From positions 186,001 to 250,000 of the forward strand of contig JACPNZ010000016.1 in the NCBI GenBank assembly GCA_016185245.1: a DNA stretch of 64,000 nt, read 5' to 3'. Of the stretch, positions 1-64,000 are shown in pieces; position 1 is the first letter of the stretch, and every line of letters starts with the position of its first letter. This DNA is from Hyphomicrobiales bacterium. Its GTDB lineage: Bacteria; Pseudomonadota; Alphaproteobacteria; Rhizobiales; Aestuariivirgaceae. Under the pieces are notes generated by a model that was given only the letters and a program-made list of their open reading frames with translations, was not told the origin of the DNA and ran no database searches. Both the position numbers and the translations under genes were made by a program.

Positions 1-162
1 CAGAAGCTCGGCCACGTCGCGCTCGCCCGGAATGGCATCGCCCTCCTTGAGATCGCCCGCCGTCACCGCTTCCCGCACCAGCTTCTTCACCTGGATATAG
101 AGGGGCGCACTGCTGCCAGGCTCGAAGCGCGTCAAATCGAAGATCGCCTGCATGACGTTCAT
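1..162 (-). CDS. GntR-family transcriptional regulator, N-terminal part only
   Basis: The 54 visible residues are the start of a GntR/HutC-type winged-helix DNA-binding domain: the run PLYIQVKKLVREAV is followed by GDLKEGDAIPGERDVAELL, the usual helix-turn-helix entry of the family. The effector domain lies beyond the left edge. ATG 162-160 overlaps the stop of the upstream kinase gene by 4 nt (ATGA), so the two are co-transcribed and translationally coupled; a second ATG lies at 153. The location beside amino-sugar genes suggests a NagR/NagQ-like repressor acting on the mirrored TGGTATT sites at 1051-1172. The family call is solid; the ligand is inferred. Confidence 0.85.
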   Translation of the reverse strand, partial: MNVMQAIFDLTRFEPGSSAPLYIQVKKLVREAVTAGDLKEGDAIPGERDVAELL

Positions 163-1043
163 GACCAGCGCTCCGCAAGCCCACGCGCTTTGCGCGCCAT
201 CATGATGGCGCCGTCCATGGCATCGGCTTCGGGCGGCGTCAGCGCCCGCTTCACGTCGGCATCGAGATAGGGCGGATAGACCTGGGCCAGCCCGCCGAGC
301 AGGCTGAGGCGTGCAGCCCCCCGCGCCAGCAGCGCCCGGCCCAGATTGGAGATCGCCGCCGCCCCCTCGATCACGATGGTCATGCCGTGCACGTCGCCCT
401 TCGCCGCGCAGTCGAAGACCAGGGGCGCCATGCGGGCATAGTCGGCGGGCACCGCCTTCTCCGACCAGCGCGACAGGTCGAAGCGCGTGGCGCCCACCTG
501 GCGCAGAACATTGTCGATAAGTGGTGTAGGCTGCAGCAACCCGTCGATTGCCAAGGCGGCGCGCCTCACCGCGTGATGCCCGAGCCAGGCGCCGGAACCG
601 TGGTCGCCGAGGGCAAAGCCCCAGCCCCCCACCATGTGACGCGCTCCTCCGATCACCGCAAAGCCGATCGAGCCGGTGCCGGCGATGACGATGCCGCCGT
701 CGCCGCCGCCGAAGGCCCCGACCTGGGCGGCATAGGCGTCGTTGTCGGCAATGACCGAGGCGAAGGGCAGTTTCGCCGCCTCGATCCGCTCGGCCCCCAC
801 CGAAGTGACGATGCCGGCGAGCCCCAGCCCGGCATGAAGCTCCGTGGTCGGAACATTCGCCTGAGCCGCGGCTTGCGCGGCGGTGGCGACGATGCTGGCG
901 ATGGCGCCGTCGAAATTCTGATAGATGTTGGAGGAGCCCCCCACCGCCTCGCCGCGGAGAACCCCCGCGCCATCGCGGATACGAGCCCGGCAACGGCTGC
1001 CGCCACCATCGATTCCAAGAAACACCTGTCCACCCTGGATCAT
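159..1043 (-). CDS. BadF/BadG/BcrA-family sugar kinase (GlcNAc/MurNAc kinase-like)
   Basis: A predicted 294-residue cytoplasmic kinase of the ASKHA fold. It starts with the phosphate-1 loop FLGIDGGGSRCRARI, has DNDAYAAQ near residue 118 and the second phosphate-binding loop GTGSIGF near 145. Family members phosphorylate N-acetylglucosamine, and Clostridium MurK of this family also accepts N-acetylmuramic acid. Being divergent from murQ makes a MurNAc/GlcNAc kinase the best guess. The frame stays open upstream to 1127, but that extension (AT-rich, unlike a kinase) covers the promoter; ATG 1043 puts the phosphate loop directly at the N-terminus. No Shine-Dalgarno precedes it, so the message may be leaderless. 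Confidence 0.85.
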   Translation of the reverse strand: MIQGGQVFLGIDGGGSRCRARIRDGAGVLRGEAVGGSSNIYQNFDGAIASIVATAAQAAAQANVPTTELHAGLGLAGIVTSVGAERIEAAKLPFASVIADNDAYAAQVGAFGGGDGGIVIAGTGSIGFAVIGGARHMVGGWGFALGDHGSGAWLGHHAVRRAALAIDGLLQPTPLIDNVLRQVGATRFDLSRWSEKAVPADYARMAPLVFDCAAKGDVHGMTIVIEGAAAISNLGRALLARGAARLSLLGGLAQVYPPYLDADVKRALTPPEADAMDGAIMMARKARGLAERWS

Positions 1044-1048
1044 GGCAT

Positions 1049-1172
1049 ATAATACCAAACCAATACCAAATGGGAAGAGTTTTGTTAAGAAATTTGCAGA
1101 GAATCTCAATTTTAATAGATTTATCAAATGTTAACATTTTCTTCTGGACAAGTGGTATTAATTTGGTATTGT
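1049..1172. promoter_or_regulatory. Divergent promoter with mirrored pairs of TGGTATT half-sites
   Basis: At 1153-1172 the sequence TGGTATTAATTTGGTATTGT holds two TGGTATT copies 11 bp apart. At 1051-1070 AATACCAAACCAATACCAAA is the same arrangement on the other strand, also with 11 bp spacing. Each block overlaps a plausible -10 box: TATTGT 1167-1172 for murQ (with TGGACA 1145-1150, spacer 16) and TATTAT 1054-1049 on the minus strand for the kinase. Either start would fall at or next to the respective ATG (1180 and 1043). The likely ligand is the GntR protein encoded by the divergent unit. The repeats are seen directly; promoter and operator roles are inferred. Confidence 0.6.
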
Positions 1173-1179
1173 CTAGCCC

Positions 1180-2088
1180 ATGGAAATGCAGCACGCCACC
1201 ACCGAACGGGTTTCCGCCGCCTCGACCGGGATCGACACCTGGAGCGATGCCGGAATTCTGGCGGCCCTGATCGAAGGCCAGGAGCGTGCCATAGCCGCCG
1301 TCCGCGCCGCCATTCCGCAAATCTCCCAGGCCGCCGCAGCAATAGCCGAGCGCCTGCGCGCCGGCGGCTGCCTCTACTATGCCGGCGCCGGCACCTCGAT
1401 CCGGGTGGGCGTCCAGGACGGCTCCGAACTCCCCGCCACCTTCGGCCTCGCCGAGACCCGTATCCGCTATCTCATCGCCGGCGGCCGCGCCGCCATGTTC
1501 GACACTCTGGCCAAGGCCGAGGATGATGCCGCCGAAGGCGCCCGCGCCGCGGAAGGCTGCACCCCAGCCGACGTGGTGATCGCCATCGCCGCCTCCGGCA
1601 CCACACCCTATACCGTCGCCGCAGCCAAGTCGGCCCGCGCCCGCGGCGCTTGCGTCATCGCCATGGTCAACAATGCCGGCACCCCGCTCGCCGCCGCCGC
1701 CGCCCACGAGATCCTGCTCGATTCCGGGCCTGAGGCGATCGCCGGCTCGACCCGCATGGCTGCGGGCACGGCCCAGAAGGCGGCCCTCAATCTTCTCTCG
1801 ACGCTGGCCAACATCAAGCTCGGCGCCGTCCATGATGGGTTGATGGTCAATGTCCAGGCCGACAATCAGAAGCTCAAGCAACGCGCCCGCACCATGATCG
1901 GTACCATCACCGGGGCCGACGAAGCCCGCGCCGCCGCGGCCCTCGAACAAACAAAGGGGCTGGTCAAGCCCGCCGTCCTCATCTGTGCCGGGGCGGCCTC
2001 GCTCGCCGCCGCCGAACGTCTGCTCGACGCCACGCACGGCAATTTGCGCCAGGCGTTGCAACGCCTGGCGTCGCCAGATAGGTTTTGA
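1180..2088 (+). CDS. murQ: N-acetylmuramic acid 6-phosphate etherase
   Basis: Predicted to cleave the lactyl ether of MurNAc-6-phosphate, giving GlcNAc-6-phosphate and D-lactate during catabolism of peptidoglycan amino sugars. At 302 residues it has the family length. SIS-domain sugar-phosphate loop GAGTSIR lies at 69-75, ASGTTPYT at 138-145 and the family signature EAIAGSTRMAAGTAQK at 185-200. Glu83 (in SELPATFG) and Glu114 (in AKAEDDA) match in position the two catalytic glutamates described for E. coli MurQ. It heads the plus-strand operon with an ABC importer. No ribosome-binding site is visible before the ATG, which lies about 8 nt after a candidate -10 box. Confidence 0.93.
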   Translation: MEMQHATTERVSAASTGIDTWSDAGILAALIEGQERAIAAVRAAIPQISQAAAAIAERLRAGGCLYYAGAGTSIRVGVQDGSELPATFGLAETRIRYLIAGGRAAMFDTLAKAEDDAAEGARAAEGCTPADVVIAIAASGTTPYTVAAAKSARARGACVIAMVNNAGTPLAAAAAHEILLDSGPEAIAGSTRMAAGTAQKAALNLLSTLANIKLGAVHDGLMVNVQADNQKLKQRARTMIGTITGADEARAAAALEQTKGLVKPAVLICAGAASLAAAERLLDATHGNLRQALQRLASPDRF

Positions 2089-2121
2089 AGTGAAGTCCAC
2101 CGGGAGGAAAAGGAGAACCCC

Positions 2122-3378
2122 ATGTTGAAGACCGGACTGAAGACCATGCTGCTCGCCGCCGTCGCCATGACGGCTATCGCGGGTGCGGCATCGGCTGGCA
2201 AGCTGACCATCGAAAGCTGGCGCAACGACGACGCCACCATCTGGAAGGAGAAGATCATTCCGGCCTTCATGGCCAAGTACCCCGACATCCAGGTCGAGTT
2301 CAACCCGACCGCTCCCAAGGAGTACAACGCCGCCCTGAATGCCCGCCTGGAAGGCGGCACCGCCGGCGACATCATCACCTGCCGGCCCTTCGATGCCTCG
2401 CTCGAGCTCTTCAACAAGGGCCATCTGGCGCCGCTCAACGATCTGCCGAGCATGGCCAACTTCTCCGACGTCGCCAAGAGTGCCTGGACCACCGACGACG
2501 GCAAGACCACCTTCTGCGTGCCGATGGGCTCGGTCATCCACGGCTTCATCTACAACAAGGACATCTTCAAGGAACTGGGCCTCAGCGAGCCCAAGACCGA
2601 GGAGGAGTTCCTGGCGACCCTCGACAAGATCAAGGCCAACGGCAAATACGTGCCGCTCGTGCTCGGTACCAACGACCAGTGGGAAGCCGCCACCATGGGC
2701 TTCCAGAACATCGGCCCCAACTACTGGAAGGGCGAGGCAGGCCGCAAGGCCCTGATCGACGGCACGGCCAAGTTCACCGACGCGCCCTATGTCGACACCT
2801 TCAAGGCGCTCGCCAAATGGGCGCCCTACATGGGCGACGGCTACAAGGCCCAGACCTATCCCGACAGCCAGAACCTCTTTGGCCTCGGCAAGGGGGCGAT
2901 CTATGCGGCGGGCTCCTGGGACATCTCGACCTTCCGTGGTCAGAACGTTCCGATGGGCGCCTTCAAGGCCCCGCCGCCGGCCGGGGCCAAGGACTGCTAT
3001 ATCTCGGATCATACCGACATCGGCATCGGCATGAACGCCAAGACGCCGAATGCCGCGGACGCCAAGGTTTTCCTCGACTGGATCGGCTCGGAGGAATTCG
3101 CCAACATCTTCGCCAATGCGCTCCCCGGCTTCTTCCCGCTGTCGAGCGCCAAGGTGACGATCTCCGACGACGTGGCCCAGAGCTTCGTGTCATGGCGTGG
3201 GCAATGCAAGTCGACGATCCGCAATTCCTACCAGATCCTGTCGCGCGGCACCCCCAACCTCGAGAACGAACTGTGGAACGTTTCGGCCCAGGTGCTCAAC
3301 GGCACCATGACGCCGGACGCCGCCGCCGCCCAGCTCGAGGACGGGCTGAAGAAGTGGTACAAACCGCACCAGAAGTAA
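2122..3378 (+). CDS. Extracellular sugar-binding protein of an ABC importer (SBP family 1)
   Basis: A 418-residue periplasmic solute-binding protein. The N-terminus is a Sec signal peptide: positively charged start, hydrophobic stretch LLAAVAMTAIAGAA, probable cleavage after ASA near residue 26. The mature part opens with KLTIESWRND, as in maltose/multiple-sugar binding proteins, and contains WEAATMGFQNI and a GAIYAAGSWDIS segment typical of the family. A strong GGGAGG/AGGAG region precedes the ATG. It lies 33 nt after murQ and ahead of two permeases and an ATPase, so the ligand is probably an amino sugar or a muropeptide-derived sugar; the exact ligand cannot be read from sequence. Confidence 0.9.
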   Translation: MLKTGLKTMLLAAVAMTAIAGAASAGKLTIESWRNDDATIWKEKIIPAFMAKYPDIQVEFNPTAPKEYNAALNARLEGGTAGDIITCRPFDASLELFNKGHLAPLNDLPSMANFSDVAKSAWTTDDGKTTFCVPMGSVIHGFIYNKDIFKELGLSEPKTEEEFLATLDKIKANGKYVPLVLGTNDQWEAATMGFQNIGPNYWKGEAGRKALIDGTAKFTDAPYVDTFKALAKWAPYMGDGYKAQTYPDSQNLFGLGKGAIYAAGSWDISTFRGQNVPMGAFKAPPPAGAKDCYISDHTDIGIGMNAKTPNAADAKVFLDWIGSEEFANIFANALPGFFPLSSAKVTISDDVAQSFVSWRGQCKSTIRNSYQILSRGTPNLENELWNVSAQVLNGTMTPDAAAAQLEDGLKKWYKPHQK

Positions 3379-3392
3379 GCTGACAAGTAATC

Positions 3393-3417
3393 ACCTTCCC
3401 CCCTCGTGGGGGAAGGT
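3393..3417 (+). terminator. GC-rich hairpin after the binding-protein gene
   Basis: Arms ACCTTCCCC and GGGGAAGGT form a stem with a short loop, 14 nt after the stop codon. No T-run follows, so rather than a full terminator it may stabilise the upstream message, which would fit the usual excess of binding protein over permeases. Similar hairpins lie at 16900, 42433 and 45136. Confidence 0.45.
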
Positions 3418-3425
3418 CCACCATA

Positions 3426-3490
3426 CCGTCATCCCGGCCAAAGCCGGGATCCATGTTGGGTCTGGACCCCGGCTTGCGTCGGGGTGACGG
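3426..3490. repeat. Palindromic intergenic (REP/RPE-type) element
   Basis: CCGTCATCCCGGC at the left end pairs with GGGGTGACGG at the right end, and inner arms CCCGGC/GCCGGG and ACCCCGG/CGGGGT form sub-stems. This is the common alphaproteobacterial palindrome (GTCATCCCGGCC...GGGGTGACGG) found between genes. Only one copy of this type was recognised in the window. The open frame running through it ahead of the permease is therefore not coding. Confidence 0.65.
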
Positions 3491-3512
3491 GGGGATTTGG
3501 GGGCAGACGCAC

Positions 3513-4463
3513 ATGTCATCGCCACACTCCGCCATCGTCGGCATGGGCCGCGCCACCTATCTGCGCCTGCTCGTATTCTTTCTCGCGCCCGCAGCCATCG
3601 TCTACACCGTCTTCTCGATCTATCCGCTGCTCGCGACGATTTTCAATTCGCTCTACCTCTATCACTCGGAAACCAAGAGCTACGACTATGTCGGGCTCGG
3701 CAATTTCACCACCCTTCTGACCGATACCACCTGGTCGGTGCCGTTCTGGAATGCCTTCCGCAACAACCTTGTGTTCTTCGCCATCCATATGAGCGTGCAG
3801 AATCCCATCGGACTCGCACTCGCCGCCATGTTGAGCCTGCCGCGCTTGAGATTGCGCGCCACCTATCGCACCCTGATCTTCATGCCCACCATGCTGTCGG
3901 TCGTCATCATCGGCTTCGTCTGGCAGCTCATCCTGTCGCCCTTGTGGGGCATCGCCAAGCTGTTCCTGCAGACCTTCGGCCTGGGATTTCTCTTCGCCCC
4001 CTGGCTCGGCCAGGAGGGCTCGGCCCTGATTACCATCTCGCTCATTTCTGTCTGGCAGTTCGTCGGCATCCCGATGATCCTGATCTATACCGCCCTGCTC
4101 GCCATCCCCGAGGAGCTGATCGATGCGGCGACCGTCGACGGCCTCAACCAGTTCCAGGCCTTCGTCTGGGTCAAGCTGCCCTTGATCCTGCCCACCATCG
4201 GGCTTGTCTCGATCCTGACCTTCGTCAACAACTTCAACGCCTTTGATCTGATCTACGCCATGAAAGGCGCGCTCGCCGGCCCCAATTTCTCGGCCGACAT
4301 CATGGGCACCCTGTTCTACCGCACCTTCTTCGGCAACCAGCTGCAGCTCGGCAACGCCTCGATGGGGTCAACCATCGCCACCATGATGTTCATCATCATC
4401 CTGATCGGTGTCATGACTTACTTGTTCGTCATCCAGCGCCGCATGCAGAGGTACAGTTTCTGA
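3513..4463 (+). CDS. ABC sugar transporter permease (MalF/UgpA type)
   Basis: A 316-residue inner-membrane permease with about six hydrophobic helices; the first is LLVFFLAPAAIVYTVFSIY. The cytoplasmic EAA loop, which docks the ATPase, reads EELIDAATVDGLNQFQAFVWVKLP near residues 200-223. ATG 3513 (MSSPHSAIVG) was chosen because the frame upstream of it runs through a palindromic repeat; GGGGG lies about 9 nt before it. Its stop overlaps the next permease start (TGATG). It pairs with that permease, the binding protein and the ATPase as one importer. Confidence 0.9.
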   Translation: MSSPHSAIVGMGRATYLRLLVFFLAPAAIVYTVFSIYPLLATIFNSLYLYHSETKSYDYVGLGNFTTLLTDTTWSVPFWNAFRNNLVFFAIHMSVQNPIGLALAAMLSLPRLRLRATYRTLIFMPTMLSVVIIGFVWQLILSPLWGIAKLFLQTFGLGFLFAPWLGQEGSALITISLISVWQFVGIPMILIYTALLAIPEELIDAATVDGLNQFQAFVWVKLPLILPTIGLVSILTFVNNFNAFDLIYAMKGALAGPNFSADIMGTLFYRTFFGNQLQLGNASMGSTIATMMFIIILIGVMTYLFVIQRRMQRYSF

Positions 4464-5290
4464 TGCGCCGGAATATCAGCGCCATCGCCGTTCACGGCAT
4501 TCTCGGGCTCTACACGCTGCTTGCGCTGTTCCCGATCCTTCTGGTCATCTTCAATTCCTTCAAGACCAAGAACGCCATCTTCGGCGCACCCCTGACGCTT
4601 CCTACGCCATCGACCTTTTCGCTCGTCGGCTACAACCGCGTCTTCGGCGACAGCGCCGTCGGCAGCTATTATGTGAACTCGATCGCCGTCACCGCCGGCA
4701 CCATCTTCTTCACGCTCCTCTTCGGCGCCATGGCGGCCTGGGCGCTCACCGAATACAGGTTCCGCTGGAACACGCTGCTGGCCCTGTTCTTTTCCATTGG
4801 CATCATGGTGCCGATCCGGCTCGGCTCGGTGGCGATCATCCAGCTGGTGGTGAGCCTTAACCTCATCAACACGCGCACTGCCTTGATCCTCGTCTACACG
4901 GCGCAAAATCTGCCGCTCTCGATCTTCATCCTGTCGGAATTCATCGCCCAGATCCCCAAGGACCTGCGCGAGGCGGCGCGCTGCGACGGGCTTTCCGAAT
5001 ACAACATCTTCTTCCACATCGTGCTGCCGTTGATCCGCCCGGCCATGGCGACGGTTGCCGTCTTCACCATGATCCCGGTGTGGAACGACCTGTGGTTCCC
5101 GCTGCTCTTGGCGCCGACCGGCGGCAAGCAGACCATCACGCTCGGCATCCAGCAGTTCCTCGGCCAGTACATCACCGACTGGAATGCCGTGCTTGCGGCC
5201 CTTTCGACCGCCATCATTCCGGTCCTCCTGCTCTACGTCGTCTTCTCCCGCCAGCTGATCCGGGGCCTGACCTCGGGCGCCGTCAAGTGA
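4463..5290 (+). CDS. ABC sugar transporter permease (MalG/UgpE type)
   Basis: A 275-residue second permease, with six predicted membrane segments beginning at IAVHGILGLYTLLALFPILL. The EAA loop is DLREAARCDGLSEYNIFFHIVLPLI near residues 172-196, followed by RPAMATVAVF. Length and order after the MalF-type protein are typical of CUT1 sugar importers. It overlaps the preceding stop by one base and ends 7 nt before the ATPase gene, so the three are one translational block. Confidence 0.92.
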   Translation: MRRNISAIAVHGILGLYTLLALFPILLVIFNSFKTKNAIFGAPLTLPTPSTFSLVGYNRVFGDSAVGSYYVNSIAVTAGTIFFTLLFGAMAAWALTEYRFRWNTLLALFFSIGIMVPIRLGSVAIIQLVVSLNLINTRTALILVYTAQNLPLSIFILSEFIAQIPKDLREAARCDGLSEYNIFFHIVLPLIRPAMATVAVFTMIPVWNDLWFPLLLAPTGGKQTITLGIQQFLGQYITDWNAVLAALSTAIIPVLLLYVVFSRQLIRGLTSGAVK

Positions 5291-5297
5291 GCCAACC

Positions 5298-6365
5298 ATG
5301 TCGGAAGTGAAAATCCGGAACCTTCACAAGTCCTACGGTAGCGTCGATGTGCTGAAGGACAACAACCTGATCGTCGAGAACGGCGCCTTCGTCGTGCTGG
5401 TCGGTCCTTCGGGCTGCGGCAAGTCCACGCTCCTTCGCTGCATCGCCGGCCTCGAGCCCATTTCGTCGGGCACCATCACGATCGGCGGCAAGACGGTGAA
5501 CGACCTGCCGCCGGCGCAACGCGAGATCGCCATGGTGTTCCAGTCCTATGCGCTCTATCCGCACATGGATGTCTACGGCAACATGGCCTTCGGCCTGAAG
5601 TTCGCCAAAACCCCCAGGCCCGAGATCGACGCCCGCGTCGCCGAGGCCGCCCGCATATTGCAGCTGGAGCCCCTGCTGAAGCGGCGGCCGCGCGAGCTTT
5701 CCGGCGGCCAGCGCCAGCGCGTCGCCATCGGCCGCGCCATCGTCAGGAAGCCCCAGGTCTTCCTGTTCGACGAGCCGCTCTCCAACCTCGATGCGGCACT
5801 CCGCATCAACACCAGGGTCGAGATCGCCAAGCTCCACAAGATGCTCGCCGCCACCATCGTCTATGTCACCCACGACCAGGTCGAGGCGATGACGCTGGCC
5901 GACAAGATCGTGGTGATGAACAAGGGCCGCATCGAGCAGACCGGCAAGCCGCTCGACCTCTATTACAAGCCGGCCAATCTCTTCGTCGCCGGCTTCATCG
6001 GCTCGCCCGCCATGAATTTCCTCGCCGCCACGGTGAAGGATGGTAAGACCCTGGAGCTCGCCGACAGCCAGCATCTCAATGTACCGTTGCCCGCCGCCAG
6101 CAAGCCGGGCGACCAGGTCACCCTCGGCTGCCGCCCCGAACACATGCGCCTTGGCGGCGACGGCACGCTGGCGCTCAAGGGCACCGTCGACATCATCGAG
6201 CGCTTGGGCGAGACCGGCTTCGCCCATATCCGCATGGCGACCGGCCAGACCATCATTGCCGAAGTCCGCGGCGACCCCGGCACTTCGCCTGGTGCGTCCG
6301 CGACCTTGAGCCTCGCTCCGGCACAGCTGCATCTCTTCGATGCGAGCGGACAACGCCTCGGTTGA
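5298..6365 (+). CDS. ABC sugar transporter ATP-binding protein (MsmK/UgpC type)
   Basis: A 355-residue ATPase energising the importer. Walker A GPSGCGKS lies at 36-43, the Q-loop at VFQSYALYPHM, the signature LSGGQRQRV near 134, Walker B VFLFDEPLSNLDA near 155 and the switch histidine in VTHDQ. The C-terminal third, after about residue 235, is the regulatory TOBE/OB-fold region found in MalK/UgpC proteins (LGCRPEHMRLG). It is the last gene of the plus-strand operon and is followed by a hairpin. Confidence 0.93.
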   Translation: MSEVKIRNLHKSYGSVDVLKDNNLIVENGAFVVLVGPSGCGKSTLLRCIAGLEPISSGTITIGGKTVNDLPPAQREIAMVFQSYALYPHMDVYGNMAFGLKFAKTPRPEIDARVAEAARILQLEPLLKRRPRELSGGQRQRVAIGRAIVRKPQVFLFDEPLSNLDAALRINTRVEIAKLHKMLAATIVYVTHDQVEAMTLADKIVVMNKGRIEQTGKPLDLYYKPANLFVAGFIGSPAMNFLAATVKDGKTLELADSQHLNVPLPAASKPGDQVTLGCRPEHMRLGGDGTLALKGTVDIIERLGETGFAHIRMATGQTIIAEVRGDPGTSPGASATLSLAPAQLHLFDASGQRLG

Positions 6366-6386
6366 AAAAAAACGCGGCCTTCTTCC

Positions 6387-6409
6387 CTTCTCCCTTGGGA
6401 GAGGAGAAG
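6387..6409. terminator. Hairpin between convergent operons
   Basis: Arms CTTCTCC (6387-6393) and GGAGAAG (6403-6409) form a 7-bp stem; a nested CTCCC/GGGAG alternative exists. An A8 tract at 6365-6372 would be a T-tract for the minus-strand transcript arriving from the right, so the element could end transcription of the kinase operon and perhaps of both operons. Confidence 0.4.
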
Positions 6410-6441
6410 TTCGGGCAATTCAATTACAGGCGAAACTACTC

Positions 6442-7380
6442 TCACCCCTTCTTCACCGCCGCCACGTGGCCGGCGAACTCCGGGCTCGCCATCAGCGCCT
6501 TGCAGCGGTTGAAGCGATTGACCGAATAGGCCCAGAAATCGTCGATGGGATTCCTGTTGGCGTGCTGGATGAGCCCCCACAGGGTCCACAAGAGGTCGCA
6601 CATCGCCTTGTAGATGACGATGCGGCCGCGCTCGGCCGCCGTTGGCTCGCCGCCGAAATAGGCGTGGATCATCTCCTCCTCCTGTGCCGACGAGAACTCG
6701 CCCTCGACCGCGAGATCGCCGAGGTCCCACATGGGATCGTTCATCCCGGAATATTCCCAGTCGACGATCCACATGCGCTTGTCCGTATCGAGGAAATTCT
6801 CGCACAATGGATCGCAGTGGCAGGCGACATTGGGCAGCGGATGGGCATTGAGCGCCGCCCGCACCGCTTCCGCCTGGCCCAAGACATCGTGGTAGCCCTC
6901 CGGCAACTCGACATCCTTGCCCGTCAGCACCTTGAGATAGTCGTCGATCATGGCGAACAGTTCGAAGCGGAAATCGAACTTGGCCCCCGAGGTGTGAAGC
7001 TTGCGGAAAGCCTTGCCCGCCCGCGCTGGGCTTCCGGCGATCGACTTGAATTTTCCCGGCGACATGGTGACGGCGTCATCGATCAGCTTGGTCACCATGA
7101 TGCCGGTGCCAGGATCGGCATAGAGCACATCGGGGCTCACCCCGGCCTTGGCCGCCTCGCGTGCGGCTTGCGCCTCGTTGGCACGGTTGATGTATTCCTC
7201 CGTACCCTTGCCGGGAAGCCGCAGCACATATTGCTCGCCGCCATGGTCGACGCGGAAGACCAGATTGGTAAGGCCGCCGAGCCGGGTGATGGCGATGTCG
7301 CTGTCGTCGAGCGACCAGAATTGCTTGAGGCCACGCAGCGCCTTGCGAGCCCGCGCAATTTCCCGGTCGTCCATGTTCAC
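6442..7380 (-). CDS. Choline-kinase-like (aminoglycoside phosphotransferase fold) kinase
   Basis: A 312-residue protein of the APH/choline kinase superfamily. The nucleotide-binding lobe has TRLGGLTNLVFRV and YVLRLPG; Brenner's motif is HCDPLCENF (H-x-D-x4-N, catalytic Asp), followed by the metal-binding IVDWEYSG. Family members phosphorylate choline, ethanolamine, LPS groups or related hydroxyl compounds. It is the last gene of an operon of two such kinases and two dimethylglycine-dehydrogenase-like flavoproteins, and its ATG overlaps the upstream stop (ATGA). A substrate related to choline or another N-methylated amino alcohol is inferred, not shown. Confidence 0.82.
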   Translation of the reverse strand: MNMDDREIARARKALRGLKQFWSLDDSDIAITRLGGLTNLVFRVDHGGEQYVLRLPGKGTEEYINRANEAQAAREAAKAGVSPDVLYADPGTGIMVTKLIDDAVTMSPGKFKSIAGSPARAGKAFRKLHTSGAKFDFRFELFAMIDDYLKVLTGKDVELPEGYHDVLGQAEAVRAALNAHPLPNVACHCDPLCENFLDTDKRMWIVDWEYSGMNDPMWDLGDLAVEGEFSSAQEEEMIHAYFGGEPTAAERGRIVIYKAMCDLLWTLWGLIQHANRNPIDDFWAYSVNRFNRCKALMASPEFAGHVAAVKKG

Positions 7381-9794
7381 GCCCTCAGCCGTTCCATCTT
7401 CGGATCATAGAGGCACCGGGCCCCTCGCCTGGCAGGATGGCTCCGGCCGAAGGCTTCGATCTGGAAATCCGTTTCACCCGAAAGTTCCACCGGCAGATAG
7501 CCGAAGGCGATGGTCTTGCCCAGCGTGTGGCCAAAACCGGTACTCGAGGTATGCCCCACCACCTTGCCCTGATAGAGGATCGTCTCGCCGCCATGCAGCG
7601 GCGCAAAGCCCTCGACGGTGAACGAACAGAGCTTTCGTGCAACGCCCTTCGCCTTGATTCTGGCCAGCGCCGCGCGGCCGATGAAGTCGCCCTTGTCCAG
7701 CGCCACGGCGAAGCCGAGCCCCGCCTCGTAAGGATTGTAGTCGGGCGAAATGTCGCCCGACCAGTAGAGATAGCCCTTCTCCAGCCGGCACGAGTCGATG
7801 GCGCGATAACCGGCATTGGCGATTGCCTGGGCTTCTCCCGCCGTCCACAGGGTCTCGTAGACATGGGCGCCATATTCTTGCGGAATGTAGAGCTCGTAGC
7901 CCAATTCGCCGACATAGCCGATGCGCACCGCCAGCACGCTCGCATGGCCCAGGCCAATGCGCCGCGCGGTGAGGAATGGCAAGGCGGTGTTCGACATATC
8001 GTCGTCTGTCACCGATTGCAGGATGGCGCGCGCTTTCGGTCCCACCAGATTGAGCACGGTGAAGCCGTTGGTCACCTCGCGGATCGAAACCGCCTCCGGC
8101 AGATGCTTCGCCACCCAGCCCGAGTCGCGCAGGCCGAAACCCGATCCGGTAATGAGGTAGAAATGATCGGGCCCGACGTGCACCAGCGTGACATCGGCTT
8201 CGATGCCGCCTTCGTTGTTGCACAGCTGCGTGTAGACGGCCTTCCCCGCCGGACCGGAGAGATCGTTGGCCGCGATTGTTTGCAGCGCCTTCTCCGCCCC
8301 CTGGCCTGAAATCTCGAACTTGGCGAAGGATGTCTGGTCGATGATCGCCACTCTCTCGCGGATGGCGCGATGCTCGGCGCCGACGTGGTCGAACCAATTG
8401 GGCTTGCCCTCGAAGCTCGGCACATCCCTGGCCTCGACCCCTTGCGGTGCAAACCAGTTGGCCCTCTCCCAGCCGGCCCGCGAACCGAACGCCGCCCCCG
8501 CCCGTTTGAGATGCTCATGCACCGCCGAACGCCTGAGGCCCCGGCCGGCATGGGGTTCCTCGCCCGGCCAGTGGATCTTGTAATAGCTGGCATAGGCCTC
8601 GATGGCCCGGTCCTCGAGATAGCGGCCCTGGGCATGGAGGCCTGAGAAGCGGCGCACGTCGAAGGGCCACAAATCCATCCCGGCATCGCCGTGCAGAATG
8701 GTATTGGCCATGGCGAGCCCAGCACCTCCCGAAGCGGCGACCCCCGCGGTGAAGCCGCAGGCCAGGTAGAAATTATCGAAGCCCGGCGCCAGCCCCATGA
8801 TCGGCTCGCCGTCGGCGGTCACTGGAATGGGCCCGTTGATCACCGTCTGGATACCGATCTCGTTCAACACCGGCAGGCGCTCGGCGGCGGGCAGGGCAAA
8901 GAGTTCCAGCCGATCCATGTTCGGGGCGAACAGCTCGCGCCCGAAGGACAGGGGCGGAAGCCCGCGATGAAAGCCCTTCGAACCTTCCTCCCAGCCGCCG
9001 ATGGCGAAGGAACCGGTATCGGGCTTCAGATAGAAATTCTTGTCGGGATCGCGCAGCGTGGTGAGTCCGGCGTCGAAGGAGAGTTTCTTCTCGGTCAGGA
9101 AATACTGGTGCTCGACGATGCCGGCGGCAAGCGCCACACCCGCCATGGCGCCAACCCGCTTGGCCCACAGCCCGGCGCAGTTCACCAGTATGTCGCAACC
9201 GATGGCACCACCATTGGTGACCACACCCACGCTGCGGCGGCCCTCGGTGATGATCTCTTCGACGCACACGCCCTCCTCGATCCTGGCGCCATGGAGACGG
9301 GCGCCCCTAGCATAGGCCATGGTCAGCGAATAGGGATCGATATAGCCGTCGCCCGGGATATAGGCCGCACCTTCCACCCCCTCGGTGGCGATATAGGGAA
9401 AATGTGTCTTCGCCTCCGCCGCCGACAGTGACTGGCACTCGACGCCAAAACTCTTGGCCTGGCCCATGGCCCGGCGGATTTCGCTCCACCGGTCGGGGCT
9501 CGACGCCAAGCGCAAGCTCCCCACCTTCTTCCACGAGATCGCTTGGCCGGTCTCGCTTTCGAGCCGGTCGAACACCGCGACCGAATTCTGCATCAGCCGC
9601 GTCAGATTCTTCTTGCTGCGCAATTGCCCCACAAGTCCCGCCGCATGCCAGGTACATCCATGGGTGAGCTGGGCCTTCTCGACCAGCAGCACGTCCTTGG
9701 CGCCGTCGCGGGCTAGATGATAGGCGAGCGAGGTGCCGATGGCGCCACCGCCGACGATCAGGATATGGACATGGCGGTCGGCCTTGAAGCTCAT
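7377..9794 (-). CDS. FAD-dependent dimethylglycine/sarcosine dehydrogenase-like protein
   Basis: An 805-residue flavoprotein with the four-part architecture of dimethylglycine dehydrogenase: a DAO-type FAD domain (about 8-370, nucleotide loop HILIVGGGAIGTSLAYHL), FAO_M linker, glycine-cleavage T domain (about 430-700, folate-binding) and T-protein C-terminal barrel (about 705-800). TWHAAGLVGQLR near residue 50 contains the histidine to which such enzymes attach FAD covalently. Expected chemistry is oxidative N-demethylation with transfer of the C1 unit to tetrahydrofolate. Both junctions are ATGA overlaps. The true substrate is unknown; the kinases around it suggest a choline-type metabolite. 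Confidence 0.88.
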   Translation of the reverse strand: MSFKADRHVHILIVGGGAIGTSLAYHLARDGAKDVLLVEKAQLTHGCTWHAAGLVGQLRSKKNLTRLMQNSVAVFDRLESETGQAISWKKVGSLRLASSPDRWSEIRRAMGQAKSFGVECQSLSAAEAKTHFPYIATEGVEGAAYIPGDGYIDPYSLTMAYARGARLHGARIEEGVCVEEIITEGRRSVGVVTNGGAIGCDILVNCAGLWAKRVGAMAGVALAAGIVEHQYFLTEKKLSFDAGLTTLRDPDKNFYLKPDTGSFAIGGWEEGSKGFHRGLPPLSFGRELFAPNMDRLELFALPAAERLPVLNEIGIQTVINGPIPVTADGEPIMGLAPGFDNFYLACGFTAGVAASGGAGLAMANTILHGDAGMDLWPFDVRRFSGLHAQGRYLEDRAIEAYASYYKIHWPGEEPHAGRGLRRSAVHEHLKRAGAAFGSRAGWERANWFAPQGVEARDVPSFEGKPNWFDHVGAEHRAIRERVAIIDQTSFAKFEISGQGAEKALQTIAANDLSGPAGKAVYTQLCNNEGGIEADVTLVHVGPDHFYLITGSGFGLRDSGWVAKHLPEAVSIREVTNGFTVLNLVGPKARAILQSVTDDDMSNTALPFLTARRIGLGHASVLAVRIGYVGELGYELYIPQEYGAHVYETLWTAGEAQAIANAGYRAIDSCRLEKGYLYWSGDISPDYNPYEAGLGFAVALDKGDFIGRAALARIKAKGVARKLCSFTVEGFAPLHGGETILYQGKVVGHTSSTGFGHTLGKTIAFGYLPVELSGETDFQIEAFGRSHPARRGARCLYDPKMERLRA

Positions 9795-12223
9795 GACTTC
9801 ACGCGGGCGTTCGCCGGGTCATAGAGCGGCGCGAGATGGACCAGCACCTTCACCCGCTCCTGGGCGACCACCAGCTCATAATGTCCCTCGCGCACATAGT
9901 GCTCGGAAACGCCCTTCGGGTTGCGGATGTAGCCGTAGCCGATGGGCCTGCCGATCGTATAACCATAGCCGCCGCTGGTGAGATACCCGGCAAATTCGCC
10001 GTTGCGCAAAATGGTCTCGCGGCCGAGGAGCACGATAGTCTCGCGCTCGGTGGTGAAGCCCGCCAGCATCTTGGCAAGCGGTGCCGCGGCGACCCTCTCG
10101 CAGGCCGCGCGGCCGAGGAAGTTCTGGTTGGATTTCAGTTTCACCGCCCAGGCAAGCCCGGCATGGAACGGCGTGTCGTTGGGCGTGATGTCCGAGCCCC
10201 AGGCGCGATAGCCCTTTTCGAGGCGGAGCGATTCGATGGCGCGATAGCCGGCGGGAGTGACATCGCCCGCCGCCATCAGCGCATCGAACACTTCGCCGAT
10301 CGCGGCAATCGGGATGTGCAATTCCCAGCCGAGTTCGCCCACATAGGTGATGCGCAGCGCCCGCAAGCGATGCCCGGCAATTTCGATCTCACGGGCCGCA
10401 CCGAAGGGAAAGCCGCCGTTGCTCACATCGGCCTTGGTCACCTTCGCCAGAACCTCGCGGGCCGCAGGCCCCATCAGCGACAGGGTACCCCAGGCTTCCG
10501 TCACATCTTCGAGCCGCGCTTCGAGGCCAGGCTTCACGTGATCGGCGATCCAGGCGGAATCATGGGTGCGGAAGCCGGTGCCGGTCACGATGTAAAAGCG
10601 ATCCTCGGCCAGCCTCGCCACCGTCAGATCGCATTCGATGCCGCCCCGCGAGTTCAGCATTTGCGTGTAGGCAAGCCGCCCCACCGCCGGCACCCGGTTG
10701 GCGCAGATCCAGTCCAGCGCTTCGGCTGCGCCCTTGCCCACGAGCTCATACTTGGCGAAGGAGGATTGATCGAACAGCCCCACGCCATTGCGCACCGCCC
10801 GGTGTTCGGCGCCCACCGCCTCGAACCAGTTCTGCCGGCCCATGGAATAGACATCCTTGGCCTCGGTACCGGCAGGCGCGAACCAGTTGGGCCGCTCCCA
10901 GCCGAGCTTGGAGCCGAAGCAGGCGTTGCGCGCCTTCAGCCGCCCGTAGAGCGGCGACACGATGCGCGGCCGGCCGCTTTCATATTCCTCGTGCGGGAAG
11001 CCCACCGTGTAGTGCTTGCCATAGGCTTCCAGCGTCCGATCGTTCGTCCACTGACGATCCTTGTGCAGGTCGGAGAAGCGGCGGATGTCTACCACCCACA
11101 AATCCATCGGCGCCTCAGCCGTCGCCGCCCACCGCGCCAGCACCCAGCCGGCACCGCCGCCGCTGGCAATACCGAAGGCGTTAAAGCCCGCCCCCACATA
11201 ATAGTTCTTGAGCTCCGGTGCGGCCCCCAGAATGAAATTGCCGTCGGGGGTGAAGCTCTCGGGCCCGTTGATCATCTGCTTGATGCCGGCCTTTTCCAGC
11301 GCCGGCACCCGGGCGAGCGCCTGGCCCATGTGCTGCTCGAAATGGTCCCAGTCGTCGTCGAACAGCTGGAATTCGAAATCGTTCGGCACATCGCCCTGCG
11401 TCCACGAAATCGGATTGGGCTCATAGCCGCCGAAGACCAGGCCCCCCACTTCTTCCTTGAAATAGATGCGCCGGTCGGGATCGCGCAGTGTGGCCACATC
11501 GGTCGCCAGTCCCTCGAGTTTCTCGGTGATGACATACTGGTGTTTGACCGGCTGCAACGGCACCGAAACCCCGGCCATGGCGCCCACCTGCCTCGCCCAC
11601 TGGCCGGCGCAATTGATCACCGTCTCGCAGGCGATGATGCCCTGATTGGTCTTGACCGCCGTCACCCGGCCGTCTTTGATGTCGAAGCCCTCAACCCGCA
11701 CGCCCTCCACAATCTTCGCCCCGTGCATCCGCGCGCCCTTGGCCAAGGACTGGGTGATGTCGGAAGGGGAAGCCTGCCCGTCGGTCGGCAGCCACGAGGC
11801 GCCGACCAGGTCCGAGACCTCCAGGAGCGGCCACATCTTCTTCACCTCGGCGGGCGAAATGAGATGCATCTCCATGCCAAAGCTCTGGGCCGTGGTGGCC
11901 AGCCGCTTGTACTCGGTCCAGCGGTCGGCGTTAGTGGCAAGCCGGAGGCAGCCGGTCATCTTCCACCCCGTGGCGAGCCCCGTCTCGGCGTCGAGCCTGT
12001 TGTAGAGATCGACCGAATATTTCAGCACCTGGGTGATCGAGGCGGACGAACGCAACTGCCCGACCAGCCCCGCCGCATGCCAGGTCGAGCCCGCAGTGAG
12101 CTTGTTTTGCTCAAGCAGGATCACGTCCGCCTTATGGTCGCGGGCCAGATGATAGGCGGTCGAGCAGCCGATGATGCCGCCGCCGATGACGACGAATTGT
12201 GCCTGCGCTGGAAGAGATGTCAT
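9791..12223 (-). CDS. Second FAD-dependent dimethylglycine/sarcosine dehydrogenase-like protein
   Basis: An 810-residue paralogue of the next gene downstream, with the same DAO, FAO_M, GCV_T and GCV_T-C order. It has the FAD loop FVVIGGGIIGCSTAYHL and the TWHAAGLVGQLR flavin-attachment motif. The two proteins align visibly along their length (for example RNGVGLFDQSSFAKYE against RERVAIIDQTSFAKFE) but are clearly diverged, so they may act on successive methyl groups or different amines. The frame continues upstream to 12346, inside the preceding kinase gene; ATG 12223 was chosen because it gives a 4-nt ATGA overlap and places the FAD loop at residue 10. Confidence 0.88.
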   Translation of the reverse strand: MTSLPAQAQFVVIGGGIIGCSTAYHLARDHKADVILLEQNKLTAGSTWHAAGLVGQLRSSASITQVLKYSVDLYNRLDAETGLATGWKMTGCLRLATNADRWTEYKRLATTAQSFGMEMHLISPAEVKKMWPLLEVSDLVGASWLPTDGQASPSDITQSLAKGARMHGAKIVEGVRVEGFDIKDGRVTAVKTNQGIIACETVINCAGQWARQVGAMAGVSVPLQPVKHQYVITEKLEGLATDVATLRDPDRRIYFKEEVGGLVFGGYEPNPISWTQGDVPNDFEFQLFDDDWDHFEQHMGQALARVPALEKAGIKQMINGPESFTPDGNFILGAAPELKNYYVGAGFNAFGIASGGGAGWVLARWAATAEAPMDLWVVDIRRFSDLHKDRQWTNDRTLEAYGKHYTVGFPHEEYESGRPRIVSPLYGRLKARNACFGSKLGWERPNWFAPAGTEAKDVYSMGRQNWFEAVGAEHRAVRNGVGLFDQSSFAKYELVGKGAAEALDWICANRVPAVGRLAYTQMLNSRGGIECDLTVARLAEDRFYIVTGTGFRTHDSAWIADHVKPGLEARLEDVTEAWGTLSLMGPAAREVLAKVTKADVSNGGFPFGAAREIEIAGHRLRALRITYVGELGWELHIPIAAIGEVFDALMAAGDVTPAGYRAIESLRLEKGYRAWGSDITPNDTPFHAGLAWAVKLKSNQNFLGRAACERVAAAPLAKMLAGFTTERETIVLLGRETILRNGEFAGYLTSGGYGYTIGRPIGYGYIRNPKGVSEHYVREGHYELVVAQERVKVLVHLAPLYDPANARVKS

Positions 12224-13125
12224 GATGTTCCAAATTTGCTGAGATAGTCCGCATGGACGCGGTCGAAGCGGCCGAGATATTCCGCAGCGTAGGCGATGTA
12301 GTCGACGCCGGGCGCCTTTAGGTGAAGCTCCGACACCATGCCCCACAGGGCCTCGCGAAGAGCGCTTGCCGCCTTCATGGCGTAGAAGGCGCGGATCGTG
12401 GCCTCCGGCGGCTTCTTGCCAAAATAGGCTTCAAGCAGCAGTACCTCGCCCGCCTCGTCGAAGGAATTGTTGGAGGCGATGTTGGCCAGATCGAACATGG
12501 CGGTGCCGAAGGCGCCATATTCCCAGTCGATCAGCCACAACCTCTTGCCGTCATCCATGAAATTGCTGGGCAAGAGATCATGATGTCCGAAGACGATGGG
12601 CAAGGGAACCTGGGCCGCCTCCAGCCTGTTGACGATTGCCATCCAGCGTGGCAGATCAGGCACATGCCGGTGCTTGCCGGCCTTTAGGGTGAAGCCGTAG
12701 TCGCGAAGAATCTGAAACACCCAGAAAATTGCCCCTTGGCCCGCGATGCGTTGTCCCAAATCCCTATGGCAGCGCCTGACGATCTCGACGCAACCCATGG
12801 AATTTTCCCGCACATCGGCTTCCCTATAGGTGCGGGCCTCGAGGTGACGCACCACCATGATCCCCGGCTCGACATGGACGACTTCCGGCGACAGCCCCGC
12901 TTCGAAGGCGGCGCGGCTGGCGACCGCCTCGCGCTCCCGCGACACCTGGTGAAACGGATAATCCTCGCCCACCCGGGCCACATATTTGCCCGTCGCATCG
13001 GTGACCGTGAAGCTGGCATTGCTCACCCCGCCCTTCAATGGGACGACCGATGCAAGGCCCCGCCAGCAGGCAAGGCCGCGCACCCGCGATTCGGCATTTT
13101 CGGAAGATTCCGCCATCGCCGCCAT
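12220..13125 (-). CDS. Choline-kinase-like protein, first gene of the DMGDH-like operon
   Basis: About 301 residues with the APH/choline kinase fold: glycine-rich PLKGGVSNASFTV, YVARVG, catalytic FGHHDLLPSN (H-x-D-x4-N) and metal site LIDWEYGAF followed by FDLANIASNN. It is a distant paralogue of the kinase at 6442. The frame is open to 13335 across the divergent gene's promoter and start, so a start in the ATG cluster at 13125/13116 (MAAMAESS) is preferred, without a convincing ribosome-binding site. It leads the four-gene minus-strand operon and is divergent from the molybdenum hydroxylase operon. Confidence 0.78.
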   Translation of the reverse strand: MAAMAESSENAESRVRGLACWRGLASVVPLKGGVSNASFTVTDATGKYVARVGEDYPFHQVSREREAVASRAAFEAGLSPEVVHVEPGIMVVRHLEARTYREADVRENSMGCVEIVRRCHRDLGQRIAGQGAIFWVFQILRDYGFTLKAGKHRHVPDLPRWMAIVNRLEAAQVPLPIVFGHHDLLPSNFMDDGKRLWLIDWEYGAFGTAMFDLANIASNNSFDEAGEVLLLEAYFGKKPPEATIRAFYAMKAASALREALWGMVSELHLKAPGVDYIAYAAEYLGRFDRVHADYLSKFGTS

Positions 13126-13276
13126 GATGATCTGAAGATTTTCCGGCGGCAAGCCTTCCCGGTCCCTGTCCGCCGCGCCCTGCGCCCAAAGGTCATGGGC
13201 GCTGCGAACCGCGACCCGTTGACCTTGATGGGGTCCATGGCCCAAAATGACCGGTGAGTTCAACACAGGTGACATA

Positions 13277-14137
13277 ATGCAATACCAAGCACCACAAACG
13301 ACCAGGGCGGCGGTCGCCCTGCTCGCCAAGGCCAAGGGGCGAGCCTATGTGCTGGCCGGCGGATCGGACCTCCTGGTCCGCATGAAGGGCGGTTTCATCG
13401 AACCCGACCTGATCGTCGACATCAAGCGCATCAAGGCGATGGGCGAAGTGAAGAAGACCGCCGCGGGCTATGCGATCGGCGCCGCCGTTCCCTGCGCCGA
13501 GCTCACCGAGAACAAGGCCCTCGCCAAGGCCTGGCCCGGCGTGGTCGAGGCCGCCGGCCTGATCGGGTCGAAGCAGATCCAGGGCCGCTGCACCATTTCC
13601 GGCAATCTGTGCAATGCCGGTCCCGCCGCCGACAGCGTCCCCGCCATGGTGGCGGCCGGCGCCAAGGCGGTGATCCAGGGTCCCAAGGGCAAGCGCGTCG
13701 TCCCCGTCGAGCAGGTTCCGGTCGGTCCCGGCAAGACCTCGCTGAAGAAGGGCGAACTGGTCGAGGCGATCCAGCTTCCAGCCCGCGCTGCGCGGTCGGG
13801 CGATGCCTATCTGCGCTTCATTCCACGCACCGAAATGGACATCGCTGTCGTGAGTTGCGGCGTCAACCTGACTCTCGATGGTAAGGGTGTCGTGAAGCAC
13901 GCCCGCGTCGCCCTGGGCGCCGTCGCCCCCACCGTGCTGCTGGTCGCCGACGCCGCCAAGGCGATTGTCGGGACGAAGCTCGACAATGCTGCCCTCGACC
14001 GGCTGGGCAAGGCCTGTTCCGCCGCCTGCCGACCGATCGACGACAAGCGCGGCACCATCGAATTCAGAACCGACGTCACCGCCGTTCTCGCCAAACGTGC
14101 CGCCAAGATCGCCTACGGCCGCGCAGGAGGAAAGTAA
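13277..14137 (+). CDS. Molybdenum hydroxylase FAD-binding subunit (CoxM/CutM family)
   Basis: A 286-residue medium subunit of a xanthine-oxidase-family enzyme, carrying electrons from the 2Fe-2S subunit to FAD. The FAD motifs are AGGSDLLVRMKGG near residue 30 and TISGNLCNAGPAADS near 106, then the C-terminal CO-dehydrogenase flavoprotein domain. ATG 13277 (MQYQAPQTT) is the family start with CAGGTGA upstream; the open frame also includes an ATG at 13247. Its TAA overlaps the next ATG (TAATG). Together with the next two genes it forms an (alpha-beta-gamma)2-type hydroxylase. Confidence 0.9.
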   Translation: MQYQAPQTTRAAVALLAKAKGRAYVLAGGSDLLVRMKGGFIEPDLIVDIKRIKAMGEVKKTAAGYAIGAAVPCAELTENKALAKAWPGVVEAAGLIGSKQIQGRCTISGNLCNAGPAADSVPAMVAAGAKAVIQGPKGKRVVPVEQVPVGPGKTSLKKGELVEAIQLPARAARSGDAYLRFIPRTEMDIAVVSCGVNLTLDGKGVVKHARVALGAVAPTVLLVADAAKAIVGTKLDNAALDRLGKACSAACRPIDDKRGTIEFRTDVTAVLAKRAAKIAYGRAGGK

Positions 14138-14610
14138 TGTCTGTCAAGGTTTCAACCACCGTCAACGGCGATGCCGTGGACTTCGTCTGCGAGGCCGACG
14201 AGACGCTCCTCGACGTGCTGCGCAACCGGCTCGGTCTCACCGGCGCCAAGGAAGGCTGCGGAACCGGCGACTGCGGCGCCTGTTCGGTCACCGTCGACGG
14301 CCGGCTGGTGTGTTCCTGCCTCACCCTCGGGGCCGAGGCCGAAGGCCGCAAGATCACCACCATCGAAGGCATGGCCCATGGCGACCAGCTGCATCCCTTG
14401 CAGGTGAAGTTCCTCGAGCACGCCGCCCTCCAGTGCGGCGTCTGCACCCCGGGCTTCCTGGTCGCCGCCAAGGCGCTCCTCGACAAGAATCCCGATCCGA
14501 GCGAAGAGGAAATCCGCTTCGGCCTTGCCGGAAATCTCTGCCGCTGCACCGGCTATGACAAGATCGTGCGCGCCGTCCAGGACGCCGCCAAGCACATGAG
14601 GAGCGCATAA
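14137..14610 (+). CDS. Molybdenum hydroxylase 2Fe-2S subunit (CoxS/CutS family)
   Basis: A 157-residue iron-sulfur subunit with two clusters. The plant-type ferredoxin cluster is bound by GCGTGDCGAC and a later cysteine (residues about 43-65); the helical domain cluster uses CGVC near 101 and NLCRCTGY near 134. Length and cysteine spacing are complete. It sits between the FAD and molybdopterin subunits with a 1-nt overlap upstream and 1-nt spacing downstream, so the three products are made together. Confidence 0.94.
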   Translation: MSVKVSTTVNGDAVDFVCEADETLLDVLRNRLGLTGAKEGCGTGDCGACSVTVDGRLVCSCLTLGAEAEGRKITTIEGMAHGDQLHPLQVKFLEHAALQCGVCTPGFLVAAKALLDKNPDPSEEEIRFGLAGNLCRCTGYDKIVRAVQDAAKHMRSA

Positions 14611-14611
14611 C

Positions 14612-16879
14612 ATGCCACTCGACACCCATTATACCGGCCAGACTTTCAAGCAGGTCGGCACCCGCCCACTTCGCCCCGACGGCGTCGACAAGGTCACCGG
14701 CCGCGCCAAGTATGGCGCCGACGCCTCGGCCCCCGGCCAGCTCGTCGGCCGCATCCTGAGAAGCCCCCACGCCCATGCCAAGATCAAGAAGATCGACACC
14801 TCGAAGGCCGAGAAACTGGCCGGCGTGAAGGCGGTCATCACCGCCGCCGATCTTCCCGATCTGACCGCCGGCGACCACGGCATGTACGACATTCTGGAAA
14901 ACTGCATGGCCCGCGGCACCGCCTTCTATGACGGCCATGCGGTCGCCGCCGTGGCGGCGATCGACGAGAAGACCGCTAGGCAGGCGCTCAAACTCATCAA
15001 GGTCGACTACGAGATCCTGCCCCATGTGACCGACGTCGACGAGGCGGTGAAGCCCAAGGCCCCCGTGCTCCACGCCAAGAACTTCACCCGTGGCGTGACG
15101 CCCAAGCCCACCAGGCCCTCCAACATCGCCAAGCGCACCGAATATGGCCACGGCGATGTCGAAGCAGGCTTCAAGCAGGCCGACATCGTCATCTCGCGCA
15201 ACTTCAAGACCGAGCAGACTCACCAGGGCTATATCGAGCCCCATGCCTGCCTGGCCAATGTCGGGCCCGACGGCCAGGGCGAGCTGTGGGTCTGCACCCA
15301 GGGCCATTTCGTCTATCGCAACACCTGTGCTGCCCTCCTCGGCATGGATGTCTCGAAGCTCCGCGTCACCTCTTCCGAGATCGGCGGCGGCTTCGGCGGC
15401 AAGACCCATGTCTGGGGCGAGCCCGTCGCCCTGGCGCTTTCCCGCAAGGCCAACCGGCCGGTCAAACTGGTGATGACCCGCGACGAGGTGTTCCGCGCCT
15501 CGGGTCCGACCAGTGCCACCTCGATCGATGTCAAGATCGGCATCAGGAAGGACGGCACCATTGTCGCCGCCGATGCCACGCTTCGCTATTCCGGCGGGCC
15601 CTATTACGGCATGTGGGCCGAGCTCGGCGCCATGACCGCCTTTGCCTGCTATGACCTCAAGAACGTCCGCACCGTCGGCTACGAGGTGCTGGTCAACCGG
15701 CCGAAGACCGCCGCCTACCGGGCGCCATCGGCCCCCATGGCCGCCTTCGCGGTCGAGAGTGTCATCGACGAGCTGGCCCGGAAGATCGGCATGGATGTGA
15801 TCGACTTCCGCATTAAGAATGCGGCCAAGCAAGGCACCAAGTCCTCCTATGGCCCGGTCTACGGTCCGATCGGCATCGGCCCGACCCTGGAAGCGGCCAA
15901 GAAGCATCCGCACATGAAGGCCAAGCTTGGCAAGAACCAGGGCCGCGGCATGGCCTGCGGCTTCTGGTTCAATTTCGGCGGCCAGACCTGCGTCGACCTG
16001 AACGTCCAGCCCGACGGCACGGTCAACGTCGCCGTCGGCACCGTCGATGTCGGCGGCTCGCGCGCTTCCCTGGGTCTCGTGGCGGCCGAGGAGCTTGGCA
16101 TTTCCTACGACAAGGTGCGAGTCATCGTCGCCGATACGTCGTCCCTTGGCCACAACGACATGACCGACGGCAGCCGTGGCACCTTCTCCTCCTCCATGGC
16201 CACCGTCTTCGCCGCCCGCAACGCCATCGCGATCCTGCGCGGGCGGGCCGCCAAGATGTGGGAAATTCCGGCCGACGATGTCGAATGGAAGGATGGCGCC
16301 GCCCACGCCAAGGGCGAGGGCCGCGGCAATCTCGCCCCCTTGTCGCTCAAGGAGATCGCCGAGGCCGCCGCCAACACCGGCGGACCCATCGCCGGCCACA
16401 ACGAGATGGTCGCCGATGGCGCCGGCGTTTCCTTCGCCACCCATATCTGCGATGTCGAGGTCGATCCCGAGACCGGCAAGACCCAGGTCATCCGCTACAC
16501 GGTCATACAGGATGCCGGCAAGGCGGTGCACCCGACCTATGTCGAAGGCCAGTTCCAGGGCGGAGCGGCGCAAGGCATCGGCTGGGCGCTGAACGAGGAA
16601 TATGTCTACGGCAAGGACGGCCGCCTGCAGAATGCCGGCTTCCTCGACTACCGCATCCCGGTATGCTCGGACCTGCCGATGATCGACACCCAGATCCTGG
16701 AAATTCCCAACCCCAACCACCCCTATGGGGTGAGAGGCGTTGGCGAAACCTCGATCGTGCCGCCCTTGGCGGCGATCGCCAATGCCGTGTCGAACGCCGT
16801 CGGCGTCCGCATGATCCACGTCCCCATGTCGCCGCCGCGCATCCTCAAGGCGATCAAGGGCGACAAGATCGGCCGCTGA
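14612..16879 (+). CDS. Molybdenum hydroxylase large (molybdopterin) subunit
   Basis: A 755-residue catalytic subunit of the xanthine oxidase/CO dehydrogenase family. It contains GGGFGGKT (pterin-binding loop) near residue 260, TAAYRAPSAP near 367, GGSRASLGLVAAEELG near 482 and GVRGVGETS near 708, whose Glu matches the catalytic base of the family. The AYRCSFR loop that marks true CO dehydrogenase is absent (AYRAPSA instead), so a hydroxylase of an aromatic, heteroaromatic or aldehyde substrate is more likely. Genes for maleylacetate reductase and an intradiol dioxygenase downstream point to an aromatic pathway. The exact substrate is not deducible. Confidence 0.9.
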   Translation: MPLDTHYTGQTFKQVGTRPLRPDGVDKVTGRAKYGADASAPGQLVGRILRSPHAHAKIKKIDTSKAEKLAGVKAVITAADLPDLTAGDHGMYDILENCMARGTAFYDGHAVAAVAAIDEKTARQALKLIKVDYEILPHVTDVDEAVKPKAPVLHAKNFTRGVTPKPTRPSNIAKRTEYGHGDVEAGFKQADIVISRNFKTEQTHQGYIEPHACLANVGPDGQGELWVCTQGHFVYRNTCAALLGMDVSKLRVTSSEIGGGFGGKTHVWGEPVALALSRKANRPVKLVMTRDEVFRASGPTSATSIDVKIGIRKDGTIVAADATLRYSGGPYYGMWAELGAMTAFACYDLKNVRTVGYEVLVNRPKTAAYRAPSAPMAAFAVESVIDELARKIGMDVIDFRIKNAAKQGTKSSYGPVYGPIGIGPTLEAAKKHPHMKAKLGKNQGRGMACGFWFNFGGQTCVDLNVQPDGTVNVAVGTVDVGGSRASLGLVAAEELGISYDKVRVIVADTSSLGHNDMTDGSRGTFSSSMATVFAARNAIAILRGRAAKMWEIPADDVEWKDGAAHAKGEGRGNLAPLSLKEIAEAAANTGGPIAGHNEMVADGAGVSFATHICDVEVDPETGKTQVIRYTVIQDAGKAVHPTYVEGQFQGGAAQGIGWALNEEYVYGKDGRLQNAGFLDYRIPVCSDLPMIDTQILEIPNPNHPYGVRGVGETSIVPPLAAIANAVSNAVGVRMIHVPMSPPRILKAIKGDKIGR

Positions 16880-16899
16880 TGGCGGCATTCCAACATCTG

Positions 16900-16928
16900 C
16901 CTTCTCCCGCGCGCAGCGTGGGAGAAGG
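16900..16928. repeat. Intergenic hairpin element (CCTTCTCCC type)
   Basis: Arms CCTTCTCCC (16900-16908) and GGGAGAAGG (16920-16928) flank GCGCGCAGCGT, and the sequence continues GTGCCCGAAGGGCGGATGAGGGC. This is a recognisable palindromic intergenic element of alphaproteobacteria and resembles the one at 21065. It lies inside the operon, between the Mo subunit and the MoaD-like gene, and may affect message stability. Confidence 0.55.
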
Positions 16929-16975
16929 TGCCCGAAGGGCGGATGAGGGCCGGAGCCTGCCCAGTGGCCTGCCCC

Positions 16976-17221
16976 ATGGCTGAAATCCACCTCTGGGGCG
17001 GCTTGCGCCCCGCCGCCGACGGCGCCGAAGTGGTTGAGGTCGAGGCCGCCACCATCCGCGAACTGTTCCGCAAGCTCGCCGAACAATACCCCGGCATGGC
17101 GCCGATGATCGCCCGCGGCATCGCCGTCTCGATCAACGGCAAGATCTTCCGCGACAACTGGAGCGAAAGGCTCCCGGAAGGTGCGGAAATCTACCTGCTG
17201 CCGAGGATACAAGGCGGGTGA
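16976..17221 (+). CDS. MoaD/ThiS-family ubiquitin-like sulfur carrier
   Basis: An 81-residue beta-grasp protein: AEIHLWGGLRPAADGAEVVEV, then the helix IRELFRKLAEQYPGM, the strand IAVSINGKIF and the terminal IQGG. The C-terminal Gly-Gly is what MoaE/MoeB-type partners adenylate and thiocarboxylate for molybdopterin synthesis. Being encoded within a molybdenum-hydroxylase operon suggests a dedicated or accessory sulfur donor for the cofactor; some divergent MoaD-like proteins have other uses. ATG 16976 was chosen since the longer frame starts in the palindromic repeat. Its TGA overlaps the GTG start of the next gene. Confidence 0.8.
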   Translation: MAEIHLWGGLRPAADGAEVVEVEAATIRELFRKLAEQYPGMAPMIARGIAVSINGKIFRDNWSERLPEGAEIYLLPRIQGG

Positions 17222-18273
17222 TCGCGCCTTTCCGCTATGAGCCCAAGCCGGCTCGCGTGCTGTTCGGCGCCGGGTGGTTGGCCGATGTGGCGGCGGCGGT
17301 GAGCGAGCTTGGCGGCACCCGGGCCCTGGTGCTTTCGACCAGGGGCCAGAACAAGCTCGCCGAGCAGGTGGCATCGCATCTGGGCGCACTTGCCGTGGGC
17401 CAGTTCAATGGTGCCACGATGCACACGCCCGTCGCCGTGACCGAAGAGGCTCTCGCCCATGTCGCGGCTATGAAGGCCGATTGCCTGGTGGCGGTGGGCG
17501 GCGGATCGACTATCGGTCTTGGCAAGGCCATAGCGCTCCGCACCGATCTGCCGCAGATCGCCATCCCCACCACTTATGCCGGTTCCGAGATGACCGACAT
17601 TCTCGGCGAAACCAAAGACGGCGCCAAGACCACCCAGCGCACGCCGAAGGTCCTCCCCGAGACGGTGATCTACGATGTCGATCTCACTTTGCGTCTCCCG
17701 GCAGTCGTCTCCGCCACCAGCGGCATGAACGCCATCGCCCATGGCGTCGAAGCGCTTTATGCCGCCGATACCAACCCGGTCATTGCGCTGATGGCCGAAG
17801 ACGGCATCCGCCGCCTGGCTTCCGCCCTTCCCGTCATCATGACCAATCTCGGCAATAGCGAAGCCCGTGCCCAAGCCATGCTGGGCGGCTTCCTGTGCGG
17901 GACCTGCCTCGGCTCGGCCGCCATGGCGCTGCACCACAAGATTTGCCATGTGCTGGGCGGCATGTTCAACCTGCCCCACGCCGAGACCCACACGGTGATG
18001 CTGCCCCACACGGCGGCCTACAATGCCGAAGCTGCCCCTGCCGCCATGGCCGCTGTCGCCCGCGCCCTCGGCGTGAACAATGCCATCACCGGCCTCGCCG
18101 CCCTCAAACTTAAGCTCGTCGGCCCCATGTCGCTTGCCTCCCTCGGCATGCCGGAGGAAGGGATCGAGCCCGCCGCCCGGGCCGCCGTGGCCAACCCCTA
18201 TCCCAATCCGCGGGCCCTTGGCCTTGAGCCGATCCGTGCCATGATCGCCCGCGCCTTTCATGGCACCGCCTGA
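17218..18273 (+). CDS. Maleylacetate reductase (iron-alcohol-dehydrogenase family)
   Basis: A 351-residue enzyme predicted to reduce maleylacetate to 3-oxoadipate with NAD(P)H, the step after hydroxyquinol ring cleavage. The nucleotide motif GGGSTIGLGKAIA lies near residue 93, IPTTYAGSEMT near 118, and the C-terminal half carries the family histidines in GMNAIAHGVEALYA and in HHKICHVLGG...PHAETH. The YAGSE motif and neighbouring dioxygenase favour maleylacetate reductase over a generic alcohol dehydrogenase. The start is GTG 17218, overlapping the MoaD-like stop (GTGA). Confidence 0.88.
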   Translation: MIAPFRYEPKPARVLFGAGWLADVAAAVSELGGTRALVLSTRGQNKLAEQVASHLGALAVGQFNGATMHTPVAVTEEALAHVAAMKADCLVAVGGGSTIGLGKAIALRTDLPQIAIPTTYAGSEMTDILGETKDGAKTTQRTPKVLPETVIYDVDLTLRLPAVVSATSGMNAIAHGVEALYAADTNPVIALMAEDGIRRLASALPVIMTNLGNSEARAQAMLGGFLCGTCLGSAAMALHHKICHVLGGMFNLPHAETHTVMLPHTAAYNAEAAPAAMAAVARALGVNNAITGLAALKLKLVGPMSLASLGMPEEGIEPAARAAVANPYPNPRALGLEPIRAMIARAFHGTA

Positions 18274-18284
18274 GGAGCCCGACG

Positions 18285-19154
18285 ATGGATCGTGACTTTT
18301 TCACCGAACGGGATTCCGAAGCCGTGGTCATTTCCCGCTCCGGCCCCAAAGCCGAGCCTCGCGTCAAGGAGATCGTCGACAGCCTCGTCCGCCATCTCCA
18401 CGCCGTGGTGAAGGAGCCCGAGCCGACGCTCGATGAGTGGCTGGCGGCCATCTCCTTCCTCACCCGCACCGGCAAGCTGTGCACCGACTGGCGCCAGGAA
18501 TTCATCCTGCTCTCCGATGTGCTCGGCATCTCCATGCTGGTCGAGACCATTAACAACCGCAAGACCTCGGGCGAGACCGAATCGACCGTGCTCGGCCCCT
18601 TCCATGTCGCCGGCGCCCCGCACTACGACAACGGCGCCAACATCTGCCGCGATGGCAAGGGCACGCCGCTTTTCGTCTCTGGCCGTGTCCTCGATACCGA
18701 GGACAAACCAATCGCCGGCGCCAGCCTCGATGTCTGGCAGGCCAATGACGACGGCTTCTACGACGTTCAGCAGAAGGGCACCCAGCCCGATAACAATCTG
18801 CGCGGCATCTTCACTTCCGATCGCGACGGCCGCTTCCATTTCCGCTCGGCCTACCCGCACTACTATCCCATTCCCGCCGACGGCACGGCGGGCGATCTGC
18901 TGCGGGCCCTCGACCGCGACCAGTACCGCCCGGCGCATATTCACTTCATCGTCAGCGCCCCCGGATTCCGGCCGGTCACCACCCATCTTTTCACCCCCGA
19001 TTGCCCCTGGCTCAAGAAGGATGCGGTATTCGGCGTCAAGCAAAGCCTCATCGCCGATTTCCGCAAGTCGAACGATGCGGTGCTCGCCAAGGCCCTCGGC
19101 GTCACCGCCCCCTTCTATGAAGTCGCCTGGGACTTCATCCTCGGCCGAGCCTGA
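18285..19154 (+). CDS. Intradiol ring-cleavage dioxygenase, hydroxyquinol 1,2-dioxygenase type
   Basis: A 289-residue non-haem Fe(III) dioxygenase. The N-terminal helical linker domain (about 1-100) is followed by TESTVLGPFHVAGAP, the start of the catalytic beta-barrel. Iron ligands are visible as the Tyr in HYYPIP and the Tyr and two His of YRPAHIHF. Family members split catechols or hydroxyquinol between the two hydroxyls. Adjacency to maleylacetate reductase favours hydroxyquinol (giving maleylacetate) over catechol. It lies 11 nt after the reductase and ends the operon. Confidence 0.88.
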   Translation: MDRDFFTERDSEAVVISRSGPKAEPRVKEIVDSLVRHLHAVVKEPEPTLDEWLAAISFLTRTGKLCTDWRQEFILLSDVLGISMLVETINNRKTSGETESTVLGPFHVAGAPHYDNGANICRDGKGTPLFVSGRVLDTEDKPIAGASLDVWQANDDGFYDVQQKGTQPDNNLRGIFTSDRDGRFHFRSAYPHYYPIPADGTAGDLLRALDRDQYRPAHIHFIVSAPGFRPVTTHLFTPDCPWLKKDAVFGVKQSLIADFRKSNDAVLAKALGVTAPFYEVAWDFILGRA

Positions 19155-19235
19155 GCGAGGCGGAAGCTCGGCGCTCTTTCCATTTGCCTTGTTGCGTAAT
19201 GACGCTATTTGACTCATCGAGAAGTAGTACTTGGT

Positions 19236-19248
19236 TGTAAAATTTACA
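19236..19248. promoter_or_regulatory. Perfect palindrome TGTAAAATTTACA upstream of the RTX gene
   Basis: A 13-bp palindrome (TGTAAA-A-TTTACA) in the AT-richer 159-bp gap before the secreted-protein gene, 65 bp ahead of its ATG. Its position suits an operator or part of a promoter. No regulator can be assigned. Confidence 0.4.
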
Positions 19249-19313
19249 TCGCCACGGAATACAACCGGATGACAGTGTGCGGCCACGGCGGCGCGTAATA
19301 TTGATCGCTGGCC

Positions 19314-21047
19314 ATGACACGCTACAAGGTCGATACCATCGCCGACGAGGCGGACGGCGATATTTCGGCCGGCCATCTGTCGCTGCGCGAGGCACTCACT
19401 CTCGCCAATGGGACTTCCGGCGCCAACCGCATCAGTTTCGCCGCCGGTCTCGCCGGCAAGACCTTGGCACTCACCATGGGCCAGCTCTATCTCACCAACG
19501 ATGTCACCATCGAAGGCGACATCAACGGCGACGGCCTGGCCGATATCACCATCTCCGGCAACCGCAACGACCGCATCCTGTCGATCACCGGTGAGGCGAC
19601 CGATGCCACCCTCAGCCATTTGAACTTGGTTGATGGTCTGGCGGCGAGCGGCAATGGCGGAGCGATCTATGCCGGCTACGCCGCCAGCCTGACCATCATC
19701 GGCAGCACCATTGCCAACAGCACGGCGGCGGGCGGCGGCGGCGGCCTCTATGCCCGCGGTTCGCGCCTGATGCTGGTCGACTCGCTCTTCACCGGCAATG
19801 CCAGCGGCGGAAATGGCGGCGCCATCTATGCCTCGCAGGCAAGCGTCGATCTGGTCAACACCACCATCCATGGCAATTCCGCCGCCTACTATGGCGGCGG
19901 CCTCAGTGCCGCCGACGGATCGAGCCTTCGTCTTTCGAGTTCCACCATCGCCGGCAACCATGCCAGCGCCGGCGGTGGCGTCGACAACTTCAATGCAACG
20001 CTCATTCTGGTCAACAGCGTGGTTGCCGGAAATGCTGCCGGCGACGTGAAGGGGGCCGTCGACAGCGCCACCGCCAGCTTCGTGGGCAGCGATCCCCGGT
20101 TGGGGCAGCTTCTCGACAATGGCGGCCCCACCCTCACGCTCTCGCCGCTCGATGGCAGTCCGCTCATCGACAAGGGCTCGTCGGCCGATCTTCTCGCCGA
20201 CGACTTCGACCTCGACAAGGATGGGATCACCGCCGAGCCCCTGCCGCTCGATGGCCGCCAGGGCTTGCGCCTGGTGGGCGGTGCCACCGACATCGGCGCG
20301 GTCGAGCATATCGTCGACCAAACCATCCGCGGCACGGCCGGCAATGACCGGATCGTCGGCGGTGAAGGAACAGATTCGCTCTACGGACTTGCCGGCAACG
20401 ACACCATCGATGGCGGCACCGGGACCGACCTTCTCGATGGCGGAACCGGCATCGATACCGCCAGCTACCGGTCGTCGCTCCTCGCCGTCACCGTCGATCT
20501 GGTGTCGGGGCTTGGTAGCGGTGGCGACGCGGATGGCGACCGTCTGGTGAGCATCGAGAACCTCATCGGCGGCCAAGGCGCCGACCGGCTCACCGGCGGG
20601 GCCGGCGCCAACCGGCTCGATGGCGGCGGTGGCAACGACACTTTGCGCTGCGGCGGCGGCGGCGATCTCCTGGTCGGTGGTCTCGGCCGCGATGTGCTGG
20701 TAGGCGGCGGCGGCGCCGACACCTTCGTGTTTCTGACGGCGCAGGAGTCCCGGCCCGGAAGTTCGCGCGATCTGATTGCCGATTTCAGCTGGGGCCTGGG
20801 CGACCGCATCGATCTTTCGGCGGTCGATGCCAAGGCCGGCGCCGGCGACGATGCCTTCCATCTGACGGCGAGTGGCGGATCGGCCGAGTTTTCGGGTCTG
20901 GGCTCCGCCTCCGCCGGAGAACTTCGTTTTTACCAGACCGCCACTCAGACCCTGATCCAGGGCGATATCGACGGCAACGGCAAGCCTGACCTCGAAATCG
21001 CCCTGCGCGGCCTCCTCACCCTGACGGCTGCTGATTTCTTTTTCTGA
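19314..21047 (+). CDS. Secreted beta-helix protein with RTX calcium-binding repeats
   Basis: A 577-residue extracellular protein. The N-terminus VDTIADE...GHLSLREALTLAN matches the start of right-handed beta-helix proteins. Residues about 100-250 show repeated GGAIYA/GGGLYA turns with ST(I)xxN strands, a parallel beta-helix or pectate-lyase-like fold. Residues about 345-470 carry glycine- and aspartate-rich RTX nonapeptides such as GGTGTDLLDGGTG and LAGNDTIDGG that bind calcium. The C-terminus ends LTAADFFF, resembling type I secretion signals. No signal peptide and no T1SS genes are in the window. The role (adhesin, polysaccharide-active or surface protein) is unknown. The gene lies alone between two hairpin-bearing gaps. 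Confidence 0.82.
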   Translation: MTRYKVDTIADEADGDISAGHLSLREALTLANGTSGANRISFAAGLAGKTLALTMGQLYLTNDVTIEGDINGDGLADITISGNRNDRILSITGEATDATLSHLNLVDGLAASGNGGAIYAGYAASLTIIGSTIANSTAAGGGGGLYARGSRLMLVDSLFTGNASGGNGGAIYASQASVDLVNTTIHGNSAAYYGGGLSAADGSSLRLSSSTIAGNHASAGGGVDNFNATLILVNSVVAGNAAGDVKGAVDSATASFVGSDPRLGQLLDNGGPTLTLSPLDGSPLIDKGSSADLLADDFDLDKDGITAEPLPLDGRQGLRLVGGATDIGAVEHIVDQTIRGTAGNDRIVGGEGTDSLYGLAGNDTIDGGTGTDLLDGGTGIDTASYRSSLLAVTVDLVSGLGSGGDADGDRLVSIENLIGGQGADRLTGGAGANRLDGGGGNDTLRCGGGGDLLVGGLGRDVLVGGGGADTFVFLTAQESRPGSSRDLIADFSWGLGDRIDLSAVDAKAGAGDDAFHLTASGGSAEFSGLGSASAGELRFYQTATQTLIQGDIDGNGKPDLEIALRGLLTLTAADFFF

Positions 21048-21064
21048 TCCATAGTTGTTCCGTG

Positions 21065-21097
21065 CCCTCGCCCGTTCGCGCAGCGAATGGGCGAGGG
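21065..21097. repeat. Intergenic hairpin element (CCCTCGCCC type)
   Basis: Arms CCCTCGCCC and GGGCGAGGG with inner TTCGC/GCGAA form a long stem 18 nt after the RTX gene; the flank continues into GGTGAGGGC, as in the element at 16900. It could act as a terminator-like structure for the RTX message, although no T-run follows. Confidence 0.55.
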
Positions 21098-21259
21098 TGG
21101 CGCGAATACGCCGGGTGAGGGCCTAGGCGACAGGTCGAGGAAAATATTTCAGTCCTGGCGCGAATAACGCTTGACACTCTATTCCTACTATGTAACTATC
21201 CTCATCGTCTCCTTCCCATGGAGGGGCGGTTCGCGAGCCGTCAAAGACCGGGGAAGAAG

Positions 21260-21907
21260 ATGCGGGGCCTGAAGTGGAGAGCGACGGACGCTTTCCTAAC
21301 CAGGGACCGCTCACACTCCCCGGATTGCCCGCCGGCCGGCGGCCAGCCTCCGCTCCTGCTTTTGCACGGTACCGGCGGCGACGAGAACGATCTCCTGCCT
21401 TTGGGCCAGGCACTCGCTCTCGGCCGGGCGCTCATCAGCCCGCGTGGGCAAGTCCTCGAAAACGGCATGCCGCGCTTCTTCCGCGGCCTGGCCGAGGGCG
21501 CCTTCGATTTCGACGATGTCCGCCGCCGTGGCCATGAGCTGGCCGATTTCGTCGCCGCGGCCCGCGTCGCCTACGGACTCGAAGCCCCGGTGGCGCTGGG
21601 ATTCTCCAACGGCGCCAACATCGCCGCCGCCATGCTGCTCCTGCGCCCCGAAGCCCTCGCCGGCGCCATCCTGCTCCGCGCCATGGTGCCGCTCGACACC
21701 GTGCCCAAACCCGATCTTTCGGGAAAGCGCGTGCTCCTCGTTTCCGGCCGCGCCGACCCAATCCTGCCCCTTGAAAACGCCCGCCGTCTCGCCGACCTCC
21801 TCCGCACCGCCGGCGCCGAGGTTCAGCACGAAACCCTCGCCACCGGCCACGCTCTCGCCCAGGACGATCTGCGACTCGCCACCGCCTGGCTCAACCGGAA
21901 AGACTGA
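21260..21907 (+). CDS. Phospholipase/carboxylesterase-family hydrolase (MhqD-like)
   Basis: A 215-residue alpha/beta hydrolase of the short carboxylesterase group. It has [15 protein letters not shown] (oxyanion loop), nucleophile elbow GFSNGAN, acid in SGRADPILP and the terminal His in ATGHAL. Bacillus MhqD pairs with the dioxygenase MhqO in resistance to hydroquinone-type compounds, and here the next gene 2 nt downstream is MhqO-like. ATG 21260 follows GGGGAAGAAG and is preferred to 21218, which has no ribosome-binding site. TTGACA at 21171-21176 is a possible -35 box. Confidence 0.82.
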
Positions 21908-21909
21908 TC

Positions 21910-22830
21910 ATGCAGCTCAACGGCTTCCACCATCTGACCGCCATCACCGCCGATGCCCCCGGCAATCACAAATTCTATACGAAGACTCTCGGCCTTCGCC
22001 TGGTCAAGAAGACGGTGAACCAGGACGACACCAGCGCCTATCACCTCTTCTACGCCGATGGCGAGGGCTCGCCCGGCACCGACATCACCTTCTTCGACTG
22101 GCCGGTGGGCCCTGAGCGCCGCGGCACCCATGCCATCACCCGCACCGGCTTTCGCGTCGCCGGCGAAGAGGCCCTCAAGTTCTGGCATCATCGCCTGACC
22201 ATGCTGGGCGTGAAGCACGGCAAGCTGCAGGACCGCGACGGCCGCCCGGTCATCGACTTCGAGGACGCCGAGGGCCAGCGCCTGAGCCTGACCGCCGACG
22301 ACAAGGGTGCCGCGCATCCCTGGGCCGAAAGTTCGGTCCCCGCCGAACACCAGATCAGGGGTCTCGGTCCGATCACCATCAGCGTGCCCGATCTCGCCCC
22401 CACCGACATGGTGCTGACCAGGCTCATGGGGATGACGCCCGCCCGCCGCTATGGCGATACCCATGTTTATCGCATGGCCGGCGAGGGTGCCGTGGCCGAG
22501 CTGCATGTGGCTGTCGAGCCCAATCTGCCGCCGGCCCAGCAGGGAGCCGGGGCGGTGCACCACGTCGCATTCAATATTCCGTCGTCTGATTATCAGGCCT
22601 GGGCCGAACGTCTGCGCGCCATGAAGGTGCCGAACAGCGGCCCCGTCGACCGCTTCTGGTTCAAGAGCCTCTACTTCCGCGAGCCCAACGGCGTGCTCTT
22701 CGAGCTTGCCACCGACGGACCAGGCTTCGCCACCGACGAGGATATGGCCAAACTCGGCACCACCCTGTCGCTGCCGCCCTTCCTCGAAGCCAAGCGGGCT
22801 GCCATCGAAGCGGGCCTCAAGCCCCTGTAG
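21910..22830 (+). CDS. Glyoxalase-fold ring-cleaving dioxygenase (MhqO-like)
   Basis: A 306-residue vicinal-oxygen-chelate protein with two paired domains. Metal-ligand candidates are the His pair of [18 protein letters not shown] at the N-terminus, HHVAFNI near residue 217 and the Glu of [14 protein letters not shown] near 262. The [25 protein letters not shown]-like region is characteristic of the MhqO group, which opens hydroquinone or catechol rings. It follows the hydrolase by 2 nt, so the pair forms one unit that probably detoxifies quinone-type aromatics. Confidence 0.85.
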
Positions 22831-22840
22831 CGCTTCGGTG

Positions 22841-23476
22841 CTAGCCGGCGATGAGGTCCCAGGCCGATTGCTCCTCATCGAAGGCGTGCAGTTCGCCCAT
22901 CGAAATGTCGAACCAGGCGCCGTGAATGGCGAGCTGGCGCCGGCTCTCCTTCGTCCTGATCCATGGGAAAGTGCGCAGATTGGCCAGCGAATGCTCGATC
23001 GAGGCGCGCTCGATATGGCGCTCGTGTTCGGCATCCGAAAGGCCCTCGCCACGCGCCACGCTGCGGGCCACGTCATTGATGCCGCGCATCCAGCTGCCGA
23101 TGAAATCCGTGTGGGTCAGGGGCCCCGCCGGGTCGATGACCGAGCGAATGCCGCCGCAGCGCCCGTGCCCCATCACCACGATATGGGATACGCCCAGCGA
23201 CAGGACGGCGAATTCCAGTGCCGCACTGGTGGCGTGATGGCCGCCGTCGGGCGAGTAGGGCGGCACCAGATTGGCGACATTGCGCACCACGAAAATTTCG
23301 CCCGGCCCGGCGTCGAAGATGGTTTCGGGCGCGGCGCGCGAATCGCAGCAGGCGATCATCATGATCGTCGGCTTCTGCTGGCCCTCGCCCAGCCGCCGAT
23401 AGCGCGCCGTCTCCGCCGCATAGCGCCCGCTGCGGAAATTCGCATAGCCTTCAATGAGCCTGGCCGGCAATGTCAT
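22841..23476 (-). CDS. Beta-class carbonic anhydrase
   Basis: A 211-residue zinc enzyme interconverting CO2 and bicarbonate. Zinc ligands are Cys and Asp of CCDSR near residue 42 and the His and Cys of MGHGRCGGI near 101-104; the RNVANLVPP loop and HHATSAALEFAV helix are typical of the family. The start ATG 23476 has GGAGA 5 nt upstream. It converges with the MhqO-like gene with a 10-nt gap. Confidence 0.93.
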   Translation of the reverse strand: MTLPARLIEGYANFRSGRYAAETARYRRLGEGQQKPTIMMIACCDSRAAPETIFDAGPGEIFVVRNVANLVPPYSPDGGHHATSAALEFAVLSLGVSHIVVMGHGRCGGIRSVIDPAGPLTHTDFIGSWMRGINDVARSVARGEGLSDAEHERHIERASIEHSLANLRTFPWIRTKESRRQLAIHGAWFDISMGELHAFDEEQSAWDLIAG

Positions 23477-23512
23477 GTGGGTCTCCGCGCTACCGATCCG
23501 TCGAGTCTTGGT

Positions 23513-24295
23513 CTAATAGAGCGCCTTGATGTCGGAAAGCTCGCGGGCCAGGCCGGCAAGATCGCGATTTCCGCTGAGTTCGGCGATGCGCCCGAGGCGC
23601 GGCAGGATGAGGGCGCCGACCACCGCGAAAAACTCGTCGTCATGCAGCCGGTAGGGCGCCATGCCGTCCCCGGCAAACAGCAGGCTGACGCAGGCGATGG
23701 CCGGAACCGCCACATTGGCATCGACCTCCTCGAACAGTTGAGCACCGGGGCGAGTACGCCCTTTCCGGGCAATTGGCCGAGCGTCGGCCAAGGCCAGCAG
23801 CACCCGCGCCAGGAAGGCCGTCTCGGACTCTTCCGCCGGCGCCTTCTTCTGCGCCAGCTGGCGCCGGGCCGCGTCGATCCGGTGTTCGAGGACGAGCCAC
23901 GGCGGCTCGGCATAGAACTGCACGATGCGGATCGCGGCGCGAAAGAAATAGGCGTTGAACAGAGGGTTGTGCAAGAGGCTGTTGCGCCTGATGGCCTCGG
24001 CCACCTCGCCCATCATTCCCGGGGCGAAGGGCGATGGCAGTTTCCGCCACGACGGCAGCAGAAGGGCTATCGCCGCATCGGCACTCCAGGTCATCAGCCG
24101 GTCGATGAGGCGGGCGAGCCTCGCCACCTGCCGCGACAGGAAAGTGACGTTCCGGCGCGGCGATGGCCTGCCGCCATCGACGAAGGTGAGATCGCGCACA
24201 TAGAACTGCGCGGCCCGCAGGCTGTCGCGAAAGCCGGCGGCGGCACAGACCGCATGGGCGGCGAGGTTGTCGGCGGTACGGAAGGCGATCGTCAT
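23513..24295 (-). CDS. Protein of unknown function, 260 residues
   Basis: I do not recognise this protein. It is alpha-helical in character, rich in Ala, Leu and Arg, with MTWSADAAIALLLPSW and ANVAVPAIACVSLLFAG as its most hydrophobic stretches, neither clearly a membrane helix. RNSLLHNPLFNAYFFRAA is a distinctive central motif. It lies 36 nt upstream of the carbonic anhydrase gene on the same strand, so it may lead that transcript. GC content and codon pattern resemble the neighbours, and the whole frame is intact, supporting a real gene. Confidence 0.6.
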   Translation of the reverse strand: MTIAFRTADNLAAHAVCAAAGFRDSLRAAQFYVRDLTFVDGGRPSPRRNVTFLSRQVARLARLIDRLMTWSADAAIALLLPSWRKLPSPFAPGMMGEVAEAIRRNSLLHNPLFNAYFFRAAIRIVQFYAEPPWLVLEHRIDAARRQLAQKKAPAEESETAFLARVLLALADARPIARKGRTRPGAQLFEEVDANVAVPAIACVSLLFAGDGMAPYRLHDDEFFAVVGALILPRLGRIAELSGNRDLAGLARELSDIKALY

Positions 24296-24340
24296 GGCCC
24301 CATATCACCGGGAAGGGGCGCGAGCGTCAAGCTGCTGCGA

Positions 24341-26308
24341 CTACAGACCCATCGCCAGCTTGCGGCCCTCGTAGATCGCCATGACCGCGGTCCGCGCCGC
24401 CACCGCATCGCCGATTGCCGGGAGGCCAAGTTCTGTCGCAATCGCGGCTTCCGGCACATTGGTCGCGGCGATCACCAGACTGTCGGCGGCGATCCGCCGG
24501 TCGGGCCCGCCAAAGGAGAAAATCGTGGCGCCGTCGCCGTGCCATTCGCGCAGCGCCGCTTCGGCAACGATGGTCACCCCCAGCTGGCGCAACCTGGACC
24601 GCAGCAATACGTCGGCATTGGTGCGTGCCATCTCGGCCATGACCGCGGCGGCGGGTGTGACGATGGTAACGTCATGTCCGGCTTCGGCGAGATAGAGCGC
24701 CGTGCCGCCGCCCTTCCAGTTGGCGGTCTCGTCGAGGACCAGAATCCGTTTGCCCAGACGCGCCGCCCTTCCCATCACGTCCTCCGCCGACCAGACATTG
24801 CCGCGCCCGATCCCCGGCAGCGCATCGAACTCCGGCAGGGTCCTTTGGAAGCCCTTGCCGTCGGGAAGCGAGCCCGTGGCGACGATCACCGCGTCGGCGC
24901 CGAAGGCTTTCACCTCGCTGGCATCCATCGGCGCGTTGAGTCTCACCGTCACCTGCAGCTTGCCGAGCTGGCGCTCGTACCAGTCGAGAAAATCGATGAT
25001 CTGGTGGCGCCGGGGCTGGAGCCCCGCCAGGCGGAACTGGCCGCCGAGCCTGCCGGAGGCCTCGACCAATGTCACCCGATGGCCGCGCTCGGCCGCCACC
25101 CGCGCCGCCTCAAGCCCAGCGACGCCGCCGCCCACCACCAGCACGGTCTTAGGGCTAGCCGCCGGGGTGAAGCGATCGCCGCCCCACTCGAATTCGCGCC
25201 CCGCACTGGGGTTGATCAGGCAGGAAATCCAGTAGTCGCGATAGCGCCTGCCCCAGCACATCTGGTTGCACGAGAGGCACGGGCGGACATCCTCCGGCCT
25301 TCCGTCGCGCGCCTTATTGGCGAGATGCGGATCGGCGATCTGGCCGCGGACGATCGACACCATGTCGGCCTGGCCCGAGGCCACCACCTGGTTGGCGTTC
25401 TCCGGCGTTCGGATGTGGGCTTCGCACTGGACCCTGGCGTGCTTCACCACCTGCTTCAGCGCCTCGGCATGGGGCGCTCCCAGCTTGTCGGCGAAAAACA
25501 CGCTGGGAATGATGCCGCCGAAGGAGAAGTAACTGCCGGTGCCGCAGGTCACATAGTCCATCAGCTGGCGCTGGTCATGCCATGCGACGATCTCCTGCAA
25601 TTGCTCGATGGTCTGCGAAACCTTCACCTCCGGGTCCATGTTGACGGCAAGGCCGATGATGAAATCCTCGCCCGCCATCTTGCGGATGCGCTCCATGATG
25701 GTGCGGGAAAACCGCATGCGGTTGTCGAAGGAGCCACCCCAGCGGTCGTCGCGGCGATTGTTGAAGGGCAGCCAGAACTGGTCGATGATGGCGTTATAGG
25801 CGGCGAACAGCTCGACGCCGTCGAAACCGGATTGCTTTGCCCGCCGCGCCGCCGCCACGAAACTTTCGATAATCTCCTCGATCTCGGCCTCGGTCATGGC
25901 GTGGCTGCCGTCCGAATCGTGGAACGACGGCAAGCCCGAAGGCGACCAGCTGGGCTCGTAGGAATTGTCGAAATCGCCGTGCTGGCCCACATGGTAAAGC
26001 TGGTGGCAGATGACCGCGCCATGATCATGGACGGCATCGGTCACTTTGCGGAAGTGCGGGATCACCGCGTCGCTCGAATGGCGGAAATTGCCGCGCGTCA
26101 GCACCGCCGTGCGATGCACCGGCATGGGCTCGACCACAATCATGGCGGCGCCGCCGCGGGCCCGCTCCTCGTAATAGCCGCGATGGCGCTCGCCCGGCAG
26201 GCCCTGCTCGGCCATGTTGGCGGTGTGAGCGCCGAACACGATGCGGTTGCGCAGACTCTTGTGACGAAGCTGCAACGGCTTGAACAGGGCGGGAAACTGC
26301 TGCGACAT
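24341..26308 (-). CDS. TMADH/FadH-family flavoprotein, N-methyl-amine demethylase-like
   Basis: A 655-residue oxidoreductase with an OYE-type FMN TIM-barrel (about 1-340), a 4Fe-4S site (CLSCNQMC with a further Cys about 12 residues later, near 345-370) and a dinucleotide-binding region beginning VLVVGGGVAGLEAARVA near 390. This is the plan of trimethylamine/dimethylamine dehydrogenase, dienoyl-CoA reductase and N-methylproline demethylase. The MttB-family gene 9 nt upstream makes demethylation of a methylated amine, such as a product of betaine demethylation, the likeliest role. GAGGAATTAG precedes the ATG. Subfamily assignment is inferred. Confidence 0.85.
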   Translation of the reverse strand: MSQQFPALFKPLQLRHKSLRNRIVFGAHTANMAEQGLPGERHRGYYEERARGGAAMIVVEPMPVHRTAVLTRGNFRHSSDAVIPHFRKVTDAVHDHGAVICHQLYHVGQHGDFDNSYEPSWSPSGLPSFHDSDGSHAMTEAEIEEIIESFVAAARRAKQSGFDGVELFAAYNAIIDQFWLPFNNRRDDRWGGSFDNRMRFSRTIMERIRKMAGEDFIIGLAVNMDPEVKVSQTIEQLQEIVAWHDQRQLMDYVTCGTGSYFSFGGIIPSVFFADKLGAPHAEALKQVVKHARVQCEAHIRTPENANQVVASGQADMVSIVRGQIADPHLANKARDGRPEDVRPCLSCNQMCWGRRYRDYWISCLINPSAGREFEWGGDRFTPAASPKTVLVVGGGVAGLEAARVAAERGHRVTLVEASGRLGGQFRLAGLQPRRHQIIDFLDWYERQLGKLQVTVRLNAPMDASEVKAFGADAVIVATGSLPDGKGFQRTLPEFDALPGIGRGNVWSAEDVMGRAARLGKRILVLDETANWKGGGTALYLAEAGHDVTIVTPAAAVMAEMARTNADVLLRSRLRQLGVTIVAEAALREWHGDGATIFSFGGPDRRIAADSLVIAATNVPEAAIATELGLPAIGDAVAARTAVMAIYEGRKLAMGL

Positions 26309-26317
26309 TCTAATTCC

Positions 26318-27835
26318 TCAGTCGATGGGGGCGCCGCCCTGTTCCTTGCGCCTGGCGACAAAGGCGGCAAGGGCCTCGGCCGTGGCGGGATCAAGGCTCG
26401 GCTCGGTGTAGGTTCGGAGCGCCTCCTGCCAGATGCCGGTGGCGCGCTCGGCGGCGCTTCTGCCGCCCGCCTCCATCCACGCCCCGTAGTTCTGGGTAAT
26501 GGAGATGAGCGGCCGGTAGAAGGCGTCCTCGACGGTGGCGATGGTGCGCGCCGTTCCGAAGAAGTGGCCGCCCGGACCCACTTCGGCGATCTCGTCAAGC
26601 GCCAGCGTGTCATCGTCGACGATGACCGGCTCAAGCACATGGGCCATGCTCTGCGCCACCTCGCAGTCGAGCACGAATTTCTCGTAAGAAGAGCACAACC
26701 CGCCTTCGACCCAGCCGGCCACATGCATCAGAAGATTGGCGCCCGCCGAAACCGCACTCGACACGGCATTGGCCGATTCATAGCCCGAGGCGAAATCGGG
26801 AATGTTGGAGGCGCTGAAGTTGGACGAGCGCAGCGGCAGGCCATAACGCCTGGCCATCTGGCCGCCGATCAGGGTGCATTTCATCATGTCGGCCAAACCA
26901 TAGGCCGGAGAGCCGGTGCGCATGTCGACGTTCTTGGACGCACAGCCGAACAGGATCGGAGCGCCGGGCCTGACGAGCTGCGCCAGCGTGACCCCGAACA
27001 GCACCTCGGCACAGGTGATCGCCATGGCGCTGGCGATCGTCGCCGGCGTCGAGGCCCCGGCGATGACGAAGGGCGTCAGCAGCGTCGGCTGGCCGTGGCG
27101 CGCCATGTCCATGACCCCGATGGTCATCGGCACGTCGTATTGCAGCGGCGTGTTGGTATTGATGATCGAGAACACGCCGGGCCGCTGGCCGAATTGCTCG
27201 AGCGTTTCGCCGCGGGCGATGGCGCAAAGTCTGAGCACGTCCTCGATCCGCTGCCGGCTCTGGCAGAAGACGTAGGGCACCTTGTCGGTGAGCGTCAGCA
27301 TGGCGAGGGCCGCATCGAGATGGCGGAAGCGCACCTCGCAGTCGAGCGGCTCCACCGGCCAGCCGTTCATCTGCACGATGTTGAAGAACTGGGTGAGCTT
27401 GAGAAGCTCGGCCAGATCGGCAAGCGTGCCGGAGCGGCGGCCGCGAATGAGATCGGTGCAGGCGGGAGGGCCGAGTACTGCCGCCGTGGTCAGCCAGTCA
27501 CCGCCGAGCTTCACCGCACGGGCGCCATTGCGCGGCGTGAGGGTGAGCTCCGATGGGGCGGTCTGCAAGGCCGCTTCGACAATGTCGCGCCCCACGCGAA
27601 CCCGATTCTCGGTCTCGTCGACGATAGCGCCAGCATCGGCGAAAATGTCGCGCGCCTCCTTGACGGCGCAGCGCACCCCGATGGTCTCGAGAATGCGAAG
27701 CGCGGCAAAATGGATGCGCTCCACTTCATCGTCGGAAATCATCCGCCCGCGCGGCAATCGGTTGTGCAACCGCCGCCAACCCTGCTGCACGATGTCGGTT
27801 GCCTTGCGTCGCCGGCTGGGAGTGGAAGGGCGCAT
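26318..27835 (-). CDS. MttB-family trimethylamine methyltransferase homologue (non-pyrrolysine)
   Basis: A 505-residue protein of the MttB superfamily, close to the roughly 495 residues of archaeal MttB. The frame has no internal amber codon, so it belongs to the large non-pyrrolysine group whose studied members demethylate glycine betaine, proline betaine or carnitine onto a corrinoid protein. Family segments include ALRILETIGVRC at the N-terminus and a GCASKNVDMRTGSPAYGLADM segment in the middle. No corrinoid protein or activator gene is in the window. It lies between an Ldh2 dehydrogenase and a demethylase-like flavoprotein. Start ATG 27835 is not certain; ATG 27742 is an alternative. Confidence 0.85.
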   Translation of the reverse strand: MRPSTPSRRRKATDIVQQGWRRLHNRLPRGRMISDDEVERIHFAALRILETIGVRCAVKEARDIFADAGAIVDETENRVRVGRDIVEAALQTAPSELTLTPRNGARAVKLGGDWLTTAAVLGPPACTDLIRGRRSGTLADLAELLKLTQFFNIVQMNGWPVEPLDCEVRFRHLDAALAMLTLTDKVPYVFCQSRQRIEDVLRLCAIARGETLEQFGQRPGVFSIINTNTPLQYDVPMTIGVMDMARHGQPTLLTPFVIAGASTPATIASAMAITCAEVLFGVTLAQLVRPGAPILFGCASKNVDMRTGSPAYGLADMMKCTLIGGQMARRYGLPLRSSNFSASNIPDFASGYESANAVSSAVSAGANLLMHVAGWVEGGLCSSYEKFVLDCEVAQSMAHVLEPVIVDDDTLALDEIAEVGPGGHFFGTARTIATVEDAFYRPLISITQNYGAWMEAGGRSAAERATGIWQEALRTYTEPSLDPATAEALAAFVARRKEQGGAPID

Positions 27836-27844
27836 GCCGTAGGC

Positions 27845-28855
27845 TTAGCAGAAACGCTTGAGCCGCTCATAGAGGGCAGCGTCGATGGACAGGCCCTCCT
27901 TGGCCAGGCGCTTCCGGTTGGCGGTGCGGCGGGAATTGGGAAGCCGGGCGCCCTCCTGCGCGGTGATCGACTTGGCGAGTGCTGTCACCTGCCGATCGAA
28001 AACCGGTCCGGAGAAATGGCCGGGATCGAGCGCCAGGAAGAACTGGCCGCAGCCGATGGGCTTTCCGTCATTGAGGGTGAAGGACCCCATCTGCAACCCG
28101 CGATTGCCGCCCGCCAGGCAAGCGCACATCGCCTCGACAATCAGGCCCTGGCCGAAACCCTTGTGCCCGCCGGCCGGCGCCATCGACCCTTCCAGCCCCT
28201 TGTTGGGGTCGGTGGTGGGCTTCCCCTCGGCATCGAGCGCCCAGCCCAGCGGGATTTCGCGGCCCTCTTCGGCGGCCCGCTTCACCGCCGTCCAGGTAAC
28301 CGCCGAGGACGACTGGTCGATGAGGAAGGCGATCTTGCCGTTCCGGCCCGGCACCGCAAACGACATGGGATTGGTGCCGATCACCTTTCGGCGGCCGCCG
28401 ACCGGCGCGATGTTGGGAGTGGAATTGGTGAATCCGAAGGCGACAAGTCCCTGCCGGGCGAGAAAGCCCGTGTGATAGCCGAGTGTCCCCGCGTTGTAGG
28501 AATTGTGGATGCCCATGCCGGCGACGCCGTGCTTCTTCGCCGCCGGAACGAGTCTCGTGAAGCCTGCCTCGATCGCCGGATGGGCAAACCCGCCGCGGGC
28601 ATCGACCATGAAGGCCGTGGGCGAGGTTTTCTTCACCTGCGGCCTGGCCCGGCCATCGACTTTGCCGCTCTTCACATGCTCGCAATAGAATTGCAGCCAG
28701 AAAAAGCCGTGGCCCGACAGGCCGCTCAGTTCCGTATCGAGAATCGCATCGGTGAAATAACCGGCATTGCGCGGCGCCAATCCCGCACCGGTCAGCACCC
28801 CATGGATCAACTGCCGCGCCGCCTTCGGCGAAAGCCGCATGTCCTGCCCGACCAT
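27845..28855 (-). CDS. Ldh2/malate dehydrogenase-family NAD(P)-dependent oxidoreductase
   Basis: A 336-residue member of the Ldh2 family (malate/L-sulfolactate/ureidoglycolate dehydrogenases and imino-acid reductases such as DpkA). Family features are the early helix SGLSGHGFF with the catalytic His, GIHNSYNAGTLGYH, TPNIAPVGGR and GTNPMSFAVP, and the C-terminal GHKGFGQGLIVEAM. It heads the operon with the MttB homologue and the demethylase-like flavoprotein, which favours a cyclic imino or N-methyl amino acid substrate over malate. GGGAGG lies 7 nt before ATG 28855. Confidence 0.82.
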   Translation of the reverse strand: MVGQDMRLSPKAARQLIHGVLTGAGLAPRNAGYFTDAILDTELSGLSGHGFFWLQFYCEHVKSGKVDGRARPQVKKTSPTAFMVDARGGFAHPAIEAGFTRLVPAAKKHGVAGMGIHNSYNAGTLGYHTGFLARQGLVAFGFTNSTPNIAPVGGRRKVIGTNPMSFAVPGRNGKIAFLIDQSSSAVTWTAVKRAAEEGREIPLGWALDAEGKPTTDPNKGLEGSMAPAGGHKGFGQGLIVEAMCACLAGGNRGLQMGSFTLNDGKPIGCGQFFLALDPGHFSGPVFDRQVTALAKSITAQEGARLPNSRRTANRKRLAKEGLSIDAALYERLKRFC

Positions 28856-28951
28856 TTTCCCGCCTCCCAGGCTTCATTGCTGGACCGGACGATATTTCAG
28901 GATGGCGCGGGGGTCGAGACGCCGCGAACTCATGCAACGATTGACCGGAAC

Positions 28952-30268
28952 TCACGCCGGCTTGCGGCGTGCCATCGGATCGGGGAGCAGCGCCAAGATG
29001 TCGACGCGCTGTTCGCCCAGCCGGTGCAGCATGAAGGCGGTGGCGCCAAGCCAGGCGAGGAATGTCACAAATACCGCCAGCCCGGCGCCAATGAGACCAT
29101 AGAGGCCGGTGAACACCAGGCTCGCCAGGATCAGCACGAGAATGCAGCCGGTGCTGATCAGGGCGTTAATCCCCTGCACGCCGCGCAAGGTCATCAGATG
29201 GGAGCTCGGGCCGGCCAGGGCGCGCATCAGCTGGCTACCGATCAGAATGATCAGAACCCAGCGGCCTTCGGCGAACTGCGGACCGAACATCGAGAGAAGT
29301 TCGCGACCGAGAACCACGGCGCCGGCGAGTGCGGCCGCCGTCAGGGCAAACGGCATGGCGATCGAGCGCCACAGCGCCCGGCGCAGCGCCAGGCTGTCGC
29401 CCGCATGGCGGGCATCGGCGATATCGGGCACCGCCATCTGCTGGGCGATCTGCACGAAATAGCCGACCAGCAGGGCGAGCTTCAGGCACAGCCCGAAGAC
29501 CGCGACCTCGGCCGAGGGCAGGAACGGCACGGCCACCAGAATGCCGATGTCGGCGAAGAAATTGGTGAACACCGCCAGCAACACCAGAAGCCAGGCTTCG
29601 CGCCGCCAGCGCCGGGCGATACCGCGCCACCCGGGTCTCCAGATCAATGGCGGCATCCTCACCCGCATCGCCGCGATCACATAGACGGCAATGAGGGCCG
29701 TAGCCCCGGCGAAGAGCGCGGTGGCGACGAAGGCGGTAGGACGAAGGCCCAGCAGGCTTATGCCGGCAATCGCCGAGAAAAACAGGATCGGCCGTCCCAA
29801 CCCCTCCGGCACGTAGCAGATGCCGAAGAAGCGCATGGCGCCGGCGATGTTGGTATAGATATTGATCAGCGCCACTGCCACGACCATGACACCGCCGGCC
29901 ACATAGCTGGACCGTTCGATGGCCGAAAGGCTTGGCCACAGCATGGCGTAGGCGGCGATCAGGACCAGAGCGACGGCGCTGGCGAAGATGGCGTCAAGGG
30001 TCGCCTGCCCGGCAAAGCGGCCGAAGAGTGCGGGCGTCGCCTTGTTGCGGTAGCGGGCGGCAAAGCGCGGAGCGATCTGCGGATAACCCTGAGCCGCCGC
30101 AATGCCTGCGACCGCCGCCAGGCTGGTCGCGGCATAGAAGATGCCGAGCTCACTGGCCCCCAGAACCCGCGCCATTATCAGCTGAGTGAGAAATCCGACA
30201 CCCGCTCCGAGAAACCGCGAGCCCGCAAGTATCCCGGGTCTTGTCGCCAGCTGGCGAAGCTTTTCCAT
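28952..30268 (-). CDS. Polysaccharide/lipid flippase-like membrane protein (Wzx/MOP family)
   Basis: A 438-residue integral membrane protein with about 12 hydrophobic helices and the MOP-superfamily opening GSRFLGAGVGFLTQLIMARVLGASELGIFYAATSL. Relatives move lipid-linked oligosaccharides or lipopeptide-like products across the inner membrane. No glycosyltransferase or polymerase is nearby. It begins 4 nt after the stop of the amino acid:carrier-protein ligase gene, so it looks like the last gene of that unit. Export of the cluster's product is therefore a reasonable inference. Confidence 0.82.
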   Translation of the reverse strand: MEKLRQLATRPGILAGSRFLGAGVGFLTQLIMARVLGASELGIFYAATSLAAVAGIAAAQGYPQIAPRFAARYRNKATPALFGRFAGQATLDAIFASAVALVLIAAYAMLWPSLSAIERSSYVAGGVMVVAVALINIYTNIAGAMRFFGICYVPEGLGRPILFFSAIAGISLLGLRPTAFVATALFAGATALIAVYVIAAMRVRMPPLIWRPGWRGIARRWRREAWLLVLLAVFTNFFADIGILVAVPFLPSAEVAVFGLCLKLALLVGYFVQIAQQMAVPDIADARHAGDSLALRRALWRSIAMPFALTAAALAGAVVLGRELLSMFGPQFAEGRWVLIILIGSQLMRALAGPSSHLMTLRGVQGINALISTGCILVLILASLVFTGLYGLIGAGLAVFVTFLAWLGATAFMLHRLGEQRVDILALLPDPMARRKPA

Positions 30269-30272
30269 GGCA

Positions 30273-31211
30273 CTACATGTTCAGGACCTGGCGTACCGCG
30301 CCTGGCCACCGGCGGAAATCGATCCCGTGAACGGCGAACAGCGCCACCGCCAGACGGTCCATGCCGAAGGCGACGCAGCCCGAATGGGCCGGCTCGCCCG
30401 ACGCGAGCCGCATGTCCCAGGCCAGGCCGAAATGTTCCTTGTGATAGTTGAAACTCATGCAGGCCGTCGGCATTTCGGCCGAGCGCACCGGGATAAGAAG
30501 TTCGAACTTCAGCGCCGCCTGGATTTGGGCAACCGCCATCATCTGCCCGACCCGGCCGAAAAACGGATCGCTCGCCTGCTCCACCGCGAACGGCAGCATC
30601 AGACGGCGGGCCATCTCCTGAGCCTTGGTCATCCAGACTTCACGAAACGCCGAAACCTGCTCGGCCGTGCCGATGCGGACGAATTCCCGCATGCGGAAGG
30701 ACTGGAAGCGGTCGATGTCGGTCGACGGCTCGTGACGGAACACGTCGGCGGCGATGTCGAAGACATAGCCCAGCGCCGGCACGAGGCCCCGCTCTGCGGC
30801 AATCGGATAGACCGGATAACAGGCGGCCGGCGACAACACCAGATCGGCCGAGGTGAGCGACGCCGTCCAGTCGCCGCCCTTTTCGAAGGTCGCAACCGCC
30901 CCGTTGATCTCGGCCTCGCTACCGTGCAGCGCGCAGACACAGCCGAGAAGATTGGGGAAGCTCTTGAGATAGCCGGATTTCTCCAGCTGTTTCCGGCTCA
31001 TCACCGGCGGGAAGCGCAGCACCTCGGCATCCGCATCACGCTCCCGCGAAATCAAGGCGGCGAGCCGCTCGACCGCGGTTTCATAATCCTGGGTGCGGGC
31101 CACCACGCCATCCACACCCATGGAACGAAACAGCGCCCTAGCGATCGTCTTCTCGTCCCGCCGCGCCGAGCCAGGCATGTCGGCCTCGGAAGACTGGAAG
31201 GGAGCGTTCAT
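30273..31211 (-). CDS. Amino acid:[carrier protein] ligase, SerRS-like
   Basis: A 312-residue truncated class II aminoacyl-tRNA-synthetase homologue lacking a tRNA-binding arm. Such enzymes (Bradyrhizobium Bll0957 type) activate a small amino acid, Gly or Ala, with ATP and load it on the phosphopantetheine of a carrier protein instead of tRNA. With ATG 31211 as start, Cys131, Glu176 (in FRMREFVRIG, motif 2) and Cys279 (in HSGCVAFGMDR, motif 3) fall exactly at the zinc-ligand positions I recall for Bll0957. AGAGG lies 5 nt before this ATG; the frame also opens with a TTG at 31235. A carrier-protein gene lies nearby at 32705. Confidence 0.92.
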   Translation of the reverse strand: MNAPFQSSEADMPGSARRDEKTIARALFRSMGVDGVVARTQDYETAVERLAALISRERDADAEVLRFPPVMSRKQLEKSGYLKSFPNLLGCVCALHGSEAEINGAVATFEKGGDWTASLTSADLVLSPAACYPVYPIAAERGLVPALGYVFDIAADVFRHEPSTDIDRFQSFRMREFVRIGTAEQVSAFREVWMTKAQEMARRLMLPFAVEQASDPFFGRVGQMMAVAQIQAALKFELLIPVRSAEMPTACMSFNYHKEHFGLAWDMRLASGEPAHSGCVAFGMDRLAVALFAVHGIDFRRWPGAVRQVLNM

Positions 31212-31252
31212 CGATGCCTCTTGGGGGTTGGACAAGCGCGCCGCACTCTGCC

Positions 31253-32467
31253 TCAGCCGGCGATCGAGTCGGGAACGCCGCTCATCGCCATCATGTTCGC
31301 CATGTTGCCGAGGATGCGGTCGTTGTTGATCATGATCGGCGAGGACAGGACGTCGCGCAGATGACGGCCGATGCTGACATCGCCATCGTTGCGATAGCCG
31401 CCCAGCCCGCAGGTCCGGTAGCAGCTCATGACCGTCTGCAGCGCCAGCTCGGAAGCCTGCACCTTGGTGAGGGTGATCTCCGACTGGTAGTCAAGCGCCG
31501 CCGATTGCGCCTCATCGAGGTGTGCCGCCTCGTAGCGGGCCAGCGATGCGGCGATGAGATTGCGCAACAGCCGCAGCGACGACTTGGCGGCCGTCAGATG
31601 CATGCCGCCCGGCGGCATCTGGCCGCCGGAGCCGCGCATGGCGCGACGCACGAAGAGTTCGGCCTTCTGCACGCCGGCGGCGGCGATGCCGGCCCACACG
31701 CTCGACCACAGGAGATGGGCGACCGGCGTCATGGTGCGCGAATGGATGGCGTTGTAGGGCACCGGCAGTATCTGTTGCGGAACGCCCCTGGCTTTCAGGC
31801 TGAAGCCGCCGCTGCAGGTGCCGCGCATGCCGAGCGCGTCCCAGCCGCCGGTTGCTGTCAGCTGATAATCCTTCTTCAGGAAGACGGCCAGTACCTGGTC
31901 CGAGGCTGCCGCATCGGGCGAACGCCGGGCAGTGGTCACCACCCCGTCGGCCTCCGCCCCATAGGAAATGACCGAGGCATCGCGAAGCAGCGTGATGTGC
32001 TCGCCATCCGTCTCGATCGCCGAAGCGCTCGACCTGACATTTCCGCCGCCCATTCCCTCGGTTGTCGAGGATGCAAACAGCAGTTGCTCGGCGCACAACC
32101 GGCGAAGCACGGCTTCCTGCCAGGGCGAACCCATGCCGTGATTGACGATGCAGGCAACCTTGGTCTGGTGCATGGCGAAAATCATTCCGGTCGAGGCGCA
32201 GCCGCGGCCCAGCGCGTAACAGATCTCGGCGATCTCGCTAACCGTCGCACCCTCGCCGCCGAGGCTTTGCGGAACCATCAAGCCGAGCAGTTGCCCGTCG
32301 CGGATGGCCGCCATGGCTTCAACCGGAAACCGCGCCTTGACATCGACATCATCGGCGTACTTCAGGGCAACGTCGGCCGAGGCGGCAACGCGGGCTCCCA
32401 GGTTTTTTTCCATGGAGTTATGTGGATCCGCCGGTGCGACATCCTTGCCGACAGCGAGATAGTTCAT
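31253..32467 (-). CDS. Acyl-CoA dehydrogenase homologue next to the aa:CP ligase
   Basis: A 404-residue flavoprotein of the acyl-CoA dehydrogenase superfamily. It has the N-terminal helical domain (GLMVPQSLGGEG near residue 70), the middle beta domain (LLFASSTTEGMGGG, WDALGMRGTCSGGF) and the C-terminal four-helix domain with SCYRTCGLGGYRNDGDVSIGRHLRDV. Homologues such as PltE and RedW oxidise an aminoacyl group held on a carrier protein, so action on an aminoacyl-S-carrier is possible here. ATG 32467 follows GAGAGG; the longer frame to 32509 lacks this. It is the first gene of the unit with the ligase and flippase, 41 nt before the ligase. Confidence 0.82.
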   Translation of the reverse strand: MNYLAVGKDVAPADPHNSMEKNLGARVAASADVALKYADDVDVKARFPVEAMAAIRDGQLLGLMVPQSLGGEGATVSEIAEICYALGRGCASTGMIFAMHQTKVACIVNHGMGSPWQEAVLRRLCAEQLLFASSTTEGMGGGNVRSSASAIETDGEHITLLRDASVISYGAEADGVVTTARRSPDAAASDQVLAVFLKKDYQLTATGGWDALGMRGTCSGGFSLKARGVPQQILPVPYNAIHSRTMTPVAHLLWSSVWAGIAAAGVQKAELFVRRAMRGSGGQMPPGGMHLTAAKSSLRLLRNLIAASLARYEAAHLDEAQSAALDYQSEITLTKVQASELALQTVMSCYRTCGLGGYRNDGDVSIGRHLRDVLSSPIMINNDRILGNMANMMAMSGVPDSIAG

Positions 32468-32510
32468 CCGGCCTCTCCCGATTTCCGATCTCTGGCGGGT
32501 TCCGTTCATT

Positions 32511-32630
32511 TCAATTATAGTTGTATCGTCGCATGGTATAGTTAATGGCGGTGATGGGGTTAATAGTTGGCGGTGCGATTTGCCAATTGCGTTGGTTAGA
32601 CAGAAACACCGGTGCTTTTACTATAATTAG
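32511..32630. promoter_or_regulatory. Divergent promoter region between dehydrogenase and carrier-protein genes
   Basis: An AT-rich island in GC-rich DNA. AATTATAGT at 32513-32521 and ACTATAATT at 32620-32628 are a perfect inverted pair; each contains TATAAT on the strand reading outward (minus 32519-32514, plus 32622-32627), so they can be two mirrored -10 boxes. A further TATAGTTA lies at 32537-32544, 21 bp from the first TATAGT. No good -35 boxes are seen. The transcription start from the plus box would give a leader of about 70 nt. Confidence 0.5.
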
Positions 32631-32704
32631 TTGATTTGCGGACATTTATTCGAGTTCAGGTCAAATTGCCGAGAGCAACCAGAGTGAATGAGTTCGAGGA
32701 CCAT

Positions 32705-32998
32705 ATGAACGGGCAATTGACCCTCGCCGCGGCAGCTTCGCCCCAGCCGGCCAACCCGTCGGCCGATGCTGCCCTTGGCCGCATCATGACGGTACTGGCG
32801 GGGTTGAAGCCGCTCTCCGCCAAATTTAACCCTACGGCATATTTAGCCGATGCCGGATTTTCATCGATCGACATGGTGAAGGTCATGCTGGCCATCGAGG
32901 CCGAGTTCGATCTGATGATCCCGCAGCCCGACATCACGCCTGAGAATTTCGGCAGTGCGCGGTCGATCGCCGACATGATGGCCCGCCTGACCGCCTGA
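32705..32998 (+). CDS. Acyl/aminoacyl carrier protein (partner of the SerRS-like ligase)
   Basis: A 97-residue stand-alone carrier protein. The phosphopantetheine site is DAGFSSIDMVKVMLAIEAEF, with Ser54 (second Ser of FSSID) as the attachment residue. ATG 32705 follows CGAGGA by 5 nt; the upstream TTG-started frame at 32636 has no such signal. In characterised cases the SerRS-like ligase is paired with a carrier-protein gene close by, so this is the expected acceptor of the activated amino acid. A low-similarity N-terminal extension of about 20 residues (AAAASPQPANPSAD) precedes the helical core. Confidence 0.88.
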   Translation: MNGQLTLAAAASPQPANPSADAALGRIMTVLAGLKPLSAKFNPTAYLADAGFSSIDMVKVMLAIEAEFDLMIPQPDITPENFGSARSIADMMARLTA

Positions 32999-33012
32999 GA
33001 TCCGGGGCGATC

Positions 33013-33990
33013 CTAGATCTTCGCCATCCAGCTCTTGTACACGGCCACTGCCGACCGTCGCATGCGGTCGGCCAGACCGCGTCGCAAACCGACTGGCGGG
33101 AACGGCTGGGCGATGTCCGGCCGGCGGTCTTTCTCGGCGGCCAGGCGCAGCGCCTGCATGCGCCGCACCGTGCCGGCGTCGAAATAGTTTTCGGGGATTT
33201 CGGGATAGGAGGCGCGGGTGCCCGCAAGAAAGCGCCCGACATCGCGCCGGTACTCCCGCATCAGCGAGTCGGCATCGTATTCCGGATGCCCCTGGAGGAA
33301 GAGAAAGTGGCTGCCCGCGTCCTTGGCGAAGATGTCGACCGTGCCGTCGCCGGCACGGGTGAGGATGCGGTAGTCCTTGTTCACCAGGTCGCCTGCTGCA
33401 AGGTCATTGTGGCGCGAATGGCAGATCGCAAGACGGCCGGGCAGATCGAGGCCCGCCCATCGATTGTCGGCCGGTCTTGAGGTGAAGAGGCCCGAACGCT
33501 TGGCCGGTAGGGGCCGCCTGGCAATGCCGTCGAGATGCAGCACTGCCGCATGGGCCGCAAGACACGACCACAGGGTCGACCTTGTATTGGTCCGAGCCCA
33601 GTCCACCAGGCGGGTGAGTGCCGGCCAGTAGGGTTCGTCGCTGAGAACCGGGGCCTTGGGTTCATTGCCGGTGACGATCAGCGCATCCGTGCCGGCGGCA
33701 TAGAGTTCCTCCACCGGGCGGTAGCGCGCCGCAATCGCCGCCGTTGTGTCGCTGCCGCGTGAAATCTCCGGCAGGTGAAAGAGGCCGATGCGAACCGGCC
33801 TGCCCATCGATTCGACCAGGCCGGTGAACTGGCGCTCGGTGGCGGCAAAGGCCGAATCCGGCATGTTGTTGACCAGCGCCACGGTGATGACGCGGCTTTC
33901 CGCGGCGACCGGCGGCCGGATGCCCAGGGACGGCACCGCCTGTAGCTTGACCGCGCCTCCCAACTTGCTGCCGTCGAAGTGCCTGGACAT
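33013..33990 (-). CDS. Divergent MetA-family homoserine O-acyltransferase
   Basis: A 325-residue protein of the MetA family (glutamine-amidotransferase-like fold). Catalytic Cys143 in WSCLAAHAA and His235/Glu237 in LQGHPEYD lie at almost the same positions as the E. coli triad. The N-terminal ITVALVNNMPDSAFAATERQF departs from the usual ALLNLMP.KIETE, and the acyl-donor loop reads TGNEPKAP rather than TGAP, so acetyl- or succinyl-CoA preference cannot be assigned. It follows the MetY-like gene by 12 nt. The pair would make homocysteine, or a related thiol amino acid, through an O-acylated intermediate. Confidence 0.82.
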   Translation of the reverse strand: MSRHFDGSKLGGAVKLQAVPSLGIRPPVAAESRVITVALVNNMPDSAFAATERQFTGLVESMGRPVRIGLFHLPEISRGSDTTAAIAARYRPVEELYAAGTDALIVTGNEPKAPVLSDEPYWPALTRLVDWARTNTRSTLWSCLAAHAAVLHLDGIARRPLPAKRSGLFTSRPADNRWAGLDLPGRLAICHSRHNDLAAGDLVNKDYRILTRAGDGTVDIFAKDAGSHFLFLQGHPEYDADSLMREYRRDVGRFLAGTRASYPEIPENYFDAGTVRRMQALRLAAEKDRRPDIAQPFPPVGLRRGLADRMRRSAVAVYKSWMAKI

Positions 33991-34002
33991 GGCCTGCCCC
34001 GG

Positions 34003-35307
34003 CTATTCCGCCGCGGCCTTGAGACTGGCGAAGGGGCGGGCTGCGTCGAGCGCCTGGTCGAGATCGGCGATGATGTCGTCGACGTGCTCGATGCCGATGC
34101 TGAGCCGGATCATCTCCGGCGCCACGCCGGCCCGCTTCTGGTCCTCGGCCGACATCTGACGGTGGGTGGTCGACGCCGGGTGGCAGGCCAGCGACTTGGC
34201 GTCGCCGATGTTCACCAGCCGGGTGATCAACTTGAGCGAATCGTAGACCGCCTTGCCGGCCTCAAGCCCGCCCTTGACGCCGAAGGTAAACAGCGACGAG
34301 GCCTTGCCGCCCAGATATTTGCGGGCCAGCCCGTAGTAAGGATCCTCGGGCAGGCCCGCATGGCGCACCCAGTCCACCCGCCGGTCGGCGGCGAGGTGCT
34401 GGGCGACCTTGAGGGCGTTCTCCATATGCCGCTCCATGCGCAGCGCCACGGTTTCAATGCCCTGCAGCAGCAGGAAGGCGCTGAACGGCGACAGTATGGC
34501 GCCGGTATTGCGCTGATAGACACTGCGACAGCGCTCGATGTAGGCGCGTGGCCCGAAACGGTCGACATAGACCATGCCGTGATAGGAGGCGTCAGCCTCG
34601 TTGAACATCGGAAAGCGGCGGGCCTGCTCCTTCCACGGGAAACGGCCGCTGTCGACGATGGCGCCACCCATGGTCGTGCCATGCCCGCCGAGAAACTTGG
34701 TCAGCGAGTGAACCACGACATCGGCACCGTGTTCGATCGGACGCAGCATCACCGGCGTTGCTACCGTATTGTCGACCACCAGCGGCACGCCATGGCTGTG
34801 GGCCACCGCGGCGAGCGCCTGAATATCGCAGATATTGCCGGCCGGGTTGCCGATGCTTTCGCAGAACACGGCGCGCGTCTCGCTATCGATCAGCCTCTCG
34901 ATGTCGCCCGCCTGGTCGCTGGCGGCGAAGCGCGGCATGATGCCTTGCTTGGGAAATATGTGCGAGAACAGCGTGTGCGTCGTGCCGTAGAGCTGCGGCA
35001 CCGAGACGATGTTGCCGCCGCAGTCGGCGAGATTGGCCATGGCATAGTGAAGGGCGGCCTGGCCGCTGGCCACGGCCAACGCCCCCACCCCACCTTCGAG
35101 ACTAGCCAGGCGCCGCTCCAGCACATCGACGGTTGGGTTGGCGATGCGGCTGTAACGATAGCCGTCGGTTTCGAGGTTGAACAGTGCGGCGCCATGGTCG
35201 GCGCTGTCGAAACTGTAGGCAACGGTCTGATAGATCGGGACGGCGACCGCCTTTGTGGTATCTTCGGGCTCGTAGCCCGCGTGGATGGCAATGGTCTCGG
35301 TGCGCAT
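34003..35307 (-). CDS. O-acetylhomoserine/O-succinylhomoserine sulfhydrylase (MetY/MetZ type)
   Basis: A 434-residue PLP enzyme of the Cys/Met metabolism family. The PLP lysine is in VHSLTKFLGGHGTTMGG near residue 210, with the phosphate region ALAVASGQAALHYAM near 78 and VDNTVATP near 180. At this length with the long C-terminal MRLSIGIEHVDDI it resembles O-acetylhomoserine sulfhydrylase, which adds sulfide directly. The N-terminal METIAIHAGYE-like start (MRTETIAIHAGYEPED) is typical. It is transcribed with the MetA-like gene. It may serve primary methionine synthesis or supply a sulfur amino acid to the surrounding cluster. Confidence 0.88.
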   Translation of the reverse strand: MRTETIAIHAGYEPEDTTKAVAVPIYQTVAYSFDSADHGAALFNLETDGYRYSRIANPTVDVLERRLASLEGGVGALAVASGQAALHYAMANLADCGGNIVSVPQLYGTTHTLFSHIFPKQGIMPRFAASDQAGDIERLIDSETRAVFCESIGNPAGNICDIQALAAVAHSHGVPLVVDNTVATPVMLRPIEHGADVVVHSLTKFLGGHGTTMGGAIVDSGRFPWKEQARRFPMFNEADASYHGMVYVDRFGPRAYIERCRSVYQRNTGAILSPFSAFLLLQGIETVALRMERHMENALKVAQHLAADRRVDWVRHAGLPEDPYYGLARKYLGGKASSLFTFGVKGGLEAGKAVYDSLKLITRLVNIGDAKSLACHPASTTHRQMSAEDQKRAGVAPEMIRLSIGIEHVDDIIADLDQALDAARPFASLKAAAE

Positions 35308-35315
35308 CTAAGAGT

Positions 35316-35361
35316 TCCGGCGATCCGCGAGCAGCTTCACCTGTTTACTTCAAGTGCCGGA
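35316..35361 (-). promoter_or_regulatory. Potential structured leader of the MetY-MetA transcript
   Basis: On the minus strand, CACTTG (35356-35351) can pair with CAGGTG (35343-35338) around a 7-nt loop, and TCCGG with CCGGA outside it. This lies just upstream of the MetY-like start. It does not show the conserved sequence of SAM-II riboswitches often found before alphaproteobacterial metA/metZ, so no riboswitch is called. Confidence 0.3.
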
Positions 35362-35394
35362 TTCTACTATGTTTGATACAAATACCAAACATCA

Positions 35395-37272
35395 ATGAAC
35401 GGAGGCGATTTCTTCGCCGAAATCCTTAACGGTTTACCATCCCGAAACGCCGCGGTGGCGACAGCCCCGGCTGCAGCTTCGATTGCCGCCATGACCCTGG
35501 CCCCCCGCAAGGCCTCATTGGCATGGACCGAAGCGCTTGGTGAAATTGCCGGCATCGAGTCCGATCCCCGCCGTACCCTGCCGCAACTGGTTCTAGACCG
35601 GGCGGAAGTAACGCCGGATGCGCCGGCCCTGCTGTCCGACATCGAATGCTTCGACTATGCCAGCCTCGCCCGCCGCATGCTGGCCTACGCCGGCTGGGCC
35701 CGGGCTCAGGGCGTGGGGCCCGGCAGCACCGTCGCACTTCTCATGTCCAACCGGCCCGACTATGTGGCGATCTGGCTCGGCGTCGCGCTGGCCGGCGGAA
35801 TCACCGCATTGCTCAATCCGGCCCTTAGCGGTCAGGCTCTGGCCCACAGCCTCGCCGTGGCCGGACCGCGCGTCATCGTCGCCGACGAGTCGTGCCTGGA
35901 AGCTGTTGCGCAATTACCCGCCGACATCTTGCAGAATATCAACATCTGGCGCCACGGCGATGGTCCCGCGCCCTTGCCGCGCCTTGACGAGGTCATCGCC
36001 GAAATTCTGAGCCGGCCCGGCAAGCCGACGCCCTTCGAACCGGTGACCATCGATGATCTCGCTTTGCTCATTTACACTTCGGGCACCACCGGCCTGCCCA
36101 AAGCGGCGCGCATCGGCCATCGCCGCATCATGAACTGGGCATTGTGGTTCAAGGGCCTGCTCGGCGTGACGGCCGAGGATCGCATCTACGATTGCCTGCC
36201 GCTTTTTCACAGTGTCGGCGGCGTGGTGGCGGTGGGATGCGCACTCGCCGCCGGAGGTTCCGCCGTCATCGCGCCGAAATTTTCGGCCAACCGCTTCTGG
36301 GCCGATGTGGTGCGCTGGGATTGCACCATCTTCCAGTATATCGGCGAACTTTGCCGCTATCTGGTCAATGCGCCCGCTCACCCCCTTGAGCGTTCGCACC
36401 GCCTGCGCATCGCCTGTGGCAATGGCCTCGGTGCCGGTGTGTGGGAAAAGTTCCAGCACCGCTTCGCCATTCCGCAGATCGCCGAGTTCTATGCGGCAAC
36501 CGAAGGCAATGTCTCCTTGTACAATGTCGATGGCGTGCCCGGCGCCATCGGCCGCATCCCGCCCTATCTCCGCCATCGCTTTCCTGTGGCGCTCATCGCA
36601 TTCGATGTCGAGCGGAGCGAACCGGCACGGGGACCGGACGGCCGCTGCCGGCGCGTTGCCACCGGCGAGGTGGGCGAAGCCATCGGCCGCATCGGCGACG
36701 GTGCTGCGGCCTCCGGCCGCTTCGAGGGCTATACCAGCGAAGCCGACTCGCAACGCAAGGTATTGCGCGACGTGTTCGAAGCAGGCGATGCCTGGTTCCG
36801 CACCGGCGACCTGATGCGCTGCGACGCCCGCGGCTTCTATTATTTCGTCGACCGCATCGGCGACACCTATCGCTGGAAGGGCGAGAATGTGGCAACCGCC
36901 GAGGTCGCCGCGATCCTCGCCGAGGCGCCGGGTGTAATGGAAGCTGTGGTCTATGGTGTCGCCGTGCCGGGACACGAAGGCCGCGCCGGCATGGTGCTGA
37001 TTGCGGCGAAGCCGGAATTCGATGCCGCGGCATTCCTCGACCATGCCCGGCGCCATCTGCCGGCCCATGCCGTGCCGGTGTTCATCCGTCTGGCCCGCTC
37101 GATTGCCCTCACCGACACATTCAAATACAAGAAGCAGATGCTGATGGCCGAAGGCTTCGATCCCTCGCTCACCTCCGATCCGCTTCTGGTTCTCGGCCGG
37201 CTGGCCCCATGCTATCGACCCATCGACCGCGACCTCCATCGCCGCATCGCCGCCGCCGAGGTGCGGCTGTGA
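35395..37272 (+). CDS. Acyl-CoA synthetase of the FATP/very-long-chain type
   Basis: A 625-residue adenylate-forming enzyme. AMP-binding motif LIYTSGTTGLPKAARIGHRR lies near residue 223, YAATEGNVSLYNVDG near 367, and RWKGENVATAEVAAIL near 500, a signature of the FATP/VLACS branch; TDTFKYKKQML near the C-terminus holds the catalytic Lys. Expected role: activation of a fatty or other carboxylic acid to the CoA thioester. The start is uncertain: ATG 35395 gives the full frame with no ribosome-binding site, and ATG 35491 is an alternative. The first 30 residues look non-conserved. Confidence 0.85.
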   Translation: MNGGDFFAEILNGLPSRNAAVATAPAAASIAAMTLAPRKASLAWTEALGEIAGIESDPRRTLPQLVLDRAEVTPDAPALLSDIECFDYASLARRMLAYAGWARAQGVGPGSTVALLMSNRPDYVAIWLGVALAGGITALLNPALSGQALAHSLAVAGPRVIVADESCLEAVAQLPADILQNINIWRHGDGPAPLPRLDEVIAEILSRPGKPTPFEPVTIDDLALLIYTSGTTGLPKAARIGHRRIMNWALWFKGLLGVTAEDRIYDCLPLFHSVGGVVAVGCALAAGGSAVIAPKFSANRFWADVVRWDCTIFQYIGELCRYLVNAPAHPLERSHRLRIACGNGLGAGVWEKFQHRFAIPQIAEFYAATEGNVSLYNVDGVPGAIGRIPPYLRHRFPVALIAFDVERSEPARGPDGRCRRVATGEVGEAIGRIGDGAAASGRFEGYTSEADSQRKVLRDVFEAGDAWFRTGDLMRCDARGFYYFVDRIGDTYRWKGENVATAEVAAILAEAPGVMEAVVYGVAVPGHEGRAGMVLIAAKPEFDAAAFLDHARRHLPAHAVPVFIRLARSIALTDTFKYKKQMLMAEGFDPSLTSDPLLVLGRLAPCYRPIDRDLHRRIAAAEVRL

Positions 37273-37331
37273 GCGGCCGGCCGAAATATACTTCCCGGCA
37301 TCTTCAAGCCAATAAATAGCGAGCAGCAACC

Positions 37332-37778
37332 ATGTCGACCAAGCCCGTCGCCTTTGCCGAAACCGCCATCGAGCTGAAGCCATCGCCGATCGAACCATCG
37401 TGGATCATCGAGGGCCAGCCGGTGGCGCGCAACTCGGTCATCGCCAAGAGCGCCGACCGCACCTCGTGCACCATCGTGTGGGACTGCACCGCCGGAAAGT
37501 TCAACTGGATCTACGATATCGACGAGACGGTGCATGTCGTCGAAGGCGCGGTCACCGTCGATGACGGCCACTCGCCGCCGCGCCGGCTCGAACCCGGCAG
37601 TGTCGCCTTCTTTCCAGCCGGCTCGCGGGCCGTCTGGACCGTCGACAAATATGTGCGAAAGGTGGCGTTCTGCCGGACCGTGCCGCCCTTTCCCTTCGGC
37701 CTGGCGGTTGCCGTCTATCATGCCTTGAAGCAGCGCATCTTCTCGCCCAACAAGGGCTCGCTGATGCAGGCCGGCTGA
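37332..37778 (+). CDS. Cupin-domain protein (DUF861-like)
   Basis: A 148-residue single cupin: DIDETVHVVEGAVTVDDG is the first half-motif and LEPGSVAFFPAGSRAVWTV the second, as in the DUF861/ureidoglycine-aminohydrolase-like group. The central metal-binding His/Glu set is only partly present (ETVHVVEG). Such proteins can be small enzymes or ligand sensors. It is 59 nt after the acyl-CoA synthetase and 9 nt before the aminotransferase, so part of the plus-strand unit. Function not assignable. Confidence 0.75.
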   Translation: MSTKPVAFAETAIELKPSPIEPSWIIEGQPVARNSVIAKSADRTSCTIVWDCTAGKFNWIYDIDETVHVVEGAVTVDDGHSPPRRLEPGSVAFFPAGSRAVWTVDKYVRKVAFCRTVPPFPFGLAVAVYHALKQRIFSPNKGSLMQAG

Positions 37779-37787
37779 GACAACGCC

Positions 37788-38669
37788 ATGCCCGCGCTCC
37801 GGCGAGCTGCGAATTTTTCCAGAACCTGGGCCTTCTATGAAGGCCGCTGGCACGAGGGCAATGTCCCGATCATGGGTCCGCGCACCCACGGCGCCTGGCT
37901 CGGCTCGACCCTGTTCGACGGGGCCCGCCGCTTCGAAGGTGTCGCCCCCGATCTCGACCTGCACATGGCGCGCATCAATGCCTCGGCCCGCAGCTTCGGG
38001 CTGAAGCCCATGGTGAGCGATGCCGAGTGGCTGAAGCTCGCCGAGGCGGGAATGGCGAAGTTCGATGTCGCCGTGGCCCTCTATATCCGCCCCATGTATT
38101 GGGCGGAGAACGGTGCCGCGGGCGGCGGCGTCCGCCACGACCCCGACTCGACTTGCTGGTGCCTGTGCCTCTACGAGGCGCCGATGCCGCAGCCCGGAAA
38201 CCTCGCCATCACTCTGTCGCCGTTCCGCCGGCCGAGCCCCGACACCGCCCCGGTCGAAGCCAAGGCCGGCTGCCTCTATCCCAACAATGCCCGGGCGCTG
38301 GCCGAAGCCGAAGAGCGCGGCTTCAACAATTGTCTGGTAACCGACCTCCTCGGCAATGTCGCCGAACTGGGCAATGCCAATGTCTTCATGGCGCGGCAGG
38401 GCGAGGTGTTCACGCCCGTGGCCAACGGCACGTTTCTCGCCGGCATTACCCGGAGACGAGTGATCGCACTGCTGCGCCGGCAGGGCGTGACGGTGCATGA
38501 GGCGTCGCTGCGCTACAATGATTTTGCCGCCGCCGACGAGATCTTCTTGTGCGGCAATTTCTCCAAGCTGATGCCGGTGACCCGCATCGACCGGCGCGAC
38601 CTGCAGCCCGGTCCCTTCTATACCTTGGCCCGCAGGCTCTACTGGGACTTCGCCCACGGGCGGGGCTAG
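37788..38669 (+). CDS. Class IV PLP aminotransferase (BCAT/aminodeoxychorismate-lyase fold)
   Basis: A 293-residue fold-type IV PLP enzyme. The PLP lysine is Lys159 in VEAKAGCLYPNNARAL; further motifs are the Glu in GNVAELGNANVF, TPVANGTFLAGITRRRVI and the C-terminal AADEIFLCGNFSKLMPV. The last motif is close to branched-chain aminotransferases. Either a transamination or an amine-lyase activity is possible. Within this cluster it could aminate an oxo-acyl precursor or make a non-standard amino acid. Its TAG stop overlaps the stop of the convergent gene (CTAG). Confidence 0.85.
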   Translation: MPALRRAANFSRTWAFYEGRWHEGNVPIMGPRTHGAWLGSTLFDGARRFEGVAPDLDLHMARINASARSFGLKPMVSDAEWLKLAEAGMAKFDVAVALYIRPMYWAENGAAGGGVRHDPDSTCWCLCLYEAPMPQPGNLAITLSPFRRPSPDTAPVEAKAGCLYPNNARALAEAEERGFNNCLVTDLLGNVAELGNANVFMARQGEVFTPVANGTFLAGITRRRVIALLRRQGVTVHEASLRYNDFAAADEIFLCGNFSKLMPVTRIDRRDLQPGPFYTLARRLYWDFAHGRG

Positions 38670-39562
38670 ATGCCGAACAGCACGAACTCCGTGTCGGTCA
38701 GATCGCACAGTTTCGGACGATTGGCGCCACGGAAGTAGCGGCGCCCGTGACGCGGCGTATAGACTCCGCGCAAACCGGCAACCGGCCCGTCGCCGTCCAT
38801 GGCGATGAGCGGCAGGCCATGCCACAGCAGGCGGCGGCCCAGCGGCCCGGCGAATTTCACCAGCTCGGCCTGGCTGCGCGCATAGATGGCAAGGGCACAG
38901 GGCGTCCACCACCTGCCGCTGCGGATGCGGAAAGGCTTGAACACGAAAGGATGGGAAGCGCCCTGGTGCTCGGCGACGATCACCGTGCAGCCCAGTTCGG
39001 CATGGCGCGCCAGCATGGCGTGCTCCGGCAGATCGCGGTCACCAAGCCTGTCGAAGGATCGCAGCCGGGCTCCCCGCACCCAGGCCGAGAGGCCGGCGAA
39101 GGCCACGAACAGGCCCGAACTGTAGAGCTTGTAGCCCTGGCTTTCGACCATCGGCCAGGTGTGCGGGGCGGGCGAGACATTGAGATAGGTGACGCTCCTG
39201 TGGCGCAGCGCCACGGACACCAGGAACGGCGCATAGCCGCGAAACTCCGGCTCGACATACCAGCCCGCCACATTGGCGAACAGCGCTTCGCCGGACTCTG
39301 ACCGGCGCCGCGACACGATGAGAATGAGCGCTCCCACCACCCGGTTGCCGGCCGCCAGCAAGTAGCCATAATGCGGCAAGCCTTCCGGCACGCTGCGCTC
39401 GCCCAGGCGGCGCAGGCCCGCCAGCCAGAATTCATTGCTCCTGCCAGGAAAACCTTTCACCAGCAGGGCGGCAATCGCAGCCAGATCGTCGGCCGCAATC
39501 GGCCTGCACTGGATTTTCGGGGATGGTTTCGGGTACACTGCTCTTAACCGTTCTCCTAACAT
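38666..39562 (-). CDS. GNAT-like acetyltransferase-fold protein, function unknown
   Basis: About 298 residues. The N-terminal half resembles a GNAT fold: IAADDLAAIAALLVKGFPGRS, then GYLLAAGNRVVGALILIV and an AGWYVEPEFRGYAPFLVS segment where a GNAT enzyme binds acetyl-CoA (Q/RxxGxG is not perfect here: EFRGYAP). The C-terminal half (about 160-298) has no motif I recognise. It is the only minus-strand gene inside the plus-strand half of the cluster and shares a promoter region with the second carrier protein. ATG 39562 is preferred over TTG 39580, weakly supported by GGAA upstream. Confidence 0.6.
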   Translation of the reverse strand: MLGERLRAVYPKPSPKIQCRPIAADDLAAIAALLVKGFPGRSNEFWLAGLRRLGERSVPEGLPHYGYLLAAGNRVVGALILIVSRRRSESGEALFANVAGWYVEPEFRGYAPFLVSVALRHRSVTYLNVSPAPHTWPMVESQGYKLYSSGLFVAFAGLSAWVRGARLRSFDRLGDRDLPEHAMLARHAELGCTVIVAEHQGASHPFVFKPFRIRSGRWWTPCALAIYARSQAELVKFAGPLGRRLLWHGLPLIAMDGDGPVAGLRGVYTPRHGRRYFRGANRPKLCDLTDTEFVLFGI

Positions 39563-39624
39563 TCTATTCCAATTTTGCAATTAGCAAGCGACACAAGGCA
39601 AGTATAGTGAAGGACGAAGCGGCC

Positions 39625-39879
39625 ATGCCGAAGCGGTTAACCATAATTTCGCATATCGAGCGCGTCGCCGGCGAACAGAAGAAGTCCTTGAAGCCGCTGA
39701 GCGACGACCTGCCGCTCCTCGAAAGCGGCCTCGATTCCCTGTGTTTCGCCATATTGGTGGCGCGCCTCGAGGATGAGTTCGGCTTCGATCCCTTTTCGGT
39801 GTCGGACACCGTCGAGTTTCCGGTGACGCTGGGCGAATTCCTGCGCTGCTACGAGTCAAATGAGAATGTCGCGGCCTGA
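39625..39879 (+). CDS. Second stand-alone acyl carrier protein
   Basis: An 84-residue carrier protein with phosphopantetheine motif LLESGLDSLCFAILVARLEDEFG, Ser38 being the attachment site. ATG 39625 (MPKRLTIISH) was chosen; the longer frame starts with a hydrophobic stretch over the divergent promoter and is not carrier-like. AAGGA lies 11 nt upstream. A TATAGT box at 39603-39608 may be its -10 element. Its last 20 nt overlap the start of the adenylating enzyme gene, a strong sign that the two proteins work as a pair. Confidence 0.85.
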   Translation: MPKRLTIISHIERVAGEQKKSLKPLSDDLPLLESGLDSLCFAILVARLEDEFGFDPFSVSDTVEFPVTLGEFLRCYESNENVAA

Positions 39880-41257
39880 CAGCCGCTCGCTCCGCCAGGC
39901 GCTGGCAGACGCCGGCAGCCTGGAGGGACGGTTCTTGCTTGGCGGCGATAGGCCGATTCCCCTTGCCGCGATGCTGGCGGGCTCCGCCACCGACGGGCGC
40001 CACTCCGATCTCACCGGCCGCTCGGTTCTCCTTGCCACCTCCGATCAGCTTACTGCGGCACTGGCTCTGGTCGAGTTTGACGGGCTGGCCCGCCGCATCG
40101 TTATCTGCCCACCCGATCTGAAGTCCGAAAACCTCGCAAGTATCATCCGCGATGCCGGGGTCGAGGCCATCGTCTGTAGTGTGGCCGAAATCTACCGGAG
40201 CCTGGGCATTGCAACCATCGTCGAAGTGACGGTTCCCCCGCGCAGCGCCCCGCCACCGGTGGCACCGCAATTCGAGACCGAGTGGTTGATGCTGACGTCG
40301 GGAACGACCGGCGATCCCAAGATCGCGGTGCACACGCTCGGCGCCCTGACCGGCGCCATCAAGCCGACCCCGGCGGGCGCCGAACCGCCCGTGTGGGCCA
40401 CCTTCTACGATATCCGCCGCTATGGCGGGTTGCAGATATACCTCCGCGCCATGCTCGGCACCGGCAGCCTCGTCCTGTCGCGCCCCGACGAGCCCGTCGC
40501 CGATCATCTGCGCCGGCTGGCGGCCTGCGGTGTCACCCATCTCACCGGCACGCCGACCCACTGGCGCCGCGCCCTGCTCAACAGTGCGGCAACCGAGATC
40601 AAGCCGCGCTACATCCGCCTTTCCGGCGAGATCGCCGACCAGGCGGTGCTCGATGCGCTGAAGGCCGCCTATCCCGGCACCCCCATCGGCCATGCCTATG
40701 CCTCGACCGAGGCCGGCGTCGGCTTCGAGGTGACCGACGGGCTCGAAGGATTTCCGGCAAGCTTCCTCGACGGCGGTCTTGCCGAGGTGGAGATGAAGAT
40801 CGTCGACGGCTCCCTCAGGCTGCGCTCGGCCCGCATGGCGACTGGCTATGCCGGCCGTCCCGATCTGGCGCTCATCGGTCCCGGCGGCTTCATCGACAGT
40901 GGCGACATGGTGGAGCGGCGGGGCGAGCGCTGCTATTTCGCCGGCCGCCGCGATGGCGTCATCAATGTCGGCGGCCTCAAGGTCCATCCCGAGGAGATCG
41001 AGGCTCTGATCAACCGCCATGGCGAGGTGCGCATGTCGCGCGTCAAGTCGCGCAAGAGCCCGATCATCGGGGCCGTGGTGGTGGCCGATGTGGTGTTGGC
41101 AGATGGCCTCACGCCGGCCGACAAGGAGCGGATCAGGGCCGAGCTCCTGGAGCTCTGCCAGCGCCAGCTTGCCGCCCACAAGATACCGGCCGTCTTCACC
41201 TTCAAGCCGGGGATCGAGGCAACCCCCGGCGGAAAGCTGTCGCGGCACAATGCGTAA
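39860..41257 (+). CDS. AMP-dependent acyl ligase paired with the second carrier protein
   Basis: A 465-residue ANL-superfamily enzyme, shorter than usual at the N-terminus. Core motifs are LMLTSGTTGDPKIAVHT near 145, YASTEAGVGFE near 279, DSGDMVERRGERCYFAGRRDGVINVGGLKVHPEEIEAL-type hinge region near 350-385 and the C-terminal ATPGGKLSRHN with the adenylation Lys. It should activate a carboxylic acid and transfer it to CoA or, given the 20-nt gene overlap, to the carrier protein encoded immediately upstream. ATG 39866 is an alternative start. It overlaps the SDR gene by 8 nt. Confidence 0.85.
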   Translation: MRMSRPDSRSLRQALADAGSLEGRFLLGGDRPIPLAAMLAGSATDGRHSDLTGRSVLLATSDQLTAALALVEFDGLARRIVICPPDLKSENLASIIRDAGVEAIVCSVAEIYRSLGIATIVEVTVPPRSAPPPVAPQFETEWLMLTSGTTGDPKIAVHTLGALTGAIKPTPAGAEPPVWATFYDIRRYGGLQIYLRAMLGTGSLVLSRPDEPVADHLRRLAACGVTHLTGTPTHWRRALLNSAATEIKPRYIRLSGEIADQAVLDALKAAYPGTPIGHAYASTEAGVGFEVTDGLEGFPASFLDGGLAEVEMKIVDGSLRLRSARMATGYAGRPDLALIGPGGFIDSGDMVERRGERCYFAGRRDGVINVGGLKVHPEEIEALINRHGEVRMSRVKSRKSPIIGAVVVADVVLADGLTPADKERIRAELLELCQRQLAAHKIPAVFTFKPGIEATPGGKLSRHNA

Positions 41258-41975
41258 CGTGATCGTCACCGGCGGCAGCCGCGGGCTGGGCCTGGCCATC
41301 GTCGAGCGCCTGTCGGCGGCGGGCTTCCGAGTGATCGCCATCGCCCGGCGCGACAGCCAGGAGCTTGCGAAACTGCGGGCGGCGATGGCGCCGGGCGCGA
41401 TTGCGTCCGTGGCTTTCGATCTCGGCGATATCGACGGGCTGGCCTCGCTGGTGAAGGACATCCGCAAGACCCATGGGGCCATCTATGGGCTCGTTAACAA
41501 TGCCGGCATCGGCACCGAGGGATTGCTCTCCGCCATGCCACTCCGCGACATCGAGCAGCTGCTAAGGCTCAACACGCTCTCGCCCATCGTGTTGACGCGC
41601 CAGGTGGTGCGCTCGATGATGGCGGCGGGCGAAGGCCGCATCGTCAACCTGTCGTCGATCGCCGCTTCGACCGGCTATTCGGCCCTCTCGGTCTATGCCG
41701 CGACCAAGGCCTCGATAGTGGGCTTCACCCGGTCGCTGGCCCGCGAACTGGGCCGCGCCGGCATCACTGTCAATGCCGTCGCTCCGGGCTTCATCGACAC
41801 GGCGATGACCGAGGGGCTCACGAACGAAGGCCGCGACAAGATCGCTCGCCGCAGCGCGCTCCAGCGCCTGGCGGAGCCTGCCGACGTTGCCCGCACGGTC
41901 GAATTCCTGTTGGGCGAAGGCGGCCGCAACATCACCGGAACGGTCATTACCGTCGATGCCGGCAACACCGCCTGA
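41250..41975 (+). CDS. Short-chain dehydrogenase/reductase (3-oxoacyl-ACP reductase type)
   Basis: A 241-residue Rossmann-fold reductase with cofactor loop TGGSRGLGLA near residue 7, NNAG near 83, catalytic Ser in NLSSIAAS, YAATK (Tyr-x3-Lys) near 147 and the PGFIDTAMTEG loop. It has the FabG-like layout, so reduction of a carrier-bound oxo group or its reverse is plausible. ATG 41250 overlaps the end of the ligase gene by 8 nt and gives the correct N-terminus (MRNVIVTGG). Confidence 0.9.
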   Translation: MRNVIVTGGSRGLGLAIVERLSAAGFRVIAIARRDSQELAKLRAAMAPGAIASVAFDLGDIDGLASLVKDIRKTHGAIYGLVNNAGIGTEGLLSAMPLRDIEQLLRLNTLSPIVLTRQVVRSMMAAGEGRIVNLSSIAASTGYSALSVYAATKASIVGFTRSLARELGRAGITVNAVAPGFIDTAMTEGLTNEGRDKIARRSALQRLAEPADVARTVEFLLGEGGRNITGTVITVDAGNTA

Positions 41976-41993
41976 ACGACGAAAGGACAAGCC

Positions 41994-42401
41994 ATGGCCA
42001 CCGTGAAACTGTGGAGCGATGCCGAGGTCGCGGCCTCGCCTCGCGTCAAGGCGGTTTTCGACGATATCCGTGCCCTGCGAAACTCCGATTTCGTCAACAA
42101 TTTCTGGCGGGGGCTGGCCAACGATGCCCCACTCCTCGAGCGCACCTGGGCCAGCCTCAAGATCGTCATGGTCAAGGACGGAGCACTCGATCCCCTGACC
42201 AAGGAGCTCATTTACATCGCGGTCTCGACCGCCAATGCCTGCAGCTATTGCGTCCACTCGCACACCGCCGCGGCAAAGGCCAAGGGCATGAGCGAGGCGC
42301 AGCACGGCGAATTGCTGGCGGTCGTCGGCATGGCGATGCAGACCAACGGCCTGGTCACCGCCATGCAGATCCCGGTCGACAAGGAGTTCCTGGTTTGGTG
42401 A
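41994..42401 (+). CDS. AhpD-like/carboxymuconolactone-decarboxylase-family protein
   Basis: A 135-residue helical protein with the redox motif NACSYCVHSHTAAAKAKG (CxxC-x2-H) near residues 81-98, as in AhpD-type peroxidase partners. Family members act as alkylhydroperoxidases, thiol carriers or decarboxylases. It is 18 nt after the SDR gene and ends the plus-strand unit, followed by a hairpin. A link to the cluster's chemistry is by position only. Confidence 0.82.
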   Translation: MATVKLWSDAEVAASPRVKAVFDDIRALRNSDFVNNFWRGLANDAPLLERTWASLKIVMVKDGALDPLTKELIYIAVSTANACSYCVHSHTAAAKAKGMSEAQHGELLAVVGMAMQTNGLVTAMQIPVDKEFLVW

Positions 42402-42432
42402 GTAATGCGATCGAGTTGAAAACTGAATCGCT

Positions 42433-42457
42433 TCCCCTCCCCCTTGTGGGGAGGGAG
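42433..42457. terminator. Hairpin between convergent genes (CCCTCCCC type)
   Basis: Arms CCCCTCCCCC and GGGGAGGG with loop TTGT, placed 32 nt after the AhpD-like stop and before the end of the minus-strand Gfo/Idh/MocA gene. It is flanked by GAGTTGAA (42415-42422) and TTCAACTC (42472-42479), which extend the symmetry. Probably a bidirectional transcription end; same element family as 45136-45160. Confidence 0.5.
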
Positions 42458-42488
42458 GACGCTTAGTTCAACTTCAACTCACATTGCT

Positions 42489-43550
42489 TTAAGGCCCCGC
42501 GCCGACCGCCGCCGCCTGGGCCGCCGAAGGCTGAAAGCACAGGTCGAGCACCTTCTGCAGTTCGGCGGCGCGGCGGAACGACGGCTCGTCGTTGCTCTTG
42601 GCCAGGATCGCCGCAATGAACTTGCGATAGTTGGTCTCGACCGCCGGAGCGGCGATCCGCCGCCAGGCCTGAGTGTGAACGTCCGAGCCCGAGCACATGC
42701 GGATCTCGGTCCACTCGAAACCGTGGGCGATTTCGATCGCACCTTCGCTGCCGAAGATATCGAGCTTCAGCACATTGGCATAGCCGGTCATGTAGCGGCT
42801 GGCATGGATGACGCCAAGGGCGCCATTGGCGAATTCGACCGACAGAGCCGCACTGTCGTTGGCATCGAGGGAATAGTCGCCGATCTTGTCGCCCGGCGCC
42901 TTGGCGAAGGTCTTGAGCCGCGCCTGCAAGCTGACCGGCATCATGCCGACGGCAAAGCAGGCGAAGTCGAGGATGTGGATGCCGACGTCACCCAAGACGC
43001 CACGCGAGCCATGGGCTTCGGAGAGCCGCCACAGCCAGGTGGGATCGCTCCGCCAGTCACCCCAGTGATTGCCGACCAGCCAGCTCTGCCGGTAGCTCGC
43101 CTCGACATGGCGCACCTCGCCGATCTCGCCCTTGGCGATGAAGCCACGGGCGGCATGGAGCGCTGCCACATTGCGGTAGGAGAGATTGACCATATTGACA
43201 AGCTGAGCCTTCTTCGCCGCTTCGGTCATGTCGAGAGCGAGCCGATAGCTTTCGGCCAGCGGCTTTTCGCACAGCACATGCTTGCCGGCGGCAAGGAGTT
43301 TCATCGTGGTCGGATGGTGGGCATTGTCCGGGGTGACATTGGTCGCCGCATCGAACTTGCCCCAGGCCAAGGCCTCGTCGAGACTGGCGAAGGACCGGGC
43401 GATGCCGTGCTTCGCCGCAAACGCCTTGGCGCGAAACCCGTCCATGTCGGCGACCGCCACAACCTCGCAGCGCGGGTCGGCGGCAAAGGCCTTGGCATGG
43501 TTTGCTGCCATGGCGCCCGCACCCAGGACCAGAAGCCGCACTTTACTCAT
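42489..43550 (-). CDS. Gfo/Idh/MocA-family NAD(P)-dependent sugar/cyclitol dehydrogenase
   Basis: A 353-residue oxidoreductase. The Rossmann loop is VLGAGAMAANHAKAF at the N-terminus, the family motif KHVLCEKPLAES near residue 95 carries the catalytic Lys, and DVGIHILDFACF near 188 holds the Asp/His pair of the C-terminal domain. The substrate is likely a sugar or cyclitol. ATG 43550 overlaps the upstream ThuA-like stop (TGATG); GTG 43553 is possible. ThuA-like plus Gfo/Idh/MocA gene pairs recur in sugar catabolism (thuAB). Confidence 0.88.
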   Translation of the reverse strand: MSKVRLLVLGAGAMAANHAKAFAADPRCEVVAVADMDGFRAKAFAAKHGIARSFASLDEALAWGKFDAATNVTPDNAHHPTTMKLLAAGKHVLCEKPLAESYRLALDMTEAAKKAQLVNMVNLSYRNVAALHAARGFIAKGEIGEVRHVEASYRQSWLVGNHWGDWRSDPTWLWRLSEAHGSRGVLGDVGIHILDFACFAVGMMPVSLQARLKTFAKAPGDKIGDYSLDANDSAALSVEFANGALGVIHASRYMTGYANVLKLDIFGSEGAIEIAHGFEWTEIRMCSGSDVHTQAWRRIAAPAVETNYRKFIAAILAKSNDEPSFRRAAELQKVLDLCFQPSAAQAAAVGAGP

Positions 43551-44335
43551 CACCGGAAGCCCTGCTCGCCATCCTGATGGAGCCGCGGCCCTTTCGCTTC
43601 GATGGCAACCGGCGCCCGGTCATGCGGCACATTGGGCGCATCGCCGACCGCGGTCCAGGCCGGGGCCGGATTGCAGGCCCAGCGCACCGCGTTGCGCAAC
43701 ACCTGCCGCACTTGTTCATGACGATAGGTCGGATAGGCCTCGTGGCCCGGGCGGAAATAGAAGATACGCCCCGCTCCGCGCTGGAAGGTGACGCCGGAGC
43801 GGAAGACCTCGCCGCCCTCGAACCAGGAGATGAATACCGTCTCCATGGGTTCGGGTATAGTGAAGGGCTCGCCATACATCTCCTCCGGTTCGATTTCGAA
43901 ATATTCCGGCAGGCCGGCGGCGATCGGATGGCCGCGATTGACCACCCACAGGCGCTCGACCTCGCCCGCCTCGCGCCACTTGAGGGCGCAAGGCGTGCCC
44001 ATCAGGCGCTTGAAGATTTTCGAGAAGTGGCCCGAGTGAAGGACGATGAGCCCCATGCCCTCCCAGACCCGGCGCTGCACCCGATCGACGATTTTCTCCT
44101 CGACCTTGCCGTGGGCCCTATGTCCCCACCAGACCAGCACGTCGGTCTGAGCGAGCCGCGCTTCGCTCAAGCCATGTTCCGGTTCGTCCAGCGTCGCCGT
44201 CTCGACGGTAACGCCCGCATCGACGGCAAGAGCCGCCGCGATGGCGCCGTGAATGCCTTCCGGATAGAGCCGGCCGACCAGGCCATTGACCCGTTCGTGC
44301 TCATATTCGTTCCAGACGAGGGCGCGAATGGCCAT
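43550..44335 (-). CDS. ThuA-like protein (trehalose-utilisation family)
   Basis: A 261-residue protein with the amidotransferase-like fold: [16 protein letters not shown] at the start, the [12 protein letters not shown] segment near residue 88, [19 protein letters not shown] near 113, and [18 protein letters not shown] near 215 with conserved His residues. ThuA is required for oxidised-disaccharide catabolism in Sinorhizobium, with uncertain chemistry. It is the first gene of a two-gene unit with the dehydrogenase and diverges from the dienelactone-hydrolase gene. Confidence 0.85.
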
Positions 44336-44438
44336 GTGATCTTCTCCCGCAAGGCGCCATCCTCACCCATCGCGCCCGTGCTTGCAACATCGAGCACGGC
44401 GTCCGATAGTCGGCGTCCCGACAGTGAGGAAGAACGCC

Positions 44439-45098
44439 ATGGGCACCAGGATCGGTTTCAAGCGGCCCGACGGCAAGGATGCCGCCGGCTATCTCGCCAA
44501 GGCCGCCGCCGCCAATTCGGCCGGCGTCATCGTCATCCAGGAATGGTGGGGCCTGCAGGACCAGATCCGCGGCATCTGCGACCGGCTGGCGCTGGCCGGC
44601 TACGAGGCCCTTGCCCCCGACCTCTATGCCGGACGCGTCGTGCCCTATCACGACGCCGACGCGGCGGGCAAGGAAATGCAGTCGCTCAATTTCCTCGATG
44701 CCACCGACCAGACGGTGCGGGGCGCCGCCCTCTATCTCGGCAAGACCGGCGCCAAGGTCGGCCTCACCGGCTTCTGCATGGGAGGAGCCGTCACCGTGCT
44801 GGGGGCGATCCGGATTCCGGAGATCGCCGCCGCCGTCTGCTTCTACGGCCTGCCACCGGCGGCGGTCGCCAAGGCCTCCGACGTCAAGGTGCCGCTGCAA
44901 GGCCATTTCGCCAACCAGGACGACTGGGTGTCGCCCCAGGCGGTCAACGACTTCGAGTCGGGACTCAAGGCCCCCCACGAGTTCTTCCGCTACGACGCCG
45001 AGCACGGCTTTATGAACGAGCAGAGGAACGTCCACGAGCGCCGTGCCGCCGAACTCGCCTGGCAGCGCATGCTGGCGTTCTGGAAGAGCCATTTGTGA
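44439..45098 (+). CDS. Dienelactone-hydrolase-family protein
   Basis: A 219-residue alpha/beta hydrolase. The nucleophile is Cys in GFCMGGAV near residue 112, the acid is in ANQDDWVSP and the His in YDAEHGFMN near 190, the DLH triad; GVIVIQEWWGLQDQIRGICDRLA is the family N-terminal motif with the Glu that primes the cysteine. Some members hydrolyse dienelactone in chloro-aromatic pathways, others are general carboxyl-ester hydrolases. ATG 44439 follows GTGAGGA. No aromatic genes are adjacent. Confidence 0.88.
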   Translation: MGTRIGFKRPDGKDAAGYLAKAAAANSAGVIVIQEWWGLQDQIRGICDRLALAGYEALAPDLYAGRVVPYHDADAAGKEMQSLNFLDATDQTVRGAALYLGKTGAKVGLTGFCMGGAVTVLGAIRIPEIAAAVCFYGLPPAAVAKASDVKVPLQGHFANQDDWVSPQAVNDFESGLKAPHEFFRYDAEHGFMNEQRNVHERRAAELAWQRMLAFWKSHL

Positions 45099-45135
45099 TC
45101 TACAGCCGGATCGTCCTAGATTGAGGCGACATCAA

Positions 45136-45160
45136 TCCCCCTCCCACCTGTGGGGAGGGA
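45136..45160. terminator. Hairpin between convergent genes (CCCTCCCAC type)
   Basis: CCCTCCCAC pairs with GTGGGGAGGG around a short loop, 37 nt after the hydrolase gene and ahead of the end of the OsmC gene on the other strand. Its core closely matches the hairpin at 42433. It probably closes both transcripts. Confidence 0.5.
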
Positions 45161-45195
45161 AATAGTGCGGCGTCCCAAGTTGATATTGCTCTGGG

Positions 45196-45624
45196 TCAGG
45201 CGGCCGGGCCTTCCTCGGCGATCGTCCAGCTGTGCTCGATCTTGGCGGTCTTGCCGAACATTATGCTGGCCGAGCAGTATTTCTCCGCCGATAGTTTGAT
45301 GGCGCGCTCGACCGCCGCCTCCTTCAGGCCATAGCCGCGCATGTGAAAGACGACGCGGATATGAGTGAACACTTTTGGCTCCGTGTCGGCCCGCTCGGCG
45401 TCAAGCTCGACGTCGCAGGCGGTGATCTTCTCGCGGCCCTTCTCGAGGATCATCACCACGTCGAAGGCGGTGCAGGCGCCGAGCCCGATCAACAGCATTT
45501 CCATCGGGCGAATGCCGATATTGCGGCCGCCGGCCTCGGGCGGGCCATCCATCACCACCGCGTGCCCACTGCCCGATTCGCCGACGAAGGCCCGTCCGTC
45601 GAGCCATTGTACCCGTGCTTTCAT
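45196..45624 (-). CDS. OsmC/Ohr-family peroxiredoxin-like protein
   Basis: A 142-residue protein of the OsmC family, thiol peroxidases for organic hydroperoxides. The two conserved cysteines are in GLGACTAFDVVMILEKGR near residue 52 and EKYCSASIMF near 118, and RPMEMLLIGLGAC is the classic pre-cysteine segment. ATG 45624 follows AGGAG; an in-frame upstream ATG at 45687 lacks one. It is a single gene followed by the ABC operon end on the same strand upstream. Confidence 0.9.
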   Translation of the reverse strand: MKARVQWLDGRAFVGESGSGHAVVMDGPPEAGGRNIGIRPMEMLLIGLGACTAFDVVMILEKGREKITACDVELDAERADTEPKVFTHIRVVFHMRGYGLKEAAVERAIKLSAEKYCSASIMFGKTAKIEHSWTIAEEGPAA

Positions 45625-45706
45625 CGCCAACTCCTGTAATGTTCGGGCTGTGGCAATGCCTATAGTCGGAGCGCGGGCACCCGGCAACCGGACAAGACAC
45701 CGCGCG

Positions 45707-46513
45707 TCAATGCGGGCCGGAAGCCGGCTGGCCGTTGCCGAGCTTGGCGATCTCCTGCTCCAGGTCGATGAGTTCCTTGCCGCCGGCCATCAGGCCAAGT
45801 AACTGGTCGCGGCTGATCTCGTTCTTGGCGTAGGTGCCCGAACTCTTGCCGCGCTTCAGGATGGTGAAGCGGTCGCCCACCACATAGGCATGGTGCACGT
45901 TGTGGGAGATGAAGACGACGCCGATGCCGCGCGCCTTGGACTGGACGATGAGCTTCAGCACCACCGAGGCCTGGTGCACGCCCAGCGCCGAGGTGGGCTC
46001 GTCGAGGATCAGCACCCTGGCGCCGAAATAGATGGCGCGGGCGATGGCCAGGCACTGGCGCTCGCCGCCCGATAGCGTGCCGACCGGCTGTTCGGCATCG
46101 CGCAGCTCGATCCCCATGTCGCGCAACTCGCGAAACGCCGTCCGATTGGCCATGTCGATATCGAACTGGCGCAGCGGCCCGACCCGTTTGGTGGGTTCGC
46201 GGCCAAGGAAGAAGTTGCGGGCGACACTCATCAGCGGCACCAGCGCCAGGTCCTGGTAGACGGTGGCGATGCCGCGATCGAGGGTCTCCTTGGGCGAACC
46301 GAAGCTGGCCGCTTCGCCATTGACCAGGAACTCCCCGGCATCGGGCGTATGGACGCCGGACAAGACCTTGATCAGCGTCGACTTGCCGGCGCCATTATCG
46401 CCGAGGAGGCAATGGACCTCGCCGGGCTGGACATCGAAGGACACGCCGTTGAGGGCGATGACCTTGCCGAAATACTTGCTGACCGATCGGAGCTCGACGA
46501 GTGGCACGGTCAT
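45707..46513 (-). CDS. ABC sugar transporter ATP-binding protein (FrcA type, single domain)
   Basis: A 268-residue ATPase: Walker [10 protein letters not shown] near residue 38, signature LSGGERQ near 143, Walker [13 protein letters not shown] near 163 and ISHNVHHA switch His near 198. It has one nucleotide-binding domain, like Sinorhizobium FrcA, rather than the tandem pair of RbsA. The [16 protein letters not shown] motif marks the ribose/fructose (CUT2) group. ATG 46513 overlaps the permease stop (TGATG). It is the last gene of the importer operon. Confidence 0.92.
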
Positions 46514-47610
46514 CAACGGCTCCGCATGGCGCGATTGCGCACATAGCTGTTAAAGAGGACCGCGATCACCATCATCGCACCCATGAACAGCTTGAACCAG
46601 TCGGTGTCGATGCCGGTATAGAAGATGCCCATCTGCACCACCCCGAAGATCAGCGCCCCAAACATCGCACCCATCGCCGAGCCATAGCCGCCGGTGAGGA
46701 GCGTGCCGCCGATCACCACGGCGATGATCGCCTCGAATTCCTTCTGGTTGCCACGCAGCGTGTCGGCCGAGCCGGTGACCAGCACCTGGATGGCGGCAAA
46801 CAGCGCCGCCGCCAGGGCAGTGAAGACGAACAGCGTGATCTTGGTGCGGGCCACCGGTACGCCCATGTTGCGGGCCGCCGCCGCATCGCCGCCGGCAGCG
46901 AAGATCCAGTTGCCGAAGCGGGTGCGCGACAGAAGCCAGGTGGCGAGCAGGGTGAGCCCGACCCACCAGGCGATCGACATCGGGATGCCGCTGATGGCCG
47001 GGAGACCGTCGGCGCGCTTGCCGATCACCCCGATTTCGGCCAGCCAGCGGATCGGCGTCTGCAGGAATTGTCCGGCGAACAGCGGGTTGATCCAGTCGTC
47101 CTTGGAGTATTCGTGAATGCCCGAAGTCTGGGTGCGGCCGGTGATGCCGCGCATCACCCCGAGCGACAGGCCGCGCAGCATGAACAGGCTGCCGAGAGTG
47201 ACGATGAAGGAGGGAAGCCCGGTGCGCACCACGGTGAGCCCGTTGAGATAGCCCATGACGCCACAGACGGCGAAACTCAGCAGCACTGACATCCAGATGG
47301 GCCAGCCCCAGATCACTGCCGGCACGGCGATCAGGATGCCGGCAAAGCCGATCATCGATCCGACCGACAGGTCGAACTCGCCGGCAATCATCAACAGCGC
47401 CACCGGCGCCGCCAGAATGCCGAGCTGGGCCGACACTTCCAGGAAGTTGACGATGCCCTTGGCGCTGAACAGCCCGCTGCCGCCGGCGACGATGGCGAAG
47501 AACACGAAGACCAGCACCGCCCCGGCCACCGCCCCGAGCTCCGGCCGGCTGAGCAGGCGGCCGAGCCCTGAAACCTGCCGCAGCCGCTCGTCGCGAACCT
47601 CAGCCGTCAT
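46513..47610 (-). CDS. ABC sugar transporter permease (RbsC/FrcC type)
   Basis: A 365-residue permease with about ten membrane segments. CUT2 motifs are [17 protein letters not shown] near residue 84, [21 protein letters not shown] near 132, [19 protein letters not shown] near 230 and [23 protein letters not shown] near 300. ATG 47610 is used; GTG 47613 is also in frame. It lies 51 nt after the binding-protein gene. Confidence 0.92.
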
Positions 47611-47661
47611 CACTGCCCCCGAAATGGCCGGCGGCCGCAGGGAGCGGCCGCCGCCGTTGCA

Positions 47662-48615
47662 TCAGCGCTTGCCCTGCTTGGCCAGATCGATGACCGAGGC
47701 GGCCGTCTCCTTGGTGACGAAGCCCGGGCCGGTCGGATAGTCGGCGATCGGGCTGATCTTGTACTTTTTCAGGAGATCGAACATCACCACTGGAATGTAG
47801 CCCATGGCATATTGCTGGGCATCGATGCCCCATTCCATCTTGCCCTCGGAAGTGGCCTTGAGAATGGTCGGCGACAGATCGAAGGTGCCGATCTTCACCT
47901 TGCCGGTGAGGCCCAGCTCGTCGAGCGCCATGAGGCCGGGTTCGGCGCTGCCGATCCCCACCGTCAGGATGAACTGGGTGTCGGCACGCGAGGTGAGAAA
48001 GCCGATGATGCGGTTCTTCATCTCGGTCGGGTCCATCACGCCGTTGAGCACCGGCACGTCGACGCCCAAACCCTTGGCGAAACCGGCGCAGCGATCGTCG
48101 AGGCTGACGTTGCCAACCTCGTGGTTGACGCACACCGCCTTGCTGAGACCGAGCGCCTTGACCCGCTCGCCGGCCATGACGCCCGCCTGGTACTCGTCCT
48201 GTCCGAGGAACAGGAGGCCGCCCAGCTTGCGGGTGAGGGCGGCTCCGCCCGAGTCGATGACAATGACCGGAATGCCGGCCGCGACCGCGTTCTTGACCGG
48301 CTCGCTGATTGCCGCCGGATCGGCGATCGAGACCACCAGCCCGTCGGGCTTGGAGGCCACGGCGGCGTCGATCATCTGGGCCATCTTGGCCATGTCGAAG
48401 GTTTCCGGCGCCAGATACTCGGCCTTGACGCCGAGCGTCTTGGCCGCATCGTCCATGCCGTTCTTGACCACCGACCAGTAGGCATCGCCGCTCTGGCCGT
48501 GGGTGACAAACACCACCCGGGTCTCGTCGGCGCGGGCCGTGTCGGCGGCGGACAAAAGCATCAGCCCGGCTGCCAGGCCGAGCACGGGTCTCATGATTTT
48601 CGCAAGCGAGAACAT
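47662..48615 (-). CDS. Periplasmic sugar-binding protein (FrcB/RbsB type)
   Basis: A 317-residue type I periplasmic binding protein. The signal peptide MFSLAKIMRPVLGLAAGLMLL is followed by a probable cleavage site after ARA, and the mature protein begins ETRVVFVTHGQSGDAYWSVV. IPVIVIDSGG and LFLGQDEYQAGVMAGE are hinge/ligand segments of the ribose/fructose group. A strong AGGAGG lies before ATG 48615. It is the first gene of a binding protein-permease-ATPase operon whose sugar could be a ketose, ribose or cyclitol. Confidence 0.93.
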   Translation of the reverse strand: MFSLAKIMRPVLGLAAGLMLLSAADTARADETRVVFVTHGQSGDAYWSVVKNGMDDAAKTLGVKAEYLAPETFDMAKMAQMIDAAVASKPDGLVVSIADPAAISEPVKNAVAAGIPVIVIDSGGAALTRKLGGLLFLGQDEYQAGVMAGERVKALGLSKAVCVNHEVGNVSLDDRCAGFAKGLGVDVPVLNGVMDPTEMKNRIIGFLTSRADTQFILTVGIGSAEPGLMALDELGLTGKVKIGTFDLSPTILKATSEGKMEWGIDAQQYAMGYIPVVMFDLLKKYKISPIADYPTGPGFVTKETAASVIDLAKQGKR

Positions 48616-48715
48616 GTTTCCTCCTGTTAGGTTTTGCTGCCCCCGTCGCAAGGGCGGTGGCAGACCAGTTGCCATTTCTCCCTAGTCGGTCAACTCCTCA
48701 GCACTGGTCCCTTGG

Positions 48716-48738
48716 CCGGAGCGGCAGCAGCGCTCCGG
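48716..48738. terminator. Perfect 8-bp hairpin between the DegT and sugar-binding-protein genes
   Basis: CCGGAGCG (48716-48723) and CGCTCCGG (48731-48738) with a 7-nt loop sit in the 187-bp gap downstream of the DegT gene and upstream of the importer operon, both minus-strand. No T-run follows on the minus strand. It may be a weak terminator or part of the importer leader. Confidence 0.35.
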
Positions 48739-48802
48739 AACGATCCTGTTGCCTCAGCCCCATCATAGGACGCCTGGGCTCCTTGGCCAGCGGCATTTGC
48801 CA

Positions 48803-50089
48803 CTACTGGCCGCTGGGATGGCCGCCACGCGCCAGGGCGCGCTCGTGGCTGATGGTGTCGAACTTCTGCACGTCGAGCGGTATGACATTGCGCAGTTCCG
48901 CCTCCGCCAGGCTCATGCCGCCGAGTGCGACCCGGCTGGCAACCCCGATGTTATGGACGATATCGTCGATCTGCCGGGCGCTATGCGCGGGGTGCGTCGG
49001 CACCATCACCGTACGGTTGAGGATATCGAGGGAGCGCGCGCACATGTCCTTGGAATAGCTCTTCCGGCATTTGGCGTTGGCCGCCATCAGATAGGGGTTC
49101 ATGGCCGGATGCGCCGCCCCCGCCCCGATCAGCACCTGATCCCATTCGGTATAGGTGTGCCGCCCGGTCTTGCCGGCGATGACACTCGGAAACACCTTGA
49201 CGAAACTCGTGGCCGCCGCCGCCGACGGCATCTCGTACATGACATGGGCGGCGCAATCGTGGTCGGGACTGTTCATCGGCGAGGGCTTGAGACCGAGATT
49301 GCCGAAGGCCGCCGTGCCGGCGAGAATCTTGCGCTTCTCGGCGCGCATCGCCGCGATCATACCGTCGAGCCGGTCGAGCTGAACGTTCAGGATGGCGCCC
49401 ATCAGTTCCGAGGCGCGCGCGCCGTTGCCGGCGAAGGGTTTTTCCTCGTCGTCGCGGCCGTTCCAGTAGAAATGGCAGGGATCGATGGCGCCGCGCGCGC
49501 GCTTGGCCAGGCGATCGTCGTTGACGGCCACGCCGCCGCCCTCGCCGCTGGTCATGTTCTTGTAGTAGTTGAAGCTGAAGCAGCCGATATGGCCGATCGA
49601 GCCGAACTTGCGGCCTTCATAGCCGCCGCCCACCCCCTGGCAGGCGTCCTCGACGACGATCAGCTTGCGCTTGCGCGCGATCTCCATGATCGCCTCCATG
49701 TTGCAGGCGGCCCCCCACATGTGGACCGGCACCACGGCGCGGGTCGAGGGGCCGATGGCCGCTTCGATCGCCGCCGGATCGATGGTGATGCTGGCATCGA
49801 CATCGACAATCACCGGAATGGCACCCGCCGCCAGGACCGAGGTGGCGGTTGCCATGTAGGTGTGGGCGGGGATCAGGACTTCATCGCCCGGGCCGATGCC
49901 GACAGCGACGAAGGCGGCGGTCAAGGCATTGCTGCCGCTCGCCGCCAGGGCGAAATGCTTGACGCCCAGATGGGCGGCGTAGCGGCTCTCGAACCGGTCG
50001 CATTCCTTGCCCACGCCATAGCGGAACAAAGCCTTGCTTCTGACCACCCGGGCGAGCGCCTCGACCTCTTCTTCGCCGGCGATGTACAT
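48803..50089 (-). CDS. DegT/DnrJ/EryC1-family PLP aminotransferase
   Basis: A 428-residue sugar/cyclitol aminotransferase-type protein. It has ALAASGSNALTAAFVAVGIGPGDEVLIPAHTYMATA near 50-80, VEDACQGVGGGYEGRKFGSIG near 145 and the PLP lysine in SFNYYKNMTSGEGGG near 180. Family members aminate keto-sugars or inosose. The length is above the usual 370-400 due to a longer C-terminal part. GGAGA precedes ATG 50089. It is divergent from a MocR regulator, a common arrangement for regulated PLP enzymes, and upstream of a sugar importer. Confidence 0.88.
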   Translation of the reverse strand: MYIAGEEEVEALARVVRSKALFRYGVGKECDRFESRYAAHLGVKHFALAASGSNALTAAFVAVGIGPGDEVLIPAHTYMATATSVLAAGAIPVIVDVDASITIDPAAIEAAIGPSTRAVVPVHMWGAACNMEAIMEIARKRKLIVVEDACQGVGGGYEGRKFGSIGHIGCFSFNYYKNMTSGEGGGVAVNDDRLAKRARGAIDPCHFYWNGRDDEEKPFAGNGARASELMGAILNVQLDRLDGMIAAMRAEKRKILAGTAAFGNLGLKPSPMNSPDHDCAAHVMYEMPSAAAATSFVKVFPSVIAGKTGRHTYTEWDQVLIGAGAAHPAMNPYLMAANAKCRKSYSKDMCARSLDILNRTVMVPTHPAHSARQIDDIVHNIGVASRVALGGMSLAEAELRNVIPLDVQKFDTISHERALARGGHPSGQ

Positions 50090-50126
50090 GACCGCTCTCC
50101 TGTCCGATTGCCATTTGGTGACAACG

Positions 50127-50138
50127 AGCCTATAGGCT
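50127..50138. promoter_or_regulatory. Perfect palindrome AGCCTATAGGCT in the DegT/MocR divergent gap
   Basis: A 12-bp perfect palindrome in the centre of the 98-bp gap; a further imperfect symmetry CTGGTC...GATCAG/GACC follows at 50141-50159. The position suits an operator bound by the adjacent MocR-type regulator, or a divergent promoter element. Binding is inferred. Confidence 0.45.
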
Positions 50139-50187
50139 AACTGGTCGCAAGATCAGACCCAGATTTCACCGATTTTAGAGAACCACT

Positions 50188-51636
50188 ATGGCGGCGGGCT
50201 TTCCCCTCGAAACCATTGTCCTCGATCCTGCAGCACCGGCCAATCTGCCGCGCCAGATCTATGGCCAGCTCCGCGCCCTGATCGAGGGGCGCAGCCTGCC
50301 CAGCGGCTCGACGCTCCCTTCCACCCGCCTCCTGGCCAAAGATCTTGGGCTCGGCCGCAACACCGTCATCGCCGCCTATGACCAGTTGGCGCTCGAAGGT
50401 TACTTGCGGATGCGGAAATGCGCGCCTCCGCTGGTCGTCGATCTTCCGGCTCGCGCCGTCCGCACCGGCATGCCTCCGACAGCCCCGGCCGGGCGGATTT
50501 CAGAACGTGGCCAGATCATGCTGTCGCAACCCCATCACAGCGGCAGACCGGGGCATCTGGCGCTCCACCCGGGCATGCCGGATGCGCTCAACTTTCCCTT
50601 CAATACCTGGTCGAAGCTTCTGACCCGGCGCGCCAAGCACGCCGGCCATGACCTGTTCGGCGTCTACCACGTAACGGGTTATCCGGCACTGCGCGAAGCC
50701 ATCGCCCGCTACCTCGCCGCCTCGCGCGGCGTTGCCTGCAACCCTGAGCAGATCGTCATCACCAACGGCGCCCAGTCGGCCTTCGATCTTCTCGCCCGCA
50801 TCTTCATCGATCCCGGCGATAGCGTATGGATGGAAGAGCCCGGCTACTATGGGGCGAGCGCCGCCTTCCTCTCTGCCGGTGCGAAGCTCATGCCGCTGGT
50901 CGTCAACGACGACGGCTGGCAGCTCGATCCGCCGACCACCAGGCCGCGTCTTGCCTTCGTCACCCCCTCCTGCCACCACCCGCTCGGCCTCACCATGGCG
51001 ATGGAACAGCGCCTCACGCTCTTGCGCCTGGCCGAGGACGGAAATTTCTGGGTGATCGAGGACGACTACGACAGCGAGTACCGTTTCCAGGGGCAGCCCA
51101 TACCGGCGCTCCAGGGGATCGGCGGGGCCAATCGCGTGGTCTATGTCGGCACCTTCGCCAAAATGCTGTTTCCGGCCATGCGGCTGGGCTTCATGGTGGT
51201 GCCCGAGGCGATCCGCGACGGGTTGGCCGCGGCCCTCAGCACCACCGGCCAGTTTGCCCCCCTCCTCACCCAGGCGGCCTTGGCCGACTTCATCAATGAC
51301 GGCCACCTGACCAGGCACCTGCGCCGCATGCGCCGCCTCTATGCCGCCCGCCGCGGGCATTTCATGGAGGTGTTCGACCGGTATTTGGGCGAGTGGATGA
51401 GGCTGCGGCGCACCGAAACCGGCATTCAGCTGGTAGGCCTGTTCCATCGCAACATCGACGACCGCCCACTGGCCGCCGCCGCCGCGGCGCGCGGCGTCAA
51501 TGTCTCAGCCCTGTCGATGCAGTACCGGCATGGGCGGCCCCGCCGCGGTCTGGTCATGGGCTTTGCCGCCGTCGACGAGCGCGCCACGCTCAACGCCATC
51601 GAGCGTCTGCGCGCTGTATTCAAGGAGTCAAGTTGA
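50188..51636 (+). CDS. MocR-family regulator (GntR domain fused to aminotransferase fold)
   Basis: A 482-residue PLP-dependent transcription factor. Residues about 15-80 are a GntR winged helix ([41 protein letters not shown]); about 120-480 form a class I aminotransferase fold with VSNGAQ-like [26 protein letters not shown] and the PLP lysine in [16 protein letters not shown]. Relatives GabR, PdxR and TauR control amino or B6 metabolism genes next to them. The divergent DegT aminotransferase is the likely target. Start ATG 50188 is preceded by AGAGAA. Confidence 0.92.
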
Positions 51637-51712
51637 TCGCCGCCACCGCGCCGGCTTGCCGCCGGGACGCGGCACATTGTATTGCGACCTCGGAAGCTGT
51701 AACTTCGACCCC

Positions 51713-52156
51713 ATGAAGATCGCCCTGGGTGCCGACAGCGCCGGCAAGCCGCTGATCGATGTGATCGAGGCCCATCTCAAGGGCAAGCCCGGTCTCGTCG
51801 TTGAAAATCTGAGTCAGGCGGGCTTCTATGCCGATCTCTCCGGCGCCATTGGCGCCAAGGTGATGGCCGGCGACTATGACCGGGCCATCCTGTGCTGCGG
51901 CACCGGCATCGGCGTGTGCATCGCCGCCAACAAGGTGCCGGGCATCCGTGCAGCCTTGACTCATGACACCTATTCGGCCGGGCGCGCCGCCAAGTCCAAC
52001 AACGCCCAGATCATCACCATGGGAGCGCGCGTCATCGGCCCGGAGCTCGCCAAGGCGATCGTCGATACATATATCGCCTCCGAATTCGATCCGCAGGGTC
52101 CGTCGGCTGCCAATGTCGAAGCGCTCGAACGGCTCGACTCCAAGTACAGCAAATAG
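51713..52156 (+). CDS. RpiB/LacAB-family sugar-phosphate isomerase
   Basis: A 147-residue isomerase: [22 protein letters not shown] opens the fold, the catalytic Cys lies in [15 protein letters not shown] near 62, and [29 protein letters not shown] is the C-terminal signature with the phosphate-binding His and Arg. Family members interconvert ribose-5-P/ribulose-5-P or tetrulose/allose phosphates. Length and a V/L substitution pattern do not settle the substrate. ATG 51713 gives the canonical N-terminus; no strong ribosome-binding site is seen. It lies 76 nt after the MocR gene. Confidence 0.87.
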
Positions 52157-52159
52157 TCG

Positions 52160-53914
52160 TCAGCTCGTTCTGCCGACGTTGGCCAGCAGCGCCTGGCGCA
52201 GCACCTCGCGGTCGTTTGCATAGTCCCGGTCGATCCTGGCGCTGCGCTGCTCGCTTTGCCAATGGCGCGCCGCCAGCAAGGGTGCATCCTCCGCCGGCGG
52301 CAAGCTTCGTCCACGGATCAAGTCGGACGCCCGTTCCGCCAGCATGATGGTGGGCGCATTGAGATCGCCGGCGGTCGCCTGCGGCATGATCGAGGCATCG
52401 ACCACCCGGAGGCTCTGCAAGCCACGGACCCGGCAGTCCGGATCGACCACCGCCAGCGCGCCCTCGCCCATGCGGCAGGTGCCGCAAGGGTGATAGGCGC
52501 TCTCGACCTTCTCTCTGATGAAGCGGTCGAGGGCCTCGTCGCTCACGCAATCGTCTCCGGGCGCCAGTTCGCGGCCGCTGTAGGGAGCCAGCGCCTCCTG
52601 GGCGAAGATTTCGCGGGTGAGGCGCACGCAGGTGCGGAATTCAACGAGGTCGTCGGAATGACTCATGTAGTTGAAGCGCACCCGTGGCAGGCTGCGGAAG
52701 TCCGCATCGCGCAGCCGGACCCAGCCGCGGCTCTTCGAGCGCTTGGCGCCGACATGCACCTGGAAGCCGTGGCCTTGGGCCAGCGACTTGCCATCGTAGG
52801 AAATGGCCAGCGGCAGGAAGTGGAACTGGATATCGGGATAGACGATGCCGGGGCGGCTCCGCACATGGCCGCCCGTCTCGAAATGATTGGTGGCGCCAAG
52901 GCCCTTCCTGGTCAAAATCCAGTGGAGCCCGATCAGCGCCTTGGCCACGGGGCGCATCGACGGATAGAGCGATACGGGCTTCAGGCACTCCTGCTGCACA
53001 TAGAGTTCCAGATGATCCATCAGGTTCTCGCCCACCCCCGGCTTGTCGAGGAGGGGCACGATGCCATGGCGCTTGAGTTCCTCGGCTGGCCCCACGCCTG
53101 AACGCTTGAGAATGACGGGCGACATGATCGACCCGGCGCTGAGGATCACCTCGCGGCCGGCTGTCGCCACCGCCGGCCGGCCATGGCGGATGAAGCGCAC
53201 CCCCGTCGCCCTGGTCCCGTCGAACAGGATGCGGTCGGCCACGACATGGCAGAGAACCCGCACATTGCCGCGTTTCTGCGCCGGCCGCAGATAGGCAACC
53301 GCCGCGCTGCATCGCCGGCCGTCGCCAACCGTCATTTCCATCGGGCCGAAACCTTCGTGCTGGCGCTCGTTCATGTTGGCGCTTGGCGCATAGCCCGCCT
53401 GCACGGCGGCTGCGACGAAGGCGTGATAGAGCGGATTGGTCTCGGCCCCTCGCCTCACCTTGAGCGGCCCCGAGGTGCCCCTGAGCGGCCCGCCGCCAGC
53501 GACGCCTTCGGCCCGTTGGAAATAGGCCAGCACATTGGCCCAGTGCCAGCCCGCAGCACCAAGCGCACTCCACAATTCATAGTCCATGGGATTGCCGCGC
53601 ACATGGCACATGCCGTTGATCGACGACGATCCGCCGAGCCCCTTGCCGCGCGGCAGGTTCATCACCCGCCCGTCAAGCCCCGGCTCGGGTTCCGTCGTCA
53701 TGCCCCAGTTGAAGCGCCTGGTGTTCATCGGGATCGAGAGCGCCGCCGGCATGGCGACGAAGGGCGACAGATCGCTGCCGCCCGCCTCGAGTACCAGAAT
53801 TCTCGCATCCGGATCTTCGCCCAGACGGTTGGCCACCACGCAGCCGGCCGAGCCCGCGCCGATGACGATATAGTCGTAAGTGCCTTCGTCCACCGGTTCA
53901 CTCGACGATGACAT
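52160..53914 (-). CDS. GMC-family FAD oxidoreductase (choline/alcohol dehydrogenase-like)
   Basis: A 584-residue flavoprotein: FAD loop YIVIGAGSAGCVVANRLGED near residue 15, PRGKGLGGSSSINGMCHVRG near 90 (GMC signature 1), GREVILSAGSIMSPVILKRSGVGP near 265 (signature 2) and the C-terminal YHPCGTCRMGE near 465 with the active-site His. It is the size of choline dehydrogenase. The cupin gene upstream overlaps it by 17 nt, so they are one unit. The alcohol oxidised is not identifiable; polyol or sugar alcohol would fit the surroundings. Confidence 0.9.
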   Translation of the reverse strand: MSSSSEPVDEGTYDYIVIGAGSAGCVVANRLGEDPDARILVLEAGGSDLSPFVAMPAALSIPMNTRRFNWGMTTEPEPGLDGRVMNLPRGKGLGGSSSINGMCHVRGNPMDYELWSALGAAGWHWANVLAYFQRAEGVAGGGPLRGTSGPLKVRRGAETNPLYHAFVAAAVQAGYAPSANMNERQHEGFGPMEMTVGDGRRCSAAVAYLRPAQKRGNVRVLCHVVADRILFDGTRATGVRFIRHGRPAVATAGREVILSAGSIMSPVILKRSGVGPAEELKRHGIVPLLDKPGVGENLMDHLELYVQQECLKPVSLYPSMRPVAKALIGLHWILTRKGLGATNHFETGGHVRSRPGIVYPDIQFHFLPLAISYDGKSLAQGHGFQVHVGAKRSKSRGWVRLRDADFRSLPRVRFNYMSHSDDLVEFRTCVRLTREIFAQEALAPYSGRELAPGDDCVSDEALDRFIREKVESAYHPCGTCRMGEGALAVVDPDCRVRGLQSLRVVDASIMPQATAGDLNAPTIMLAERASDLIRGRSLPPAEDAPLLAARHWQSEQRSARIDRDYANDREVLRQALLANVGRTS

Positions 53915-54257
53915 AATACTTCAGCATGGCAACCGGCTGCCTCCAAAACCCTCTGTAGCCACGCGGCAGCAGGAAGGCCTCGCCCGCCCCAAAACGCTCG
54001 CTGAACCCCTCGCCTTCCAGGATCACATGGCCCTCGATCACATACATGAATTCGTCGCACGGATAGCTGTCGTACCATTCGGTATAGGGCGTGGACCGCC
54101 AGATGCCAGCCCGCACCCCGGGCCTGTCGCGACGGAAATAGACGTGGTCCTGGCCAAGGGGCTGGCCCTCGATCAGCTTGGCGGTCTCCAGCGCCACGTC
54201 GGCTGCTTCCATCCAGCCCTTGGGTCCTGTGGCTGAAAACCTGATCGGCTTGGTCAT
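53898..54257 (-). CDS. Cupin-domain protein (EutQ-like)
   Basis: A 119-residue cupin. DSYPCDEFMYVIEGHVILEGEG and FGAGEAFLLPRGYRGFW are the two half-motifs; the Asp/Glu plus missing His pattern resembles EutQ-like cupins. It precedes the GMC oxidoreductase with overlap and diverges from the E1 gene. ATG 54257 has GAGGGG 9 nt upstream; the longer frame to 54500 would run over the divergent promoter and E1 start. Function not assignable beyond the fold. Confidence 0.75.
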   Translation of the reverse strand: MTKPIRFSATGPKGWMEAADVALETAKLIEGQPLGQDHVYFRRDRPGVRAGIWRSTPYTEWYDSYPCDEFMYVIEGHVILEGEGFSERFGAGEAFLLPRGYRGFWRQPVAMLKYYVIVE

Positions 54258-54432
54258 GTCATTTCCCCTCGCAAGAGCGCTTCCGGCATGATGTAGCGAA
54301 GCTTGCAGGCGGGCGACAGGGCCTTGCTGGCGTGGCCGCGCCGGTCTCCCACCCATGCATTTTTGCGTTTGTTGACGGGCGCCAATCTCTGTTACAGACC
54401 GCCCTCGCCAGCCGCGATGCAAAGGATCGTCC

Positions 54433-56898
54433 ATGCCCAAGGCGCTTGCCGTCGAACCAGCCCGCTTCCGCCGCAAGGGCCAGCTCGATCTGAAGCCCAT
54501 CCCGTTGCATCAATACGACCGGCCGCTTGCTACCGAGCGCCAGCGGCGCGGCGATGCCGCACTCAAGGCCGTGCTCCGCCACATGCTGGTCGTCCGCGAA
54601 TTCGAGGCGATGCTGGGTTCGTTCAAGGCTAAGGGCAGCTATCAGGACATTGCTTTTGCCTATCGCGGACCGGCGCACCTGTCGATCGGCCAGGAAGGTG
54701 CCGCCGTGGGCCAGGCCTTGGCGCTTACACCCGGCGATCACATCTTCGGCAGCCATAGGAGCCATGGCGAATTCATCGCCAAGGGGCTGTCGGCCATCGC
54801 CCAGCTTTCGGCCCACGACCTCGGCACCATCATGGAAGGCCATCGCGGTGGTGCGCTCTTGCACAGCGTCGAACGCCACCTTGCCGCACCGACGGTGCCG
54901 GCTCTGGCCGAGAATTTCCTGCTGCTTGGGCTTCTGGCCGAGATCTTCATGCGCGACAACGGCTTCAATCGCGGCATGGGCGGCTCCATGCATGCCTTCT
55001 TCCCGCCCTTCGGCATCTATCCCAACAATGCCATTGTCGGCGCCTCGGCCGGTATTGCGACCGGTGCGGCACTGCGCAAGAAGCTCGCGGGCGAGGCAAC
55101 GATCGCGGTTGCCAACGGCGGCGACGGATCGACCGGCTGCGGCCCGGTGTTCGAGGCGATGAACTTCGCCGCCATGGCCCAGTATGATACTCTGTGGACG
55201 GATCAAAACAAGGGCGGCCTCCCCGTCCTCTACTTCTTCAGCAATAATTTCTACGCCATGGGCGGCCAGACCATCGGCGAGACCATGGGCTGGGACCGCC
55301 TGTCGCGCATCGGCGCGGCGATCAACCCGCAAGGCATGCATGCCGAGACCGTCGACGGTACTAATCCGCTGGCGGTCGCCGATGCGGTGCAGTGCCAGCG
55401 CGCAAGGCTGCTCGCCGGTGAGGGCCCGGCCCTGCTCGATGTCGAATGCTACCGCTCGGCCGGGCATTCGACCACCGACGCCAATGTCTATCGCAGCCGC
55501 GAGGAGATCGCCGCCTGGGAGGTATTCGATCCGATTGCGTCCTATGCCGCAAAGCTCGTCGCCGAAGGTGTTCTGGGCGACAGCGACGTGCAGGCCTTGC
55601 GCGACGAGGTGGCAAGCCTCATGGCCGCCGTTACCCGCGCGGCGATCGACCCGAAGATTTCTCCCATGATCGACATTGCCGCCGATCCCACCCTGATCGG
55701 CCGGCTGATGTTCGCCAACGCGGAGATAGCGACACCCACTGGCACCGTGCCGCTGCTGGCTCAGCCCGAGACCTCGGCCCGCATCCGCCAGGACGCCAAG
55801 AAGGCCCGCTTCGGCGTGGGGGCCGACGGCACAAAACTGTCGCCGATGCGCGCCATCACGCTCCGCGACGGGCTGTTCGAGGCGATCCTCCACCACATGA
55901 CCAGGGACGAGCGCCTCATCGCCTATGGCGAGGAATGCCGTGAATGGGGCGGCGCCTTCGGCGTCTATCGCGGGCTTTCCGACATTCTCCCCTACCAGCG
56001 CCTGTTCAATTCGCCGATCTCGGAGGCGGCCATCGTCGCCACCGCCGTGGGCCATGGCCTCGAAGGCGGACGCGCCCTCATCGAACTCATGTACGGCGAT
56101 TTCATCGGCCGGGCGGGCGACGAAATCTTCAACCAGATGGCCAAGTGGCATGCCATGTCGGGCGGTGTGCTGAAATTGCCGGTGGTGCTGCGCTGCTCGG
56201 TCGGCAGCAAATACGGCGCCCAGCACTCCCAGGACTGGACCGCGCTGGTTGCTCACATTCCCGGTCTCAAGGTGGTCTATCCGGCCACCCCCTATGATGC
56301 CAAGGGCCTCCTCGCTTCGGCCCTGTCGAGCGAGGACCCGGTCATCGTCTTCGAAAGCCAGAGGCTCTACGACACGGTGGAGCAGTTCCATGCCGGGGGC
56401 GTGCCGGCGGATTATTACCGCATCCCCCTGGGCGAGCCCGATATCAAGCGCGACGGCGACGACGTCACCATCCTGACCATCGGGCCCTCGCTCTATGCGG
56501 GTGTCGCCGCGGCGGGCGAAATGGCCTCGGCCTATGGCGTCTCGGCCGAGGTGATCGATGCTCGCTCGCTGGTTCCCTTCAACTACGATCCGCTGATCGC
56601 CTCGGTCAAAAAGACCGGCCGGCTCGCCATCGTGTCGGAGGCCTCCGAGCGCGGCAGCTTCGCCATGACGCTCGCCGCCAACCTCACGCGCTTTGCCTTC
56701 TCGAGCCTCAAGGCGCCGCCGCGAGTGATCGGCACGCCCAACTGGATCGTGCCGGGAGCCGAAATGGAGACGAGCTATTTTCCCCAGGCCGACGATATCG
56801 TCGCCATCGTCATGGGCGAGATGTTCGCCGAGAAGAACGTCAATCGCCGGGGCTTGCGCAACTGGGACGACCGCGAACTTGCCCGCAAGGCGCTGTGA
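54433..56898 (+). CDS. 2-oxoacid dehydrogenase E1, alpha and beta subunits fused
   Basis: An 821-residue thiamine-diphosphate enzyme. The first part (about 40-400) is E1-alpha, with the ThDP motif GDGSTGCGPVFEAMNFAAMAQ near 230 and NN nearby; the second (about 470-800) is E1-beta, with MRAITLRDGLFEAI, the ThDP Glu in NSPISEAAIVATA and the YGAQHSQDWTALVAHIPGLKVV segment. Fused alpha-beta E1 proteins of this kind occur in branched-chain or acetoin-type complexes. It is followed by a free lipoyl-domain gene but no E2 acyltransferase or E3. AAGGA precedes the ATG. Confidence 0.9.
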   Translation: MPKALAVEPARFRRKGQLDLKPIPLHQYDRPLATERQRRGDAALKAVLRHMLVVREFEAMLGSFKAKGSYQDIAFAYRGPAHLSIGQEGAAVGQALALTPGDHIFGSHRSHGEFIAKGLSAIAQLSAHDLGTIMEGHRGGALLHSVERHLAAPTVPALAENFLLLGLLAEIFMRDNGFNRGMGGSMHAFFPPFGIYPNNAIVGASAGIATGAALRKKLAGEATIAVANGGDGSTGCGPVFEAMNFAAMAQYDTLWTDQNKGGLPVLYFFSNNFYAMGGQTIGETMGWDRLSRIGAAINPQGMHAETVDGTNPLAVADAVQCQRARLLAGEGPALLDVECYRSAGHSTTDANVYRSREEIAAWEVFDPIASYAAKLVAEGVLGDSDVQALRDEVASLMAAVTRAAIDPKISPMIDIAADPTLIGRLMFANAEIATPTGTVPLLAQPETSARIRQDAKKARFGVGADGTKLSPMRAITLRDGLFEAILHHMTRDERLIAYGEECREWGGAFGVYRGLSDILPYQRLFNSPISEAAIVATAVGHGLEGGRALIELMYGDFIGRAGDEIFNQMAKWHAMSGGVLKLPVVLRCSVGSKYGAQHSQDWTALVAHIPGLKVVYPATPYDAKGLLASALSSEDPVIVFESQRLYDTVEQFHAGGVPADYYRIPLGEPDIKRDGDDVTILTIGPSLYAGVAAAGEMASAYGVSAEVIDARSLVPFNYDPLIASVKKTGRLAIVSEASERGSFAMTLAANLTRFAFSSLKAPPRVIGTPNWIVPGAEMETSYFPQADDIVAIVMGEMFAEKNVNRRGLRNWDDRELARKAL

Positions 56899-56913
56899 AC
56901 CAAGGAGACTGCC

Positions 56914-57153
56914 ATGGATACGCCCGTCCTCATGCCCCAGCTCGGCAACGAGATCAGCGAGGCCCAGATCGACGCCTGGTTCAAGGCGGTGGGCGACAGG
57001 GTCGAGAAGGGCGAGATGCTGCTGACCATAACGACACCCAAGATCGCCTTGGAAGTCGAGGCGCCGGCATCAGGCACGCTGAAGGAAATTCTGGTGGCGC
57101 CCGACGAATTGGCCAAAGTCGGCGCAACACTTGCCATCATCGCCGCATCCTGA
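56914..57153 (+). CDS. Stand-alone lipoyl/biotinyl attachment domain protein
   Basis: A 79-residue protein consisting only of a lipoyl domain. The site of attachment is Lys in ITTPKIALEVEAPASG near 43, in place of the usual ETDK context (TTPK), so lipoylation is plausible but not certain. The first strand is PVLMPQLGNEISEAQI and the last VGATLAIIAAS. It follows the fused E1 by 15 nt with AAGGAGA before the ATG, so E1 is its obvious partner. No E2 catalytic domain is attached. Confidence 0.85.
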   Translation: MDTPVLMPQLGNEISEAQIDAWFKAVGDRVEKGEMLLTITTPKIALEVEAPASGTLKEILVAPDELAKVGATLAIIAAS

Positions 57154-57179
57154 CCCGCCGCGCTGCTACGGCTTAACTC

Positions 57180-57193
57180 ACAATACATATTGT
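57180..57193. promoter_or_regulatory. Palindrome ACAATA-CA-TATTGT before the aldehyde dehydrogenase gene
   Basis: A perfect inverted repeat of 6-bp arms with a 2-bp spacer, 69 bp ahead of the ALDH ATG, in the AT-richer 108-bp gap after the lipoyl gene; TTGACT follows at 57200-57205. It resembles operators of GntR or LacI-type regulators. It suggests that the ALDH-aldolase-dehydrogenase-regulator block has its own promoter. Confidence 0.45.
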
Positions 57194-57261
57194 CGTGCCT
57201 TGACTCTTGCATCGAAAATTGCAAAACCACGCGGCGGAATTCATCGTGAGGAAGGCGTGGA

Positions 57262-58698
57262 ATGTACGGCTCCTTCGGTCTCTTCATCAATGGCAGGTGG
57301 CGCTCAAAGAGCGGCGGCGGCGAGTTCGAAGTTGTCGATCCCGCCACCGGCGAGGCGATCGGCGTTTCGCCCGCGGCCTCGCTGGCCGATGTCGAGGAAG
57401 CGATTGCCGCTGCCGAAGCCGCACTCAAAACCTGGCGCGCCACGTCGGCCTGGTCCCGCGCCGACATGCTTCATGCCTGTGCCACGGCGATGCAGTCGCG
57501 CAGCGAGGAGGCGGCCCGCCGCATCACCCTTGAGACCGGCAAGCCCATCGCCCAGGCGCGGCGCGAATGGAGCCTCTCCATCGACCAGTTCCGCTGGTAT
57601 GCCGAGGAGGCGCGGCGCATCTATGGGCGCATTGTCGAAGCCCGCGCCCCCGGCGGCCGCATCGAAGTCACGCACGAGCCGGTGGGTGTCGCCGCCGCCT
57701 TCACCGCCTGGAATTTTCCGGCCATATTGATCGCCCGCAAGGTGGCACCCGCGCTGGCCGCCGGCTGCACGACAATCGTGCGCCCGTCGCGCGAGGCGCC
57801 GGGCTCCGCCATGCTGCTGATCGATTGCTTGAGAGAAGCGGGCCTGCCGGCGGGCGTGGTCAATCTGGTGGTGGGGCCCACCTCGACCACCTACGATCCG
57901 ATCATGGCTTCGGCCACGGTGCGCAAGATATCGCTCACCGGTTCGACCGCCGTGGGCCAGCAGATGATCCGCGACAGTGCCGCGACCCTGAAGCGCCTCA
58001 CCATGGAACTAGGCGGCAATGCGCCAGTGATCGTCTTCGACGATGCCGATCTCGAAGCGACCCTCAATCTCTGCGTGCCGGTCAAATTCGCCAATGCCGG
58101 CCAGGTCTGCGTCACCGGCGACCGCTTCTATGTGCAGCGCCCACTGCACGACAGGTTCGTGGCGGGCTTTGCCGCCCGCGCCAAAGCTCTGAAGCTAGGC
58201 CACGGCCTCGACGAGGCAACCCAGATGGGGCCGCTGATCAACCAGCGCCGCGTCGATGCCATGGAAGCGATCGTCGCCGATGCGAAACAGCGCGGCGGCA
58301 AGATCGAGACGGGCGGCGGCCGTCCCCAAGGCCAAAACAAGGGCTTCTTCTTCGAGCCCACGGTGATCTCGGGCCTTCCCGACGACGCCAAGGCCATCGC
58401 CGGGGAAAATTTCGGCCCCATCGCGGCGATCACCCCTTTCGATGCGGCGGATGAAGTCTACACCCGCGCCAATGCAACCGAGCTCGGCCTTGCATCCTAT
58501 GTGTTCACCCGCAATCCGGCGCGGATGCGCGAGGCTGTGGCGCGCATCGAAGCCGGCATGGTGGGAGTCAACAGTTTTGCCCTGGCTGCGGCGGAAGCGC
58601 CCTTCGGCGGCATCAAGGCCAGCGGCATGGGCCGCGAGGGAGGAGCGGAAGGCATTCGCGACTATCTGAATGTCAAGCTCGCCCAGGTGACATTGTAG
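57262..58698 (+). CDS. NAD(P)-dependent aldehyde dehydrogenase
   Basis: A 478-residue aldehyde dehydrogenase. Family motifs are TAWNFPAILIARKVAPALAAGCT near 150, the catalytic Glu in MELGGNAP near 250, the catalytic Cys in NAGQVCVTGDRFY near 284 and ENFGPIAAITPF near 380. It resembles the succinate-semialdehyde/glycolaldehyde branch, but the substrate is open. It leads a block with an HpcH/HpaI aldolase 9 nt downstream, which releases aldehydes such as semialdehydes or glycolaldehyde, so aldolase product oxidation is a natural role. Confidence 0.92.
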   Translation: MYGSFGLFINGRWRSKSGGGEFEVVDPATGEAIGVSPAASLADVEEAIAAAEAALKTWRATSAWSRADMLHACATAMQSRSEEAARRITLETGKPIAQARREWSLSIDQFRWYAEEARRIYGRIVEARAPGGRIEVTHEPVGVAAAFTAWNFPAILIARKVAPALAAGCTTIVRPSREAPGSAMLLIDCLREAGLPAGVVNLVVGPTSTTYDPIMASATVRKISLTGSTAVGQQMIRDSAATLKRLTMELGGNAPVIVFDDADLEATLNLCVPVKFANAGQVCVTGDRFYVQRPLHDRFVAGFAARAKALKLGHGLDEATQMGPLINQRRVDAMEAIVADAKQRGGKIETGGGRPQGQNKGFFFEPTVISGLPDDAKAIAGENFGPIAAITPFDAADEVYTRANATELGLASYVFTRNPARMREAVARIEAGMVGVNSFALAAAEAPFGGIKASGMGREGGAEGIRDYLNVKLAQVTL

Positions 58699-58707
58699 AG
58701 GGACACC

Positions 58708-59526
58708 ATGATCAAGAACGGCATTCGTGAACGCTGGGCCGCCGGCAAGCCGGTGATCAACGGCTGGCTGTCGATTGCCAACCCCTTCGCCGCCGAGATC
58801 ATGGCGGCCCAGGGCTATGACGCCCTGACCGTCGACCTGCAGCACGGGCTGGTCGGCTATGAAGCGGCAACCACCATGCTGCAGGCCTTGCGGGCGAGTG
58901 GCGTCACTCCCATGGTGCGGGTGCCGTGGAATGCGCCGGGCGACATCATGAAAGCGCTTGACGCCGGCTCCTATGGCATCATCTGTCCGATGATCAACAA
59001 CCGCGCCGAGGCGGCGCAATTTGTATCCTGCATGCGCTATCCTCCCCATGGGGTCAGAAGCTTCGGCCCGACCCGGGCGGTGTTTGCCGCCGGCGCCGAT
59101 TATGGCCAGCACGCCGACGGCGAGGTCCTGGCCTTCGCCATGATCGAGACCTCCGAGGCCATGAAGAACCTCGACGAGATCGTTTCAACCCCCGGCCTCG
59201 ATGGCGTCTATATCGGCCCCGCCGACCTAACCCTCGGGCTGACGGGGCGCAAGTATCCAACCGGTTTCGACCGCGAGGAACCGGAGATGGCCGAAGCGAT
59301 CAAGACGGTTCTGGCCAAGGCCCATGGCGCCGGCATCCGCGCCGGGCTCCATTGCGGCACTCCTTCCTATGCGGGGAAGGCCGTGGGCTGGGGCTTCGAC
59401 CTCGTCACCATTTCCAATGACGTCCGCCTGCTGGCGGGCGCGGCCCAGGCCAGCGTCACGACAACCCGCACAGCAATCGGCGAACAGGTGGTTGGGGTCA
59501 AGCCATCGAGCAACAGTGGATACTGA
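58708..59526 (+). CDS. HpcH/HpaI-family class II aldolase
   Basis: A 272-residue (beta/alpha)8 metal-dependent aldolase splitting 2-keto-4-hydroxy acids to pyruvate and an aldehyde. YDALTVDLQHGLVGYE near residue 41 has the catalytic His, VPWNAPGDIMKALDAG near 72, FAMIETSEAMKNLDEI near 147 (metal Glu) and VYIGPADLTLGLTG near 170 (metal Asp). It sits between an aldehyde dehydrogenase and a D-2-hydroxyacid dehydrogenase, as in sugar-acid degradation. The aldehyde partner is unknown. It ends 1 nt before the next ATG. Confidence 0.93.
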   Translation: MIKNGIRERWAAGKPVINGWLSIANPFAAEIMAAQGYDALTVDLQHGLVGYEAATTMLQALRASGVTPMVRVPWNAPGDIMKALDAGSYGIICPMINNRAEAAQFVSCMRYPPHGVRSFGPTRAVFAAGADYGQHADGEVLAFAMIETSEAMKNLDEIVSTPGLDGVYIGPADLTLGLTGRKYPTGFDREEPEMAEAIKTVLAKAHGAGIRAGLHCGTPSYAGKAVGWGFDLVTISNDVRLLAGAAQASVTTTRTAIGEQVVGVKPSSNSGY

Positions 59527-59527
59527 C

Positions 59528-60493
59528 ATGCCCCACATTCTGGTTGCCGGAAAGATTCACGACGCGGGGCTAGCCGTGCTCAAGCAGGCGCCCGGCATCA
59601 CCTTCGATCTGGTCGACGAGATCACCGCCGAATCCTATCTGCCGCTGCTCCCCAGGGCCGATGCGCTCTTGATCCGCACCCAGCCGGTTACGGCCGCCGG
59701 CATAGCCACCGCGCCGCGGCTCAGGATCGTGTCGCGCCATGGCGTCGGCTACGACGCCGTCGATGTTGCCGCGCTGAATTCGCGCCGCATTCCCTTGTGC
59801 ATCGTCGGCGATGTCAATTCGCGCGCCGTCGCCGAGCATACGCTGATGCTGATGCTTGCCGCCGCGCGGCGCACGGTTGCTCACGATGCGGCATCGCGCA
59901 ACGGCAACTGGAAGGTCCGCAACGGCTTCGAAACGACAGAGCTCGACGGCAAGACCTTGCTGATCCTGGGCTTTGGCCGCATCGGAAGGCGCGTGGCGCA
60001 ACTGGCCCAGGCCTTCGGCATGACCGTCCTGGCGCACGATCCCTTCATCGGTGCCTCCGCCATGGGCGTGGAAGGCGTGCGGGCCATCGCCGATATCGGT
60101 ACTGTCCTCGGCCAAATCGACTTTCTGACCCTGCATGTGCCGCTGTCGCCCAAGGGCGCGGTGATCGGCGCGGGCGAGCTCGCCGCCATGAAACCTTCGG
60201 CGATCGTCGTCAACGCCGCCCGCGGCGGCTTGATTGACGAGACAGCACTTGATCTGGCGCTGCGCCAGCGCAAGCTCGCCGCCGCCGCCCTCGACGTTCT
60301 GGTCGATGAGCCACCCGGCCTCGATCATCCGCTGCTCGCCAACCCTTATGTCACCATCAGCCCCCATTCGGCCGGGCTGACCGCCGAGTGCGCCGCCCGC
60401 ATGGCCATCTCCTCGGCCCAGAACATTCTCGATCATTTCGCCGGCAAGCTCGACCGCCGCCTGGTCGTCAATGCGGCGGCGATCGGCATGTGA
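59528..60493 (+). CDS. D-isomer-specific 2-hydroxyacid dehydrogenase
   Basis: A 321-residue NAD(P)-dependent reductase of 2-oxoacids. The Rossmann motif is LGFGRIGRRVAQLAQ near 145, catalytic Arg in VNAARGGLIDE near 230, Glu in LDVLVDEPPG near 260 and His in SPHSAGLTAECA near 284. It resembles phosphoglycerate/glyoxylate/hydroxypyruvate reductases without an ACT domain. ATG 59528 follows the aldolase stop directly; the longer frame from 59324 lies inside the aldolase gene. It is the third gene of the block. Confidence 0.92.
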   Translation: MPHILVAGKIHDAGLAVLKQAPGITFDLVDEITAESYLPLLPRADALLIRTQPVTAAGIATAPRLRIVSRHGVGYDAVDVAALNSRRIPLCIVGDVNSRAVAEHTLMLMLAAARRTVAHDAASRNGNWKVRNGFETTELDGKTLLILGFGRIGRRVAQLAQAFGMTVLAHDPFIGASAMGVEGVRAIADIGTVLGQIDFLTLHVPLSPKGAVIGAGELAAMKPSAIVVNAARGGLIDETALDLALRQRKLAAAALDVLVDEPPGLDHPLLANPYVTISPHSAGLTAECAARMAISSAQNILDHFAGKLDRRLVVNAAAIGM

Positions 60494-60499
60494 GGCCCC

Positions 60500-61450
60500 A
60501 TGGCGACGCGACGGGAAGCAATGCCGGCCCAGCGGCTCCCCCGCAACTACGAGGGCGTGGTCAACCTGATCACCCGCGAATATGACGGACTCTCCCAGGG
60601 CTACCAGCAGGTGGCGCGCTTCTTCACCCAGAACCCCAATGTGATCGCGCTTGAATCGATCAACGCCATCGCCGGCAAATGCCGGGTTCATCCCTCGAGT
60701 CTGGTTCGCTTCGCCCAGGGCCTGGGCTATTCCGGCTTCAAGGAATTGCAGGCGGTGTTCCAGACGCGGCTGGCCACCGCCGCACCGGGCTTTCGCGAGC
60801 GGATCAGCGCGCTGGAGGACGAGCTTTCCAAGAATGTCAGCCACGGCAATCTCGGTTTTCTCAAGAGCCTGGTGGTGCGCGACATCGCCTCCCTGCAGGG
60901 CCTCCTTGAAGGCATCGGCGAGGCCGCCCTCGGCAGTGCCGCGAAGCTGCTCGCCGGGGCGGAAACCATCTATATCGCCGGACAGTTGCGCTCCGAGCCG
61001 ATCGCCGGTCTGCTGCGCTATCTCTTGACCATGCTTCAGCGCAAGGTCGTGCTGCTCGATCCGGCCGGAGGCCTCGCCGGGGAGATGGCGCTCACCATGG
61101 GCAAAGGCGACGTGCTGATCGCCATCGCCTTCCGCCACTACGCCAAGGAAGTCGTGAGCATTGCCGAAGAGGCTGTCGGCAACGGCATACCGCTGATCTC
61201 GCTGACCGACAGCCAGCTCTCGCCCCTGGCCAAGGGGGCGCAGGTGCTGTTTTCGGTGCCCGAGGACGAGTATACTTTCTCGCGCTCGCTTGCCGCTCCC
61301 ATGTGCCTCGCCCAGTGCCTCGCCACGGTCACCGCCGCCCTGCTCCACCCCAACCGGGACGAGACCCCACGCATACCCTCGGTGACCGAGATCGCTCGCA
61401 ACCGCGCCGCCCGGCTGCCGCGCCGCCACAAGCTTCGCGCCGGCAGGTGA
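60500..61450 (+). CDS. RpiR/MurR-family transcriptional regulator (HTH plus SIS domain)
   Basis: A 316-residue regulator. The N-terminal HTH_6 domain runs to about residue 95, including IAGKCRVHPSSLVRFAQGLGYSGFKELQ as the recognition helix region; the SIS domain (about 140-280) that senses sugar phosphates has IYIAGQLRSEP and IAIAFRHYAKEVVSIAEEA. Regulators of this type (IolR in rhizobia) control inositol genes, and iolD lies 104 nt downstream. Co-location with the aldolase block means either or both could be its targets. Confidence 0.9.
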   Translation: MATRREAMPAQRLPRNYEGVVNLITREYDGLSQGYQQVARFFTQNPNVIALESINAIAGKCRVHPSSLVRFAQGLGYSGFKELQAVFQTRLATAAPGFRERISALEDELSKNVSHGNLGFLKSLVVRDIASLQGLLEGIGEAALGSAAKLLAGAETIYIAGQLRSEPIAGLLRYLLTMLQRKVVLLDPAGGLAGEMALTMGKGDVLIAIAFRHYAKEVVSIAEEAVGNGIPLISLTDSQLSPLAKGAQVLFSVPEDEYTFSRSLAAPMCLAQCLATVTAALLHPNRDETPRIPSVTEIARNRAARLPRRHKLRAGR

Positions 61451-61554
61451 GTCATGGTAATCTTGCCGTCACGCTTGCGAATGCCAATGACCTGCAATAA
61501 GCGTTTTTCCGCCGCGCCCCTGGCGCCCTTTCCCGCACCTTTCGGAGGTTCGAC

Positions 61555-63399
61555 ATGTCCACCATCCGCTTGACCATGGCCCAGGCCCTGGTGCGCTATC
61601 TGTGCAACCAGTTCACCATGATCGATGGCCGCAAGGAGCCGCTGTTCGCCGGGCTGTTCGGCATCTTCGGCCACGGCAACGTCACCTGCCTGTCGGAGGC
61701 GCTGGAGGCGGTGCAGGATACGCTGCCCACCTGGCGCGGCCAGAACGAGCAGTCCATGGCGCTCGCCGCCATTGCCTACGCCAAGGCCAAGCGCCGCCGC
61801 CAGATCATGGTGGCGCTCTCTTCGATCGGCCCCGGCGCCCTCAACATGGTGACGGCGGCCGGCTGCGCCCATGCCAACCGCCTGCCCGTGCTGTTTCTCG
61901 CCGGCGACATTTTCGCCAACCGCAGGCCCGACCCGGTGCTGCAGCAGGTCGAGCATTTCGGCAATCCGACGGTGTCGGTGAACGATGCCTTCAAGGCAGT
62001 CACCCGCTACTGGGACCGCATCACCCACCCCGAGCAGATCATCTCCTCGCTGCCCCAGGCGGTGGCCACAATGCTCGATCCCGGCGACTGCGGTCCGGCC
62101 TTCCTCGGCCTCTGCCAGGACACCCAGGAGATCGCCTACGACTATCCGGAAGCCTTCTTCGCGCCGACCGTGCATAGGATCCCGCGGCCCCGTCCCGACA
62201 AGACCCGCGTGGCGGAGGCGGTGGACCTCATCAAGGGGGCGAAGCGGCCGCTGATCATCTCCGGAGGCGGCGTACGCTATTCGCTGGCCGAGAAGGAAGT
62301 GGCCGGCTTCGCCGTGAAGCACGGCATCCCGATGGCCGAGACCATTGCCGGCAAGGGTGCCGTGACCCACGATCACCCGGCTCATGTGGGCCCGATCGGC
62401 GTCATCGGCTCGACCTCGGCCAATGAAATGGCGGGCGAGGCGGATGTGATCATCGCCATCGGCACCAGGCTGCAGGACTTCACCACCGGCTCGTGGACGG
62501 TGTTCCGGCACGATGCGAGGTTCGTGTCGATCAATGCCGCCCGCTATGATGCCGCCAAGCACCGGGCGCTCTCGGTCGTCGGCGATGCGCGCGAGACGGT
62601 CGCCGAAATCGAAGCCGCCCTCGGTGGCTGGAAGGCCGATGCGGGCTGGACGCAGAAGGGCAAAACCGCCTTCAAGGGCTGGAACGAACTCCTCGACACG
62701 CATCAGGCCCCCAGCAACGCGGCGGTTCCGACCTATGCCCATGTGGTCGGCCTGGTGAACCGTTGGGCCGCACCCAACGACACCATGGTCACGGCGGCGG
62801 GCGGCCTGCCGGGCGAAACCGCCAAGGGCTGGCGGGTCAAGAACCCCAACACCTACGATCTCGAATTCGGTTTCTCCGCCATGGGCTACGAAATCGCCGG
62901 CGGCTGGGGCCATGCCATGGCCAAGGCGGGCGACGGCGAAACCATCGTCATGGTCGGCGATGGCTCCTATCTGATGATGAATTCCGATATCTATTCATCG
63001 GTGCTGACCGGCCACAAGCTGATCGTCGTCCTCTGCGACAATGGCGGCTATGCCGTGATCAACCGGCTACAGAACTTCAAGGGCACGCCGTCCTTCAACA
63101 ATTTGATCAAGGACAGCAGGGTGAAGCAGCCATTCGCCGTCGACTTCGCCAAGCATGCCGAGGCGATGGGAGCGCTTGCCCGCCATTGCCACAGCCTGGC
63201 CGAGATGGAAGCCGCCTTGCAATGGGCCAAGACCACCGATCGCACCACGGTTTTGACCATCGTCACCGATGCCTTCCAGTGGCTGCCGGGCGATGCCGAC
63301 TGGGATGTGGGCGTGCCCGAGGTTTCCACCCGGCCGGAAGTGCGCGCCGCCCGCGCCCATCACGACACGATCCGCAAGAAGCAACGTATTGGAGTGTGA
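61555..63399 (+). CDS. iolD: 3D-(3,5/4)-trihydroxycyclohexane-1,2-dione acylhydrolase
   Basis: A 614-residue ThDP-dependent ring-opening enzyme of myo-inositol catabolism. The N-terminal domain includes ALVRYLCNQFTMIDG, the first-ThDP region GIFGHGNVTCLSEAL and SMALAAIAYAKAKRRRQ; the C-terminal ThDP/Mg motif is VGDGSYLMMNSDI near 470 and LCDNGGYAVINRLQ near 498 completes it. Length matches IolD. A strong GGAGG precedes ATG 61555. It is the first gene of the iol operon, directly ahead of iolE. Confidence 0.95.
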   Translation: MSTIRLTMAQALVRYLCNQFTMIDGRKEPLFAGLFGIFGHGNVTCLSEALEAVQDTLPTWRGQNEQSMALAAIAYAKAKRRRQIMVALSSIGPGALNMVTAAGCAHANRLPVLFLAGDIFANRRPDPVLQQVEHFGNPTVSVNDAFKAVTRYWDRITHPEQIISSLPQAVATMLDPGDCGPAFLGLCQDTQEIAYDYPEAFFAPTVHRIPRPRPDKTRVAEAVDLIKGAKRPLIISGGGVRYSLAEKEVAGFAVKHGIPMAETIAGKGAVTHDHPAHVGPIGVIGSTSANEMAGEADVIIAIGTRLQDFTTGSWTVFRHDARFVSINAARYDAAKHRALSVVGDARETVAEIEAALGGWKADAGWTQKGKTAFKGWNELLDTHQAPSNAAVPTYAHVVGLVNRWAAPNDTMVTAAGGLPGETAKGWRVKNPNTYDLEFGFSAMGYEIAGGWGHAMAKAGDGETIVMVGDGSYLMMNSDIYSSVLTGHKLIVVLCDNGGYAVINRLQNFKGTPSFNNLIKDSRVKQPFAVDFAKHAEAMGALARHCHSLAEMEAALQWAKTTDRTTVLTIVTDAFQWLPGDADWDVGVPEVSTRPEVRAARAHHDTIRKKQRIGV

Positions 63400-63404
63400 C
63401 CTTG

Positions 63405-64000
63405 ATGAAAGCCAAACTCGGAATGTCGCCCATCGCCTGGTGGAACGACGATCTTGTCGAACTCAGCGATGACGTTTCGCTGGAAGAATGTCTGCGCCAA
63501 TCGCGTTCGGCGGGTTTCACCGGCATGGAGATGGGTCAGCGCTTTCCCTCCGACCCGAAGCTGATGCTTCCCGCTCTCAAGAGGGCCGACGTGGCCCTGT
63601 GCGGCGGCTGGTTCTCCGGCCTCCTGGTCGACGGCGACATCGACAAGGACAAAGACCGCATCCGGCCGATGATCGAGCTGTTCAAGGCGGTCGATGCGCC
63701 TTGCATCGTCTATGGCGAGATCGGCCGGTCGATCCAGGGTGACCGGTCGAAGCCCCTGGCCACCAAGCCGAAGCTCTCGGACGACGAGATGAAGGCCTAT
63801 GGCCGGAAGGTCACGGCCTTCGCCGAATGGGTCGAGGGCCAGGGCATGCCGCTCTGCTACCATCACCACATGGCGGCGGTGGTCGAGACCGAACCGGAGC
63901 TCGATCTCTTCATGAAAAACTCCGGCATTTCGCTCCTCTACGATGCCGGTCACATGGCCTTCGCCGGCGGCGACGTGCTCCGCGTCATCGACAAGCACCA
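63405..64000 (+). CDS. iolE: Inosose dehydratase, N-terminal part only (cut by right edge)
   Basis: The visible 198 residues belong to the xylose-isomerase-like TIM-barrel IolE, which dehydrates 2-keto-myo-inositol to the substrate of IolD. Motifs are KLGMSPIAWWNDDLVELSD at the start, CLRQSRSAGFTGMEMGQRFP and LCYHHHMAAVVETEPELDLFM near 147 with metal-binding His and Glu, then LLYDAGHMAFAGGD. ATG 63405 has GGAGTG upstream and lies 5 nt after the IolD stop. The C-terminal third is off the window. Confidence 0.92.
   Translation, partial: MKAKLGMSPIAWWNDDLVELSDDVSLEECLRQSRSAGFTGMEMGQRFPSDPKLMLPALKRADVALCGGWFSGLLVDGDIDKDKDRIRPMIELFKAVDAPCIVYGEIGRSIQGDRSKPLATKPKLSDDEMKAYGRKVTAFAEWVEGQGMPLCYHHHMAAVVETEPELDLFMKNSGISLLYDAGHMAFAGGDVLRVIDKH

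Follow-up and report, generated by a model that had tools for sequence, protein, structure and literature searches.

Closest described relatives of the ligase

The aa:CP ligase Bll0957 of Bradyrhizobium (aa:CP ligase 1), which goes with the flavoprotein Bll0958, has a solved structure, and its partner carrier protein (CP) is presumably Bsr0959. The first accounts of such enzymes, in 2010, gave structures and in vitro activity; a 2022 review still calls their role "unknown" (PMC9437257), in agreement with the preliminary description of the DNA analyzed here, which had regarded that physiological role as unsettled. In a B. diazoefficiens phaR mutant, the bll0957 and bll0958 transcripts are each 3.0-fold up and the protein levels are higher; two other genes in its phaR table, bll1105 (metZ) and bll7459 (an aminotransferase), could not be matched to the families discussed below and so were not counted (PMC10888616).

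We analyzed a 64,000-nucleotide stretch of DNA from a Hyphomicrobiales bacterium (the window), in which a codon-usage gene caller finds about 58 genes. Fourteen adjacent genes of named families had been proposed at 28952..42401. All 14 open frames are present at those places, and the gene caller recovers all of them (some with a different start; it had been trained on 11 of them, which makes this check partly circular). The families given below come from Pfam and NCBIfam profiles. Thirteen recur in relatives, the exception being the AhpD-like gene, and the set recurs across several bacterial families, more than expected by chance. We call the CP1, flavoenzyme and ligase genes block A, the FATP-like, CP2, AMP-ligase and SDR genes block B, and the MetY, MetA variant and aminotransferase genes block C; the GNAT-like protein is counted apart. 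Among 37 window proteins scanned with Pfam there were no multidomain NRPS or PKS condensation or ketosynthase modules, as had been claimed, and no glycosyltransferase.

The SerRS-like ligase (30273..31235, minus strand) passes the curated PRK07080 model (447.9 bits, cut-off 357) and shares 69% identity with Bll0957 across 289 residues, a likeness from which it would be expected to load glycine or alanine onto CP1. CP1 (32684..32998, plus strand; the start may be 32705) matches PF00550 with 22.0 bits (cut-off 20.8) and its closest NCBIfam model, PRK07081, below cut-off; every one of the 21 CP1 and CP2 sequences aligned keeps the serine predicted to bear the phosphopantetheine arm. The gene order CP, flavoenzyme, ligase is that of Bradyrhizobium-like genomes (those with a ligase 94–96% identical to Bll0957), but in the window block A forms a single stretch with blocks B and C. 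A literature search found no papers giving the block B and C partners of Bll0957 or their co-inheritance. The DUF1839-type clusters (ACP, acyl-CoA dehydrogenase family protein, ligase, DUF1839, GH2) also contain a CP, a flavoenzyme and a ligase; however, their ligases form a separate clade, and DUF1839 and GH2 stand in place of the GNAT of the window system. DUF1839 is not next to the window ligase, whose neighbors are the flippase and the flavoenzyme, and is confirmed by Pfam in five loci of the other clade (G191 and G376 are labelled DUF1839-type in the ligase tree without a confirmed DUF1839 gene beside them). The block B AMP-ligase is absent from all five DUF1839-type genomes tested, and in G665 block B lies apart from the ligase, which is DUF1839-type.

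The third block A protein is a flavoenzyme (31253..32509, minus strand) that matches profiles of the acyl-CoA dehydrogenase superfamily. In acyl-CoA dehydrogenases the catalytic Glu sits in a C-terminal YEGT-like base motif; that site lacks Glu in 25 of 25 aligned sequences, where MI-N/H-NDR-type residues are found instead, and we rejected a true acyl-CoA dehydrogenase on this ground. By eye there is no Glu at the isovaleryl-type alternative base site either. The profile matches include nitrososynthases and DszC besides dehydrogenases, the best ones still being dehydrogenases. Among the carrier-protein amino-acid dehydrogenases and oxygenases, RedW/PigA, the nitrososynthases and DszC act on or near amino groups and share the acyl-CoA dehydrogenase fold with the window protein, but the latter reaches none of the named NCBIfam equivalog models and lacks the base-site Glu. 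A two-component flavin monooxygenase would have a flavin reductase as partner; PF01613 flavin reductase genes adjoin MetA or lie within the cluster in six relatives' genomes, and there is none within the window cluster. The missing dehydrogenase base and the reductase genes of these six relatives lead us to favor oxygenation; the flavoenzyme is probably an oxygenase or oxidase acting on aminoacyl-CP1.

Blocks B and C and the remaining genes

Block C includes a homoserine O-acyltransferase-like MetA variant (33013..33990, minus strand; homoserine O-succinyltransferase family PF04204) in which Cys143, His235 and Glu237 are invariant in 15 of 15 aligned sequences, and a MetY-like PLP enzyme (34003..35307, minus strand; PF01053, TIGR01326 594 bits), whose family suggests gamma-replacement on an O-acylhomoserine. 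The two genes adjoin in the relatives compared. They share family membership with the MetA/MetY pair of methionine synthesis, and the variant keeps the catalytic Cys, His and Glu, but it falls just below the closest NCBIfam cut-off (348.7 against 358) and, in the sample of 397 genomes, is confined to those with the system. Because the genome holds another MetA (30%) and another MetY (49%) elsewhere, the block C pair need not mean sulfur or methionine, and housekeeping methionine synthesis was rejected on the strength of these copies and of the variant's confinement. The rhizobitoxine (rtx) biosynthetic genes of Bradyrhizobium elkanii also encode a PLP enzyme of the O-acylhomoserine type. That set is marked by an RtxA-type fusion and a desaturase; neither is among the 14 proteins considered here, and a rhizobitoxine-like set was rejected. 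The class IV aminotransferase (37788..38669, plus strand) scores 452.6 bits against PRK13356 (cut-off 262) and has relatives at 60–72% in 23 of the order's 25 sampled genomes that carry the system, and a paralogue at about 53% lies elsewhere in the same genome.

In block B, a FATP-like long-chain acyl-CoA synthetase (35395..37272, plus strand; PRK08279 701.4 bits, cut-off 625) is counted with the block on the basis of Bradyrhizobium-like B loci, where it directly precedes CP2, AMP-ligase and SDR. CP2 (39607..39879, plus strand; the start may be 39622) matches PF00550 with 26.6 bits (cut-off 20.8). The stand-alone AMP-forming ligase (39860..41257, plus strand; PF00501/PF13193) matches no solved structure at E<=1e-15, and its P-loop-like TSGT and C-terminal GKL motifs are retained across aligned relatives; judged by family, it may load CP2 with some acid. 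Downstream of it, in relatives too, lies a FabG-like SDR (41250..41975, plus strand; PF13561; TIGR01830 204.5 bits, under the cut-off), which would reduce a keto group on CP2 or on the CP2 product.

The GNAT-like protein (38666..39580, minus strand; the start may be 39538) is conserved in relatives, where its gene adjoins block A or block B, with a weak GNAT signal: the window protein has no Pfam match of its own, and four of 23 aligned members match Acetyltransf_1 weakly. Sequence and profile searches against solved structures (PDB) gave no match. In a poor single-sequence model (pLDDT 39), the N-terminal elements follow one another in GNAT-like order. We regard it as a candidate for the enzyme that moves a CP-bound group to an acceptor. 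The Wzx/MOP-type flippase (28952..30268, minus strand), which may export a product that is small or linked to a lipid, lies under both curated cut-offs (23.5 bits against 28.2 for the Polysacc_synt-like PF01943; 33.6 against 300 for WZX_like), which amounts to remote likeness only, and its lineage stands beside the cluster in just five genomes, the window's included (the others being G034, G027, G487 and G521). A Cupin_3 protein (37332..37778, plus strand; PF05899) is accessory and occurs in a minority of relatives. The AhpD-like gene, of the CMD/AhpD family, had been listed as a member, but it stands beside no other cluster among the relatives' loci compared; that comparison also led us to reject the MTTB, Ldh2 and Gfo/Idh genes. 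An Ldh2 relative (44%) lies inside the G487 and G521 clusters.

Co-occurrence and shared ancestry of the blocks

However far apart they lie in a genome, blocks A, B and C and the GNAT occur together and have a shared ancestry. Of 397 genomes sampled from the order, 25 have the GNAT (E<=1e-39, a cut-off set after the matches had been inspected), and the AMP-ligase is present in the same 25 and one more (26 of 397). The MetA variant is present in 23 of those 25 and in no other genome of the 397, and the window-type ligase and the 60–72% aminotransferase are in the same 23. Weaker GNAT matches (4e-33 to 7e-4) occur in 18 further genomes, none of which has the AMP-ligase. Fisher tests of co-occurrence on genera give p ~2e-13 and ~2e-10. 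The window-type ligase is found in 3 of 37 same-genus genomes, and presence therefore varies within the genus. The same cross-family relation appears in all nine gene trees, where G027 is closest to family f200 and G000 to G034; these are FastTree trees without support values (the ligase tree alone has them), DUF1839-type rows and four short MAG loci were left out of the comparison, and its distance correlations are without background control.

Location tells a different story. In eight Bradyrhizobium-like genomes the ligase, the AMP-ligase and the MetA variant each have a locus of their own, the three loci are unlinked in the single-contig genomes G421 and G663, and unlinked blocks are found in other genomes as well, so that the genes of some relatives are spread over two or three places. 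Independent occurrence of the blocks had been named as what would count against one system; as to location they are indeed independent, but as to inheritance they are not, given the genome-by-genome co-occurrence and the nine trees. The proposal of one biosynthetic system around the aa:CP ligase and two free carrier proteins is thus well supported by co-inheritance and trees, with the AhpD-like gene dropped from it. Two observations count against a single pathway: G600 and G665 have block B and the GNAT without window-type A and C (the ligase of G665 is DUF1839-type, and G600 has none), and the piece examined at the SZAS-89 locus, which ends 310 bases from CP2, holds no GNAT or aminotransferase.

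Proposed pathway and its product

The product is probably attached to a surface or exported molecule. The candidate we favor is a surface glycan that receives an unusual acyl group, with a lipid or a diffusible metabolite as possible alternatives. From the enzyme families, the following scheme can be drawn. The aa:CP ligase would place glycine (or alanine) on CP1, and the flavoenzyme would oxygenate or oxidize the tethered amino acid rather than dehydrogenate it. The MetA variant would acylate homoserine, and MetY would replace the acyl group with another nucleophile; the resulting four-carbon amino acid could be converted to an oxo acid by the aminotransferase (with a thiamine-dependent enzyme in relatives). 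An acid would be placed on CP2 by the AMP-ligase and then reduced by the SDR, acyl-CoA being supplied or primed by the FATP-like ligase. The GNAT-like enzyme would pass the finished group from carrier protein to an amine or hydroxyl of the acceptor, most likely a lipid-linked or polymerised surface glycan that the Wzx-like flippase would turn across the membrane.

That one co-inherited three-block pathway ends on such a glycan is our leading but tentative reading; the link to a glycan comes from the surroundings of the cluster in relatives. Polysaccharide lyase, flippase, glycosyltransferase and GINT1_N genes neighbor the cluster in G051, a GINT1_N gene lies near it in G681, a polysaccharide deacetylase gene directly follows MetA in all four Bradyrhizobium-like C loci examined, and GNAT relatives in Shinella adjoin a GINT1_N protein. 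Against this, blocks A and B of Bradyrhizobium-like genomes have no recognised glycan neighbors, the 37 scanned window proteins include no glycosyltransferase, the flippase is below curated cut-offs and in few genomes, and the best profile matches of the flavoenzyme are to dehydrogenases. The preliminary description had instead proposed a small exported aminoacyl- or acyl-derived metabolite; on this reading the pathway would make a small compound that diffuses freely, such as a hydroxamate, an amide or an unusual amino acid, and the flippase would export it. Free carrier proteins, AMP-ligases, flavoenzyme, aminotransferase, MetA/MetY and an exporter, in a window with no polymerase or glycosyltransferase among the 37 proteins scanned, would suit it, as would the PLP decarboxylase gene that adjoins MetY in three MAG loci, where MetY might thus yield a free amino acid for decarboxylation. 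The narrow distribution of the flippase lineage and the polysaccharide genes around several clusters lean towards the glycan, and we consider a diffusible product somewhat less likely.

A membrane lipid, with the FATP-like enzyme activating a long-chain acid and the GNAT-like enzyme making an N-acyl or O-acyl aminoacyl lipid, is less probable again. The FATP-like protein is above its curated cut-off and directly before CP2 in Bradyrhizobium-like B loci, and a hormone-sensitive-lipase-like esterase is encoded in nine relatives' loci, genes that suit a lipid as well as a glycan; but no lipid-specific gene (serine palmitoyltransferase-like, for example) was found among the proteins scanned, and the glycan neighbors speak against it. 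It is very improbable that there is no single pathway and that sulfur genes of the housekeeping kind just happen to neighbor an aa:CP ligase block and a fatty-acid block. The unlinked blocks and the G600 and G665 genomes speak for this, whereas co-occurrence of those blocks genome-wide, the second MetA and MetY copies and the cross-family relation common to nine genes speak against it.

With some reserve we suggest that these genes may represent a modular type of carrier-protein pathway that is new as a class and relies on neither NRPS nor PKS. Its two CPs would be fed by a ligase derived from an aaRS and by a stand-alone AMP-ligase, and a GNAT-like enzyme would join their products onto a cell-surface acceptor as a chemically new decoration; this would then be the long-missing physiological setting of the Bradyrhizobium aa:CP ligase. 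Most partner genes are unlinked in Bradyrhizobium, and an analysis of the ligase's neighborhood alone would therefore miss them; through co-inheritance, a ligase studied in vitro gains a list of partner genes.

Gene content and ligase type

The preliminary description had combined fourteen genes at 28952–42401 into a candidate biosynthesis and export system built on aminoacyl-carrier-protein chemistry. All are present in the window as described, and Pfam and NCBIfam concur with the families assigned to them, although several scores fall under curated cut-offs (the flippase at 23.5 against 28.2; the homoserine O-acyltransferase-like MetA variant at 348.7 against 358 in the closest NCBIfam model, while passing PF04204) and neither database assigns a family to the GNAT-like acyltransferase candidate. 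A literature search found no paper describing this gene set. Consecutive genes at 24341–28855 encode an MTTB-family methyltransferase, an OYE-type NADH:flavin oxidoreductase and an Ldh2 dehydrogenase, and look like a separate catabolic set adjoining the cluster. Further away lie a protein that combines RTX calcium-binding repeats with a serralysin-type C-terminal domain (19314–21047) and, at 159–6365, genes of families F54–F58, apparent ABC transporter parts among them; this last set also adjoins the cluster in a genome of the same genus, G027 (loci L027/L028).

Among relatives of solved structure, Bll0957 from Bradyrhizobium (aa:CP ligase 1) comes nearest to the window's SerRS-like aa:CP ligase, at 69% identity. 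Ligases 94–96% identical to Bll0957 occur in eight genomes that belong to a single genus of this order, and we therefore take that genus to be Bradyrhizobium and the order to be Hyphomicrobiales. A tree of 39 ligases separates the window type (29 rows) from another type (10 rows) with support of 100/100. The other type is accompanied by genes annotated as DUF1839 and GH2 on three plasmids, and Pfam verified DUF1839 beside it in five further loci; one paper predicts that the DUF1839 protein acts on a surface sugar as an amide ligase (PMC2922099), and another assigns DUF1839 to the papain-like fold (PMC10318531). Clusters of ACP, flavoenzyme, ligase, DUF1839 and GH2 lie on Rhizobium, Azospirillum and Mycetohabitans plasmids (L107–L109). 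The window type occurs in 3 of 37 genomes of the window's own genus. It also occurs in a MAG labelled Acidimicrobiaceae (L020, 864–1706), whose ligase groups with those of proteobacterial MAGs, reflecting either transfer or mis-binning.

Co-inheritance and arrangement in relatives

The GNAT-like protein matches 43 of 397 genomes of the order at E<=0.001, 25 of them at E<=1e-39 (a cut chosen only after a gap in the E-values was visible) and 18 between 4e-33 and 7e-4. The AMP-ligase (E<=1e-60) is found in 26, namely the same 25 and G706 (6.6e-75), and the MetA variant (E<=1e-40) in 23, every one among the 25; G600 and G665, the remaining two, likewise lack the window-type ligase and a 60–72% aminotransferase. 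Fisher's test for GNAT with AMP-ligase gives p of about 9e-39 by genome, which is too small because the genomes are related, and 2e-13 by genus. Among 385 genomes sampled class-wide, ten have ligase matches at E<=1e-50. In four the ligase belongs to the window type (61–100% identity), and all four genomes have the AMP-ligase, which is absent from all five tested of the six genomes with non-window-type ligases.

The set is nearly whole in single, rearranged stretches in G034, G027, G051 and G715, and the SZAS-89 MAG locus holds both free carrier proteins (CP1, CP2), AMP-ligase, SDR, FATP-like synthetase, MetY, MetA, flavoenzyme and ligase. All eight Bradyrhizobium-like genomes keep CP1, flavoenzyme, ligase and GNAT together, with FATP, CP2, AMP-ligase and SDR at a second locus (five genomes fetched) and MetY and MetA at a third (four fetched); in single-contig G421 the three lie at about 0.60, 1.32 and 2.02 Mb. 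In G521 a MetY/MetA/FATP/aminotransferase block is 4.6 Mb from the remaining genes along the contig. GNAT, AMP-ligase, MetA variant and window-type ligase co-occur by genome even where their loci separate, which supports the proposal of a single system, and we regard the set as very probably one. The AhpD-like gene, formerly counted as a member, does not accompany it in the relatives' loci compared, nor do the MTTB and Gfo/Idh genes. The G487 and G521 clusters (L077, 14291–15289; L078/L079) contain an enolase-superfamily gene and an Ldh2-family gene, the latter 44% identical to the window's 27845–28855.

All nine gene trees (for ligase, flavoenzyme, MetA, MetY, FATP, GNAT, AMP-ligase, SDR and aminotransferase) place G027, from the window's genus, closest to G487/G521 of another family, and G000 closest to G034. 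The simplest reading is that the whole set was transferred between families.

Chemistry and the candidate acceptor

The attachment serine is conserved in both carrier proteins, as is the Cys-His-Glu set in the MetA variant. In all 25 sequences of the flavoenzyme, which has an acyl-CoA-dehydrogenase fold, the C-terminal site where the catalytic base usually lies holds no Glu; dehydrogenases rank best in the enzyme's profile matches, followed by nitrososynthases, DszC and related oxygenases. A flavin reductase (PF01613) directly follows MetA in G715, G051, G521 and G487, and in G608 and G681 one belongs to the wider cluster. Because of the missing Glu, the oxygenases among the matches and the adjoining reductases, we prefer, short of proof, the reading that the flavoenzyme would oxygenate the tethered amino acid. 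Further genes in relatives encode a thiamine-dependent enzyme (in 12 loci) and an esterase, and a PLP decarboxylase adjoins MetY in three MAG loci, which suggests that the MetY product is processed at its carboxyl end.

As to the acceptor, genes for a polysaccharide lyase, a flippase, a glycosyltransferase and a GINT1_N protein adjoin the cluster in G051, and related genes occur in G715. G681 has both glycosyltransferase and GINT1_N genes, and G608 has a glycosyltransferase gene. On Shinella plasmids, GNAT relatives without the system adjoin genes for GINT1_N proteins and glycosyltransferases; on a Methylocystis plasmid they sit amid polysaccharide genes. The Shinella relatives (L105, 14028–16393; L106, 13971–16348) immediately precede a GINT1_N-type or similar protein and are also near lipopolysaccharide genes. 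Against a glycan acceptor, no glycosyltransferase was found among the 37 window proteins scanned, where the closest to a sugar gene, uptake and catabolism aside, is a DegT-type aminotransferase (48803–50089). A polysaccharide deacetylase comes immediately after MetA in all four Bradyrhizobium-like MetY/MetA loci examined; if a deacetylase freed an amine and a GNAT-like enzyme filled it, this would be consistent with N-acylation of a surface glycan. We suggest only tentatively, and with somewhat more doubt than confidence, that a glycan or lipid-linked acceptor may bear the oxygenated aminoacyl unit.
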